IMG/VR virus record: IMGVR_UViG_3300009180_000010
Coordinates: 1-36,566 of that record
DNA: 36,566 nucleotides
Origin: a virus
Direction: 5' to 3' (one strand)
A program made the position numbers and the translations under genes. Positions 1-36,566 of this stretch are shown here, one piece after another. How positions within the stretch are numbered: the first letter of the stretch is position 1; each line of letters starts with the position of its first letter. The notes under the pieces are model-generated. The model searched no databases, was not told the origin of the DNA, and saw only the letters and a program-made list of their open reading frames with translations.

Positions 1-123
1 AAGATGAGGCTCAAGGCGGACGCTGCCTCTGACTTGGAAAAGAAGATTGCAAAGTATGAGTCAGAATTGACTCAACTAAGAAAGGCAACGACACCTGCAA
101 GCGGTCAACCTTCTGGCCCTGCT
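1..123. repeat. Terminal direct repeat, copy 1 (circular closure)
   Basis: These 123 bases are identical to the last 123 bases of the window. The open frame of the scaffolding gene is preserved when the two copies are merged. This is the pattern left when an assembler closes a circular or circularly permuted molecule. A true short terminal repeat is possible but less likely, because the repeat sits inside a coding region. Confidence 0.95.
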
Positions 124-207
124 CGCGTCAAAGCTTTTCACGAACTCTCCTCTGAGGAGCAGGGTCGTGAACTGCTTCGAATGGCAGCAGAAGCCGATAG
201 ATCGTAA
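1..207 (+). CDS. Scaffolding-like protein, C-terminal part (continues from 35685)
   Basis: This is the 3' end of the gene that begins at 35685 and runs through the circular join. The merged protein is about 321 aa. This part is charged and helical, with a coiled-coil-like stretch (DLEKKIAKYESELTQLRK), a Pro/Gly hinge and an acidic end. High charge, low complexity and position directly upstream of the major capsid gene (32 bp gap) fit a head scaffolding protein that is lost before DNA packaging. No protease domain is visible. The scaffold role is inferred from composition and synteny, not from a recognised domain. Confidence 0.75.
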   Translation, partial: KMRLKADAASDLEKKIAKYESELTQLRKATTPASGQPSGPARVKAFHELSSEEQGRELLRMAAEADRS

Positions 208-239
208 CAGATTAGTTGCTATAAAAGGAAAATAATAAC

Positions 240-1268
240 ATGGCTTATGTAACTACAGGATCTGTGTCTTCACAGTTCCAGGCGTATTTTTCCAAGATGC
301 TCTTGGAACGTGCGCTCCCCTTGCTCCAGATGGAGCAGTTCGCAATGAAGGTGGCGTATCCTTCGAAAACTGGCGGAAACAAAACTATCCGCTTCTTCAA
401 ATTTGATAATCCCGCGATTGACAAGATCGTTTCCCTCTCTGAAGGAACGACTGTTAGCGATGGCTCGGATCAGCGTCAGCTGACCCTGTCTACTGTTGAA
501 GCAACCCTCCAGCAGTACGGCAGTCAGATCGTCCTCACCGACGTTCTCTTGGCCACCGAATTGTTCAACCACCTCGCCCAGGCCACCAAGCAGTTGGGTG
601 AAGATGCTGCTCTGCACGCCGACACTCTGTGTCACCGCGCGCTGATCCAAGACTCTTCCACCTCGACTGGCACAAACGTCGCCACGAAGTCTTATGCTCG
701 TTACGCGCAGAACAGCACGAACGGCACGACCTTCGCGACCAGCTCTGTTGCTAACAGCGCGATGACCTCCACCGACTTGCTCGACGGAGTGACTGCATTG
801 TTCATCAGCCGTGCGCCCAAGATCAAGGATTCTTACGTCCTTGTCGCTCACCCTGCGGTCATTCGCGACCTCCAGCAGGATGACGATTGGTTGAAGGTTT
901 CGAGCTATTCGAACCCCGACGCCATCTTCAAAGGTGAAATCGGTTCGCTGTTCGGATGTAAAGTCGTTTCCAGCACCAACGTCCAGACGTTTGCTACCGC
1001 TGCTGCGGGCGTGGCGTCTGCCTCGACTGCTGGCAATGCCGTCTATGGAAACATCCTGCTCGGCGGAAACGCCTTCGGTGTTCCTAGCTTGAACTCAATC
1101 GTTGCTAATGGCTCGCCCTTCGCTCCGAAGGTCACGATCCTTGACGCTGCCGATAAATCCGATCCGTATGGACAGCGCGTTGTTGCGTCCTTCAAGACGT
1201 TCTACGCTGCCAAACAATTGGATACCACGTTCTTCCGCGCGATCTTCGCGAAGTCGAACTACAGCTAA
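240..1268 (+). CDS. Major capsid protein, N4-gp56 family
   Basis: 342 aa, the usual size for the N4-gp56 family of HK97-fold capsid proteins. Family features visible are the early segment with QFAMKVAYPSKTGGNKTIRF, the EGTTVSDGSDQRQLTLSTVE stretch that leads into the E-loop/P-domain region, and an alanine-rich helix with EDAALHADTLCHRALI. It forms the icosahedral shell. The start is supported by an AAGGAAA ribosome site about 8 nt upstream. The codons are more G/C-ending than in the nearby fibre genes, as expected for a highly expressed gene. It follows the scaffold gene in the standard order. Two stacked hairpins lie just downstream (1305-1344). Confidence 0.93.
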   Translation: MAYVTTGSVSSQFQAYFSKMLLERALPLLQMEQFAMKVAYPSKTGGNKTIRFFKFDNPAIDKIVSLSEGTTVSDGSDQRQLTLSTVEATLQQYGSQIVLTDVLLATELFNHLAQATKQLGEDAALHADTLCHRALIQDSSTSTGTNVATKSYARYAQNSTNGTTFATSSVANSAMTSTDLLDGVTALFISRAPKIKDSYVLVAHPAVIRDLQQDDDWLKVSSYSNPDAIFKGEIGSLFGCKVVSSTNVQTFATAAAGVASASTAGNAVYGNILLGGNAFGVPSLNSIVANGSPFAPKVTILDAADKSDPYGQRVVASFKTFYAAKQLDTTFFRAIFAKSNYS

Positions 1269-1304
1269 ACAATTAAATGGGAACCATGCTAGTAATTGGT
1301 ATGG

Positions 1305-1344
1305 GTCCTCGTAAGGACGCTGGGGAGGATAAAGCCTCCCCAGC
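1305..1344 (+). promoter_or_regulatory. Two adjacent hairpins downstream of the capsid gene
   Basis: GTCCT-CGTA-AGGAC (1305-1318) is followed with no gap by GCTGGGGAGG-ATAAAG-CCTCCCCAGC (1319-1344), a perfect 10-bp stem. No U-run follows, so this is not a canonical intrinsic terminator. It lies 36 nt after the capsid stop. It may stabilise the 3' end of the capsid mRNA, act as a processing site, or lower readthrough into the next genes. It argues that the next gene starts at 1364 rather than further upstream. Confidence 0.6.
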
Positions 1345-1363
1345 TCCTAACAATGGAGGTCGT

Positions 1364-1654
1364 ATGCACGAAGGAATGGATAATGGTGGTGAGATGAAGA
1401 TGCCGAAAGGCATGGTCATGTTGCCTGTATCGATGCTTGAAGTTAACGATGGCGGAGATGCTGTTCCTCCTTCGGAAGGCGATCACGTTGAACTCAGCGG
1501 TGTTGTTCATATGGTTAAAGGTGGAGTAGCTCACATCAAAGTTAATGACGCTATGATGGAAGGCGAATCTGACAATAATCAACAAGACAACATGTCTGAG
1601 GAGGACAAAATGCGTGCGCTGGCCCAGAAGGCCGACGAGGAGGCTTACAGCTAA
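1364..1654 (+). CDS. Hypothetical Met/acidic-rich protein after capsid
   Basis: 96 aa from ATG 1364, chosen because GGAGG (1355-1359) lies just upstream and because the frame further upstream runs through a perfect 10-bp hairpin. Starts at 1277 or 1289 would give 125 or 121 aa but lack a clear ribosome site. The protein is rich in Met, Gly, Asp and Glu, with a central segment (HVELSGVVHMVKGGVAHIKV) that looks like beta strands, and an acidic helical tail. Position between capsid and small head genes suggests a head decoration or maturation role. I recognise no family. Confidence 0.7.
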   Translation: MHEGMDNGGEMKMPKGMVMLPVSMLEVNDGGDAVPPSEGDHVELSGVVHMVKGGVAHIKVNDAMMEGESDNNQQDNMSEEDKMRALAQKADEEAYS

Positions 1655-1655
1655 T

Positions 1656-1937
1656 ATGCCTGTCTACCAGTATCTCGATACCCGTAAAAAGTCTATCGTA
1701 GAACTGGATAGGTCAGTAGCTGAAAGGGACAATGTCCCGAAGCATCTGAAGCGGTTTACTGTCCCACAACGATTGGCCCTGGTTGGAGTTGGCGAACCCC
1801 TCGACAACCCGCTGGGAGCAAATAAGACAAATATTATGAAGGGGTACTACAAACAAGAACAAAAGCTTGGGAGTAGATTTAAAAGCGAGTTCAGCGCGGA
1901 TCAAGTGAAACGTGCCTGGAGTCGAAAAGGAGATTAA
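1656..1937 (+). CDS. Hypothetical small basic head-region protein
   Basis: 93 aa, starting one base after the previous stop, with GAGGAGG at about 1634-1640 as a possible ribosome site inside the preceding gene. It is basic and hydrophilic. The N-terminus MPVYQYLDTR recalls the MPxYxY start of FmdB-type zinc ribbons, but there are no cysteines, so no zinc site. No signal peptide or TM segment is present. Its place in the head gene block suggests a structural or assembly role; the function is unknown. Confidence 0.75.
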   Translation: MPVYQYLDTRKKSIVELDRSVAERDNVPKHLKRFTVPQRLALVGVGEPLDNPLGANKTNIMKGYYKQEQKLGSRFKSEFSADQVKRAWSRKGD

Positions 1938-1941
1938 CAAT

Positions 1942-2136
1942 ATGGCTAATGAATTTGTACGCAGTACTCGTAAGGCCAAGGGGAAAGCTTTGCGCTTTGA
2001 TACCCAAGGCTTCACGAACGTATTTGAAATCACGGCAGCTTCCAGCGGTGGCACGGTGAATACCGTTGCTACGGCTCCTGCTTCCTTGAATGTGACTCTT
2101 AACGGCACGTCCTATCGGATTGCCCTGCACAGCTAA
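1942..2136 (+). CDS. Hypothetical 64-aa structural protein
   Basis: Starts at ATG 1942 behind an AAGGAGA ribosome site (1927-1933). A basic N-terminus (RSTRKAKGKALRFD) is followed by a Ser/Thr/Ala/Val-rich half that should form beta strands. The stop TAA overlaps the next ATG by one base (TAATG), so the two genes are probably translationally coupled. No family recognised. A small head or tail decoration protein is possible. Confidence 0.75.
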   Translation: MANEFVRSTRKAKGKALRFDTQGFTNVFEITAASSGGTVNTVATAPASLNVTLNGTSYRIALHS

Positions 2137-2375
2137 TGTCACGCGCATTAGATAAATTCCAAGCTCAATACGGATTTTCCGTAGGGACACAAGGAACAGC
2201 TACGGCTGGCTATTGGGCGATCCAGATGCTTGAAAATACCACGTTTAGCGCGATTAGCGGTAAATATGATGGTACTCTCACAGGCATTACGATTGGTTCT
2301 GGCAACATCATCTACGGCGAGTTTAACAGCTACACGGCTGGAACTGGCAAGGTGATCGGATACATAGCTGGTTAA
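2136..2375 (+). CDS. Hypothetical 79-aa beta-rich structural protein
   Basis: Coupled to the preceding gene by TAATG. After a short helix (SRALDKFQAQYGF), the protein alternates Gly/Thr/Ile in a pattern typical of short beta strands (GTLTGITIGSGNIIYGEF). It is probably a small virion component. Its own stop again forms TAATG with a 15-codon mini-ORF (2375-2422). No family recognised. Confidence 0.75.
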   Translation: MSRALDKFQAQYGFSVGTQGTATAGYWAIQMLENTTFSAISGKYDGTLTGITIGSGNIIYGEFNSYTAGTGKVIGYIAG

Positions 2376-2422
2376 TGATTCAAGCAGTCACACCGCTAAA
2401 GGTTCAAGTCCTTGGCGGGTGA
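2375..2422 (+). CDS. 15-codon mini-ORF, in frame with the LamG gene (possible leader)
   Basis: ATG 2375 overlaps the stop of the upstream gene (TAATG) and encodes MIQAVTPLKVQVLGG before TGA at 2420-2422. The reading frame after this TGA is the same frame that enters the LamG gene at 2438, with only five codons between. It could be a leader peptide that relays ribosomes to the next gene, a decayed N-terminus, or a TGA-readthrough site. TGA is an ordinary stop elsewhere in the genome. The same bases form a hairpin (2393-2418). Confidence 0.35.
   Translation: MIQAVTPLKVQVLGG
2393..2418 (+). promoter_or_regulatory. Hairpin with tRNA T-loop-like loop before the LamG gene
   Basis: CCGC/GCGG (2393-2396 with 2415-2418) and AAGG/CCTT (2399-2402 with 2410-2413) are separated by a small internal loop and close the 7-nt loop TTCAAGT, which matches the T-loop consensus TTCRANY. 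No acceptor or anticodon partner exists upstream, so it is not a tRNA. It is followed by a T-rich stretch that runs into the LamG start at 2438, and it could act as an attenuator or mask the ribosome site. Confidence 0.45.
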
Positions 2423-2437
2423 TTGCATTGTTATTTT

Positions 2438-3205
2438 ATGCCAAGACTATCCCTGGGATTAGGAGTACAAAATCTACCAAAAGTTGGTGGAGGAGCTGCG
2501 CCGTCTTCCCTGCTTACTGGATTATTAGCTTACTGGAAATTCGATAATAATGGAAGCGGGGGCGTTTCACTTCTTGATTCATCTGGAAATTCCAGAACAC
2601 TTACAGCACCCAATGGAACAGGTGGAGTATCTTTGGGGACTGGAAAAATAAATGGTAGTGCGAGTTTTAGTGGAGATAATCAAACTTATTTTACTAGAGA
2701 CGGTGGTTTTCTTGATGGAGCGAACGATGAATACAGTATTTCAGCTTGGGTAAAAACAACGATAGGAGCAGACCTTTTTATTGTTGATCAAAGCAATGGG
2801 GCAAATTGGGGCGGGTCAGCAATACAATTTGATATGTATTCAGACGGGAGAATATATGGAAGTATTTTTTGGGGAGTGGATGAAGAATCTCCTCTCTACG
2901 ACAGAGCAGAAAGTTCATCCGCAATAAATGATGGAAGTTGGTATCATATAGCCTTCACATGGAAAAAAATAGGCTCGCTTAAAGTTTATGTTAATGGTTC
3001 ATTAGATGGTTCTACTTCTTCATCTGGAAATTATGCAAATAATCCAACAGAAAATGTTTCAATAAATGGAAATGCTAATGGAAGTTATGCAATAGGAAGA
3101 AGTGCAAATATAGACGAAGTTGGAATTTGGAATAAAGAATTGTCGGCATCAGAAATCACATCTCTTTACAACGCTGGGGCTGGCAAAAGCTATCCATTCA
3201 CATGA
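2438..3205 (+). CDS. LamG/concanavalin A-like tail appendage protein
   Basis: 255 aa from ATG 2438. A short Gly-rich anchor (MPRLSLGLGVQNLPKVGGG) precedes a laminin-G-like jellyroll at about residues 30-250. Visible LamG_3 hallmarks are LLAYWKFDNN at the start, YSISAWVK near residue 107, WYHIAFTWKK followed by KVYVNGSLDGS, and the closing IDEVGIWNKELSASEI. Such domains bind glycans, so a receptor-binding or virion-decoration role is likely. The gene is visibly more A/T-rich than the capsid gene, suggesting an exchanged module. The ribosome site is weak. Its stop overlaps the next start (ATGA). Confidence 0.82.
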   Translation: MPRLSLGLGVQNLPKVGGGAAPSSLLTGLLAYWKFDNNGSGGVSLLDSSGNSRTLTAPNGTGGVSLGTGKINGSASFSGDNQTYFTRDGGFLDGANDEYSISAWVKTTIGADLFIVDQSNGANWGGSAIQFDMYSDGRIYGSIFWGVDEESPLYDRAESSSAINDGSWYHIAFTWKKIGSLKVYVNGSLDGSTSSSGNYANNPTENVSINGNANGSYAIGRSANIDEVGIWNKELSASEITSLYNAGAGKSYPFT

Positions 3206-3327
3206 TTCACATGATCCTTCTCTGCGCCGTGCTGGCGGGATGTTCGCCACAAAAACAGTCCAATGCAGACCTACCAATATACTCAGACATGGGCGCAGCC
3301 GAAGATGCTGGAAAGGTTAGGCCATGA
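3202..3327 (+). CDS. Small lipoprotein (o-spanin-like microgene)
   Basis: 41 aa. ATG 3202 overlaps the upstream stop (ATGA) and its own TGA overlaps the next start (ATGA). The N-terminus MIHMILLCAVLAGC is a short hydrophobic signal ending in a lipobox (LAGC), predicting cleavage and lipidation at Cys14. The mature peptide is only about 28 residues and has a Pro, which is the style of Rz1-type outer-membrane spanins. It is followed by a coiled-coil/TM protein. A second lipoprotein/TM pair occurs at 31859-32177, so either pair could be the spanin, or this pair has another role such as exclusion. Confidence 0.65.
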   Translation: MIHMILLCAVLAGCSPQKQSNADLPIYSDMGAAEDAGKVRP

Positions 3328-3548
3328 GTGAGGATCAAGTATGGAGCCTAGAAGTTAGGCTGGCTAGGATGGAGGAGCGCCAAGTACAGCTTTATGCTAT
3401 GGTTGAGAGGTCACTTGCAAACTACGGAGACCTTGCTAATAAGGTTAATGCGCTTGAGCATTTGCGGACTAGGCTGCTCGCGATCTCTGGCATCATTGGG
3501 CTTGTGTGTTCCATGGCCTGGGATGTGATTAAAAACAGGAACAACTAG
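3324..3548 (+). CDS. Coiled-coil protein with C-terminal TM segment (XhlA-like)
   Basis: 74 aa, coupled to the lipoprotein gene by ATGA. Residues 5-50 have a heptad-like pattern (LEVRLARMEERQVQLYAMVE, then NKVNALEHLRTRL). Residues 51-67 form one membrane segment (LLAISGIIGLVCSMAWDVI) with a short basic tail. The layout, coiled coil then C-terminal TM, resembles haemolysin XhlA-type phage proteins that act with holins. Adjacent to the lipoprotein it could form a lysis or membrane-contact pair. The family assignment rests on architecture only. Confidence 0.6.
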   Translation: MSEDQVWSLEVRLARMEERQVQLYAMVERSLANYGDLANKVNALEHLRTRLLAISGIIGLVCSMAWDVIKNRNN

Positions 3549-3556
3549 GAGATAAA

Positions 3557-5065
3557 ATGGCTAATTTTACAGCAGGAACCAGTTTTGGTGCAAACGATAC
3601 GGTAACCAATACAAAGCTTAACGCCTTGATTGCTGATGCCAGTATTAATCCAGAATATGCGATTAGCCTTAACTCTGGAACGATTGGAACGCTTTCCTGC
3701 ACCAGGGGGACTGTAGGCACGCTTAACAGCACGACTGGAACCATTACCACGATTAACAGCACGACTGGTAACATTGGTGCGGTTGCTGCGACTTCGGTTA
3801 GCGCTACTAGCGGTACGATTGGCGCAACTACTGCTACTTCAATCAACGCTACTTCTGGAACAATTGGAAACTTTAATTCAACATCTGGAACAATTCAGAC
3901 CCTTACGGCCAGCACTCTTTCTGGAACATTGACTGGAGGAACTTATTCTGGCTCGCTTGGAACTTCATGTAATTTTACGGCAGGTACTGTTCAAACTCTT
4001 ACTGCTGGAACTCTGACTGGCACTCTTACTGGTGGAACATATACTGGATCGCTAGGCACATCTTGCAACTTTACTGCTGGAACGATTGGAACACTTAGAA
4101 CAACGAATAACATTACAATTGCTGGCGGAATCACTATTGGAACAGCAGCTGGAACTTATCTTACAACTGTATTAGGATATTCATCGCTTGGAAGCAATTC
4201 TGGAGATTTTAATACTGGTGTTGGCGCAAATTCACTACTTAGCAATGGCCCTGGTTCTCATAATTCTGCATTTGGATACAATTCACTTGGATCAAATTAT
4301 GCTGGGTCATATAATCAAGCATACGGTGAAGCATTACAGGGGAATACATCTGGAACAAATAATTGTGGATTTGGATATTTATCTGGATATTCAAATCGAG
4401 CTGGATCTGATAATTGTTATTTTGGTGGTTATGCATTCTTTACAAGCGGAACATCGTCAAGCAGAAATTCAGCATTTGGTGCAAATGCATATAGCGGACT
4501 TTCTACTGGATCTGCAAATACTGCAATTGGATATGGCGCATTAGCATCAAATTCAACATATATAAATTGTACTGGACTTGGGGCAAATGCAGTAGTTGCA
4601 GGATCTAACCAGGTACAACTTGGAGATTCCGCAACCACAACTTATGCATATGGAGCCGTGCAAAATAGATCAGATATTCGCGATAAAGCAGATATAAGAG
4701 ATACAACTCTTGGTCTTGAATTTGTTAATCAATTGCGACCTGTTGATTTCAAGTGGGACATGCGCGAGTATTATAAACCAGAGTTTGATAGAGAAGCATC
4801 TCCAGAATTATATAAACTTTCAAATATTACGCATGATGGAAGCAAGAAGCGAAATCGCTATCACCACGGATTGATTGCCCAGGAGGTTAAGGAGGTTCTT
4901 GATAAAAATGGAATTGATTTTGGAGGATTCCAAGATCACAAAATAAGTGGTGGTGATGACGTATTGAGCATTGGATACACAGAGTTAATTGCTCCAATGA
5001 TCAAAGCGATCCAACAACTCTCAGCTAAAGTCGAATCGCTCGAAGCTCAACTGGCCAACAAATGA
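3557..5065 (+). CDS. Long tail fibre with C-terminal S74 intramolecular chaperone
   Basis: 502 aa with an AGGAG ribosome site. Residues about 30-205 are Thr/Gly/Ser repeats typical of a beta-helical shaft, including a tandem 32-aa repeat. Residues about 215-360 carry YadA-head-like units of the type SAFGYNSLG / NTAIGYGALA. From about residue 370 comes a peptidase S74 chaperone domain with the Ser-Lys motif RSDIRDK (S372, K377), then HHGLIAQEV, and a final coiled coil. S74 domains trimerise the fibre and cut themselves off. This is the probable receptor-binding fibre. Its stop overlaps the next start (ATGA). Confidence 0.88.
   Translation: MANFTAGTSFGANDTVTNTKLNALIADASINPEYAISLNSGTIGTLSCTRGTVGTLNSTTGTITTINSTTGNIGAVAATSVSATSGTIGATTATSINATSGTIGNFNSTSGTIQTLTASTLSGTLTGGTYSGSLGTSCNFTAGTVQTLTAGTLTGTLTGGTYTGSLGTSCNFTAGTIGTLRTTNNITIAGGITIGTAAGTYLTTVLGYSSLGSNSGDFNTGVGANSLLSNGPGSHNSAFGYNSLGSNYAGSYNQAYGEALQGNTSGTNNCGFGYLSGYSNRAGSDNCYFGGYAFFTSGTSSSRNSAFGANAYSGLSTGSANTAIGYGALASNSTYINCTGLGANAVVAGSNQVQLGDSATTTYAYGAVQNRSDIRDKADIRDTTLGLEFVNQLRPVDFKWDMREYYKPEFDREASPELYKLSNITHDGSKKRNRYHHGLIAQEVKEVLDKNGIDFGGFQDHKISGGDDVLSIGYTELIAPMIKAIQQLSAKVESLEAQLANK
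3896..4087 (+). repeat. Tandem 32-residue repeat in fibre shaft (2 x 96 bp)
   Basis: Copies at 3896-3991 and 3992-4087 encode nearly the same 32 residues, each containing LTGGTY, SLGTSCNF and TAGT. Many differences between the copies are at third codon positions, so the duplication is old and the protein sequence has been conserved. It probably represents two rungs or blades of a trimeric beta structure. Confidence 0.8.
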
Positions 5066-6003
5066 CGCTTACCGAAATTGCTCAGTTCGCAGGCGAGAAG
5101 ATCGGGAAGACCGATTCTGATACGCTTACGTTTCTGCAAAAGGCAGCAGCGCTGAATTATCGGCGCGTATGGAACTTTGCGCCCTGGAGAGAAACTGTGA
5201 CGAACTCGACGTATGGAATTGATGTTGGCAAGGTTGTTATTTCTGGTGCTGGATCTTTAAATACAAATAGTACTTATTCAAGAACATCTGGTGGTACTGG
5301 AAATAATTTTAATTCAAATATATATAGCAGCTATATTGCATGGCAGGTAAATGACGAAAACGATGGGCCATGGGAATTGATAACTTCGTCTGTAGTTAAT
5401 TATTATAGCAATGATTTAATAAATTGGTATACTTCTGCTGGTTCAAATCCAGCTCCCACTGGTAATATATCATTTTTAAGAACTATAACTCTTGGAACAA
5501 ATGTCGAGGCACCCCTATCTGTTGCTTGGGGCGACGATGAACTTACACCGATGGACCTTGCAACAATAATTTCGCAGGATGCGGATCTTCTGGATGCAAG
5601 CAGGACTGGCACACCGCAGGCATATTACTTCAAAGGACGTAATTCTTCTGGAGTTGCTGAAATCGATGTTTATCCAGCTCTTCAATCATCAAGCACAACC
5701 ACGCTTAAAGTTGTCGAAAAATTGCAAGCACTTACCCGCTCAAGTTATGTCGTTGATTTTCCACCTTCCTCAAGCGCCCTTAATGATGAGCTTCGTCTCC
5801 CACATGTAAGCCACGTCGTGCTTGCCTTGACCCATGCAGATGCCTTGGAGCGTGAACGGCAGTATGGTAAGTCGCAGATTGTTGTGCAGTCTGCCAACTC
5901 AGATTTGGCAGCGATGGCGAATTACGAATTGAGCCAGGTTGGTGGAATGAAGCAGATCACTCCAGCCTCGCTTGGCGAACTTGGTTTAGAAGAGATCATC
6001 TAA
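5062..6003 (+). CDS. Head-tail adaptor / tail tubular A-like structural protein
   Basis: 313 aa, starting in an ATGA overlap with the fibre gene. The N-terminus (TEIAQFAGEKIG, then LTFLQKAAALNYRRVWNFAP) and the helical C-terminus (LALTHADALERERQYGKSQI) resemble podoviral connector proteins of the gp11/adaptor type that join portal to nozzle. The middle, about residues 50-140, is A/T-rich in DNA and beta-rich in protein, and looks like an inserted surface domain. It lies next to a beta-propeller nozzle-like protein, as expected for tubular A and B. Assignment is from synteny and general pattern. Confidence 0.6.
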   Translation: MTLTEIAQFAGEKIGKTDSDTLTFLQKAAALNYRRVWNFAPWRETVTNSTYGIDVGKVVISGAGSLNTNSTYSRTSGGTGNNFNSNIYSSYIAWQVNDENDGPWELITSSVVNYYSNDLINWYTSAGSNPAPTGNISFLRTITLGTNVEAPLSVAWGDDELTPMDLATIISQDADLLDASRTGTPQAYYFKGRNSSGVAEIDVYPALQSSSTTTLKVVEKLQALTRSSYVVDFPPSSSALNDELRLPHVSHVVLALTHADALERERQYGKSQIVVQSANSDLAAMANYELSQVGGMKQITPASLGELGLEEII

Positions 6004-6007
6004 GGCC

Positions 6008-7876
6008 ATGCCGTACTTCACGGACGCCACAGATGATGTCTTGTCGGTAGCTGTAACCCCTAGCTTTGAGGGTGGCCAGGTATCTGGCATTAGCCCAAAT
6101 TTGATTGCTGATAACGCAGCCTCCGAGCTGCTTAACATGACCATTGCGCCAAATGGCAATCTTCAGACCCGCCAGGGTATTGAGACAATTTCAACAAGCC
6201 TTTCTACGGCCAGCACGGTTCAAGGAATGTTTTATTTTGATACACCAGATCTTGAGACAATTATTGTTGCAACAAATGGATCTCTTTATAAGTACAATAC
6301 TGGATCAAGCACGTTCTCGACTACAGGTGGAACAGTAGTAAATTCCTCCGCTCAAATAGAATTTGCACAGTTAAACAATAAATTGTTTGTTACAGACGGA
6401 ACAAGCAATCTTCAGTTCACAGATGGAACAACTTTTTATAGGCAGGGAACAAGCATTCTCTCAATAACAGTATCAACGCAGGGATTGGGGTATACTGGAT
6501 CAACAGCTGCCGTTACAATTGGCGCGCCAGGACTAGCCTACGGAACAACCGCCAGCGCAATTGCTACAGTAACAGGCGGAACAATATCTGGAGTTATTGT
6601 TACAAATGCTGGATCTGGATATACATCAGCTCCATCTGTTACAATAGCTGCCCCACCATCTGGAGGTGGTCACTTTACGGCAACCGCAACAGCAAGTATA
6701 TCTTCGCTCGCTCCTGCTGGCTTGCGCCTAATAAAATCATTTACAAATAGACTATTTGCCGTTGGAACTGGAGAAGGTCGCAATACTCTTTATGCCTCTG
6801 ACATTCTCGATCCAGAAATTTGGAAGACCACCAATTCAATCATCGTTGGTGGTGACGACGGCGAAGACATTATCGCGATCCAGCCTTTCTACGGATTCCA
6901 GATCATTGTTTTCAAACGGAACAAGATCTATTTGGTCGATGTCAAGCCAAGCACAACGCTGACTACTGGCACAAGCGTTTCATCCGTTGCCAACACGGCA
7001 GCAGAGTGGACCGTGCAGACAATTTCAAACAGGGTCGGGTGCATCGCTGGCAGGTCTGTGGCGCTTGTAAACAAGGACGTTTTCTTTCTGTCAAATGACG
7101 GAATAAGGTCGATCTCGCGGTCAATGGCGGATGACTTCTCGACTGTTGGTCTTACCATCAGCGAACCAGTCAAGGACATCATTGCCAGGATTAATCGAAG
7201 TTATGTGGAAACCGTGAATGCGACATTCCACAATAATAGGTATATGATGGCGATCCCGCTGGATACGGCAACTAAGCCAAGTCACGTTCTTGTTTACAAC
7301 TCAATCTTCAACTCGTTCGAGGGCCTATGGGAAATACCAGCAGCCAGGATGGTCGAAACAAGCTTTAGCTCTGGATTTTCAACCAATACGCCAAAGCTCT
7401 GTATTGGGACAACCATATCGAGGGTTGGTCACTTGACCGACTATAAGGACGGAGACACGGTTGACCCAACTACTGGATTCCAAGACTTTGGTACTGGTTA
7501 TACAAGCAGGATCACGACCAAGGCGTATGAATTTGATGACCGCTTTGCGCTTAAATATGGATCGCACTATGAGGTCGAGTTCTATTACTCTGGATCTACC
7601 AATGCAACGATCAGCATGCGCAGGGATACAGACGGAAACGACATTACGCTAGGTACTGGAGTTGACACAACCTCGCCAAATGGGATCACGCTTCCGTTTA
7701 CACTCCCAGCATCATTCAGCTCCCAGGTTGTAAAGCGCAGGGCGGACAGTCTTCGTTCTTACGACAAATGGCGCAATATGAAGTTGAAGATTTCGGCTCC
7801 AACCCAAAAGCTTGCCATTCGCGGGATTATCATGGCAGCCAACCCAGACACAATCCAGATTCAGCAGAATATATGA
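6008..7876 (+). CDS. Tail nozzle / tail tubular B-like beta-rich protein
   Basis: 622 aa. The N-terminal part shows APNGNLQTRQGIETIS, typical of phage stabilisation/nozzle proteins. Repeated strand units follow (FAQLNNKLFVTDGTSNLQFT, RLFAVGTGEGRNTLYASDI, FKRNKIYLVD, NKDVFFLSNDGIRSI) that fit a beta-propeller. Residues about 155-235 are an Ig-like Gly/Thr/Ser-rich insertion (VTNAGSGYTSAPSVTI). It probably forms the distal tail tube or nozzle. The start is 4 bp after the previous stop, and the end overlaps the next gene by ATGA. Confidence 0.72.
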   Translation: MPYFTDATDDVLSVAVTPSFEGGQVSGISPNLIADNAASELLNMTIAPNGNLQTRQGIETISTSLSTASTVQGMFYFDTPDLETIIVATNGSLYKYNTGSSTFSTTGGTVVNSSAQIEFAQLNNKLFVTDGTSNLQFTDGTTFYRQGTSILSITVSTQGLGYTGSTAAVTIGAPGLAYGTTASAIATVTGGTISGVIVTNAGSGYTSAPSVTIAAPPSGGGHFTATATASISSLAPAGLRLIKSFTNRLFAVGTGEGRNTLYASDILDPEIWKTTNSIIVGGDDGEDIIAIQPFYGFQIIVFKRNKIYLVDVKPSTTLTTGTSVSSVANTAAEWTVQTISNRVGCIAGRSVALVNKDVFFLSNDGIRSISRSMADDFSTVGLTISEPVKDIIARINRSYVETVNATFHNNRYMMAIPLDTATKPSHVLVYNSIFNSFEGLWEIPAARMVETSFSSGFSTNTPKLCIGTTISRVGHLTDYKDGDTVDPTTGFQDFGTGYTSRITTKAYEFDDRFALKYGSHYEVEFYYSGSTNATISMRRDTDGNDITLGTGVDTTSPNGITLPFTLPASFSSQVVKRRADSLRSYDKWRNMKLKISAPTQKLAIRGIIMAANPDTIQIQQNI

Positions 7877-8259
7877 CCCAGGTAGAATTCCTTGAGAAAA
7901 GTGGTGTTTCTGAGTCTATGTCACCTAATTTCAGCGATTGGGTGGCCTGGTTCGATAAGCAGGCGCTTATGGGTACGGTAAGGGATAAAGAAGGAGAGAT
8001 TCTTGGTGTAGCGCTTGCCAGGTGCATTCCTGCTGGCGTAGCCCCAGACCATTATGTCCACGACGAGTCTGGTGATAACGTATTTGTTGACTTGTGCGCT
8101 ACTAGTGGTATTAGAAAGGCTGAGTCGGTAGACCCGCTCAAAGGCTTGCTATTGATCCTTTTGGATCGATTTGGACCACGCAAGCGAATCATTTTCAACC
8201 GTCTAGGCAAACCAAAGGAGTACGATTACTATAAATTTATGAGAAAGGCATTGGCTTAA
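7873..8259 (+). CDS. Small conserved virion-region protein (GNAT-like, tentative)
   Basis: 128 aa from ATG 7873, chosen for the ATGA overlap. The protein has an N-terminal helix region, a central strand (EGEILGVALARCIP), then VFVDLCATSG and a helix LKGLLLILLDRFGPRKRIIF. This order is loosely like GNAT acetyltransferase folds, and the T7 gp13 internal protein in the same genome position is also GNAT-like. No acetyl-CoA-binding R/QxxGxG/A motif is clear, so enzymatic activity is doubtful. Likely a virion assembly or ejection protein. Confidence 0.5.
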   Translation: MTQVEFLEKSGVSESMSPNFSDWVAWFDKQALMGTVRDKEGEILGVALARCIPAGVAPDHYVHDESGDNVFVDLCATSGIRKAESVDPLKGLLLILLDRFGPRKRIIFNRLGKPKEYDYYKFMRKALA

Positions 8260-8260
8260 T

Positions 8261-8737
8261 ATGGGTAAAGCACCATCTATTCCGTCGGCTCCACCACCCC
8301 CAGATCCAAATGCTGTGGCACAGGCAAACGCCGAGATGTATCGAAAGAACATTGATACATATATTGAAAAATCTCCAGCAATGGCCGAACTTGAAAACAA
8401 GCTTCGCGTGCAGTATATGCCTCAACAGCGTGAACTTGAAAGGCAGTTGTCTGCGTTAGACCAAGCTGCTTCAGTTCAATCCAATCTTCAATTGGAACAG
8501 CAATATGGTGGCCAGCGCACCCTGGAAGCACTTCGCAGGCAGTTTGAATATTCTCCAGAAGCCTATGCCTTGAATAAAGGACTTGGGAAGCAATTGACAT
8601 CACAATTCTCGCGTCTTTACGGCCAGAGTCCTTATGAAGCAGTTCAACCAGAGGTTGCATTTTCAACAAATAATGGGCCTATGAATTATTACTCAAAAAT
8701 TGGAAGCAATATTTCGAATCCAAAAATAACAGCTTAA
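8261..8737 (+). CDS. Putative internal virion/ejection protein, 158 aa
   Basis: Starts 1 base after the previous stop. A Pro-rich N-terminus (APSIPSAPPPPDPN) is followed by a long charged, Gln-rich helix (residues about 30-100). No TM segment or catalytic motif is seen. It is first of four consecutive Gln/Ala-rich proteins between the tail and lysin genes, the location of ejection proteins in T7-type and related podoviruses. Function inferred from place and composition. Confidence 0.55.
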   Translation: MGKAPSIPSAPPPPDPNAVAQANAEMYRKNIDTYIEKSPAMAELENKLRVQYMPQQRELERQLSALDQAASVQSNLQLEQQYGGQRTLEALRRQFEYSPEAYALNKGLGKQLTSQFSRLYGQSPYEAVQPEVAFSTNNGPMNYYSKIGSNISNPKITA

Positions 8738-8738
8738 T

Positions 8739-10133
8739 ATGGCAACACTATCAGCAGAACAAATGGCGCTTTTGGATAAATATTATCCAGATACTGCAAG
8801 AAAAATGAGAGAGCTTGATGCAGCAAAAGATCTTCAAGCAAATTCTCCAAGTATTTTAAATAATGCATATGCTCAACAAATTGGTCAAATAGGCGACTAT
8901 GCATTGCAAAACAGACTTGGTACTCAAAATTTTACAGGCTCTCTTGCGTCACTTTCTGGAGCTAGAAATTATGGTGCATCTGATCTTGGTTCAAAATTAA
9001 ACTTCCAGGTAACAGATGACCAGATTATAAATGATTACAATACATCAAAAATAAATTCACTTAAATCAATTATTGATAGAGGGAATACACAACTTGTAGG
9101 AATTCAGCAAAAAATTGCATCTTCAAATTCACTTTTAAACAGTCTGTCAAGCAAGGATGAAAGAAGGCAACCAACTCTTGATGCAATAAAGTCATTAACA
9201 GAAGACCTATCAAGTGTAAATTCTGCAATTGCTTCAGCTCAAAAACAAGTTACAGATTTTAAGCCAATTACAGCAGCAGATACTGCTGGCCAGAAGGAAA
9301 TCACATCATTTAGGGAATATATTCAATTACCAGAAGAAAGGGCAACGCAACAATTAAAGCAGGTAGATCCAAAGGCATATGAAACAGCAGTTGCTCTTGG
9401 TGAAAAATATAGAAACTTGGCTGCCGAACCACTCCCTACTACAACATCTCAGCAGACTGAAGATCTTCGCAGCCAGCTCGAACAAGAAGCGATTAATCAA
9501 CTAAAGCTTGGATCGACTCTTGGTGCTGAAGAGCGCAGGGGATATGAACAATCCGTGCGTGCTGCTCAGACTGCTCGCGGTAATATCTTTGGAGTAGCAC
9601 CTGCAACCGAGGAAGCAGTCACGACTGGCCTACTTGGCGAACAGCGCAAGCTCGCTCGTTACGGAGCAGCCCAGCAGTTCCTGTCTTCTGGCCAGACTAC
9701 TGGTGACGCGCTTCAGCGTGATCTTGCGCTTCGTGATGCATTATTGCAGAGCAGGCTCGGAGCAGCGTCAAACTTTACTGCTAGTGGACCATCATTATAC
9801 AATCTTGGAACCGCCAGGACAAATCAACAAAATGCAGCATTCCAATCATACATCCAGGCCAACCAGGCACTTCCTGGACAATTTGGCCAAGGTGCAAGCA
9901 CAGCACAACCTTTCTATCAAACCACGAATCCGAATGCACCTCTTCAATTGCAACAGACTGCTGCATCTCTTTACAACACATTGTCAAATTATAATGCCAG
10001 CACTTATGGAAACTATCTAAATGCATATAATAACCAACCAACGGCAGCCCAGACATTTGGTCAGATTGCTGGAGGTATTGGCAATATTGCAAGCCCATTA
10101 ACAGCTCCATTTAAATCATACTCCATCCAATAA
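8739..10133 (+). CDS. Putative internal virion/ejection protein, Gln/Ala/Asn-rich
   Basis: 464 aa, 1 base after the previous gene. Residues about 100-180 are helical with coiled-coil character. Residues about 225-330 are helix-rich with many Gln, Arg and Ala. The last 120 residues are Gln/Asn/Tyr-rich and of low complexity, ending in a Gly/Ala hydrophobic stretch (FGQIAGGIGNIASPL). Low-complexity helical proteins of this size between tail and lysin genes are usually ejected into the host with the DNA. No enzymatic motif seen. Confidence 0.55.
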   Translation: MATLSAEQMALLDKYYPDTARKMRELDAAKDLQANSPSILNNAYAQQIGQIGDYALQNRLGTQNFTGSLASLSGARNYGASDLGSKLNFQVTDDQIINDYNTSKINSLKSIIDRGNTQLVGIQQKIASSNSLLNSLSSKDERRQPTLDAIKSLTEDLSSVNSAIASAQKQVTDFKPITAADTAGQKEITSFREYIQLPEERATQQLKQVDPKAYETAVALGEKYRNLAAEPLPTTTSQQTEDLRSQLEQEAINQLKLGSTLGAEERRGYEQSVRAAQTARGNIFGVAPATEEAVTTGLLGEQRKLARYGAAQQFLSSGQTTGDALQRDLALRDALLQSRLGAASNFTASGPSLYNLGTARTNQQNAAFQSYIQANQALPGQFGQGASTAQPFYQTTNPNAPLQLQQTAASLYNTLSNYNASTYGNYLNAYNNQPTAAQTFGQIAGGIGNIASPLTAPFKSYSIQ

Positions 10134-10134
10134 C

Positions 10135-11472
10135 ATGGCAGACCTAGTAACATACGGACCATGGACTTTATATAAGAGTCCAGAATATGATGCTGCCGTG
10201 CAGGCCAAGAAAGAGGCGCAGGCTGCCGAGCTTCAAAATAAATTGCTTCAGCAGGAGGCGCTTCGACTTGGGATAGATAAAGCAAAGAGAGAACAGGAAT
10301 TTCTTCAGAGTCCAGCAGGACAGGAGCAACTTCGTACTGAGGCAGAAAAAGCTGGCCTTCAAGTTGAGAAGTTAAAAGCTGAAATTGCAGCAGAGGCTGA
10401 AAAAGCCAAGAGAACTTCACCAGAATATGCTCCATTGGAATCAGCTCGTCTCGCTGGAGTGCAATCACAATTAAAGAATGATCTTGAGACACAACAGGGA
10501 TTGTTATCAGATGTTCAAAATCGTATATCAAACCTAAAGTCAGCATCCGCTCCTTTGCCAACAGGTGTCGCTGGACCAGTCATGGAGCGCGATATGGCAA
10601 CCCGCATGATGCGCCCAGCTCTAGACGTCGAGGCAAGCATGCAACAAATGGTTCCTAGGACTGCTGCTGCGCTTGGTGCAACAAATAAACAACTTGGTGA
10701 ACTTGTTGGAACCGTTCCTATCCCAGAAAATCTTGGTGGAGGAACTGCTCCTGCGACTTCAGATATTAGCTCTATTTACAAAGAAAGATTTGAAAAGCTT
10801 GTTCCAATGAAGGCGCAGGGTATTGCATACATTAATTCTCTCCAACCTGGCTCTCCAGAACGCATGGCAGCAGAGCAGACGCTTGGAAAGATGACTGGTT
10901 ACGAAGACGCGCAGACCAAGAAGGCTACTGAAAACGCACTCAAGATCCCTGGCCTAGAAGGAATGGCAAGCACCGAGAAGGGGGCAAAACAAGTGCGTGA
11001 TACTATCCCAGACTTCATTTCTTCAGTAGGTGGTATTGACGAATTGCTTACTCTTGGTGACAAGATAACAAGGAATCCTATTGATAGGCCAATATTAATG
11101 GCTCGCGCAGACGCTATTAGAACAGCACTTGCTGGACAGATGCGTATTGCAATCGGTGGGCCTGGAACAATGACCGAACAGGATAGGAATATATTAATGA
11201 CAGCAATCGCAGATCCGACAGCAGTAATTAATATATTTGCATCAGATAGGCTTAATGAATTGAAAAAGATTTTGGCAAGAAAGTTTATTGCAGATGCAAA
11301 AGCAAATGGATTTTCAGTTCCATCCATACAGGGTGTTATTGATGCTCATTCAGATCCAAATGACATAGGTCAATTTGGTGGATTCCCAAGCGAAGAGGCA
11401 GCTAGAGCTGCTGGATATAAAGATAAAGATAAAGTTATGATACGAGGAAAAGTCGGTACTCTCACTCCTTAA
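10135..11472 (+). CDS. Putative internal virion protein with N-terminal coiled coil
   Basis: 445 aa, 1 base after the previous gene. Residues about 20-110 form a strong charged coiled coil (AKKEAQAAELQNKLLQQEAL and onward). The middle is helical with Met/Gln, and the C-terminus ends in a compact domain with FGGFPSEEAARAAGYKDKDK, resembling short structural modules of virion proteins. No TM or catalytic motif is visible. Likely part of the ejection apparatus by position. Confidence 0.55.
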   Translation: MADLVTYGPWTLYKSPEYDAAVQAKKEAQAAELQNKLLQQEALRLGIDKAKREQEFLQSPAGQEQLRTEAEKAGLQVEKLKAEIAAEAEKAKRTSPEYAPLESARLAGVQSQLKNDLETQQGLLSDVQNRISNLKSASAPLPTGVAGPVMERDMATRMMRPALDVEASMQQMVPRTAAALGATNKQLGELVGTVPIPENLGGGTAPATSDISSIYKERFEKLVPMKAQGIAYINSLQPGSPERMAAEQTLGKMTGYEDAQTKKATENALKIPGLEGMASTEKGAKQVRDTIPDFISSVGGIDELLTLGDKITRNPIDRPILMARADAIRTALAGQMRIAIGGPGTMTEQDRNILMTAIADPTAVINIFASDRLNELKKILARKFIADAKANGFSVPSIQGVIDAHSDPNDIGQFGGFPSEEAARAAGYKDKDKVMIRGKVGTLTP

Positions 11473-11476
11473 TTAT

Positions 11477-13612
11477 ATGGGATTTATTACAGACGATCAA
11501 ACTACTGAACTAACTGCAAAAAAGATGCAGAGTCCAGATGTTGCGCCACCACAAAGAAGCGTTCCAGAATTTCTTCAAAGGGAAGCTGGATTAATCGCGC
11601 GTGAAGCTATTACACCAAGTACGGTTGGATTAATAGCTGGCGGTGCTGTTGGCGCTCCATTTGAGGCTGCTGCGCCAGGAGCGCGAGTTGGTGCTTCTGC
11701 TGCCTTCCTGGCAGATATTGGAGCTAAAGTTTACAATTCACTTGTTGCCAAAGGTGAGGAAGGCAAGAAAGTTCCAGAGTTAAGTGCTGTTCTTGAGGAT
11801 ATCAAAAATCAGATTGGATTGCCAAAACCAGAAACTCCTTTTGAAAGAATCCAATCCAAGGTTGTTGGAACTACGGCAGAAATGGCTCCGCTTATTGCTG
11901 GTGGCCAATTAATGGCTGGCATGCAAAATCTTCCAAAGATAGCCAAAGTTGGTGAATTTATTGCTGCCTCTCCTGGTGTCCAAGCTTCTGCTGGCGCTGT
12001 TGGATCTGCGCTTGCATCGACTGCCAAAGAGATGGGCATGAAGGATGAACTTGGTCAGTCTTTGGTTGGACTCGTTGGCAGCTTGGCAATGCCATCCTTG
12101 GCGCGCATGGGACAAGTTGCTGTTACGGCCAAGAAACTTGGTGTTGCAGCTCCAATAGCTCTTGCATCTGGCGTTGCTGGAGTGACTGAATTCTCAAAGA
12201 ATCTTGCATTGAATGCATTGAGAGGATTTAAAAGCCAAGCAGAACTGGCAAAGAATATAGCTCTTTATAAAGAGGCTGGAACTACTCCTACGCTCGCGCA
12301 AGCAGTTGAGCAGCCCCTAATGCAAGCGATTGAAACGACGACTGGAAGATTCCCAAGCGGACTGGCAACAATGCGCGAGAAGGGTCTTGCACAGCAGGCT
12401 GAGGTAGGGAAGCGCGTTGAAGAGCTTCGCAAGCAGATTTCCAATGTAACCGAACCAGTCGAGGCTGGAAGAGCTGTTCAGAAAGGCTTCTCCGAGGTTT
12501 TTGTTCCTCGCGCAAGACAGGCACAGAAAAACCTGTACAGCGCATTCGATGCTTACATGCCAGAACGCCTACCAGTCGATTCGGACAATACTGAAAGAGT
12601 ATTGAATGAAATGGTAAACAAGATATCCAACGCAGCTCCATCGCTTCAGAAGGAGTTTGCAAATACAAAATTGTCGTCAATTTTGAATGGCATATACGAA
12701 ACAAGGCAAATGAATCCGCAGGGCAAGATTCCATTCAATGTATTAAAGGATTTGAGGACATCGATCGGAGAGAAGCTTTCTACTGTTGATTTAACTCCAG
12801 AAGTATCAAAGGCGCAGTATCAGCGAGCATACGCTGCGATTACCAGAGACATGGAGGCAGCAGCAGCAAATCAAGGGCCAGAAGCATTGGCTAAATTCAA
12901 GGAAGCAAATGCATTCACTAGGAAATTCCACGAAACAATGGATAACGTCCAAAGCCTAATTATGGATAAGAATCCAGAGGATGTTTACCAGGCGCTTGTT
13001 GGCGGAGCGCGTAATGGTCCAACAAGGCTGAAAGAGATTTTTGATATTGTTCCAATGGATGCAAGAAAAGCTGTTTCATCTGCATACATTGCAAGAATGG
13101 GTAAAGCTGTCCCTGGATTGCAAGATCCTTCTGGTGATGTGTTCAGCACGGCAAAGTTCTTGCAAAACTACGCATCGCTTGATCCAGAGGCGAAGAAGGT
13201 TCTGATTGGTGGATTTGGCAAGCAATTCGAAAAAGATCTTGAAACAGTCGCACAGGTGTCAAATAAGATCCGCGAAAGCAATGCAATCCTAGCCAATCCT
13301 TCTGGTACTGCTGGAGCAGTTGTAACCCCCGCGACGATAACAAGCGGTGCTGGATCTTTGGCTGCTGGCAAGTTTGGATTCTTGTCTGGTATTATTGGAA
13401 CTCTTATTGGGGCAAACCAAGCTGCAAGATTGTATACAAATCCAGAATTTGTGCATTGGCTTGCCACGAACAAGAACACACCGATCTCTGGCACATCCGC
13501 AGCCCTTGCCACACTCAGTAAGATTTACGACAAGACAGGCGACGATGATATTAAGGAATTACACGACGCCGTGCGCGATCACGCAATCGAACAGGAAATC
13601 ATCAAGAAATAA
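11477..13612 (+). CDS. Putative ejection protein with membrane-active segments
   Basis: 711 aa. Hydrophobic Ala/Gly-rich stretches at about residues 45-80 (VGLIAGGAVGAPFEAAAP), 145-165, 190-235 and 635-665 (GFLSGIIGTLIGANQAA) alternate with amphipathic helical domains. This fits a protein that inserts into the host membrane to guide DNA, as T7 gp15/gp16 do, although no sequence relation can be claimed. No transglycosylase motif is seen. The lysin gene follows after 11 bp, so the two are probably co-expressed. Confidence 0.58.
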   Translation: MGFITDDQTTELTAKKMQSPDVAPPQRSVPEFLQREAGLIAREAITPSTVGLIAGGAVGAPFEAAAPGARVGASAAFLADIGAKVYNSLVAKGEEGKKVPELSAVLEDIKNQIGLPKPETPFERIQSKVVGTTAEMAPLIAGGQLMAGMQNLPKIAKVGEFIAASPGVQASAGAVGSALASTAKEMGMKDELGQSLVGLVGSLAMPSLARMGQVAVTAKKLGVAAPIALASGVAGVTEFSKNLALNALRGFKSQAELAKNIALYKEAGTTPTLAQAVEQPLMQAIETTTGRFPSGLATMREKGLAQQAEVGKRVEELRKQISNVTEPVEAGRAVQKGFSEVFVPRARQAQKNLYSAFDAYMPERLPVDSDNTERVLNEMVNKISNAAPSLQKEFANTKLSSILNGIYETRQMNPQGKIPFNVLKDLRTSIGEKLSTVDLTPEVSKAQYQRAYAAITRDMEAAAANQGPEALAKFKEANAFTRKFHETMDNVQSLIMDKNPEDVYQALVGGARNGPTRLKEIFDIVPMDARKAVSSAYIARMGKAVPGLQDPSGDVFSTAKFLQNYASLDPEAKKVLIGGFGKQFEKDLETVAQVSNKIRESNAILANPSGTAGAVVTPATITSGAGSLAAGKFGFLSGIIGTLIGANQAARLYTNPEFVHWLATNKNTPISGTSAALATLSKIYDKTGDDDIKELHDAVRDHAIEQEIIKK

Positions 13613-13623
13613 TCCCAGGGCCT

Positions 13624-14187
13624 ATGATCGGCGCTGAAAGAGATCCGCTGTTGGATGCAGCGATGGAAACGGTGAAGTTTGAAGGAAGGTTCGACCAAGA
13701 CGGTAATTTATCGATTTACAAGTTGCCAGATGGAGATGGTGGAGGAAGCTACGAGATAGCTGGGATCAATGACAAGTACCACCCGAAAGAATTTGAAAGA
13801 ATCTCGGCGTTGCCAGCGAAAGAAAGAGCGGAAGAGGCAGCGCGCTACATCCGAGACTACACAAGTCCACTCGTATCCAAATTGCCCAAAGACATTCAAG
13901 CATTCACACAAGATCTCGCGTTCAATCGAGGCATGGGCGGTGCAACAAGATTTATCCAAAAAGGGCTAAATGCGCTTGGAGTGAAAGTTGATGTGGATGG
14001 AAAGATTGGTCCAAAGACACTCAAGGCAATTGACAGCGTGCATCCCAGGGCGCTGATGCAGGCAATAAGCCAAGCGCAGTTGGATTACGAGTATGACTTG
14101 GCCTACAACGACTCAAACCGAAAGAAGTTTATTCGCGGACTTGAGAACAGAATAAGGAACCGCCAAGCAGTCTTTGGCGTAGCTTAA
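13624..14187 (+). CDS. Endolysin, GH108-type with peptidoglycan-binding C-terminus
   Basis: 187 aa. An early Glu-Gly pair (E20-G21, in KFEGRF) takes the place of the GH108 catalytic EGG motif. GGSYEIAGINDKYHP corresponds to the GGxTxxGI region, and a helix with AFNRGMGGA follows. The C-terminus has VDGKIGPKTLKAI, the PG_binding_3 signature. GH108 enzymes cut the glycan backbone of peptidoglycan. There is no signal peptide, so export needs a holin, or the enzyme rides in the virion. The gene ends 4 bases inside the convergent - strand gene. Confidence 0.78.
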   Translation: MIGAERDPLLDAAMETVKFEGRFDQDGNLSIYKLPDGDGGGSYEIAGINDKYHPKEFERISALPAKERAEEAARYIRDYTSPLVSKLPKDIQAFTQDLAFNRGMGGATRFIQKGLNALGVKVDVDGKIGPKTLKAIDSVHPRALMQAISQAQLDYEYDLAYNDSNRKKFIRGLENRIRNRQAVFGVA

Positions 14188-14573
14188 TGCGCAATAAGAA
14201 GAGGACGCAGGACCGTCTCGCCTGCACCAAAGCTTGCTCCGTCCGATCCAACAAACGCAAGATTATTCACACCTGTTCCAACTCGCGCTGTCGCGTTCGC
14301 TGTTCCAACGTAGCTTCCCCTGCAATCGACAACAGCTCCTCCACCAGGTTTAAGGAAGGTGTCGCGGATCTGAACGTAAGCTCCGCGCGGTGTAAGGTAT
14401 GTGTCACCGCATCGCACAATCGCACCTCCAGCGCTACTGGCAGTCGTCTGGTCAATGACGTAGGTATGATTTCCCCTGTAGACAGCAGCAAGAAATTCGT
14501 GTGTGACAGACTCATCCGCGAAAGATGTAAAAGAGGCTGCGAAGGTTAGGATCAATATTGTGGTTGTTTTCAT
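14184..14573 (-). CDS. Secreted protein of unknown function, signal peptide
   Basis: 129 aa on the opposite strand to all nearby genes. The N-terminus MKTTTILILTFAASFTSFADE is a clear Sec signal peptide with an AxA-like cleavage site (SFA). The mature part has Gly/Thr-rich short beta repeats with two cysteines (IVRCGDTYLTP, then VVDCRGSYVGT), suggesting a small beta-solenoid and perhaps one disulphide. Codon choice matches the neighbours, and the competing + strand frame is Arg/Cys/Ser-rich and unconvincing. It overlaps the endolysin stop by 4 bases and diverges from the gene at 14612. It could be a moron acting in the periplasm or at the surface. Confidence 0.65.
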   Translation of the reverse strand: MKTTTILILTFAASFTSFADESVTHEFLAAVYRGNHTYVIDQTTASSAGGAIVRCGDTYLTPRGAYVQIRDTFLKPGGGAVVDCRGSYVGTANATARVGTGVNNLAFVGSDGASFGAGETVLRPLLIAH

Positions 14574-14592
14574 GTGAACAAGTCTGTATTAC
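14564..14592 (+). promoter_or_regulatory. Putative sigma70-like promoter for the early arm
   Basis: TTGTTT (14564-14569), a 17-nt spacer and TATTAC (14587-14592) lie upstream of the first gene of the + strand replication arm. A start site near 14599 would leave GGAG (14602-14605) as ribosome site. The region is also the divergent junction with the secreted-protein gene. Confidence 0.4.
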
Positions 14593-14611
14593 TAAAACCT
14601 TGGAGTCAACA

Positions 14612-14995
14612 ATGAAATTATCATCACGCCAAATAGGCGCAATTGGAGTGGCTCGCGTAACTGGCGCGTTGCTCCGCTGTGGGTACAACGTGCTTGTTCC
14701 TTACGAGGATTTTGCTGGGTATGACCTGGTGGCAGAGAAGGGCGGGAAGTACTTTAGCATCCAGGTAAAGACAGCGCAGGCCATTGAGCAGGGGCGCACA
14801 AAGTATCGATTTACCACATCCATTGGAAATGGTTTTAATATACCGAAAAGGCCGATTCGCGGAGTTGACTATGTCGCATGCTGGGGGATGAGCGACGATT
14901 TATTCTGGCTTTTACCAGTAGCAAAATGCAAATCACTTACCACCAAACTATGCCCATCGAAGGGCCAAGGATGGAGGATATTCCAGAACCTATGA
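14612..14995 (+). CDS. PD-(D/E)XK nuclease-like protein, 127 aa
   Basis: The start at ATG 14612 is supported by GGAG 6 nt upstream. The N-terminal helix (RQIGAIGVARVTGALLRCGY) leads to the core VPYEDFAGYDLV...FSIQVKTA. Candidate catalytic residues are E32, D38 and Q51-x-K53, the arrangement of restriction-endonuclease-fold proteins related to intron endonucleases and small resolvases. Such enzymes cut DNA. It is the first gene of the replication arm, so host DNA degradation, intermediate resolution or defence are all possible. Overlaps the next gene by ATGA. Confidence 0.7.
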   Translation: MKLSSRQIGAIGVARVTGALLRCGYNVLVPYEDFAGYDLVAEKGGKYFSIQVKTAQAIEQGRTKYRFTTSIGNGFNIPKRPIRGVDYVACWGMSDDLFWLLPVAKCKSLTTKLCPSKGQGWRIFQNL

Positions 14996-15165
14996 CGCAC
15001 CAGGAAGCTTGGGACATCATGGAGGAAGCGCTGAAAGACTGCGAGTCTTATGAGGAGGCCGTGCGGTGGCTAAACGCAAATCCAGACGTTAAGAATAGCC
15101 TTAGCCCTTTTGGGCTAATACAGCAGTTTTGCGGTGACATCGACATTGCCAATACTCGTAATTGA
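14992..15165 (+). CDS. Hypothetical acidic 57-aa protein
   Basis: ATG 14992 sits in an ATGA overlap with the nuclease stop. The frame is open further upstream, but the overlap pattern used throughout this genome favours this start. The protein is acidic and helical (HQEAWDIMEEALKDCESYEE), with aromatic/Leu residues spaced like a small helical bundle. No family recognised. Small acidic phage proteins in early regions often inhibit host proteins, but that is only analogy. Confidence 0.6.
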   Translation: MTHQEAWDIMEEALKDCESYEEAVRWLNANPDVKNSLSPFGLIQQFCGDIDIANTRN

Positions 15166-15181
15166 TTACAATATTTTGTTG

Positions 15182-15210
15182 TTGACCAAATAAGCATCAA
15201 TACCTAGAAA
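15182..15210 (+). promoter_or_regulatory. Putative promoter before 15218, -10 box next to the start codon
   Basis: TTGACC (15182-15187), a 17-nt spacer and TAGAAA (15205-15210). The predicted start of transcription falls at about the ATG at 15218, so the mRNA could be leaderless. The -10 box overlaps a tiny hairpin, CCTA-GAAA-TAGG. Confidence 0.4.
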
Positions 15211-15217
15211 TAGGTGG

Positions 15218-15451
15218 ATGTTGCCAGGGGACATTAAGATTAGGATTGGAAAACTTCACCAAAAGCAACAGAACGTACTTCTCAATCTCGTATGCGGAGC
15301 TGCTTGTTGCGAAACTCCAAACAATACCTTCACGATAACAAACCGCGCCATCAATGAATTCATTGATCGGTGCAGGGATCAAAACCCTGTTTTGACATTA
15401 ACAGGAGGTTTTGAAACAGACATAACAATGGAGGTAATATGGGAAAAATAA
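15218..15451 (+). CDS. Hypothetical 77-aa protein
   Basis: ATG 15218 directly follows AGGTGG. The N-terminal half has three cysteines (LVCGAACCETP), and the C-terminal half is a helix followed by a beta pair (VLTLTGGF). No TM or signal peptide. It overlaps the resolvase-like gene by 13 bases, so the two are probably coupled. No family recognised. Confidence 0.65.
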   Translation: MLPGDIKIRIGKLHQKQQNVLLNLVCGAACCETPNNTFTITNRAINEFIDRCRDQNPVLTLTGGFETDITMEVIWEK

Positions 15452-15882
15452 ACAGTCGGGCAAAGGGTGCAGCAGGCGAGCGTGAGCTTGCCAACTATCT
15501 TCGCGAACAAGGCTGGCAGAAGGCGAGGCGCACACAGCAGTATGCAGGCAATCCAGAAGGTGGATCTGGAGACGTGGTGTGCGAGAACTTCCCATTCCAC
15601 ATTGAGGGCAAGCGATGCCAGGCGCTCAAGCCAGAGGAGTGGATGGAGCAGGCCAAGCGCGACTGTCCTTCTGGCAAAATCCCAGCAGTATTCTTTCGGC
15701 GCAATGGGCGCAAGGAGTGGTTAGTCATACTCACGGCGGATAGCGTGTGCGAATTAGCTAGACAGGTGGCGCCTGCCAATGTCAGTATCGAGTATGTCAA
15801 AAATCAACCCACACATACAACAGTCGCGCAGGGCTATTACGTCCAGCAGTCTGATACACCAACTTTTAACCCCAACATCTGA
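15439..15882 (+). CDS. Holliday junction resolvase-like endonuclease
   Basis: 147 aa, start supported by GGAGGT immediately upstream. The motif order matches archaeal-Hjc-like phage resolvases: RAKGAAGERELANYLRE (E14), GGSGDV (D45), then FHIEGKRC (E56, K58). It would cut branched DNA made during replication and recombination or before packaging. It sits beside SSB and RecB-like exonuclease genes, consistent with a recombination module. The last 30 residues are a disordered Thr/Gln-rich tail. Confidence 0.8.
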   Translation: MGKINSRAKGAAGERELANYLREQGWQKARRTQQYAGNPEGGSGDVVCENFPFHIEGKRCQALKPEEWMEQAKRDCPSGKIPAVFFRRNGRKEWLVILTADSVCELARQVAPANVSIEYVKNQPTHTTVAQGYYVQQSDTPTFNPNI

Positions 15883-15955
15883 ACGATTGTTCAGCGTGCT
15901 TGTACAACTTCAACCCGAAACTAAAACCAAAAACAAAAGAAAGGTACGAAAATAA

Positions 15956-16597
15956 ATGAGCCTAACACTCAGCGAATCGGCAAAAGCAACAGAACGGCAA
16001 CTCCCAGAAGCAGGAACGACGATTGGAGTCTTGGTCCAATTGATTGACATGGGACTCCAAGAAACCAATTGGGACGGCGAGAAGAAGATGTCTCCCAAAG
16101 TGAGACTGACCTTCGAATTGCCCGACCAGGTGATTGAGGGAGAGGTGGTGGAGAATGGCAAGACTACAAAGGTTACCAAGCCTATGATGGTTAGTCTTGA
16201 GTTGACTCGCTCGCTAGGTGAGCGTGCCACACTCCGCAAGCACCTTGAGTCCTGGCGCGGTGCAGCTTTCACATCGAAAGAGCTGGCCTCGTTCAGCCTC
16301 AAGAATCTGCTTGGCAAAGCAGCCCTGCTAACCTTGATGCACAAAACATCGCAGGCAGGCAGGCAGTACTGTGCAATCAATGCGATCAGCAAGTTGCCAA
16401 AAGGCATGACTGCTCCCAAGGAGTCGGTTAATTCGCATGTGTTCTACGAGATTGAGAATGGTCAGAACGAGGTCTTCGCTGCTCTTCCAGAGTGGCTACA
16501 GGACAAGGTTCGCGCCAGCAAGGAATTTGCCAATATGGGCGGATCTCCTACCAAGTCTGGTGACACCGACGGCAACGGCGAAGCAGTACCGTTCTAA
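15956..16597 (+). CDS. Single-stranded DNA-binding protein-like
   Basis: 213 aa. Beta-rich N-terminal domain (TTIGVLVQLIDMGLQET, VRLTFELPDQVIEGEVVENG), a middle with SLKNLLGKAALLTLMHK, then a disordered Gly/Ser/Asp tail ending GNGEAVPF. An acidic tail with a terminal Pro-Phe is the hallmark by which SSB-type proteins recruit partners. It is adjacent to an exonuclease and a resolvase. It probably coats ssDNA during replication and recombination. No strict OB-fold signature can be confirmed by eye. GAAAGG precedes the start. Confidence 0.72.
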   Translation: MSLTLSESAKATERQLPEAGTTIGVLVQLIDMGLQETNWDGEKKMSPKVRLTFELPDQVIEGEVVENGKTTKVTKPMMVSLELTRSLGERATLRKHLESWRGAAFTSKELASFSLKNLLGKAALLTLMHKTSQAGRQYCAINAISKLPKGMTAPKESVNSHVFYEIENGQNEVFAALPEWLQDKVRASKEFANMGGSPTKSGDTDGNGEAVPF

Positions 16598-16602
16598 ATT
16601 GT

Positions 16603-17424
16603 ATGGCACTTACTATCACCAGTAAGGAGCCTTCGACAGCTAGACTTGTTCAAACCGAGTCTAGCGGTCATTGGTACAAAGAAAATGGCGAATCCGCCCA
16701 TACTATTATGGGTAAGAATGGCAATTTTAGGAATACGACTGTTGCCGATGCAAGGAAGATGCTTCTCTACCCTAGCGTCACAAGCATTCTGTCTATTTTG
16801 GATAAACCACAGCTAACGGCATGGAAGATCGAGCAGGCAATCATGGCCTGTCTTACTTTGCCAAAGGAAAAGGATGAAAAACTCGAAGATTACGCAAAGC
16901 GTGTCGTCCGCGATTCCAAAGAATCGACAGGTAAGGCTGCCGAACACGGAACCATCATGCATGAGCAGATGGAGCATGTGTTATTGGGAAGACCTCACTC
17001 GCAGGATGAACCGCTCCAGCCATACATCGCAACATTCAAGAAGTGGGCTGAAGAAAACGTAGAGAAAACCTACTGGTGCGAGAAGGCGCTGGTTGGCGCT
17101 GGGTATGCTGGTCGATGCGATGCGTATGTGAAGCTGAAAGGAATTGGTGACGCGATCATCGATCTGAAGAATCGCAAGGTGAATCCAAAATATTCACCAT
17201 TTTATGAAACCTCGGACTGTCCCCAGCTATGGGCCTACAGAATTGCAAGCGAGAATCCAAAAGCAGCGTGTGTTTCAATCGTGCTGGCGTCGAATGATCC
17301 AACCAAGCTGATGACCAGGGTGTGGGATGAGGATGAATTGTACCAGGCTGGAATAGCGTTTAACGCGCTGTTGCGGGTCTGGGCATGGGTCAAGGGATAT
17401 ACACCTCCAGGGATGAAATTATGA
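16603..17424 (+). CDS. PD-(D/E)XK exonuclease (RecB/Cas4-like)
   Basis: 273 aa, 5 bp after the SSB-like gene. RecB-family motifs in order: G-T-I-M-H-E (H120), YWCEKAL (E160), AGRCDAYV (D173), IIDLKNRK (D187, K189) and the motif III helix QLWAYRI (Q208). These enzymes resect DNA ends for recombination or degrade host DNA. With the SSB-like protein and resolvase it makes a recombination set. No annealase of the Red-beta/RecT type is recognisable nearby. Overlaps the next start by ATGA. Confidence 0.82.
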   Translation: MALTITSKEPSTARLVQTESSGHWYKENGESAHTIMGKNGNFRNTTVADARKMLLYPSVTSILSILDKPQLTAWKIEQAIMACLTLPKEKDEKLEDYAKRVVRDSKESTGKAAEHGTIMHEQMEHVLLGRPHSQDEPLQPYIATFKKWAEENVEKTYWCEKALVGAGYAGRCDAYVKLKGIGDAIIDLKNRKVNPKYSPFYETSDCPQLWAYRIASENPKAACVSIVLASNDPTKLMTRVWDEDELYQAGIAFNALLRVWAWVKGYTPPGMKL

Positions 17425-17717
17425 CAGCACCAACGATCCAAGAGATGGGCAACGCTGCACAGGAGATAGTCTGGCGCGTGATGGGTAAAGGATCAGATAA
17501 GTCTGGATATGGAGATTGGCTGGAGAAGGACCGACCCACCCACGATTACCATATTGCTCGCGCAATACGTCACCTTGCCACAGCGCAAATGCAGCTTCAC
17601 AAATCCACGCCTTGTCCAGATAATAATGGTGAAACAGGTGTTGACCACCTTGAGCGCGCGCTGGTAAGATCCTTATTCGTATTGGCGCAAATCAAAAAGG
17701 AGATACCAAGACTATGA
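17421..17717 (+). CDS. Hypothetical 98-aa phage protein
   Basis: Start set by the ATGA overlap with the exonuclease gene. The helical segments HDYHIARAIRHLATAQMQL and VDHLERALVRSLFVLAQIKK look like a small four-helix protein with paired His residues. The DNNGETGVDHLERAL portion recalls a recurring phage family often found near nucleotide-metabolism genes, but I cannot name it with confidence. The end overlaps the next gene by ATGA. Confidence 0.65.
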   Translation: MTAPTIQEMGNAAQEIVWRVMGKGSDKSGYGDWLEKDRPTHDYHIARAIRHLATAQMQLHKSTPCPDNNGETGVDHLERALVRSLFVLAQIKKEIPRL

Positions 17718-17905
17718 ATAAAACACAGGAAGAAATCGACAAGGAATGGGATGAGTTTTTCAGTAAACCTCGTCCGTGGCTATATTCTAATTACGGAGAC
17801 AAACCAATAGATGGTGAAGAGGAAGGCGAGGATGGAGGCAATTCAGAAAGCTTCCAAAAGTTCTGCGATCACAGCGGAAACAACAGCTATCCCAAATCGT
17901 GCTGA
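17714..17905 (+). CDS. Hypothetical acidic 63-aa protein
   Basis: Coupled at both ends: ATGA with the previous gene, and the next gene starts at GTG 17899 inside it. The protein has an acidic helix (NKTQEEIDKEWDEFF), a Trp/Tyr patch, then an acidic Gly-rich linker and a Cys/His-containing tail (FCDHSGNNSYPKSC). No family recognised. Likely disordered in large part. Confidence 0.6.
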   Translation: MNKTQEEIDKEWDEFFSKPRPWLYSNYGDKPIDGEEEGEDGGNSESFQKFCDHSGNNSYPKSC

Positions 17906-18303
17906 AAACAGCTCTTGCGGTTCTTTTAATAACAACATCTACGGTTATGACTGCAAATGTCATAATCGAGATGGAGCAACCAAAGAAGAAGATAAAGGTT
18001 CGCGTGACTGGCTACTGGCCAGGAGAGGACCACTACACCAGCAAACTCCAAAGCAGCGAAGGAGTGCGCTTGAGACCTGGACGGCATTGCGCTACGGATC
18101 ACAAGGTCATCCCAGCGTGGAGCAAGGTCAAGATTGTTGGGTACTCGCAGGAATGGCTCGTGGTGGATACTGGCACAGCGGTCATTCAGAGAAAGGCCAG
18201 CGGGTCAACCAGATTGCCTGTATTAGATTTGTTTTTTAAATCTGAAAAAGATTACGAAAAGGCTCGACTACCAAAATACGCGACGGTAGAGATCTCGAAA
18301 TGA
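17899..18303 (+). CDS. Exported 3D-domain (double-psi beta-barrel) cell-wall protein
   Basis: 134 aa from GTG 17899. Residues 1-20 (MLKTALAVLLITTSTVMTAN) form a signal peptide or membrane anchor. Residues about 34-134 are a 3D domain: VRVTGYW, then CATDHKVIP, LVVDTGTAV and LPVLDLFF contain the three signature aspartates D67, D90 and D110. This fold is the catalytic core of MltA-type lytic transglycosylases and related wall enzymes. The protein could remodel peptidoglycan in the periplasm, for lysis or for blocking later infections. It is followed by a TM microprotein and a GT8-like gene in tight overlap. Confidence 0.82.
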   Translation: MLKTALAVLLITTSTVMTANVIIEMEQPKKKIKVRVTGYWPGEDHYTSKLQSSEGVRLRPGRHCATDHKVIPAWSKVKIVGYSQEWLVVDTGTAVIQRKASGSTRLPVLDLFFKSEKDYEKARLPKYATVEISK

Positions 18304-18479
18304 CAATCTTATCGAAAATATTCTATCACCTGGGAAACATCGTAAGCGTAACTATACTTCCACTTGGAGTTGGCTGGAAGCTATATCAAAAGTTAATGCT
18401 TATATCGGTAGACCTAGACACCAACTTTGATGTATGGAAAGAAGTAAAACAACGTAAAACAAGGAGAAAAAAGAAATGA
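18300..18479 (+). CDS. Small membrane protein, 59 aa
   Basis: ATG 18300 overlaps the 3D-domain stop (ATGA) and TGA 18477-18479 overlaps the GT8-like start (ATGA), which strongly supports a real gene. Residues about 8-28 are hydrophobic (FYHLGNIVSVTILPLGVGW), giving one membrane segment, followed by a soluble stretch and a very basic tail (KQRKTRRKKK). Possibly an inner-membrane partner for the neighbouring exported or glycosyltransferase protein. No family recognised. Confidence 0.65.
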   Translation: MTILSKIFYHLGNIVSVTILPLGVGWKLYQKLMLISVDLDTNFDVWKEVKQRKTRRKKK

Positions 18480-19156
18480 AGCGCGCTGTTGTAACGCAGG
18501 CATTCGGTGACAAATGGCATGAACTGCTAAAGATCACGCAGCCAAGGATGGAAGCGTACGCGAAGCGGTACGCGGTTGATTTTATGGCAATCACAAAACC
18601 AGTCACCGATCCAGTCCAGTACTCCAAGCTGGCAATCGGAAACATCATGCTGGCGCGCGGATACGAGCAGGTGACGTTCTTTGATGCAGACGTGCTGGTG
18701 ACGGAAGACTGCGAGGATATTGGCGGACCAGACATGGATGGCAGTCAGCATTTCTTCTGCGCCCTGGATGAAGGCGAGTTCTTAGACAGGAAGAAAGGTA
18801 TGGTCGATCTGGCCAATGGATTTGGCGGGAAGATCACGCCAAGGTTCTACGTCAATACAGGCGTGTTCGTCGTGAGCAATAAGTTCCTTGGACTATTCTC
18901 ATGCCCTCCGTTTGGTTGTTATCCAAACCACTTTGGCGAGCAGACATGGATGAACATCCAGGCGCATTTATGGAATATGGAGCTGACTCCGCTCGACCCA
19001 GCCTACAATTGTATGACCAGCGTCGAATCGCACTTTGGCCTGGATAAGTACAAAGATGCATTCTGCCTACACTATGCTGGCCAATCATTTGACATGGACA
19101 AGATGATTGAACTTGTTAAGGCCGACGATGCGAAGCTAAAGGAGCTTGGACGATGA
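18476..19156 (+). CDS. Glycosyltransferase, GT8-like (GT-A fold)
   Basis: 226 aa with AAGGAG ahead of the start. The N-terminus KRAVVTQAFGDKW is the nucleotide-sugar-binding strand. FFDADVLV carries the metal-binding DxD (D70-A-D72), RFYVNTGVFVVS is the acceptor-side motif, FGEQTWMN supplies acidic residues, and LHYAGQ holds the late His (H199). This matches glycogenin/galactosyltransferase-type GT8 enzymes. The acceptor is unknown: host surface glycan, a virion protein or modified DNA. Overlaps its neighbours by ATGA on both sides. Confidence 0.8.
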   Translation: MKRAVVTQAFGDKWHELLKITQPRMEAYAKRYAVDFMAITKPVTDPVQYSKLAIGNIMLARGYEQVTFFDADVLVTEDCEDIGGPDMDGSQHFFCALDEGEFLDRKKGMVDLANGFGGKITPRFYVNTGVFVVSNKFLGLFSCPPFGCYPNHFGEQTWMNIQAHLWNMELTPLDPAYNCMTSVESHFGLDKYKDAFCLHYAGQSFDMDKMIELVKADDAKLKELGR

Positions 19157-19374
19157 CTACTGTCAAGGTTGTCAAGGAAGCTGGCAAGTGGCGCATCCAC
19201 ACGATGGCAGGAAACGTGATTGGACCTCGCCTATGGGGGGCTGTGCCAGCGAATGGACTGCCTCCACTTACCGACATATTTGAAACGAAGGAGGAAGCGC
19301 AGGATGCAGCATTCCTTTGGAACGAGTACGCCAAATGGTGCGAGATGAATCGCAGCAAGAGAAAGAGACGATGA
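19153..19374 (+). CDS. Hypothetical basic 73-aa protein
   Basis: ATGA overlap with the GT8-like gene and ATGA with the next. Beta strands (VKVVKEAGKWRIHTMAGNVI) are followed by a helix starting ETKEEAQDAAFLWNEYAKW and a basic tail (RSKRKRR). The fold resembles small DUF-type nucleic-acid-associated phage proteins, but no family can be named. Confidence 0.65.
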   Translation: MTTVKVVKEAGKWRIHTMAGNVIGPRLWGAVPANGLPPLTDIFETKEEAQDAAFLWNEYAKWCEMNRSKRKRR

Positions 19375-19688
19375 GGACCAGTCATTTTGTAAAAGGCGAT
19401 TACGATGACAGGTTGTGCCAGCTCGCTGGTGAGGTGGCCAAGCAGGCGATTGACGACGTTCGAATGCTCCAGCGCCGTGGCGTTCTGGATGGTCTTACGA
19501 TCAAGGAGGACTTCTACAAGGACGACATAAGCCTAAACGACTGCCAGGAGTATAGGAACATCCAGCAGGTCAGAAAGCTTGTGAAGGACTTTAAGAACGG
19601 AGTCGTTTGGTTCTGGTGCAGGGCTGCTGGTGTTCACATCGACAATAGGAGCCTACTGCGAAGGATGAGAGAGATGGCAAATGCTTAA
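19371..19688 (+). CDS. Hypothetical 105-aa helical protein
   Basis: Start at the ATGA overlap. Mostly helical and charged, with two Cys and a Trp-rich strand (VVWFWCRAAGVHI) near residue 80. Its end contains the start of a TM microprotein (8-base overlap). No catalytic motif or membrane segment. Function unknown. Confidence 0.65.
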   Translation: MRTSHFVKGDYDDRLCQLAGEVAKQAIDDVRMLQRRGVLDGLTIKEDFYKDDISLNDCQEYRNIQQVRKLVKDFKNGVVWFWCRAAGVHIDNRSLLRRMREMANA

Positions 19689-19821
19689 CGATATCATGGG
19701 AATCATATTTGCGATTTGCTGTATAGGTGTTTGCATATCCATCATTGTAATGATCGCGTTGGTTGGATTGTATATGGCATACAGAATGTTTAACATAATA
19801 AAGGACGAGATAATCAAATGA
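19681..19821 (+). CDS. TM microprotein, 46 aa
   Basis: ATG 19681 lies inside the end of the preceding gene, and TGA 19819-19821 overlaps the oxygenase start (ATGA). Almost the whole peptide is hydrophobic (IMGIIFAICCIGVCISIIVM, then IALVGLYMAY), making one or two membrane passes, with a short charged tail (IIKDEIIK). The coupling on both sides argues for a real gene. Role unknown. Confidence 0.62.
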   Translation: MLNDIMGIIFAICCIGVCISIIVMIALVGLYMAYRMFNIIKDEIIK

Positions 19822-20387
19822 GCGAAAAGAAATATTCCCAGAAGGTTTTGACTGCTGCTGTTGAGCGGTATGTGCTGACGCCAACGCAATGCGCCATGAT
19901 CCGCCAGGATGCAGAGGTCATTGGCATGAAACGCGCGACCGTTATGAAGAGGGGTGGCGGACACAGCATATCGCTTGCCAGGACATGCTCGTCGTGCTGG
20001 ATACCTTTCTCGCCTCATTACAAGTGGCTTTATTCGATCATGCTTGAGCTGACAAAGGCGATCAATGAGGAGAATTGGAACTTCGACGTTCCTGGTGTCC
20101 AGCAGTTGCAGATCCTTAAGTACTCTCCGCTCCAGCAGTTCTGGTGGCACTTCGACACGTTTACTGGAAGCGACCGCAAACTTACTGCGGTTGTCAATCT
20201 GTCCGATCCTAGCGAGTACCTTGGCGGAGGATTGCAGGTTAAGGCGGATATCGATAACGGGCAGTTTATGCTAGAGCAGGGAGCTGGGTGCTGGTTCCCA
20301 TCTTATATCGAACATCGCGCCAGGGCGCCTATATGGGGAACGCGATGGGTGCTTGTAGCTTGGTTGACTGGACCAGCATGGCGATGA
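19818..20387 (+). CDS. 2-oxoglutarate/Fe(II) dioxygenase (prolyl 4-hydroxylase-like)
   Basis: 189 aa. The metal triad is visible: FWWHFDTF gives H111-x-D113, YIEHRAR gives H166, and the 2OG-binding Arg is R176 in GTRWVLVAWL. YLGGGLQVK and WFPSYIEHRA match the P4H/PKHD core. These enzymes hydroxylate proteins, small molecules or nucleobases. It sits between two glycosyltransferase genes and two TM microproteins, so a hydroxylate-then-glycosylate pathway is conceivable but unproven. Start by ATGA overlap. Confidence 0.85.
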   Translation: MSEKKYSQKVLTAAVERYVLTPTQCAMIRQDAEVIGMKRATVMKRGGGHSISLARTCSSCWIPFSPHYKWLYSIMLELTKAINEENWNFDVPGVQQLQILKYSPLQQFWWHFDTFTGSDRKLTAVVNLSDPSEYLGGGLQVKADIDNGQFMLEQGAGCWFPSYIEHRARAPIWGTRWVLVAWLTGPAWR

Positions 20388-20467
20388 CAGCCGACACGGC
20401 ATTCGCGGTTATTGGTGTGATATCAATCTGTCTTGGATTGCTCACATTGTTATGGGGTAAGGACTGA
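20384..20467 (+). CDS. TM microprotein, 27 aa
   Basis: ATG 20384 overlaps the oxygenase stop (ATGA) and TGA 20465-20467 overlaps the next start (TGATG). The peptide is a single membrane helix, TAFAVIGVISICLGLLTLLW, with a Lys-Asp end. An ATG at 20378 would add two residues. Very short, so only the double coupling and the membrane character support it. Confidence 0.5.
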   Translation: MTADTAFAVIGVISICLGLLTLLWGKD

Positions 20468-20895
20468 TGCTTACTCCGAACAGAAAGCCAGTCGGGTTCC
20501 ACGAAAGCGAACAGGATATTGAGAACGAGAAGCGAATTGTGGAAGCATTCGCCAAGCATTGCGGTGGTGAGCCAAGGTTCATGCCAAAGGCCTACACGTT
20601 CGACGCGATGATTGTGCGGGGTGAGAAATGCGCGCTGGTAGATGCCAGGAAGCGAAGCAATGAGATTAACAAGTATTCGACGCTGTGCCTGTCACTCCAG
20701 AAGTATATATCCCTAAAGGCATACGCTGCTTTCGCTCCTACGTTCTACGTTGTCGAGTGGGCCGATGCTATGGGGTTTTATGAGATAAAGGAGGACAGCA
20801 AGCTTCCGATATCCTACATGTCGCGCAACTCTGGCAATCCCAGAGATAACGAGCCTGTGGTGCAGATTCCGATTGCAGACTTTAAAAGGTTTTAA
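20467..20895 (+). CDS. PD-(D/E)XK-like protein, 142 aa
   Basis: Begins in a TGATG overlap. The core reads AYTFDAMIVRGEKCALVDARKR: an Asp (D46) followed by a hydrophobic strand ending D-x-R/K, then a helix (YSTLCLSLQKYISLKAYAAF) and strand TFYVVEWAD. This is the layout of restriction-endonuclease-fold proteins that often accompany phage replication, although the usual Lys is part of an Arg-Lys-Arg cluster. It could be a nuclease or a degenerate relative. Adjacent genes give no firm role. Confidence 0.5.
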   Translation: MLTPNRKPVGFHESEQDIENEKRIVEAFAKHCGGEPRFMPKAYTFDAMIVRGEKCALVDARKRSNEINKYSTLCLSLQKYISLKAYAAFAPTFYVVEWADAMGFYEIKEDSKLPISYMSRNSGNPRDNEPVVQIPIADFKRF

Positions 20896-20896
20896 G

Positions 20897-21115
20897 ATGC
20901 TCCAATTAAATCCAGAGATGTGGGTGATGACGCCCAAGGGTGAGGGATTGGCATTCCTTGTCACAGATTATGGGATGGACCACAACAAGATTTTTACCGT
21001 GATGCTGAATTGTGGTGACATTCTCGATTTTGACATTAAGGATTGCAGGCGATGCGAGAATCCGTCATTCTGTATTAAGGCAAATAAACCGCCTATTCCA
21101 CATTATGGAAATTAA
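20897..21115 (+). CDS. Hypothetical 72-aa protein with Cys residues
   Basis: Starts 1 base after the previous stop. Beta-rich (MWVMTPKGEGLAFLVTDYGM) like a small SH3-type barrel, then four Cys around DCRRCENPSFCIK that might bind metal. It overlaps the next gene by 11 bases. No family recognised. Confidence 0.62.
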   Translation: MLQLNPEMWVMTPKGEGLAFLVTDYGMDHNKIFTVMLNCGDILDFDIKDCRRCENPSFCIKANKPPIPHYGN

Positions 21116-21287
21116 CGAAAATCAATACATTCAAGTTGACGGATGCATTGTCGCTCCTGGTGACTGGTTCGCTTGTATTGATGACTCTCCAGAGACAAGC
21201 GCGATTTATTATGTCGGCCAAGATGGTCGCCAGTATGCGTCGTATTTGTCGGAAACATTCCCAAACATCTTCGTCAGTAAACCATAA
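21105..21287 (+). CDS. Hypothetical 60-aa protein
   Basis: ATG 21105 lies inside the previous gene. A small beta-rich protein with IQVDGCIVAPGDWFACIDD and a GQDGR turn. No TM segment. Function unknown. Confidence 0.58.
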   Translation: MEINENQYIQVDGCIVAPGDWFACIDDSPETSAIYYVGQDGRQYASYLSETFPNIFVSKP

Positions 21288-21306
21288 ACAGAAAGGAAAC
21301 TAAACA

Positions 21307-21492
21307 ATGCCACTAGGAAGTAACGTATCAAAAAACATGCATGAACTTGCCATGGACAACAAGAAGAAGGGCAAGGCTCGCGGTGCTGGCGGTGTTCCTC
21401 GCTCGCAGAAGCAGATGATTGCGATCGCGCTGTCTGCTGCTGGGAAGAGCAACAAGTCGCCTCGTAAGTTTAAAGCCAAGTCTGGAATGTGA
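21307..21492 (+). CDS. Small basic phage protein, KKKGKARGAGG type
   Basis: 61 aa with AGAAAGGAAA upstream of the start. The sequence MPLGSNVSKNMHELAMDNKK, then a Gly/Arg/Lys patch and QKQMIAIALSAAGKS, matches a short basic family that recurs in many environmental phages, often seen near structural or early genes. High positive charge suggests nucleic-acid contact. No defined function. Overlaps the next start as TGATG. Confidence 0.72.
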   Translation: MPLGSNVSKNMHELAMDNKKKGKARGAGGVPRSQKQMIAIALSAAGKSNKSPRKFKAKSGM

Positions 21493-21704
21493 TGGAAGTT
21501 GAGGCCAAGAACCGCCTCAGATGGGCGCGCGACATCCTTCTCTCTGCTCGCGAAAAGCTGGCAGTAGAGAGGGATCGCGCGAACCATGGACACGCGATTG
21601 ACATTATTCAGATCATTGCGCTGGTCGATGCAGCAGCTTTGGTCTGCAAGGAAATAACAGGAGAAAATAATGAAAACACACAACGAGATAGCAATGCAGG
21701 TTAA
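21492..21704 (+). CDS. Hypothetical 70-aa helical protein
   Basis: ATG 21492 overlaps the upstream stop (TGATG); a GTG one codon earlier is possible. Two helices: WARDILLSAREKLAVERDR and IIQIIALVDAAALVCKEI. No motif. It overlaps the next gene by 35 bases. Confidence 0.6.
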   Translation: MEVEAKNRLRWARDILLSAREKLAVERDRANHGHAIDIIQIIALVDAAALVCKEITGENNENTQRDSNAG

Positions 21705-21861
21705 GAAGTACTGGGACAACGATGGTTCTAGGTGGAAGCTGTGGGTCGAGGCTGGCGGATTCCGCACAGAGATTTTCTGTTATGACACGACGGATGCCAA
21801 TGCCTATGCCAAGTGCATTCGGGAGCTGGTAAGCCATGCCTACCAGTTGCAAAGCGTATGA
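21670..21861 (+). CDS. Hypothetical 63-aa protein
   Basis: Good ribosome site (AGGAG, 8 nt before ATG). A short alpha/beta protein with WKLWVEAGGFRTEIFCYD, then a helix (ANAYAKCIRELVSHAYQL). No family recognised. Ends in an ATGA overlap with the next gene. Confidence 0.62.
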   Translation: MKTHNEIAMQVKKYWDNDGSRWKLWVEAGGFRTEIFCYDTTDANAYAKCIRELVSHAYQLQSV

Positions 21862-22133
21862 GCATACGAGAAGAGATTGTCGATCACTTTGGCGAACCTG
21901 CTGAAACAATGCTGTTCGCAGATGGATTCGATGACGCAATCATCGGAGTGGGAAGCACGTTCGGCGGGAGTCTGTGCGCTGTTTACGATACCGACGAGAT
22001 CATTGAGATCCTTATGAAGCAAGGCATGGATTACGCAGAGGCGCTGGAACACTTCGATTATAATATTGCAGGATCGTATGTGGGGGAGCAGACTCCGATC
22101 TTCATGCATAAAATAGAAAGTGAAACCAAGTGA
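21858..22133 (+). CDS. Conserved phage protein of unknown function, 91 aa
   Basis: ATGA start. The features MLFADGFDDAIIGVG, LCAVYDTDEIIEILMKQGM and FDYNIAGSYVGEQTPIF occur as a compact family seen across many unrelated phages, usually in early regions. No catalytic motif is apparent; acidic residues cluster in the DGFDDA loop. A regulatory or host-binding role is possible. The end overlaps a GTG-start TM gene (GTGA). Confidence 0.7.
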   Translation: MSIREEIVDHFGEPAETMLFADGFDDAIIGVGSTFGGSLCAVYDTDEIIEILMKQGMDYAEALEHFDYNIAGSYVGEQTPIFMHKIESETK

Positions 22134-22264
22134 GCGCTCTCTTGGATTGGATCATCGTTGGAGCAGGATTGGCCATAGGTAGACTTCTTGTGGCGATTGC
22201 TGTTATTACGATAGGCATCGCAATTCTGGCAGCGTTCTTTATTTACGAGGAGAAAACAAAATGA
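22130..22264 (+). CDS. TM microprotein, 44 aa
   Basis: GTG 22130 overlaps the upstream stop (GTGA), and TGA 22262-22264 overlaps the GT9-like start (ATGA). The first 37 residues are hydrophobic with one central Arg (DWIIVGAGLAIGR, then LLVAIAVITIGIAILAAFFI), so a long or double membrane pass. Ends in EEKTK. Position just before a glycosyltransferase suggests a membrane partner, as for the 59-aa protein before the GT8-like gene. Confidence 0.6.
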   Translation: MSALLDWIIVGAGLAIGRLLVAIAVITIGIAILAAFFIYEEKTK

Positions 22265-23403
22265 AACTATGGACCAATAACACACCAGGGGTCCACGTTG
22301 TGGACGATAATAAATTGTGGCCACGTTGTAGCTACATATTGCCAGATGAGTTGACTGGAGAGACGTTCAAGGATGGCGTCCCTGTTCCTCATAAGATCAA
22401 GCCGTATTACCCAGGAAGGGCTGAAGGTGGATCGACTGCTGTCTACCGCGCTGGAGCCATTGGTGACGCAATCATGGCCACAGGTATTGTGCGATACCTG
22501 GTGGACAACTCTGGTGGGGCCGTGGACATTTACTGTCCTGCTCGCAACATGTCTCTGTTCGCTGGTCTTGGTGCGAATGCCTATCCGCTTCCGCCCACGC
22601 TAGAAGCATGGGAGTCATACTACGCTCATGTCCCGCTCGACGATCTGTTCTCTGGCAAGGTTGGTGGAACCGAGCTAGGCACAGGGCCTGGATGCCACTA
22701 TGACAGGATTTACACATGGATGGGTGCTGAAGGTTTGGTGGCGGATGTATCGGCAAAGGTTGGAGAGAGGAAGCTTGTCGATCCAAAGTATAAGCGACCG
22801 CACCTCTACGTTGTCCAACCAGATTACGAGGAACTGAAGAAGATGGGACGCTGGCCGTTGCCAGATCCTTACTTCGTCTACCACGTCTCGTCTTCTGGTC
22901 CTACCCGCACCTACCCACCGCAACTTGGCAGGCTGGCAGTCCAGGCGCTGCTCGAAGAGTTTCCAAAGCATCATGCGGTCATTATCGGGCTGGATCGATC
23001 AATTGATTTCCACGTCGATCATCCGCGCATTGTTGATCTATTCAACGCGACATCCAGCGTGCGTTCATTGTTTCCGATCGTGCATGGCGCTGACTTTGTT
23101 GTCGCACCAGACTCGTCGGTCAATCATATGGCTGCTGGCCTGGATACTGCGTGCATCAGTCTATGGGGGTCATATGACCCGATGGATCGGTGCAAGTATT
23201 ATCCAAGGTCCTATCCAGTCTTCGCACCAGAGGTTTGTCCGCACGCACCTTGCAGGCCACATGGCGCGTTGCCTCAATCCAAGTGCAAGGACGCAAGCAA
23301 CAAGACCAAAGGCACGCAGTACTGGTGCAACGCGCTTAGAAACATCACGGCGGATATGATCGTAGAGAAAGCAAAGAAGGCGATGGAGGAGGACAAGCAG
23401 TAG
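22261..23403 (+). CDS. Glycosyltransferase, GT9-like (heptosyltransferase type, GT-B)
   Basis: 380 aa, ATGA start. YRAGAIGDAIMATGIVRYL (about 62-80) is the Gly-rich acceptor-side loop with the conserved Asp of GT9 enzymes. FVYHVSSSGPTRTYPP marks the start of the C-terminal domain, and VVAPDSSVNHMAAGLDTACI, then SLWGSYDPMDR, is the nucleotide-sugar site. Four Cys near the end (C326, C331, C342, C356) are also common in phage GT9-like proteins. Bacterial relatives add heptose to LPS; the phage acceptor is unknown. Followed by a branched RNA structure. Confidence 0.85.
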   Translation: MKLWTNNTPGVHVVDDNKLWPRCSYILPDELTGETFKDGVPVPHKIKPYYPGRAEGGSTAVYRAGAIGDAIMATGIVRYLVDNSGGAVDIYCPARNMSLFAGLGANAYPLPPTLEAWESYYAHVPLDDLFSGKVGGTELGTGPGCHYDRIYTWMGAEGLVADVSAKVGERKLVDPKYKRPHLYVVQPDYEELKKMGRWPLPDPYFVYHVSSSGPTRTYPPQLGRLAVQALLEEFPKHHAVIIGLDRSIDFHVDHPRIVDLFNATSSVRSLFPIVHGADFVVAPDSSVNHMAAGLDTACISLWGSYDPMDRCKYYPRSYPVFAPEVCPHAPCRPHGALPQSKCKDASNKTKGTQYWCNALRNITADMIVEKAKKAMEEDKQ

Positions 23404-23409
23404 TCACGG

Positions 23410-23490
23410 ATTCCCCGAATGGTGCGCAGGGAGAGCCTGCGACTGAGCTTTGTGTGCTTGCATGAAACAAAGGGGAATTGTTTTTAATAT
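23410..23490 (+). terminator. Branched (three-way) RNA structure with U-rich tail after the GT9-like gene
   Basis: Outer stem ATTCCCC (23410-23416) with GGGGAAT (23472-23478). Inside it lie hairpin CGCAGG-GAGAG-CCTGCG (23425-23441) and hairpin TTTGT/ACAAA (23449-23453 with 23467-23471). The tail TGTTTTTAATATTT follows at once. It starts 7 nt after the stop codon. The simplest reading is a Y-shaped intrinsic terminator separating the glycosyltransferase operon from the primase-helicase genes; a structured regulatory RNA is an alternative. Confidence 0.6.
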
Positions 23491-23529
23491 TTCTGTTGCG
23501 CTTTTTATTTTTATTGTGACAATGCCGAA

Positions 23530-24471
23530 ATGATAACCACACAAACTAAAGCTGAATCGATTGTCGGGCAGGTCGAGTGGCAGTCTGAAAACCACGGACT
23601 CTGCCGTTGCCCAGGCGAGCAGTTCCACACAAGCAATACCAGGGTGCGCGATACCACGGTATTCGTGGATTCCGTTCCTACAATTTTCTGCTGGCACACA
23701 AGCTGCCAAGCGATGCGCAACGATGCGAATTACAAATTGCGCAAGCTAATCCTAAACGATCCGCTGTACAGACCGCTGGTCGCGCCGATGTCTACCAATG
23801 GAACTAATCCAATGAAACTCGTCATCGAACGCGATGTTGAGAGTGACATAATCCAGAGAATCGGAGTAATTGCACAATCCAATCGCGCCAGGTATCTCGC
23901 ACATTACAAGTGGGACCCAGCGGACATGTACGAGCAGTCGCCTGCTAAACTGGACGATAATCCGACCAACGATTACAGGATGCTGGTATCGCTGTTCAAG
24001 TCCGACGACATCGTGTGGATCGGTGCGGTGAAGGATAGCGGTAATCATCCGCAAAACTTCCGCGCTGCTTCCGAGTGGATGAACCTTGACGAACCAGTCG
24101 GACAATTCATTACTGGATCTGCGTTCAAGGCTGGCACGATTAGCAGGGCCAATGAGAACGTGGACACGCGCAGGTTCCTGGTCGTTGAGAGCGATGAGTT
24201 GTCGAAGGCCGAGATCGGCGCGGTCTTCCAATTGATGCGCGATTTGTTTAAGATGAAACTTTACGCTGTGGTCGATACGGCAGGCAAGAGTTTGCACGGA
24301 TGGTTCGACCCGATGCCTAATCCAGAATGGGAGAAGCAATTGAAAGCATTCCTGGTTCCGATGGGATGCGATCCAGCGACATTTAAACCGAGCCAACCTG
24401 TGAGGGTGGCGGGAGCAAAGAGGGATGATAAAACGCAAAGCCTGCTTTGGTTTTGCAAGGAGGGAAAATGA
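23530..24471 (+). CDS. Primase with N-terminal zinc finger (AEP/prim-pol-like)
   Basis: 313 aa. The zinc site is C25-x-C27, H33, then C54-x-H56-x-x-C59. The core has RRFLVVESDEL (E220, D222 as metal ligands) and VVDTAGKSLHGWF (249-259), the S/G-K-S-x-H-x-W motif of archaeo-eukaryotic-type primases in phages and plasmids. It would make primers on the lagging strand or at the origin. It overlaps the helicase gene by ATGA, forming a primase-helicase pair. The ribosome site is weak. No polymerase gene is near. Confidence 0.75.
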   Translation: MITTQTKAESIVGQVEWQSENHGLCRCPGEQFHTSNTRVRDTTVFVDSVPTIFCWHTSCQAMRNDANYKLRKLILNDPLYRPLVAPMSTNGTNPMKLVIERDVESDIIQRIGVIAQSNRARYLAHYKWDPADMYEQSPAKLDDNPTNDYRMLVSLFKSDDIVWIGAVKDSGNHPQNFRAASEWMNLDEPVGQFITGSAFKAGTISRANENVDTRRFLVVESDELSKAEIGAVFQLMRDLFKMKLYAVVDTAGKSLHGWFDPMPNPEWEKQLKAFLVPMGCDPATFKPSQPVRVAGAKRDDKTQSLLWFCKEGK

Positions 24472-25484
24472 TCGAGCCAGCAGTAGCACTAGGACTGAAA
24501 CCGTCGGTGGACCAATGGCCACCGATTAAGACGTACAGCGAATTACTCACGGACAATCTAAAGGAACCCGATGTTCTTATCGAGGGCATACTGCACCAGG
24601 GGGGCAAGCTCCTGCTTGGCGGAGGTAGTAAAGCATTCAAGAGCTGGAGTCTGATTGACTTAGCCCTTTCGTTACACTCTGGCACTCCATGGTGGGGGCA
24701 GAAATGTACCAAGGCCAAGGTGCTGTTCATTAACTTTGAGATTCAAGAATGGTCGTTTCGCTCCAGACTGGCGGACGTAATCGCAGCGAAGGAGTTGCAA
24801 GGCAAGGTGGACGACTTCGACGTGTGGACGCTCAGAGGATATGCAGCCGACTTGACATTGATCCGCCCGATCATCGAGAAGCACATCGAGGGGCGCGGGT
24901 ACCAGGCGATTATCCTTGACCCAAACTACATGCTGATGGGCGACCGAGATGAGAATAGCGCTGGCGATATGGGCGCCCTTATGAATGAGTTCGAGTACCT
25001 CGCCACGCGCTACAATCTGTCAGTCATCCTGTCCCATCACTTCAGTAAGGGCAACAAGTCCAGCGCCGAGGCCATTGATAGGTTCAGCGGTAGCGGTGTC
25101 TTCGCTCGCAATCCAGACAGCCTGGTCGTATTGACAGCGCATGAGGAGGACGAGAAGACGTTCACCTGCGAGATGACCCTGCGCAACTTCCCACCTGTCG
25201 ATCCGTTCGTGGTCCAATGGAAATACCCTATGTTCAGCGTCAACTACAACTTGAACCCCGACGAGCTGAAGCAGAGCGGTGGAAAGAAGAAGCTTGTAGG
25301 CGATGCAAGGCTGCTAAAAGAGATGGGTTCACGCGAGTTCACGGCGTGCGACCTGTTCCGATTTGTGCAGGAAAAGTTCCAAGTTTCGGAGTCAACCGCC
25401 AAAAGACATGTAAAACGCATGTCGCAGGCTGGCAAGATACTGAAGGAGAATGGGTTATATACCGCCAACCAGTCGGTTTTCTGA
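24468..25484 (+). CDS. Replicative helicase, RecA-fold AAA_25 / RepA-like
   Basis: 338 aa from ATG 24468, chosen for the ATGA overlap and the AAGGAGGGAAA site. Variant Walker A: LLLGGGSKAFKSW (about 48-60; K58, S59). VLFINFEIQE is the following strand with the catalytic Glu, AIILDPNYMLMG (about 145) is Walker B, and VILSHHFSKGN is the sensor-type motif. The C-terminus (ACDLFRFVQEKFQVSESTAK) looks like a winged-helix domain. RepA-like rings unwind DNA at plasmid and phage origins, and an origin-like region follows directly. Confidence 0.82.
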   Translation: MIEPAVALGLKPSVDQWPPIKTYSELLTDNLKEPDVLIEGILHQGGKLLLGGGSKAFKSWSLIDLALSLHSGTPWWGQKCTKAKVLFINFEIQEWSFRSRLADVIAAKELQGKVDDFDVWTLRGYAADLTLIRPIIEKHIEGRGYQAIILDPNYMLMGDRDENSAGDMGALMNEFEYLATRYNLSVILSHHFSKGNKSSAEAIDRFSGSGVFARNPDSLVVLTAHEEDEKTFTCEMTLRNFPPVDPFVVQWKYPMFSVNYNLNPDELKQSGGKKKLVGDARLLKEMGSREFTACDLFRFVQEKFQVSESTAKRHVKRMSQAGKILKENGLYTANQSVF

Positions 25485-25604
25485 GGTGTCAAATCGCGGT
25501 GTCAAAATGGGTTCTTCTACACTAGTGTCATTCCTATATATATAAAGAACCATGAACCACGAAGGAACCAGGGGAAGGGGACTCCTTAATCCGTCCCCTC
25601 CCCT
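25485..25604. other. Putative replication origin (iterons, palindrome, AT tract, GC hairpin)
   Basis: Directly after the helicase gene come two GGTGTCAAA repeats 13 bp apart (25485 and 25498), a related GTGTCA at 25525, the palindrome ACACTAGTGT (25519-25528), the alternating TATATATATA run near 25535-25544, inverted arms GGTTCTT/AAGAACC (25510-25516 with 25545-25551), three GAACCA units (25547, 25554, 25565), and a GC-rich hairpin. A non-coding 250-bp stretch is rare in this packed genome. Iterons plus an AT-rich melt region beside primase and helicase genes are the classic theta-origin layout. Confidence 0.55.
25571..25603. repeat. GC-rich hairpin in the origin-like region
   Basis: GGGGAAGGGGAC (25571-25582) pairs with GTCCCCTCCCC (25593-25603) with one bulged A and a 10-nt loop. 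It is not followed by T residues, so it is a poor terminator. It could be a single-strand initiation or primase-recognition structure. Confidence 0.6.
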
Positions 25605-25719
25605 TCACCTGCGGTGTTCCGTAGTGAAACTTCAAACTGGCGGGACCAGAAAACAAATGACACGGCATGGGTGGTTCACCGCCCATACCTGCCAAGGCGT
25701 GGTGGTGCGGTGGGATGTG

Positions 25720-25728
25720 TGATACAAT
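25720..25728 (+). promoter_or_regulatory. Putative extended -10 element before 25736
   Basis: TGA-TACAAT: a TGn extension followed by a 5-of-6 match to TATAAT. There is no good -35. The expected start of transcription is at about the ATG at 25736, so the transcript could lack a leader. Confidence 0.3.
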
Positions 25729-25735
25729 GGGCGAA

Positions 25736-25870
25736 ATGAAACAAGGTCTATACGCAAATATCAACGCTCGCCGTAAGGCTGGCACCAGTCGTCCTAAATC
25801 TAAAAGCACGATCTCACCTAGGGTGTATCGTGTGATGAAAGCGAAAAAGGGTGGCTTCGCACCGAGATAG
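25736..25870 (+). CDS. Small basic phage protein, KQGLYANINARRKAG type, 44 aa
   Basis: ATG 25736 chosen because MKQGLYANINARRKAGTS is the usual start of this short family, which is found in many environmental phages with a Lys/Arg-rich C-terminus. An ATG at 25727 adds three residues. Highly basic, no Cys, likely binds nucleic acid or anionic partners. It heads a run of four small genes after the origin-like region. It overlaps the next gene by 20 bases. Confidence 0.68.
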   Translation: MKQGLYANINARRKAGTSRPKSKSTISPRVYRVMKAKKGGFAPR

Positions 25871-26126
25871 GGATCTGCTTAAAAGGGCATACAGCTTTAT
25901 TGCCCTTCTACAGCGCGAGAATGCCCAGCTACATGCGGTTCTTCGCCAGCTAGGGCAATTGGTCGATGACATGGAAAACAACTGTTCATACGAGGTTTTC
26001 GAGCATGAGTGGGCTGAGATAGCGTTATCGATGGCCAAGCTTTCGACTTTCTTCGCAAAGCACCAGGAGGACCTGGCTGCTCTAAAAGACTGCGATATAT
26101 TCGATGGGGAAGTTGATGAAGTATGA
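25851..26126 (+). CDS. Hypothetical helical 91-aa protein
   Basis: GTG 25851 start with AAAAGGG upstream. Long amphipathic helices (RAYSFIALLQRENAQLHAVL, LRQLGQLVDDMEN, WAEIALSMAKLSTFFAKHQE) suggest a helical bundle or coiled coil. Acidic tail. Ends in an ATGA overlap with the next gene. No family recognised. Confidence 0.62.
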   Translation: MASHRDRDLLKRAYSFIALLQRENAQLHAVLRQLGQLVDDMENNCSYEVFEHEWAEIALSMAKLSTFFAKHQEDLAALKDCDIFDGEVDEV

Positions 26127-26359
26127 GTACACAAGACTTGCCTTGTAACAGTCCAAGAAGGACTCCAGGCGCAAATAAGAAGTTCGTGGTTAGGGCCTGC
26201 CAGAATGGTCAGTCAAAGACCATTCGGTATGGAGACCCAGACATGAAAATCAAGAAGGGTAACCCAGACCGCAGGCGTAGCTTCAGAGCTAGGCACAAGT
26301 GTGATTCAGAGAAGCCAAGCAAGATGACTGCTAGGTACTGGTCATGCAAGAATTGGTAG
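26123..26359 (+). CDS. Conserved small basic phage protein with RARHKC motif, 78 aa
   Basis: ATGA start. The block KTIRYGDPDMKIKKGNPDRR followed by RSFRARHKCDSEKPSKMTAR and YWSCKNW is a known small phage family widespread in marine and freshwater myo- and podoviruses. Three Cys and many basic residues suggest a metal- or nucleic-acid-binding protein, and in some phages it lies near structural genes. Function not established. Confidence 0.75.
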   Translation: MSTQDLPCNSPRRTPGANKKFVVRACQNGQSKTIRYGDPDMKIKKGNPDRRRSFRARHKCDSEKPSKMTARYWSCKNW

Positions 26360-26363
26360 GCAT

Positions 26364-26522
26364 ATGAAAAAAGGCTTTAAAACCACACGCAATCGCTCCA
26401 GGATGCCTGTTAAACGCGTGATTAAAGCGAAGCAAGTAGGGGATAGCGGGGTAGTTAAGAAAACGCCTATTATAGACCGTCCGCTTGGGAATAGGGCTTG
26501 TTGCTGCTTTATAGGTAAATAG
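26364..26522 (+). CDS. Hypothetical basic 52-aa protein
   Basis: ATG 26364 follows GGTAGG closely. The N-terminus is very basic (MKKGFKTTRNRSRMPVKRVI) and the C-terminus carries three Cys (RACCCFIGK). It is the last + strand gene before the convergent junction. Codon use and tight spacing (4 bp) support it; the function is unknown. Confidence 0.55.
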   Translation: MKKGFKTTRNRSRMPVKRVIKAKQVGDSGVVKKTPIIDRPLGNRACCCFIGK

Positions 26523-26590
26523 TAGCTATTCTATTCCTTATGGGACATTTTTCAAAATAGTAAAATTTGAAAACCGATTTTGAAAATTGA

Positions 26591-26610
26591 AAATCCAAAT
26601 TTTCGGATTT
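26591..26610 (-). terminator. Putative terminator for the minus-strand cluster
   Basis: AAATCC/GGATTT stem (26591-26596 with 26605-26610) and 8-nt loop in an A/T-rich convergent gap (26523-26623). Read on the - strand it is followed by TTTTCAATTTTC, a U-rich tail. The same gap has several TTTTGAAAA-like repeats. It probably ends - strand transcripts and may work in both directions. Confidence 0.42.
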
Positions 26611-26623
26611 CGCTATGCTATCC

Positions 26624-26848
26624 TTATGAAGGCTTTTCTAAATTAATTTTTATAGCGCTAGAGCTGGTAGCGCTTTCAGCGCTTCCAAGCGCTCCTGCCT
26701 GCCTGGTGACCCTATAGCGCTCCCATCGCGCATTGACCGCGCGTTGTGCCTGCTCCCTGGTCCGCGCCTTGCTGGCGCCCTTTACGCTTCCGCCCTTCTT
26801 GCCCATCGCGGAAAAGTAGGCTCGAATCTCTGCGCTTATTTCGTTCAT
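26624..26848 (-). CDS. Small basic KGG-type protein, 74 aa
   Basis: ATG at 26848 on the - strand with AAGAGA upstream. YFSAMGKKGGSVKGASKAR and EQAQRAVNARWERYR match the style of short basic 'GKKGG' proteins common in phages and mobile elements (proposed nucleic-acid binders). The C-terminus is Ser/Ala-rich. It is the last gene of the minus-strand cluster. Confidence 0.68.
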   Translation of the reverse strand: MNEISAEIRAYFSAMGKKGGSVKGASKARTREQAQRAVNARWERYRVTRQAGALGSAESATSSSAIKINLEKPS

Positions 26849-26892
26849 GTTTTGATTCTCTTTTTATTTATGGCCTGGTCAAGACAATAAGA

Positions 26893-26923
26893 ATCCCTCC
26901 CAGGGGTCGAACCTGGAAAGGAT
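26893..26923 (-). promoter_or_regulatory. 12-bp hairpin with T-loop-like loop, minus strand
   Basis: On the - strand ATCCTTTCCAGG pairs with CCTGGGAGGGAT (two G-U pairs), closing the 7-nt loop TTCGACC, a match to the tRNA T-loop consensus. It begins 5 nt after the stop of the 46-aa gene. The next bases (TCTTATTG) are only weakly U-rich. It may be a terminator, an mRNA end protector or a T-arm mimic; it is not a complete tRNA because no anticodon or D arm is present. Confidence 0.55.
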
Positions 26924-26928
26924 AGTGA

Positions 26929-27069
26929 TTAGATAACGATAAGATGGCGCTTCATCCATTCCTTTGAGATGCCATTATCTTCTAGGCGCCCACGCAATGC
27001 CTTGTCGATTTTCTTAATATCAAGCTTATTGATTTTCTTTTTTTGCTTTGTTTGCTTTGTGTTTTTCAT
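26929..27069 (-). CDS. Hypothetical Lys-rich 46-aa protein
   Basis: Start at 27069 with GAAAGGAAG as ribosome site; a longer upstream frame crosses a perfect hairpin and lacks such a site. The sequence is a Lys/Gln/Thr-rich N-terminus (MKNTKQTKQKKKINKLDIKK), then DKALRGRLEDNGISKEW. It ends just before a strong hairpin. Function unknown; high charge suggests nucleic-acid binding. Confidence 0.58.
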   Translation of the reverse strand: MKNTKQTKQKKKINKLDIKKIDKALRGRLEDNGISKEWMKRHLIVI

Positions 27070-27121
27070 ATTCTTCCTTTCGTTTGTGTTTTGATTAGGT
27101 GCCACTATCGCGTCACCTCTC

Positions 27122-27143
27122 CTGCCCTTCGCTACAAGGGCAG
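27122..27143. repeat. Perfect 8-bp inverted repeat between two small minus-strand genes
   Basis: CTGCCCTT (27122-27129), loop CGCTAC, AAGGGCAG (27136-27143). It lies in the 86-bp gap between the 30-aa and 46-aa genes. There is no U-run on either side, so it may be an mRNA processing or stability element or an operator. Confidence 0.55.
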
Positions 27144-27155
27144 ACGAGGGGAAAC

Positions 27156-27248
27156 TTACTTTGCCCCAAAGATTAGGGTTATAACTCCCACAAGGCAGGC
27201 ACCTAGAATGATGCCCCAAGCGAATACCCAGGGTTGCGCTAGTTGCAT
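27156..27248 (-). CDS. TM microprotein, 30 aa
   Basis: ATG at 27248 preceded by a near-perfect ribosome site (AGGAGGTGA, 5 nt away), one of the best in the genome, which supports expression despite the length. The peptide is one membrane helix: AQPWVFAWGIILGACLVGVI, then TLIFGAK. It overlaps the end of the upstream gene by 10 bases. Role unknown. Confidence 0.65.
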   Translation of the reverse strand: MQLAQPWVFAWGIILGACLVGVITLIFGAK

Positions 27249-27460
27249 GATGTCACCTCCTCTCTTGAGCGTGAATTGCGCATGACATAATGAATTGCGC
27301 CCATAGTCTGCGCATTCCAATTATATAAGGCGCGATCCATTTCAAGGTTCATTCTGAATGCCATTGTATCTTCCTGGCCAAAGGTTGCATTCTCAACGGC
27401 AATCCTCCGCGCTTTAGGAAACTTCCCAAGCGCCTTTTCAATCGCTTCGCTCCTGGTCAT
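27239..27460 (-). CDS. Hypothetical 73-aa protein
   Basis: ATG at 27460 with GGAGAAG upstream, and an ATGA overlap with the 53-aa gene before it. Helical: TRSEAIEKALGKFPKARRIA, then MAFRMNLEMDRALYNWN. No family recognised. Its 3' end carries the start of the 30-aa membrane protein. Confidence 0.65.
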   Translation of the reverse strand: MTRSEAIEKALGKFPKARRIAVENATFGQEDTMAFRMNLEMDRALYNWNAQTMGAIHYVMRNSRSREEVTSCN

Positions 27461-27618
27461 TTCAACTTCTCCAGATTGACATATGACAAGAGATCCAAAG
27501 CATTCCCAAGGCATCCAGAAATAATGTCGTTTCCTGGTTCACCCCTGGCATCTATGTTTTCATCATATGCCCTTCTTACTTCGCTATATATTTTTGATAT
27601 AATCTCTGCTTGGCTCAT
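27457..27618 (-). CDS. Hypothetical 53-aa protein
   Basis: Coupled at both ends by ATGA overlaps (start at 27618, stop at 27457-27459). A small helical acidic protein: SQAEIISKIYSEVRRAYDEN, then GNDIISGCLGNALDLLSYV. The double coupling and GGAAAG site support it; no function can be named. Confidence 0.6.
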   Translation of the reverse strand: MSQAEIISKIYSEVRRAYDENIDARGEPGNDIISGCLGNALDLLSYVNLEKLK

Positions 27619-27755
27619 ATGCTTTCCTTTCTTATATCAGCCGTCCATTCAATGCCGTTTGCAATGGCCCAGGCCAGCGCGCGTTTATAGGTTGTAAAGC
27701 GCGCCTGAAATTGCCCTTGTGAATTGTATAAATAAAAGAAATAAAGTTTATTCAC
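27615..27755 (-). CDS. Hypothetical 46-aa protein (GTG start)
   Basis: GTG at 27755 overlaps the end of the 69-aa gene and follows a GGCAGG-like site. The longer upstream frame is a shadow of that gene. MNKLYFFYLYNSQGQFQARF, then TTYKRALAWAIANGIEW, reads as a two-strand plus helix mini-domain like small DNA-associated phage proteins. Ends in an ATGA overlap. Confidence 0.55.
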   Translation of the reverse strand: MNKLYFFYLYNSQGQFQARFTTYKRALAWAIANGIEWTADIRKESI

Positions 27756-27957
27756 AAGACCTGCCCTCCGTCGTAAACTTTGCATCGATCTTCGATTCGA
27801 CGACCAGGGCCTGCCAGTCTTCGGGACTGGTAAGCTCAAGAATCTGCTCGACCAAGTCTCTTTGCGGTTGGTCAAGTAGCCTTTCCCAACATATTTCTTG
27901 TATGTCTTCTGGGAGTGAATTGATCCACTCCAACGCATTTTTGTATTGTGTTTTCAT
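27748..27957 (-). CDS. Hypothetical acidic 69-aa protein
   Basis: ATG at 27957 with AAAGGAAAC upstream. The protein is acidic and helical (KNALEWINSLPEDIQEICWE, then RDLVEQILELTSPEDW). No family recognised. It lies between the Cys-rich 244-aa gene and the small-gene string, and overlaps the next gene by 8 bases. Confidence 0.65.
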   Translation of the reverse strand: MKTQYKNALEWINSLPEDIQEICWERLLDQPQRDLVEQILELTSPEDWQALVVESKIDAKFTTEGRSCE

Positions 27958-27979
27958 GTTTCCTTTCTGTTTGTGTTTT

Positions 27980-28714
27980 TTAATTTGCCCTAGCTATCGC
28001 AAGGGCCTTTTCCTTCTGCGCACCATGCGGAAGAAATCCAATTATGACCGAACGATCCGCGCGCTGACATAGTCCGCAGGTTGAGCATGTCGTCCCCTCC
28101 CTAGTCTGGGCAGGGCAAACGACAACTTTCCTCCCCCTGGGAGTCGTCGTGTTCCTTTTATCCTCATATGGTAAAAGGGTCGTGACTGGTCCAATGCCCA
28201 GGCTCGCCAGCTTGTCGGCGTGATTCAGTCCGTTCGCGCTTAAATTGATCGTGAACCCTTGCGCGTTTGCGCTCGCAATCGCTTTCCTATTTTCTTCAAT
28301 CGGTCCAGACTGCGAATCCAGAACAGGTTTATGGGTATAGGTGAAGCCCTTGCGCCCTTGGTTCGCGTTCACAAGGTCAGCCAGGAATTGAGGGAGTATC
28401 TCCTCATTATCTCCTGGCAAATCCCCTGCCTGGTTGTGGCGCCAAAGTTGCCCCCTTGGCAATGAGCGGATTTCATCCAGGAAGCATCCCCAGGCGCTTC
28501 CACGGACTCCCCTGCTTACCTTGTCCCAATGCCATTTAATCGGGCCGATGACATAGCATCCAGCGCCTTTTAAAGGGCAAGAATCTGGGCAAGTAGATTG
28601 GGGAGATGTCGAGACTGGAATCGGTCCAGTCTTTTCGTTCGAGCTACTCCTGGTAAGATGAAACTTTTGTTCCTGGTCGTTCCATCCAATAATCTTTGCG
28701 GGCGCCTTGTTCAT
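27980..28714 (-). CDS. Cys-rich phage protein, putative metal/Fe-S-binding (244 aa)
   Basis: Start at 28714 chosen for the ATGA overlap with the 82-aa gene. The N-terminal half has STCPDSCPLKGAGCY (C-x3-C-x6-C), then LWRHNQAGDLPG and FTYTHKP. The C-terminal part has NLSANGLNHADKLASLGIGP and a second cluster VVCPAQ...CSTCGLCQ. This combination recurs in an uncharacterised phage family. The first cluster and barrel-like strand order loosely recall radical-SAM or Gp37-type (DUF5131) proteins, but the C-x3-C-x2-C motif is absent. Function unknown; metal binding is likely. Confidence 0.7.
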   Translation of the reverse strand: MNKAPAKIIGWNDQEQKFHLTRSSSNEKTGPIPVSTSPQSTCPDSCPLKGAGCYVIGPIKWHWDKVSRGVRGSAWGCFLDEIRSLPRGQLWRHNQAGDLPGDNEEILPQFLADLVNANQGRKGFTYTHKPVLDSQSGPIEENRKAIASANAQGFTINLSANGLNHADKLASLGIGPVTTLLPYEDKRNTTTPRGRKVVVCPAQTREGTTCSTCGLCQRADRSVIIGFLPHGAQKEKALAIARAN

Positions 28715-28959
28715 GCGGTCCCCCATGCTTTTTCTTTGATCCATTGAATGACCTTCCAGGCATAATATGGAGAAGTAAACTCCGCAAGATATTCAAAAAT
28801 ATATCTTTCGTGGATTCTTCCAAAGGCGCCGTTGTTTAAAATTGCGTCGTTGTAATAGTCGCGGATTTCCAATTTAACTATGTCCCCGCAACTCTTCGCG
28901 CGAATTACTCCGCCCGCGCAACATGCTCCAATTCTCCAGGTCTTTGTTCGTCTTGTCAT
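28711..28959 (-). CDS. Hypothetical 82-aa protein
   Basis: ATG at 28959, directly after the TAA of the 58-aa gene. N-terminal Cys (IGACCAGGVIRAKSCGD), then aromatic-rich helix-strand segments (YIFEYLAEFTSPYYAWKVI). It ends in an ATGA overlap with the Cys-rich 244-aa gene, so the two may act together. No family recognised. Confidence 0.62.
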   Translation of the reverse strand: MTRRTKTWRIGACCAGGVIRAKSCGDIVKLEIRDYYNDAILNNGAFGRIHERYIFEYLAEFTSPYYAWKVIQWIKEKAWGTA

Positions 28960-29136
28960 TTATTTGCCCCCCCTTCTTTTCTCTTCTATAAATTGCGCCA
29001 GCTCCTGGCGCTGGGAATCGCAACATTGTTCGATTCTTTCCCAATCTGTTTTTGTGAAGTTTTTGACATCCACAATAGAATCATTTTCCAGGGGACCGAA
29101 ACTTCCATCAGCAGTAAAATAAAACTTCGTTGTCAT
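28960..29136 (-). CDS. Hypothetical 58-aa protein
   Basis: Start at 29136 with AAGGAT upstream; ten more in-frame residues upstream lack a site. Short strands (TTKFYFTADGSFGPLEND), then a charged helix (WERIEQCCDSQRQELAQFIE). The stop abuts the next start. Function unknown. Confidence 0.6.
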   Translation of the reverse strand: MTTKFYFTADGSFGPLENDSIVDVKNFTKTDWERIEQCCDSQRQELAQFIEEKRRGGK

Positions 29137-29137
29137 G

Positions 29138-29218
29138 TTATTTAATCCTTCCCGCCAGGACGCCAAAGGCGACGCCAGCGAAAAAAACTAGTCCGATGAT
29201 TTGAGGTAGGTTATTCAT
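29138..29218 (-). CDS. TM microprotein, 26 aa
   Basis: ATG at 29218 with GGGGAT upstream and tight packing: 1 base from each neighbour. The peptide NNLPQIIGLVFFAGVAFGVL, then AGRIK, is a single membrane helix with a positive C-terminal end. Very short, so the support is the spacing, ribosome site and membrane pattern shared with the other microproteins here. Confidence 0.5.
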   Translation of the reverse strand: MNNLPQIIGLVFFAGVAFGVLAGRIK

Positions 29219-29219
29219 A

Positions 29220-29444
29220 TTAATAAATCCCCTGCTTAATTTCTTCGAGTCTCTGCTGGAAAAGTTTTGTTGCGCACTCCAGGTTGTGCAATGCATCCAT
29301 GATGTCTGAATCGTCAAGCTTACGCACGATATCTTTCAAGACATTGTGCGTGCATGGATTCGAGAGAATCGCGTTTTTGCGCTCAGCATAGGTGCGAGTG
29401 ACTTTGACCGCGCTCGCTTCGGTTTGTGTATTGGTGTTGCTCAT
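29220..29444 (-). CDS. Hypothetical 74-aa protein, first gene of the minus-strand cluster
   Basis: ATG at 29444 behind AAGAGG. Disordered Thr/Ser-rich N-terminus, then helices (AERKNAILSNPCTHNVLKDI, IMDALHNLECATKLFQQRLE). As the first gene of a divergently transcribed early-type cluster it could be a regulator, but there is no helix-turn-helix signature I can defend. A promoter-like pair lies immediately upstream. Confidence 0.62.
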   Translation of the reverse strand: MSNTNTQTEASAVKVTRTYAERKNAILSNPCTHNVLKDIVRKLDDSDIMDALHNLECATKLFQQRLEEIKQGIY

Positions 29445-29450
29445 CCTCTT

Positions 29451-29478
29451 AACATACGCAACCTCGTTGAGTAGTCAA
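29451..29478 (-). promoter_or_regulatory. Putative promoter for the minus-strand cluster
   Basis: On the - strand TTGACT (29478-29473), a 16-nt spacer and TATGTT (29456-29451). The expected transcription start is at about 29444, the A of the ATG, so the first message may lack a leader. The -35 overlaps a dyad (29466-29479). Confidence 0.45.
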
Positions 29479-29479
29479 C
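29466..29479. promoter_or_regulatory. Operator-like dyad in the divergent promoter region
   Basis: GTTGA-GTAG-TCAAC is a perfect 5-bp dyad centred in the 66-bp gap between the minus-strand cluster and the terminase operon, overlapping the -35 of the leftward promoter. It is placed to let one regulator control both directions. Confidence 0.4.
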
Positions 29480-29501
29480 ATGTTTTTTTAAAATATTTTC
29501 A

Positions 29502-29510
29502 TGGTAGAAT
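29502..29510 (+). promoter_or_regulatory. Putative extended -10 promoter of the terminase operon
   Basis: TGG-TAGAAT: TGn extension plus a 5-of-6 match to TATAAT, preceded by a T/A-rich tract (29482-29499) like an UP element. The predicted start of transcription is near 29517, which is itself an ATG in the terminase small-subunit frame. Confidence 0.42.
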
Positions 29511-30227
29511 ATGGGCATGGAATCGATGCCTGCTGACGCCCCAGGGGAAGAATCCCTGGCTCAAGACAAGGGGAAGAATGGAAAGCCCTCCCTTTATAAC
29601 GATCAGATTGCCCAGGAAATAATCGATGCTTGCCGTAGTGGATTCACCCTGGAAAAGGCGGGCGCCCTGGTTGGCCTTTCACCTAGCACAATCAAATCCT
29701 GGTGCGCCAGGAAGACAGACTTTGCGCGCAGGGTCGAGACTGCCAGAAAAAAGCATGAGCTTGCCCTCCTTCGCGATGTCGAGCTGGCAGGGCAAAAATC
29801 CTGGCAGGCCAAAGCTTGGTGCCTGGAGCGCATTTATTCCTACGCCCAGCCCAGCGCCAGGATCGCGGTCCAGGGAAATGTCGAGCATGGGTTAAGCGCA
29901 GGACTAGCGCAGATTTTAGCAGGTTCCTTGTCGAAAAAAGAAAAGCCTGCACAAGTGATTGATGCGCAAGTAGATAAATTGGAACTTCCCAACCTAACAA
30001 TTCGAGACAAGAATTATTGTGCGACAAACGAAAAGCCCTCCCAGGAAACTTCCGCCCAGGTCGTCCAGGTCGAGCAGGCAAGCGCGCCAAAGCGCAGGCG
30101 CCATGTTCCGATGAGAAGACGCTCGCCTAGGAAAGCGCAGGCCCTAGATACCACGACGCCCCCTGGGGGTCCCCCCTCCCCAAATTTAAAATCGGTAACC
30201 CCCCCAAGTATTTGCGACACAAAATAA
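29511..30227 (+). CDS. terS: Terminase small subunit (putative)
   Basis: 238 aa from ATG 29511; ATGs at 29517 and 29526 are equally possible, and the -10 box at 29505-29510 favours one of them. A helix-turn-helix region lies at about residues 34-62 (QIAQEIIDACRSGFTLEKAG, then ALVGLSPSTIKSWCAR), the DNA-recognition part of small terminases, followed by a coiled-coil-like oligomerisation region. The C-terminal third is disordered, basic and Pro-rich. It lies just before the large subunit, the usual order. It would bind the packaging site and load the motor. Confidence 0.78.
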   Translation: MGMESMPADAPGEESLAQDKGKNGKPSLYNDQIAQEIIDACRSGFTLEKAGALVGLSPSTIKSWCARKTDFARRVETARKKHELALLRDVELAGQKSWQAKAWCLERIYSYAQPSARIAVQGNVEHGLSAGLAQILAGSLSKKEKPAQVIDAQVDKLELPNLTIRDKNYCATNEKPSQETSAQVVQVEQASAPKRRRHVPMRRRSPRKAQALDTTTPPGGPPSPNLKSVTPPSICDTK

Positions 30228-30240
30228 AAAGAGGTCTATA

Positions 30241-31677
30241 GTGGGCAAAACAACTAAGCCTCCCAAACGCACGCCAGAGGAGATTTTAGCAGAAATCCAA
30301 TCACCAGCAGGATTTGCAAAACACGTCCTTGGACTTGAGTTATATGATTGGCAGAGAAAGGTTTTGCGTGATCTGCAAGACAAAGATTGCCGAGTTGCAC
30401 TCAAAGCAGCGAACGGATCTGGCAAGACAAGCACAGTCATCGCGTCAATTTTAATTTGGCATGCGTTCTGTTTTAAGGGAAGCATTGCTACGACAACCGC
30501 AGGCGTATGGCGACAAGTCGAGAAACAATTGTGGCCTAGCCTGCGCAAACACATTGCGCGCGTAGGCGGAAATTGGGAAGTCACCTCTGGAGAAATCCGC
30601 TACATATTTCCAGACGGATCGATGAGCAGGATCGTCGGGTACAGCGCGACAGACCCAGGTCGGGCGGAAGGGTTCCATGCCGACGACCACGACACCATGC
30701 CGTTGCTGATCGTGGTGGACGAAGCCAAGTCAATCCCAGACCCTCTCTTCGAAGCCCTGTGGCGTTGCCAACCCACTCGCGTATTGCTGGCCTCCAGCCC
30801 TGGTGCGAGTACTGGCGCGTTCTATCGCGCGTTCACCAAGGAGTCAGCGATGTGGAAGAAGCACACCGTGACAGCGTTTGATTGTCCCCATATCACCAAG
30901 GCGCAGATCGACGAGGTGGTCCAGCGGTATGGCGAGAAGCACCCGCTGACCAGGTCGATGGTTTATGGCGAGTTCGTGGACATAGGGTCGGAGAGTCTTG
31001 TCATCAATTACAACTCGCTCCAGGGATGCCAGAACAGTCCTCCAGACTTTAAGCCTGGGAACAGGACGGCAGGAGTGGACTTTGCAGCAGGTGGTGACTG
31101 CAACGTGCTTTGCATTCGGGATGGAAACAAGATCCTTCCGATCATCGCTTGGCGCGAGCGGGACACCATGGCTGCGGTTGGCAAGTTCATCGTCGAGTTC
31201 AAGAAGCATGGCTTGAAAGCTGAAGACATCTATGCCGACGCCAGCGGTCTTGGAATGCCCATGTGTGATGCCTTGGCCGAGTCTGGATGGCGGGTCAATA
31301 GGGTGAACTTTGGTGGCGTGCCTCACGATGCGGATGCCTATACGAACAGGTCGGCAGAGATGTGGTTTAACATGTCTAAGAAGATTTCCGATCGTGAGAT
31401 CATACTGCCAGAGGATGACGACGAACTGATGGCGCAATTGACATGTCGCAGGACCGTGACCAACAGCAGGGGTAAGCTGGGCGTCGAATCAAAGGATTCC
31501 TTGCGCAGTAGGGGCATATCCAGCCCCGATAGGGCCGACGCATTGGCATTGTGCCTAGATGGTGGTAATGTACGCTGGGACTTGACTTTCCCTACGGAAC
31601 GGCCAACTTGGCGTACGTTAAACGATCTAATGGAACAAAACGACCCAGTTATGGCTGGGTTTGACGCAGGAGGATAA
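30241..31677 (+). CDS. terL: Terminase large subunit (packaging ATPase/nuclease)
   Basis: 478 aa from GTG 30241 with AGAGGT upstream. ATPase: AANGSGKTS (56-64) is Walker A, and LLIVVDEA (155-162) is Walker B plus catalytic Glu. Nuclease (RNase H-like): GVDFAAGGD (D280), IYADASGLG (D332) and SPDRADAL (D433). The order is typical for the Terminase_6 / large terminase group. It pumps DNA into the prohead through the portal and cuts it. The C-terminus is complete. GTG start and small subunit spacing of 13 bp support coupling. Confidence 0.93.
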   Translation: MGKTTKPPKRTPEEILAEIQSPAGFAKHVLGLELYDWQRKVLRDLQDKDCRVALKAANGSGKTSTVIASILIWHAFCFKGSIATTTAGVWRQVEKQLWPSLRKHIARVGGNWEVTSGEIRYIFPDGSMSRIVGYSATDPGRAEGFHADDHDTMPLLIVVDEAKSIPDPLFEALWRCQPTRVLLASSPGASTGAFYRAFTKESAMWKKHTVTAFDCPHITKAQIDEVVQRYGEKHPLTRSMVYGEFVDIGSESLVINYNSLQGCQNSPPDFKPGNRTAGVDFAAGGDCNVLCIRDGNKILPIIAWRERDTMAAVGKFIVEFKKHGLKAEDIYADASGLGMPMCDALAESGWRVNRVNFGGVPHDADAYTNRSAEMWFNMSKKISDREIILPEDDDELMAQLTCRRTVTNSRGKLGVESKDSLRSRGISSPDRADALALCLDGGNVRWDLTFPTERPTWRTLNDLMEQNDPVMAGFDAGG

Positions 31678-31680
31678 ACT

Positions 31681-31851
31681 ATGAACATCTGGAATTGGAT
31701 TACTGCTAACTGGCAGACCATCGTCGCTGCTGTGGGTGGCGTGGTGCTGACCGCTCGTATCATCGTCAAATTAACCCCTAGCGATATTGACAACGTGTGG
31801 CTGGAGAAGATCGTGTCTTTCCTGCGCGCTGTTGGCCTAAAGATCGACTAA
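31681..31851 (+). CDS. Small membrane protein, holin candidate, 56 aa
   Basis: ATG 31681 with GGAGGAT 6 nt upstream. After an aromatic N-terminus (MNIWNWITANW) there is one membrane helix (QTIVAAVGGVVLTARIIV), then an amphipathic charged C-terminus (WLEKIVSFLRAVGLKID). Single-TM holins of this size exist (class III), and the next two frames look like spanins, so a lysis cassette is likely. The endolysin, however, is far away (13624). An alternative is a small virion membrane protein. Confidence 0.65.
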   Translation: MNIWNWITANWQTIVAAVGGVVLTARIIVKLTPSDIDNVWLEKIVSFLRAVGLKID

Positions 31852-31858
31852 TAATTCT

Positions 31859-32047
31859 GTGCTTCGTGCGCTGCTTGAGATCATCTCAGCCATATTCCGT
31901 ATCATCCCAGGATGGCGGGAGAAGCGCACACAAGATTTCGAAAATGAGTGGCATCGCAATCGTGATGCCATTAACAGCGATCTTGGCCGTAATGCTTGGT
32001 GGGTGCGTGACAACTCATCCAATAACTCAGACGAGCGGGATAGTTGA
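31859..32047 (+). CDS. Putative i-spanin (Rz-like), 62 aa
   Basis: GTG 31859, 7 bp after the holin candidate. The N-terminal 19 residues are hydrophobic (MLRALLEIISAIFRIIPGW), enough for a membrane or amphipathic anchor. The remainder is charged and helical (REKRTQDFENEWHRNRDAIN). A lipoprotein gene starts inside it in another frame (31944), the nested layout of Rz/Rz1. It is shorter than typical Rz and the anchor is weak, so the call is tentative. Together they would fuse inner and outer membrane at lysis. Confidence 0.52.
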   Translation: MLRALLEIISAIFRIIPGWREKRTQDFENEWHRNRDAINSDLGRNAWWVRDNSSNNSDERDS

Positions 32048-32177
32048 AGAGTTGATGAAAGATCCGACCTACATCGAAATCCGCAGAGGTACGCCTGGCG
32101 CGCGCGAATGGGCAAGGAAAGCTTTGAATGCTGTCAACGATCTTTCGTATGAATTGAAGACCGAGAGGAATAAATAA
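31944..32177 (+). CDS. Lipoprotein, putative o-spanin (Rz1-like), 77 aa
   Basis: ATG 31944 is nested in the preceding gene, sharing 104 bases in a different frame. A classic lipoprotein signal, MSGIAIVMPLTAILAVMLGGC, ends in the lipobox LGGC (Cys21). The mature part is about 57 residues with THPITQTSG, then a helical charged C-terminus (REWARKALNAVNDLSYELKT). With the gene before it, it matches an embedded or overlapping spanin pair. It is longer and less Pro-rich than lambda Rz1. One base separates it from the portal gene. Confidence 0.7.
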   Translation: MSGIAIVMPLTAILAVMLGGCVTTHPITQTSGIVEELMKDPTYIEIRRGTPGAREWARKALNAVNDLSYELKTERNK

Positions 32178-32178
32178 A

Positions 32179-34053
32179 ATGCCAATTACCCAAGACAAAT
32201 ACAATCGTCGCGCGGATTATCACAAACGGATCATCGACTGCCTTAACCAGCGCGAGACTTGGGAGAATCGCCAGCGCCTGTTCTACCAGGCTCGATACTT
32301 TGGTGTGCGTCGTAAGACCAAACCTTGGCCTACCGCAGCCGACCTGCACGTTCAGTTGATCGATACTGCCATCGAGCGCTTAAAGCCTTCGTTCGTCAAC
32401 AGCGCGATTGGAAACGACATCCTTTCCAGCTTCGTCCCGATGCGTCAGCAGTTGACTCCGATCACGGTTACTGCGGAACGCTGGTTTGATTACAAGATGC
32501 GCGAGCAGTCAAATTTCCAGAAAGAGATCGTGTCCGTCATCGACAATCTACTTCTTTATGGTCGTGGTGTTGCCAAGGTGATCTGGGATGACGAAGGCAA
32601 GAAGATTAACTTCGAGGCGATCGATCCTTTCCATCTTATCGTTCCGCAGTACACCAAGGAACTGAAGGACGCAGACTTTATCGTCCACATCATCTCGACA
32701 TCCGTTGATACCTATAAGACCAATCCTCTCTACAAGCAGGATGAAGACTTCATCAAGCGCATCGCTGGCAAACCGAACAACTCAGTCGGTCTTCGCAGCG
32801 AGATCCAAGACGAGATTTATCGGCGCGAAGGCATCACACAGGAAGCAGAGAATGACCGCATCATCCTGTGGGAAATGTACACTCCGTCGAAGGACGGTTG
32901 GTTGGTAGAGACATTCTCGCCTCTCGCGGTCGATGAGAACGTGCGGAAACCTTTCACTCTCCCATATGAACACGGCGAACCTCCCTTCGTTGATTTCCCA
33001 TATGAAATCACGGGTGGCGGTTGGTATAGTCCTCGCGGGGTAGCTGAGATCCTCCTCCCTGGCGAAAACCTCCTCAACAAGCTCAAGAACTCCCTCTCTG
33101 ACTATGTAGAGCTGGCCAACCGCCCTGTTTTCGAAGCGCAGAATCCGATCTCGCTCAACACGGCGAATCTGAAGATGCAGCCTGGTCAGATCCTTCCGCA
33201 GGGATTAAAGCCAGTCCAGTTCAGTCAACCTCCGTTCGACTTCCAGCGTTTGATGCTCGAAGAGCGTCAACTCGCAGAGATCCGCATGGGCAATCCAGAT
33301 TTCGGTGCTGGTTCGCAGTTCAATACCAGCGATCGCAAGACTGCCACCGAGATCCAGGCCGTGCAGGGTCAAGCTGCTGCTTCCAGCGATTTGAGGAATC
33401 GAATCTTCCGCATGAGCTTGGCGCACTTGTTCCGCCAGTCATGGTCGCTGTACGTTCAGTACGCCAAGGAAGATCTGATGTATCGCTATGCCGACGATAC
33501 TGGCCAGATGGTTCCAGAGGGAATCCATCAGCAGTACTCGATCGAGCCGAAGGGCGGATTGGATTTCATTAACCGCCAGTTCTCGTTGCAGAAATCTGTG
33601 GCACGGATGCAGATGTTCCAAAATAATCCTTTCATCAACCAGGCCGAGTTGGTTAAATCGGTGCTTGAACAAGACGATCCGTCGCTCGTTCGCAGGTTGT
33701 TTACCGATCCTCAAGCAGGTGCTGGAGATCAAGCTGAAGACCAGGCGACTGAAATTGCGACCATGTTGGCAACAGGATTCCCTGTCGCGATCAAGCCTAG
33801 CGATGATCACAAGGCGCACATATCGGTTCTGTTCGCGTTCAACCAGGCAGCTCAAGTTCGACAACAGCCAGTTGACGACAGCGCGATGCAGGTTCTTATG
33901 CAGCACTTGCAACAGCACTTACAGGCGCTAGAACAAACTGATCCGAATACCTCAAGGGCTATTCAAAAACAACTTCGCGATGCTGCTGCTGCTCAAATGA
34001 AGCAGCAGGAACAAGCAGCAAGACAACAACAACCCCAACCACAGGTAATGTAA
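32179..34053 (+). CDS. Portal protein
   Basis: 624 aa with a start one base after the lipoprotein stop. The N-terminal RKTKPWPTAADLHVQLIDTA, the central IDNLLLYGRGVAKVIWDD, FEAIDPFHLIVP and the GGGWYSPRGVAEILLPGENL region are typical of podovirus-type head-tail connector portals. The C-terminus is Gln-rich (about 560-624), forming the crown or barrel. As a dodecamer it is the channel for DNA packaging and ejection and docks the terminase coded upstream. Confidence 0.88.
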   Translation: MPITQDKYNRRADYHKRIIDCLNQRETWENRQRLFYQARYFGVRRKTKPWPTAADLHVQLIDTAIERLKPSFVNSAIGNDILSSFVPMRQQLTPITVTAERWFDYKMREQSNFQKEIVSVIDNLLLYGRGVAKVIWDDEGKKINFEAIDPFHLIVPQYTKELKDADFIVHIISTSVDTYKTNPLYKQDEDFIKRIAGKPNNSVGLRSEIQDEIYRREGITQEAENDRIILWEMYTPSKDGWLVETFSPLAVDENVRKPFTLPYEHGEPPFVDFPYEITGGGWYSPRGVAEILLPGENLLNKLKNSLSDYVELANRPVFEAQNPISLNTANLKMQPGQILPQGLKPVQFSQPPFDFQRLMLEERQLAEIRMGNPDFGAGSQFNTSDRKTATEIQAVQGQAAASSDLRNRIFRMSLAHLFRQSWSLYVQYAKEDLMYRYADDTGQMVPEGIHQQYSIEPKGGLDFINRQFSLQKSVARMQMFQNNPFINQAELVKSVLEQDDPSLVRRLFTDPQAGAGDQAEDQATEIATMLATGFPVAIKPSDDHKAHISVLFAFNQAAQVRQQPVDDSAMQVLMQHLQQHLQALEQTDPNTSRAIQKQLRDAAAAQMKQQEQAARQQQPQPQVM

Positions 34054-34054
34054 T

Positions 34055-34747
34055 ATGGCAACTAAATCAAAAAAACCAATTTTAAAGAAACAAAATATGG
34101 CTCCTATTGATGCTGTGCAAAATCCTAATTTTGATCAAGCATTAGCGCAACAAAATTATTTAAATAATTTGCAACAGTCTTTGGCAAATTTACAGGCACA
34201 GAATTATCCAACCATGGGATCTGGTCAATTGGGACCAAATTTAGAAATACCAACTGGTCGATTGGGCGGACTTACAGCAGAACAGGCTGGAATTTCTCCA
34301 GAACAAAAGAAAATTCTTGATCAATTGGGACCAAATTTAGGAATACCAACTGGTGGATTTGGCGGACTTACAGCACAGCAGGCTGGAATTTCTCCACAAC
34401 AAAAGAAAATTCTTGATGAATTGATGGCAAAACAGCAAGCAGAAATTCTTACCCAGGGATCTGCGCAGCAAAAAGCAAATTTACAGGGGAGCATGATTGG
34501 AATTCCAAATCCAGCACAATCAAACCAGCAGAATCCTCAAATGCAACAAATACAGGATTACAATAAAATGCTTCAGCAGGGAATGCAGCGTAACCAGGAA
34601 ATAAATAAAGCTGCTCAAAATTTCGCAGTAATGGGCGCACCATCTAAGAGTTTCTCCCAAGTTGCTGGAGGAATTGGTCGCATGAACAAAATGCCAAGAC
34701 AGACAAAACAGAATTTTATTACTCCTAATAATCAAAATATGTTTTAA
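34055..34747 (+). CDS. Gln-rich protein with tandem 32-aa repeat
   Basis: 230 aa, 1 base after the portal gene. The N-terminus is basic (MATKSKKPILKKQNMAPIDA), and the rest is Gln/Asn/Pro-rich with two copies of a 32-residue unit (LGGLTAEQAGISPEQKKILD in copy 1). The C-terminus ends in MNKMPRQTKQNF. DNA is A/T-rich compared with the portal gene. Low complexity and position suggest an internal head or portal-associated protein. No family recognised. Confidence 0.65.
   Translation: MATKSKKPILKKQNMAPIDAVQNPNFDQALAQQNYLNNLQQSLANLQAQNYPTMGSGQLGPNLEIPTGRLGGLTAEQAGISPEQKKILDQLGPNLGIPTGGFGGLTAQQAGISPQQKKILDELMAKQQAEILTQGSAQQKANLQGSMIGIPNPAQSNQQNPQMQQIQDYNKMLQQGMQRNQEINKAAQNFAVMGAPSKSFSQVAGGIGRMNKMPRQTKQNFITPNNQNMF
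34226..34417 (+). repeat. Tandem 96-bp repeat (two copies) in the Gln-rich gene
   Basis: Copies at 34226-34321 and 34322-34417 are highly similar at the nucleotide level and in phase with codons, each 32 residues. Unlike the fibre repeat, the copies differ at few bases, so this duplication is recent and could expand or contract by slippage. Confidence 0.85.
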
Positions 34748-34750
34748 GTT

Positions 34751-34779
34751 TTGACTTCAGCGCTCAAGGCGCTTGTATT
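34751..34779 (+). promoter_or_regulatory. Putative promoter for the methyltransferase gene
   Basis: TTGACT (34751-34756), a 17-nt spacer and TGTATT (34774-34779). The spacer contains an inverted repeat, AGCGC-TCAAG-GCGCT (34759-34773), which could be an operator or hairpin. The -10 lies 5 nt from ATG 34785, again pointing to a leaderless message. Confidence 0.45.
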
Positions 34780-34784
34780 CTCGG

Positions 34785-35315
34785 ATGGCAGTTCCAGTAA
34801 TGCGCGATGCATTCCAAGCAGAAGGTCTTGCTAAATTATGCAAGTGGGCGAATCAAGGTGGAGCTACTGGAAAGTGCGTTGAAATTGGATCGTATAGCGG
34901 GGAAGGCACGATTGTTCTTGCCGACTATTTCAAAGAAGTTCTAGCAGTAGATCCATGGGTTAACGGGTATGATCCAGACGATGTGGCAAGCCACCAATGC
35001 CCAATGGAAGACGTTTTTAATGCTTTTCAAGAAAGAACCAAGGCCAAAGGAAACATAAGTTTCTCTCGAGGTAAAAGCCTAGATGCCCTGGAGTTTGTTG
35101 CAGACGGATCGCTCGATCTTGTCTATGTAGACGGTGACCATAGGTACGAAGGTGCACTTGCAGATCTTAAAGGATGGTTGCCAAAGATCAGAAAAGGCGG
35201 GTGTATGACTGGACACGACTTTAGCTTCCCAACTGTCCAGAAGGCATTATCAGAGGTGTTTAAGGGTGATTACTTGGCCCTGTTCCAGGGTGATAGTTGG
35301 GGATACATTATATGA
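34785..35315 (+). CDS. Class I SAM-dependent methyltransferase
   Basis: 176 aa from ATG 34785 (a TTG at 34773 is less likely). CVEIGSYSGEGTIVLADYF is motif I (SAM binding), VLAVDPW the motif II acid, and LVYVDGDHRYEGALADLKGW with GGCMTGHDF match the Methyltransf_24 group (catechol/sugar-type O-methyltransferases). The target is unknown: virion or host glycans, or a protein. Its placing between portal and scaffold genes, with its own promoter-like element, is unusual. The end overlaps the next gene by ATGA. Confidence 0.8.
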   Translation: MAVPVMRDAFQAEGLAKLCKWANQGGATGKCVEIGSYSGEGTIVLADYFKEVLAVDPWVNGYDPDDVASHQCPMEDVFNAFQERTKAKGNISFSRGKSLDALEFVADGSLDLVYVDGDHRYEGALADLKGWLPKIRKGGCMTGHDFSFPTVQKALSEVFKGDYLALFQGDSWGYII

Positions 35316-35635
35316 GAAAACTACGCGCTATTCTTGCATTTATACGCCACCAGGAATGGGTAGATGAGCCTAAGTGGGAGGCGGAGGACGAAAGGGCATT
35401 AACTGGGTTCCTTGGCACTCTTACTGGCAAGAAACTAAGTCTGATACTTTTAAACCTTACCTTGCGCCAAAATGCCTCCGCAGTAGAGAAGAAAGCGGAT
35501 TCACTTGCAGAGGCGTGCGGATATGCTAAAGGATTTCGAGGTTGTGTGGCGACCATTGAGTCGTTATGCAGCCCCAAACAAAACTCGCCCATCCTCGACA
35601 GTAGGGATGGGGCCGATGAACCTACTGTCAATTAA
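35312..35635 (+). CDS. Hypothetical 107-aa helical protein
   Basis: ATG 35312 in the ATGA overlap. The protein has a helical body (MRKLRAILAFIRHQEWVDEP, LLNLTLRQNASAVEKKADSL, EACGYAKGF) and a disordered acidic tail. In many phages small helical proteins with a xxACGYAxGF-like end occur just before the capsid block, so a head-assembly role is likely. The scaffold gene follows after 49 bp. Confidence 0.65.
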   Translation: MRKLRAILAFIRHQEWVDEPKWEAEDERALTGFLGTLTGKKLSLILLNLTLRQNASAVEKKADSLAEACGYAKGFRGCVATIESLCSPKQNSPILDSRDGADEPTVN

Positions 35636-35684
35636 CCTACGTTTTAGAATGACTCCCTAGAGCGCGGTGTAAGAAAGGGTCAAA

Positions 35685-36566
35685 ATGGCGGAATCTAAAG
35701 AACCGACTGAACTCGATATGCTTAAGATGGCAGCAGCGTTTGATGCTGGTTTAACTGAAGTACCAGAAGATAATGTTGAAGTCGCTGAGAAAGTTGAACA
35801 GGAGGTTGTAAGCGGAGATAACTCGGAGACACCCGCGACTCCAGAAACCGTCGAAACTAAATCCTCATCGATTGGTGAGGTGGCAGACGAGGCTCCTAAA
35901 GCCGATACTGCATCAACAAGCTCTTTAACAACGCAATCTGATGAACCCAAGTCAGAGTCAGCTTCCGAAAAGAAGCAAAGCAAATACCAAAGGGCACAGT
36001 CCCGACTCGCAAAAGAGTGGGACGATGTCAAAGCGGAACGTGCAAGACTCCAGGCTGAAAGGGAAGCTATTGAACAGGCCAAGACTGCAAAGCCTAGTCA
36101 AGAAGCTCCTTCAGCAGAGGCAAAGACAAGCTCTCGCAAGTTTAGCGCGGAAGATTATCGGGAAGCAGCAAAAAGCTACCGTTATGAAGGCCGTGACGAT
36201 CTTGCGAAACTCGCTGAAAGCAAAGCCAGCGAGATTGAGACAGAAGACAGGAAAGAAGTAGAGGCAAAGACGCAGAACGATCTGAAGAGTGCCTGGGACC
36301 AAAATCTCCTTCGCGAGGTTGAGTCAAACCCAGAACTTAAAGATTCTTCCACGACTCTTTACAAAGCTGTCTCCGAACTTCTTCAGCAGCACGCCATCCT
36401 GCGAAACTATCCAGCAGGAATCAGCGATGCTGTTGGTCTTGCGAAGATGAGGCTCAAGGCGGACGCTGCCTCTGACTTGGAAAAGAAGATTGCAAAGTAT
36501 GAGTCAGAATTGACTCAACTAAGAAAGGCAACGACACCTGCAAGCGGTCAACCTTCTGGCCCTGCT
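35685..36566 (+). CDS. Scaffolding-like protein, N-terminal part (continues at 1-207)
   Basis: Open frame from ATG 35685 (site AAGAAAGGG) to the window end, joined to the fragment at 1-207 for about 321 aa in all. The first 110 residues are acidic and Ser/Thr/Glu-rich, predicted disordered. Residues about 110-160 and 185-230 are charged helices (WDDVKAERARLQAEREAIEQ). This acidic start and helical core is the pattern of prohead scaffolds. No protease motif. The last 123 bases are the circular overlap. Confidence 0.75.
   Translation, partial: MAESKEPTELDMLKMAAAFDAGLTEVPEDNVEVAEKVEQEVVSGDNSETPATPETVETKSSSIGEVADEAPKADTASTSSLTTQSDEPKSESASEKKQSKYQRAQSRLAKEWDDVKAERARLQAEREAIEQAKTAKPSQEAPSAEAKTSSRKFSAEDYREAAKSYRYEGRDDLAKLAESKASEIETEDRKEVEAKTQNDLKSAWDQNLLREVESNPELKDSSTTLYKAVSELLQQHAILRNYPAGISDAVGLAKMRLKADAASDLEKKIAKYESELTQLRKATTPASGQPSGPA
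36444..36566. repeat. Terminal direct repeat, copy 2 (circular closure)
   Basis: Exact copy of the first 123 bases. Removing one copy gives a unit genome of 36,443 bp. The codon phase of the gene starting at 35685 matches the phase of the fragment at 1-207. Confidence 0.95.

Follow-up and report, generated by a model that had tools for sequence, protein, structure and literature searches.

The PBCV-1 protein A064R combines two glycosyltransferase domains, both rhamnosyltransferases, with a sugar O-methyltransferase domain (PMC9614988), and its product is a capsid glycan. For two mycobacteriophages, Che8 and Rita, virion glycans made by the phage itself have been reported (Freeman et al. 2023, cited via PMC11256854); there, phage-encoded glycosyltransferases have been proposed, or demonstrated, to glycosylate capsid proteins. 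TibC (BAHT) is a protein heptosyltransferase with an N-terminal beta-barrel, a beta-hairpin thumb, and a four-cysteine iron finger (Cys-339/342/358/370) that is required for activity. Aquatic phages also carry 2OG-Fe(II) oxygenases of the family phrog_61, to which we matched 282 phage records; these enzymes are common in cyanophages.

We analyzed one stretch of viral DNA, hereafter the window: 36,566 nt from IMG/VR (record IMGVR_UViG_3300009180_000010, positions 1 to 36,566). Like PBCV-1, this virus encodes two glycosyltransferases (GTs) and a putative O-methyltransferase (Table 1). Unlike A064R, these are three separate genes, the second GT is a GT-B protein of the GT9 type, the host is bacterial, the identity is 14-15%, and the acceptor is a predicted one. 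Che8 and Rita are unrelated phages, and here virion glycosylation is a prediction. We tentatively propose that the three enzymes build a short, O-methylated, phage-made glycan, most likely on a virion protein.

Table 1. Features of the window discussed in the text
Position	Strand	Feature	Basis
17899..18303	+	Exported 3D-domain-like protein; accessory, closest relatives only	Three Asp
18300..18479	+	Possible TM microprotein, weak	Maximum 19-residue hydropathy 1.47
18476..19156	+	GT8-like GT-A glycosyltransferase, 226 aa; core gene	PF01501 (E = 2.5e-4), motifs, fold
19153..19374	+	Small conserved protein directly 3' of GT8, 73 aa	18/18 records; dN/dS 0.037
19317..19688	+	Conserved protein, 123 aa	18/18 records; weak phrog_25342
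19681..19821	+	TM microprotein, 46 aa	Hydropathy 3.11
19818..20387	+	2OG-Fe(II) oxygenase, prolyl-4-hydroxylase-like; accessory	PF13640, phrog_61
20288..20467	+	TM microprotein overlapping the end of the 2OG gene	Hydropathy 2.46
20467..20895	+	PDDEXK_14 nuclease; accessory	PF24579 (8e-16)
22130..22264	+	TM microprotein directly 5' of GT9 and overlapping it	Hydropathy 2.97
22261..23403	+	GT9-like GT-B glycosyltransferase, 380 aa; core gene	PF01075, fold, motifs, four invariant C-terminal Cys
34773..35315	+	Class-I SAM methyltransferase (Methyltransf_24), flanked by the portal and major capsid genes	PF13578

Two glycosyltransferases that stay together

The original prediction treated positions 17899-23403 as a cassette of four genes within 5.5 kb of overlapping genes: an exported 3D-domain protein, a GT8-like protein, a 2OG hydroxylase, and a GT9-like protein. 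The open reading frames are all present where they were placed, but they do not form a tight four-gene operon. A nuclease that had been overlooked and about nine other small ORFs intervene.

To define the unit, we compared 18 full-length records of 36-41 kb from uncultured, mostly freshwater bacterial viruses, and we extended the comparison to 30 full-length records for the two GTs and the methyltransferase. Both GTs are present in 18/18 of the main sample; the 2OG oxygenase is found in 13/18, and the 3D-like protein and the nuclease in 7/18 each. Because only the GT pair is constant, the four genes are not the unit, and counts across both records and loci rule out a single cassette. In related phages the GT pair is conserved and collinear, while the 3D and 2OG genes vary and are, in part, carried singly and scattered. 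The 2OG hydroxylase, the 3D protein, and the nuclease are exchangeable accessories within the same operon.

In the extended sample, the GT8-like gene is found in 30/30 records and the GT9-like gene in 29/30; the sole exception is a contig that ends 1.6 kb beyond GT8. Among loci that reach far enough, the two are linked in 60/60 and 59/59 cases, so that the pair was never apart in 119 locus comparisons. Even in a divergent relative (G026), GT8 (28% identity) and GT9 (34% identity) are adjacent, with ends that overlap by 4 bases; its 2OG gene comes after GT9. The GT8-like, GT9-like, and 2OG genes have dN/dS ratios of 0.03-0.11, which indicates purifying selection.

As predicted, the two GTs have different folds. 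The GT8-like protein scores 21.1 bits against PF01501, under the curated cut-off of 24.3, so we call it GT8-like and do not file it as GT8. Its AlphaFold2 model (pLDDT 90) confirms a predicted GT-A fold with a DxD motif and a downstream, putatively metal-binding His; D70, D72, and H199 are invariant in 47 homologs. With Foldseek, the best PDB matches of the model are domain 1 of PBCV-1 A064R (2p6w/2p73/2p72; TM 0.6, 14-15% identity), followed by GT8, GT6, and glycogenin structures.

The GT9-like protein exceeds the cut-off for PF01075 (24.1 bits against 22) and has the GT-B fold, the catalytic Asp, and the D...H motif of the family. G68-D69 and D284/H289 are invariant in 57 homologs. The closest structure is WaaF (1psw), followed by a Veillonella GT9, WaaC, and TibC. 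It shares with WaaC, WaaF, and TibC the GT-B fold, the GD catalytic motif, and a D...H...A motif, but it is only 11-13% identical to them and the autotransporter substrate is absent. Four C-terminal cysteines (C326/C331/C342/C356) are also invariant in the 57 homologs and are retained in G026. Their spacing (C-x4-C-x10-C-x13-C) is unlike that of TibC (C-x2-C-x15-C-x11-C), and the region is mostly modeled with pLDDT <50. The phage protein has a conserved N-terminus of 45 residues that is unmodeled and would be the part to compare with the barrel and thumb of TibC. The similarity to A064R is in the fold only, and other GT9 proteins may also have tails with four Cys; the acceptor can be read from neither feature.

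Among 50,697 records of named phages, we found no protein relative of GT8 or GT9, and named phages gave no DNA match. GTDB contigs gave no relative of GT8 and, for GT9, just a partial match at 30%. Searching beyond the first family with a divergent GT9 as the query recovered four loci only.

A methyltransferase in the head gene cluster

The methyltransferase matches PF13578 over the cut-off (E = 1.5e-19); its best match among PDB sequences, 6g7d, is weak (E = 0.002/0.0004). Like the GTs, it is under purifying selection. On the linear record, some 11-16 kb separate it from the GTs, and it belongs to a different gene cluster, with the portal gene upstream at 70/70 loci and the capsid gene downstream at 38/38; the major capsid protein of the window is encoded at 240-1268. 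It is present in 28/30 full-length records, and in the other 2/30 an FkbM O-methyltransferase occupies the same slot. Six records were chosen via the methyltransferase alone, independently of the GTs, and all six contain both GTs. We propose that it is a sugar O-methyltransferase and the third member of the core set. From this co-conservation, we infer that it acts on the same glycan as the GTs.

The functional core would then be the GT-A protein (18476), the GT-B protein of GT9 type (22261), and the O-methyltransferase (34773). These enzymes would act in the host cytoplasm and would use the host's nucleotide sugars; no gene for a sugar-nucleotide epimerase was found. The short O-methylated glycan would most likely be added to the phage's own capsid or tail protein and could there act as a shield for the virion or adjust its adsorption. 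More specifically, a widespread group of lytic phages might obligately coat its particles by means of a phage-specific GT-A/GT-B pair, with the GT9-type enzyme as a protein transferase that primes a virion protein, the GT-A enzyme extending the glycan, and the head-cluster enzyme methylating it; as a complete scheme, we consider this unlikely.

If virion proteins are the acceptor, then virion glycosylation would be an obligatory trait of an abundant phage group that likely infects Gram-negative hosts, and no oddity limited to mycobacteriophages and giant viruses. Two enzyme families for which we found no close cellular relative would become test subjects. The focus would also move away from 2OG and 3D, which are exchangeable, toward the GT pair and the methyltransferase, which are almost always kept.

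What the enzymes might modify

A virion acceptor is favored by the near-universal presence and constant linkage of the GTs, by the methyltransferase's fixed place in the head cluster and its replacement there by FkbM, and by the absence of a detectable integrase in 17/18 full-length records, which makes the group look lytic. The nearest folds also include a capsid-glycan transferase domain for the GT8-like protein and, for the GT9-like protein, the protein heptosyltransferase TibC. Against it, the GTs lie in a replication-side operon, apart from the virion genes, and GT8 alleles correspond to no virion-gene allele among the 18 genomes. GT9 heptosyltransferases and GT8 enzymes are, moreover, classical LPS-core families, and WaaF and WaaC are among the best fold matches. 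Acting on the inner side of the cytoplasmic membrane during infection, the pair might instead alter the LPS core of the host and mask the receptor, to exclude superinfecting phages or to protect progeny, with the O-methyltransferase finishing the glycan or being unrelated. A PG_binding_3-type endolysin and a lipobox protein encoded between TerL and portal fit a Gram-negative host. GT8 alleles also seem to be exchanged between lineages, as in a surface-antigen modifier, although with AU p = 0.11 only. But universal exclusion genes are less expected in lytic phages, 17/18 records have no integrase, and the methyltransferase is bound to the head cluster. The GtrA flippase that Gtr-type O-antigen conversion would call for was not found (0/18), though core modification would need none. 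We rate the LPS core as a serious but less likely acceptor than virion proteins. The original prediction had offered both roles, and both are live options. It is improbable that the GTs and the methyltransferase are unlinked auxiliary genes with separate functions: they are far apart and the sugar specificity of the methyltransferase rests on a weak PDB match, but joint presence in 28/30 records, functional replacement in the rest, and the inseparable GT pair all argue otherwise.

The third role that had been suggested, hydroxylation of a DNA base by the 2OG enzyme followed by its glycosylation, fared worse. The genes do sit beside replication genes, and in related genomes the GTs have genes for DNA modification between them or next to them: a C5 DNA methyltransferase in 13/18, a Mom family member over the cut-off in 1/18, and a QueD homolog in one locus (L112). 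Phage Thanatos encodes a homolog of thymidylate synthase/hydroxymethylase alongside a candidate DNA GT (PMC12838424). This family (PF00303) is absent from our records (0/18), contrary to T4-type DNA glycosylation, and no T4 DNA glucosyltransferase was among the best 50 fold matches listed. The additional DNA methyltransferases, which vary among the records, would be superfluous if the DNA were glycosylated. The GTs are kept in the 5/18 records that lack 2OG, and the 2OG protein resembles prolyl-4-hydroxylase, with no match to the TET/JBP family in Pfam, PHROGs, or PDB sequences. Because 2OG is dispensable and prolyl-hydroxylase-like, and the hydroxymethylase homolog is absent, base modification is very improbable.

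In Skp1, prolyl hydroxylation is followed by the addition of sugars, and mimivirus collagen has a similar protein pathway. Such a pathway on a phage protein would fit a prolyl-4-hydroxylase-like gene next to the GT8-like gene, or behind GT9 as in G026. The GT8 profile had one match among PDB sequences, the Skp1 galactosyltransferase, but it was not significant (E = 0.25). At 8261/8739, the virion genes of all genomes without 2OG are of class B, but this association is weak and was noticed post hoc. All class-A genomes that we saw carry 2OG, but class B is mixed, even inside clade 1 (L226): G008, G009, G014, L226, and L233 have both class-B genes and 2OG. A tie between 2OG and virion allele class is thus a lead only. 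Since 2OG is also missing from records with intact GTs, we consider hydroxylation-dependent glycosylation of protein quite improbable, and no collagen-like substrate was found: none of the seven virion proteins tested has GXY repeats.

Accessory and small proteins

The 2OG protein matches PF13640 (6e-9, over the cut-off) and phrog_61 (4e-23), and its profile matches the prolyl 4-hydroxylase 5c5t in the PDB (1e-5). Relative to the aquatic phage oxygenases of the same PHROG family, its best match is about 30% identical, and it is exchangeable and lies beside a GT pair. The HxD...H...R motif had been described as intact, and H111-x-D113, H166, and R176 are indeed invariant in 36 homologs.

For the 3D-like protein, the three Asp (D67, D90, and D110) are invariant in 7 homologs and the N-terminus is hydrophobic. 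The assignment to the 3D domain is weaker than had been claimed: the protein in the window has no match to PF06725, one homolog reaches E = 0.096 (sub-threshold), and when the alignment was used as a profile against PDB sequences, nothing significant emerged.

A swap of GT8 alleles that breaks clade 1 agrees with the best tree, but we rejected it given the AU result. The 73-aa protein downstream of GT8 has no match in Pfam. Three TM microproteins had been noted; three of the candidates in Table 1 are strong, and a fourth is weak. Unrelated-looking TM ORFs take the position of the 46-aa microprotein in L013, L015, L073, and L127, and the microprotein just upstream of GT9 has a homolog in 30/157 loci.

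Conservation of the glycosyltransferase pair

The original prediction treated 17899-23403 as one cassette with genes for an exported 3D-domain-like protein (3D), a GT8-like glycosyltransferase (GT8), a 2OG-Fe(II) oxygenase (2OG), and a GT9-like glycosyltransferase (GT9). The named genes are all present, and a PDDEXK_14 nuclease lies in the same stretch. We collected about 157 related loci, including 17 full-length relatives (sequences obtained in pieces) which, with the window, form a set of 18 records. In 18/18 records, we found GT8, GT9, and the genes of two small proteins that follow GT8 (19153 and 19317); these records were reached mostly via the glycosyltransferases, so the count is partly due to selection. 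In contrast, 2OG was found in 13/18 records, and 3D and PDDEXK_14 in 7/18 each, with all carriers of these two in the closest clade. Thus, the glycosyltransferase pair is kept together in relatives, but 2OG and 3D are variable parts of the proposed cassette.

Loci that reach 7 kb past one glycosyltransferase also hold the other (60/60 and 59/59; some of these loci overlap, and not all are independent phages). Among 12 further records, six chosen by a methyltransferase alone and the others by virion or glycosyltransferase genes, GT8 and the methyltransferase were found in 12/12 and GT9 in 11/12; in the remaining record, the contig stops 1.6 kb after GT8. The six methyltransferase-seeded records, which are a cleaner test than the 18, all contain both glycosyltransferases.

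In the divergent record G026, GT8 (28% identity) and GT9 (34%) share a four-base overlap, and 2OG (56%) is next. The simplest reading is that the pair is an old unit and that C5 DNA methyltransferases, PDDEXK nucleases, and other genes were inserted later, as judged from this one divergent genome, which does not prove the ancestral arrangement. C5 DNA methyltransferases are present in 13/18 records and adjoin GT9 in the loci that we read in detail. Across relatives, the region between or after the glycosyltransferases is a hotspot for these genes, Mom-family proteins, a Dam-like gene, and a QueD homolog (with a possible TGT/DpdA-like neighbor in L112, judged by eye only). Neither C5 nor Mom genes occur in the window.

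Conserved features of the proteins

In GT8, D70, D72, and H199 are kept in 47/47 aligned homologs. Its structure model (pLDDT 90) is most similar by Foldseek to the glycosyltransferase domain of PBCV-1 A064R (E = 2.7e-9, TM 0.6), followed by GT8, GT6, and glycogenin structures. GT9 has conserved G68-D69 and D284...H289 motifs, and its model (pLDDT 73) matches WaaF, WaaC, and TibC; it is poor at residues 1-44 and 329-355, which are precisely the conserved N-terminus and four-Cys tail. The 2OG protein is closest to prolyl 4-hydroxylases, and HxD, H, and R are retained across homologs. The expected Asp triad of 3D is invariant; otherwise, the 3D assignment rests on weak profile matches. Median dN/dS was 0.047 for GT8, 0.065 for GT9, 0.062 for the methyltransferase, and 0.029 for 2OG (terminase, for comparison: 0.031).

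In G002 and G004, the main part of GT8 (up to about residue 175) is nearer to another clade, but terminase and GT9 are not. This points to allele exchange, with an AU test below significance (p = 0.11). Two neighboring virion genes also fall into two allele classes that are exchanged across clades; 2OG is present in every class-A genome seen, and class B is mixed.

The methyltransferase (Methyltransf_24), found in 28/30 records, is flanked by portal and capsid genes in every locus that shows it. In G004 and G006, an FkbM-family methyltransferase (PF05050, 6.8e-19) occupies the same slot. That one methyltransferase class is swapped for another in this slot favors conserved O-methylation of a small molecule or sugar. 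Of the solved structures, 6g7d, a mycobacterial sugar 1-O-methyltransferase, gives the best sequence match, albeit a weak one (E = 0.002 and 0.0004).

Features of the window and related loci
Feature	Location	Remarks
Virion genes with two allele classes	window 8261-8737, 8739-10133	
PDDEXK_5 nuclease	window 14558-14995	
PDDEXK_15 nuclease	window 15439-15882	
PDDEXK_14 nuclease	window 20467-20895	
Small, very basic conserved protein (KPGLYANINARRKAGTSRPKS...)	window 25667-25870	after helicase; in most relatives
DUF7227 gene	window 27980-28744	minus (opposite) strand; E 7e-89; only in some relatives
Large terminase	window 30241-31677	
Small lipobox (LGGC) protein	window 31797-32177	between terminase and portal
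Methyltransferase	window 34773-35315	
FkbM methyltransferase replacing the Methyltransf_24 gene, two genomes	L181:9795-10595; L185:17-736	between scaffold-like and capsid genes
DNA-modification genes in relatives	L015:7228-8004; L036; L127:10464-11825; L131; L155; L073:4516-5205; L127:14142-14750; L112:6331-6777	

Potential acceptors of the proposed glycan

Most likely, these enzymes form a glycan pathway in the cytoplasm. It would be fed by host nucleotide sugars, as an Epimerase-family gene was found in 0/18 records. We infer that GT9 adds a sugar, GT8 extends it, and methylation follows; the proposal extends to the order of the reactions, the choice of sugars, and the acceptor. Among the roles originally suggested, we favor glycosylation of a virion protein, because the glycosyltransferases are nearly universal in phages without lysogeny genes (we found no integrase in 17/18 records), because the methyltransferase sits inside the head cluster, and because the nearest architectures are A064R and TibC. 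Like the proposed phage set, A064R comprises two glycosyltransferases and an O-methyltransferase, and it acts on a capsid glycan (PMC9614988). TibC, a transferase that acts on proteins, has a four-Cys finger (PMC4358343). The phage GT9 has a four-Cys tail in a poorly modeled region.

Since both glycosyltransferase families build the LPS core, the main rival to a virion acceptor is that GT8 and GT9 modify the LPS core of the host. DNA glycosylation is disfavored: five of the 18 records have the glycosyltransferases without 2OG, none has PF00303, 2OG resembles prolyl hydroxylases, and 13 encode extra DNA methyltransferases.

Phage type and other genes

The window spans an entire IMG/VR virus record (36,566 bases) and encodes capsid, tail, tail spike/fiber, and internal virion proteins, as well as endolysin, exonuclease, primase/helicase, terminase, and portal. 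A DNA comparison of the 15-26 kb stretch to named phages gave no match. Among named phages, the nearest large terminases are from Akkermansia phages (37%), hinting at a host from the Verrucomicrobiota. The PG_binding_3-type endolysin and the lipobox protein, which is possibly an outer spanin, suggest that the host is Gram-negative. This 36.6 kb phage encodes three distinct families of PD-(D/E)XK nucleases. In G026, a protein similar to the small basic protein of the window adjoins the exonuclease.

What the first reader, a model, noticed from the sequence alone, without database searches (positions are those of the whole stretch)
25485..25735. Origin-like non-coding region after the helicase gene
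Iteron-like GGTGTCAAA pairs, the palindrome ACACTAGTGT, an alternating TA run, GAACCA repeats and a strong GC hairpin are packed in 120 bp of one of the few non-coding stretches, right after primase and helicase.
Basis: partly seen in the sequence, partly recalled or inferred. Interest (0 to 1): 0.6.

Follow-up and report, generated by a model that had tools for sequence, protein, structure and literature searches.

The report
Phage replication origin with conserved hairpin
The short non-coding stretch after the primase and helicase genes of this lake phage looks like its DNA replication origin (repeats for the helicase to grip, an easily melted patch and a conserved hairpin), and the same three-part layout is found in unrelated cultured phages of Gram-positive bacteria; no experiment has yet shown that replication starts there.

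Summary
Bases 25485-25735 of this circular 36.4 kb IMG/VR phage (host probably a Verrucomicrobiota bacterium) hold, in order: an iteron array (GGTGTCA), a TATATATATA run, a 69-nt hairpin, and a promoter for the next small gene. About 40 distinct versions in relatives keep this order. The hairpin keeps its pairing through compensatory changes (11 of 21 pairs; 96% of cells paired, against at most 53% when partners are slid). The adjacent helicase is a homologue of plasmid RSF1010 RepA with a predicted C-terminal winged helix; the primase before it is of the archaeo-eukaryotic type. Cultured phages of several Firmicutes with the homologous fused primase-helicase mostly have iterons, an AT-rich spot and a hairpin at the same place. 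In 16 streptococcal phages the iteron sequence follows the winged helix, not the helicase core (partial r 0.60, p 0.0005). Best model: the winged helix binds the iterons, the AT patch melts, and the primase starts at the hairpin (last step inferred). The ACACTAGTGT palindrome and GAACCA repeats are not conserved, and GC skew is uninformative. A new variant of a known kind.

The parts
23530..24471 (+). AEP-type primase gene with an N-terminal Cys/His-rich (zinc-ribbon-like) part
   Evidence: hhalign of 7 homologues with the AEP part of cultured-phage primase-helicases: probability 94.9, E 4e-8; motifs VESD, GKSLHxW, PVRxxGxxR; no Pfam or PHROG hit on its own
24447..25484 (+). RepA-like RecA-fold (AAA_25) helicase with C-terminal winged helix (about residues 286-340); real start possibly the ATG at 24468
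   Evidence: PF13481 E 9e-27; only PDB sequence match RSF1010 RepA 1g8y, E 3e-7; model pLDDT 85 with H286-293, H300-311, H315-327, E331-334, E337-340; Foldseek RepA TMt 0.75; HTH_11 in 13 of 24 relatives
25485..25493 (+). iteron 1 GGTGTCAAA
   Evidence: aligned in relatives
25498..25506 (+). iteron 2 GGTGTCAAA, 13 nt after the first
25510..25516 (+). probable decayed iteron GGTTCTT (AGTGTCA at this place in L022)
   Evidence: comparison with L022 and the four-iteron arrays of L295/L305; inference
25524..25531 (+). iteron next to the AT patch, AGTGTCAT
25533..25546 (.). AT-rich patch around TATATATATA, probable melting (DUE-like) site
   Evidence: unique TA run in the window; AT-rich at this place in nearly all relatives although the exact sequence varies
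25558..25626 (+). conserved hairpin: P1 25558-25560/25624-25626; internal loop GAA/GTA; P2 25564-25568/25616-25620; P3 25570-25582/25593-25604; 10-nt loop 25583-25592; bulge 25605-25615
   Evidence: covariation on 39 sequences, RNAalifold, per-sequence parse, model R1 match E 1e-8
25658..25663 (-). inverted copy of the iteron core (TGACAC); not placed constantly in relatives
25723..25728 (+). -10-like TACAAT preceded by TG, 7 nt before the next start codon
   Evidence: conserved in relatives; no matching -35 box found
25736..25870 (+). small ORF of 44 aa (phrog_25774), first gene after the origin-like region
   Evidence: PHROG match E 7e-17; translation

Best explanation
The region is a theta-type phage origin. 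The RepA-like helicase made by the gene just upstream binds its iterons through its C-terminal winged helix, so one protein does what RepA and RepC do in plasmid RSF1010. Binding melts the neighbouring AT patch and loads the helicase ring. Once the region is single-stranded, the hairpin folds and serves as a start or docking site for the phage's AEP primase, like the ssi hairpins of RSF1010 or the stem-loop of pRN1. Shown here: order, conservation and covariation of the parts, homology of helicase and primase, and the linked change of iterons and winged helix. Inferred: binding, melting, priming and the actual start of replication.
For: Order iterons - AT patch - hairpin - promoter kept in relatives. 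Hairpin: 95.9% of cells paired, 11 of 21 pairs with double changes, 148 doubly changed cells against a shuffled mean of 46; slid controls at most 53% paired. Helicase homologous to RSF1010 RepA, winged helix in a confident model. AEP primase next door. The same layout after homologous genes in cultured phages: in 12 of them tested, repeats have p <= 0.02 in 9, and in 10 the strongest fold exceeds every other tile of the locus. Iterons track the winged helix with core identity held constant: 16 streptococcal phages r 0.60, p 0.0005, against 0.10, p 0.16 for the core; own family r 0.32, p 0.0005. Javan311 and Javan377 share 96% of the core but 22% of the C-terminus, and GGGACA falls from 14 copies to 1. 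Precedents: pRN1 (PMC4234260), SaPI Rep and Cch2 (PMC7581432), RSF1010 ssiA and RepB' (PMC4434180).
Against: No functional data. In the window alone the repeats are only marginally more than chance. GC skew gives no support. Several distant helicase relatives (L207, L208, L214, L233) have the next gene directly after the helicase and no repeats there. Core identity also correlates with iterons in the window's own family (r 0.23, p 0.009), so shared ancestry is not fully removed. The hairpin lies on one strand only, whereas RSF1010 has one ssi on each, and no fixed GTG start is kept at its base (GTG or GCG).
Confidence: 0.82

Rival explanations
1. The hairpin is not part of priming but a structured RNA in the 3' untranslated part of the replication operon mRNA (processing, stability or attenuation before the next gene), lying next to a true iteron origin.
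For: It lies just after a coding region, between operon and next promoter; it folds well as RNA on the + strand; it has a conserved GAA/GTA internal loop, compatible with G.A pairs in RNA.
Against: No terminator pattern and no Rfam match. Changes in the stem are nearly all double (148 doubly changed cells against a handful changed on one side), with almost no G-U steps, which fits a DNA inverted repeat at least as well. Similar hairpins sit at the same place beside iterons and AT patch in phages of other phyla.
Confidence: 0.3
2. The region is only a transcription control region: operator repeats for a regulator, plus promoter and terminator, with no role in replication.
For: A conserved -10-like box lies right before the next gene; short repeats near promoters often bind regulators.
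Against: The iterons lie about 200 nt upstream of the promoter, next to an AT patch; no terminator or sigma-70 promoter is found by scan; the repeats follow the winged helix of the helicase, which a foreign regulator would not explain.
Confidence: 0.1
3. The origin lies elsewhere and this is the packaging (cos or pac) or recombination site.
For: Hairpins and repeats also mark packaging and recombination sites; the GC-skew extremes are not exactly here.
Against: The terminase genes are 4 kb away at 29511-31677, while the element always follows the helicase within the family and recurs after the homologous gene in cultured phages of other hosts.
Confidence: 0.05

Closest known systems
Putative origins after the fused AEP primase-RepA helicase gene (phrog_2597 type) in cultured phages (Streptococcus Javan phages, EFC-1, FP_Lugh, Aster, Castelnaud, Hayley)
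   Same: Homologous helicase and AEP primase, C-terminal HTH, iterons then AT-rich spot then long hairpin with about 9-10 nt loop directly after the gene
   Different: Primase and helicase are fused there, separate here; iteron and hairpin sequences unrelated; no origin is annotated in the record stretches fetched
Plasmid RSF1010 (IncQ) replicon
   Same: RepA hexameric helicase homologue, AEP primase, iterons next to an AT-rich part, hairpin that could serve the primase (PMC4434180)
   Different: No separate RepC found: a winged helix sits on the helicase; one hairpin only, not two on opposite strands; hairpin much longer
pRN1 plasmid and Bordetella phage BIP-1 stem-loop origin (PMC4234260)
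   Same: AEP primase, helicase and winged helix, with a long stem-loop just 3' of the gene
   Different: SF3 helicase there; no iterons reported there; no sequence similarity tested
SaPI Rep and SCCmec Cch2 (PMC7581432)
   Same: Initiator helicase whose C-terminal domain binds iterons directly downstream of its own gene
   Different: Different helicase family; no conserved covarying hairpin described

Membership tests
RSF1010-type replicon | RepA-type hexameric RecA-fold helicase | tested here: met
   sole PDB sequence hit 1g8y/1nlf/1olo, E 3e-7; fold match TMt 0.75; hexamer not tested
RSF1010-type replicon | AEP primase of the RepB' family | tested here: inconclusive
   AEP motifs by profile comparison with phage AEPs; profile finds no PDB primase
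RSF1010-type replicon | separate iteron-binding initiator RepC | tested here: inconclusive
   no such gene seen among the proteins scanned, but not every ORF was scanned; winged helix fused to the helicase instead
RSF1010-type replicon | two ssi hairpins on opposite strands | tested here: not met
   one covarying hairpin, one orientation
pRN1-type stem-loop origin | long stem-loop directly 3' of the replication gene | tested here: met
   25558-25626, 73 nt after the helicase stop, covarying
pRN1-type stem-loop origin | AEP primase fused to SF3 helicase | tested here: not met
   separate genes and a RepA/RecA-fold helicase
Iteron origin served by a C-terminal winged helix of the initiator helicase (SaPI Rep, Cch2) | iterons directly downstream of the helicase gene | tested here: met
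Iteron origin served by a C-terminal winged helix of the initiator helicase (SaPI Rep, Cch2) | C-terminal domain binds the iterons | tested here: inconclusive
   winged helix predicted, iterons covary with it; binding not testable here
Intrinsic terminator | GC-rich hairpin followed by a T run | tested here: not met
   none in 25300-26000
Known RNA families (Rfam 15) | match at gathering score | tested here: not met
   no match in the window
Replication origin as such | replication starts here in vivo | not testable with these tools
   no coverage or nascent-strand data

The most novel reading that the evidence does not exclude
A widespread, so far unnamed class of phage origin: wherever an AEP primase is paired with a RepA-type helicase (fused or separate), the DNA just after the helicase gene carries swappable iterons matched to the helicase's own winged helix, an AT patch, and a long hairpin that keeps its shape but not its sequence and is the specific start site of the AEP primase. 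It spans phages of Verrucomicrobiota and several Firmicutes lineages.
Probability: 0.42. Interest if true: 0.68.

Novelty: new variant of a known kind. Interest (0 to 1): 0.52.

Why it matters
How phages with AEP primases start replication is little studied, and this gives a compact, testable origin for a family of lake phages and a general rule for finding origins in many cultured phages: look just after the RepA-type helicase. The natural swaps of winged helix plus iterons (Javan311 against Javan377) offer a ready-made test of origin specificity, and the covarying hairpin suggests a defined start site for the primase.

Tried and rejected
GC skew as a test of the origin: rejected, because it mirrors gene direction. 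Rfam: nothing. Near-identical DNA in GenBank phages: none. An exact-hexamer repeat test on single relatives: weak, because iterons are degenerate; replaced by offset and comparative tests. The offset test script stopped with an error at its last locus (L303 has no TATA run), so its combined p-value was never computed; the single values printed before are used. First structure prediction with 16 close sequences: poor (pLDDT 58); replaced by 24 diverse sequences (pLDDT 85). Alternative fold of the hairpin region (two separate hairpins using CTACG/CGTAG): forms well in some sequences, but the outer pair covaries perfectly with the long-hairpin partner (AT or GC in all 39), so the long hairpin is preferred; a switch between both is not excluded. 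Hairpin regex hits in L197, L208, L214, L227 were judged chance and left out. Model R1 does not match the L039 lineage or the cultured phages: the similarity there is one of layout, not of a common sequence model.

Full report
What it is in. The window is one IMG/VR virus record of 36,566 bases. Its two ends share 123 bases, so the genome is probably a complete circle of 36,443 bp. No near DNA match exists among GenBank phages. The large terminase is closest to Akkermansia phages (37% identity). A distant helicase relative lies in a Verrucomicrobia subdivision 3 metagenome bin. A host among the Verrucomicrobiota is therefore likely, but not shown.

The observation. Iterons GGTGTCAAA start at 25485 and 25498, and a third GTGTCA lies at 25525. 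The TA run at 25535 is the only one of its length in the window. The palindrome and the GAACCA triplet are real but not conserved in relatives, and GAACCA occurs 13 times in the window. For this sequence alone the repeats are only modestly beyond chance: p 0.013 for the 13-nt offset, and 0.030 and 0.065 for the hexamer count.

Relatives. A scan with the helicase gave 43 loci at 71-100% identity; further scans with profiles and with the primase gave more. In the close family the same layout follows the helicase stop codon: two to four short iterons, an AT-rich patch, a hairpin, and a -10-like box shortly before the next start codon. The iteron core differs by lineage: GTGTCA in the window and L022, CTGTCA in L026 and L031, TTTCA/TATCA in L064, TGAAG in L037 and L294, TGACA in L295, L297 and L305. 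The TA run is not obligatory: L303 has an AT-rich stretch without it.

The hairpin. I parsed 43 distinct family versions one by one (after leaving out four chance hits). Every one has a three-pair foot (CAC/GTG or CGC/GCG), a small internal loop, a second stem and a third stem with a loop of about 10 nt (7-12 nt in the parse). On an alignment of 39 distinct versions, 95.9% of cells pair and 11 of 21 pairs show changes on both sides. There are 148 such cells against 46 in shuffles, and sliding the partners drops pairing to 53% or less. This alignment was fitted to the structure, which leans towards it, but the parse did not use it. Changes are nearly always double and hardly ever G-U, which fits a DNA inverted repeat at least as well as an RNA. 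There is no terminator pattern and no Rfam match.

The proteins. The helicase is AAA_25. Its profile finds one protein in the PDB by sequence, RSF1010 RepA (E 3e-7), and its model matches RepA among the first hits by fold (DnaB ranks first by E-value). The model, built from 24 diverse sequences, ends in a winged helix, and Pfam HTH_11 is found in 13 of these 24. The gene before it encodes an AEP primase by profile comparison.

Beyond the family. In cultured phages the same primase and helicase are fused in one gene. I fetched 22 of these phages. Their DNA after the gene mostly shows repeats, an AT-rich or palindromic spot and a long hairpin, in this order. In 12 of them tested, the repeat count has p of 0.02 or less in 9, and in 10 the strongest fold exceeds all other tiles of the locus (in two Streptococcus phages, Javan311 and Javan535, that strongest fold lies within the repeats themselves). 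Some distant environmental relatives show other iterons at this place (GTCTCA in L194, GTTTCA in L195, GGTCCA in L197, AACGAC in L211). Others (L207, L208, L214, L233) have none and the next gene follows at once.

Who reads the iterons. If the helicase's winged helix reads them, iterons should follow that domain and not the helicase core. In 16 streptococcal phages the partial Mantel correlation of iteron sharing with C-terminal identity, given core identity, is 0.60 (p 0.0005); for the core, given the C-terminus, it is 0.10 (p 0.16). Seven of eight phages with the EKT(V/I)RRW helix carry three or more GGGACA, the eighth two, and none of the other eight carries three or more (Fisher p 0.0014). 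Javan311 and Javan377 are 96% identical in the core but 22% in the C-terminus, and GGGACA falls from 14 copies to 1. In the window's own family the partial correlation is 0.32 (p 0.0005), with a smaller one for the core (0.23, p 0.009). L037 and L297 share 90% of the core and 83% of the winged helix and differ in iterons; L037 and L294 share 85% of the core and 88% of the winged helix and have the same iterons. The samples are related by descent, so these figures are support, not proof.

How it works, and what is known. SaPI Rep and SCCmec Cch2 bind iterons directly after their own gene through their C-terminal domain (PMC7581432). RSF1010 uses RepA, an AEP primase and ssi hairpins (PMC4434180; PMC4234260). 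pRN1 needs a stem-loop 3' of its primase-helicase gene, and a similar one was noted in phage BIP-1 (PMC4234260). The element here joins these features: iterons after the gene, a RepA-type helicase with a winged helix, and a covarying hairpin. It is not a member of any of the three by their defining features, but it most likely works like them. From memory and not checked here: a non-coding origin after a primase gene has been described for Streptococcus thermophilus phage Sfi21. The binding, melting and priming steps are inference, and the role of the hairpin is the least certain (about 0.55 for a primase site).

Noticed in passing
window 25723-25738 and relatives in A1: A TG-preceded TACAAT box ends 7 nt before the ATG of the 44-aa ORF, and in lineages without that ORF (L031-L036) the box sits at about the same distance before the GTG of the next gene: transcripts would be leaderless or nearly so.
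   Followed up: partly
window 25736-25870: Small basic ORF (phrog_25774, unknown function) follows the origin in most relatives but is lost in the L031-L036 lineage.
   Followed up: no
L023, L025, L064, L073 between hairpin and promoter: Variable tandem GGCTGGCTGGG repeats differ in number between close relatives; a GGCATGGG...CCCATACC inverted repeat sits at this place in the window (about 25665-25695).
   Followed up: no
L028:6001-7032: The helicase reading frame contains one stop codon in this contig, an error or a broken gene.
   Followed up: no
L121:5820-6065: In the Verrucomicrobia-bin relative the helicase C-terminal coding tail itself contains repeated GAGAC (GTGAGACAGTTGAGACCGGTGAGAC), as if iterons were embedded in the gene.
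   Followed up: no
window 27980-28744 (-): DUF7227 protein (E 7e-89) in the leftward gene block 26.6-29.4 kb; no integrase was recognised among the proteins scanned.
   Followed up: no
MK448730 (L264) and MK448744 (L323): Two streptococcal phages with 96% identical primase-helicase cores carry different C-terminal HTH domains and different iterons: a natural origin-specificity swap.
   Followed up: partly
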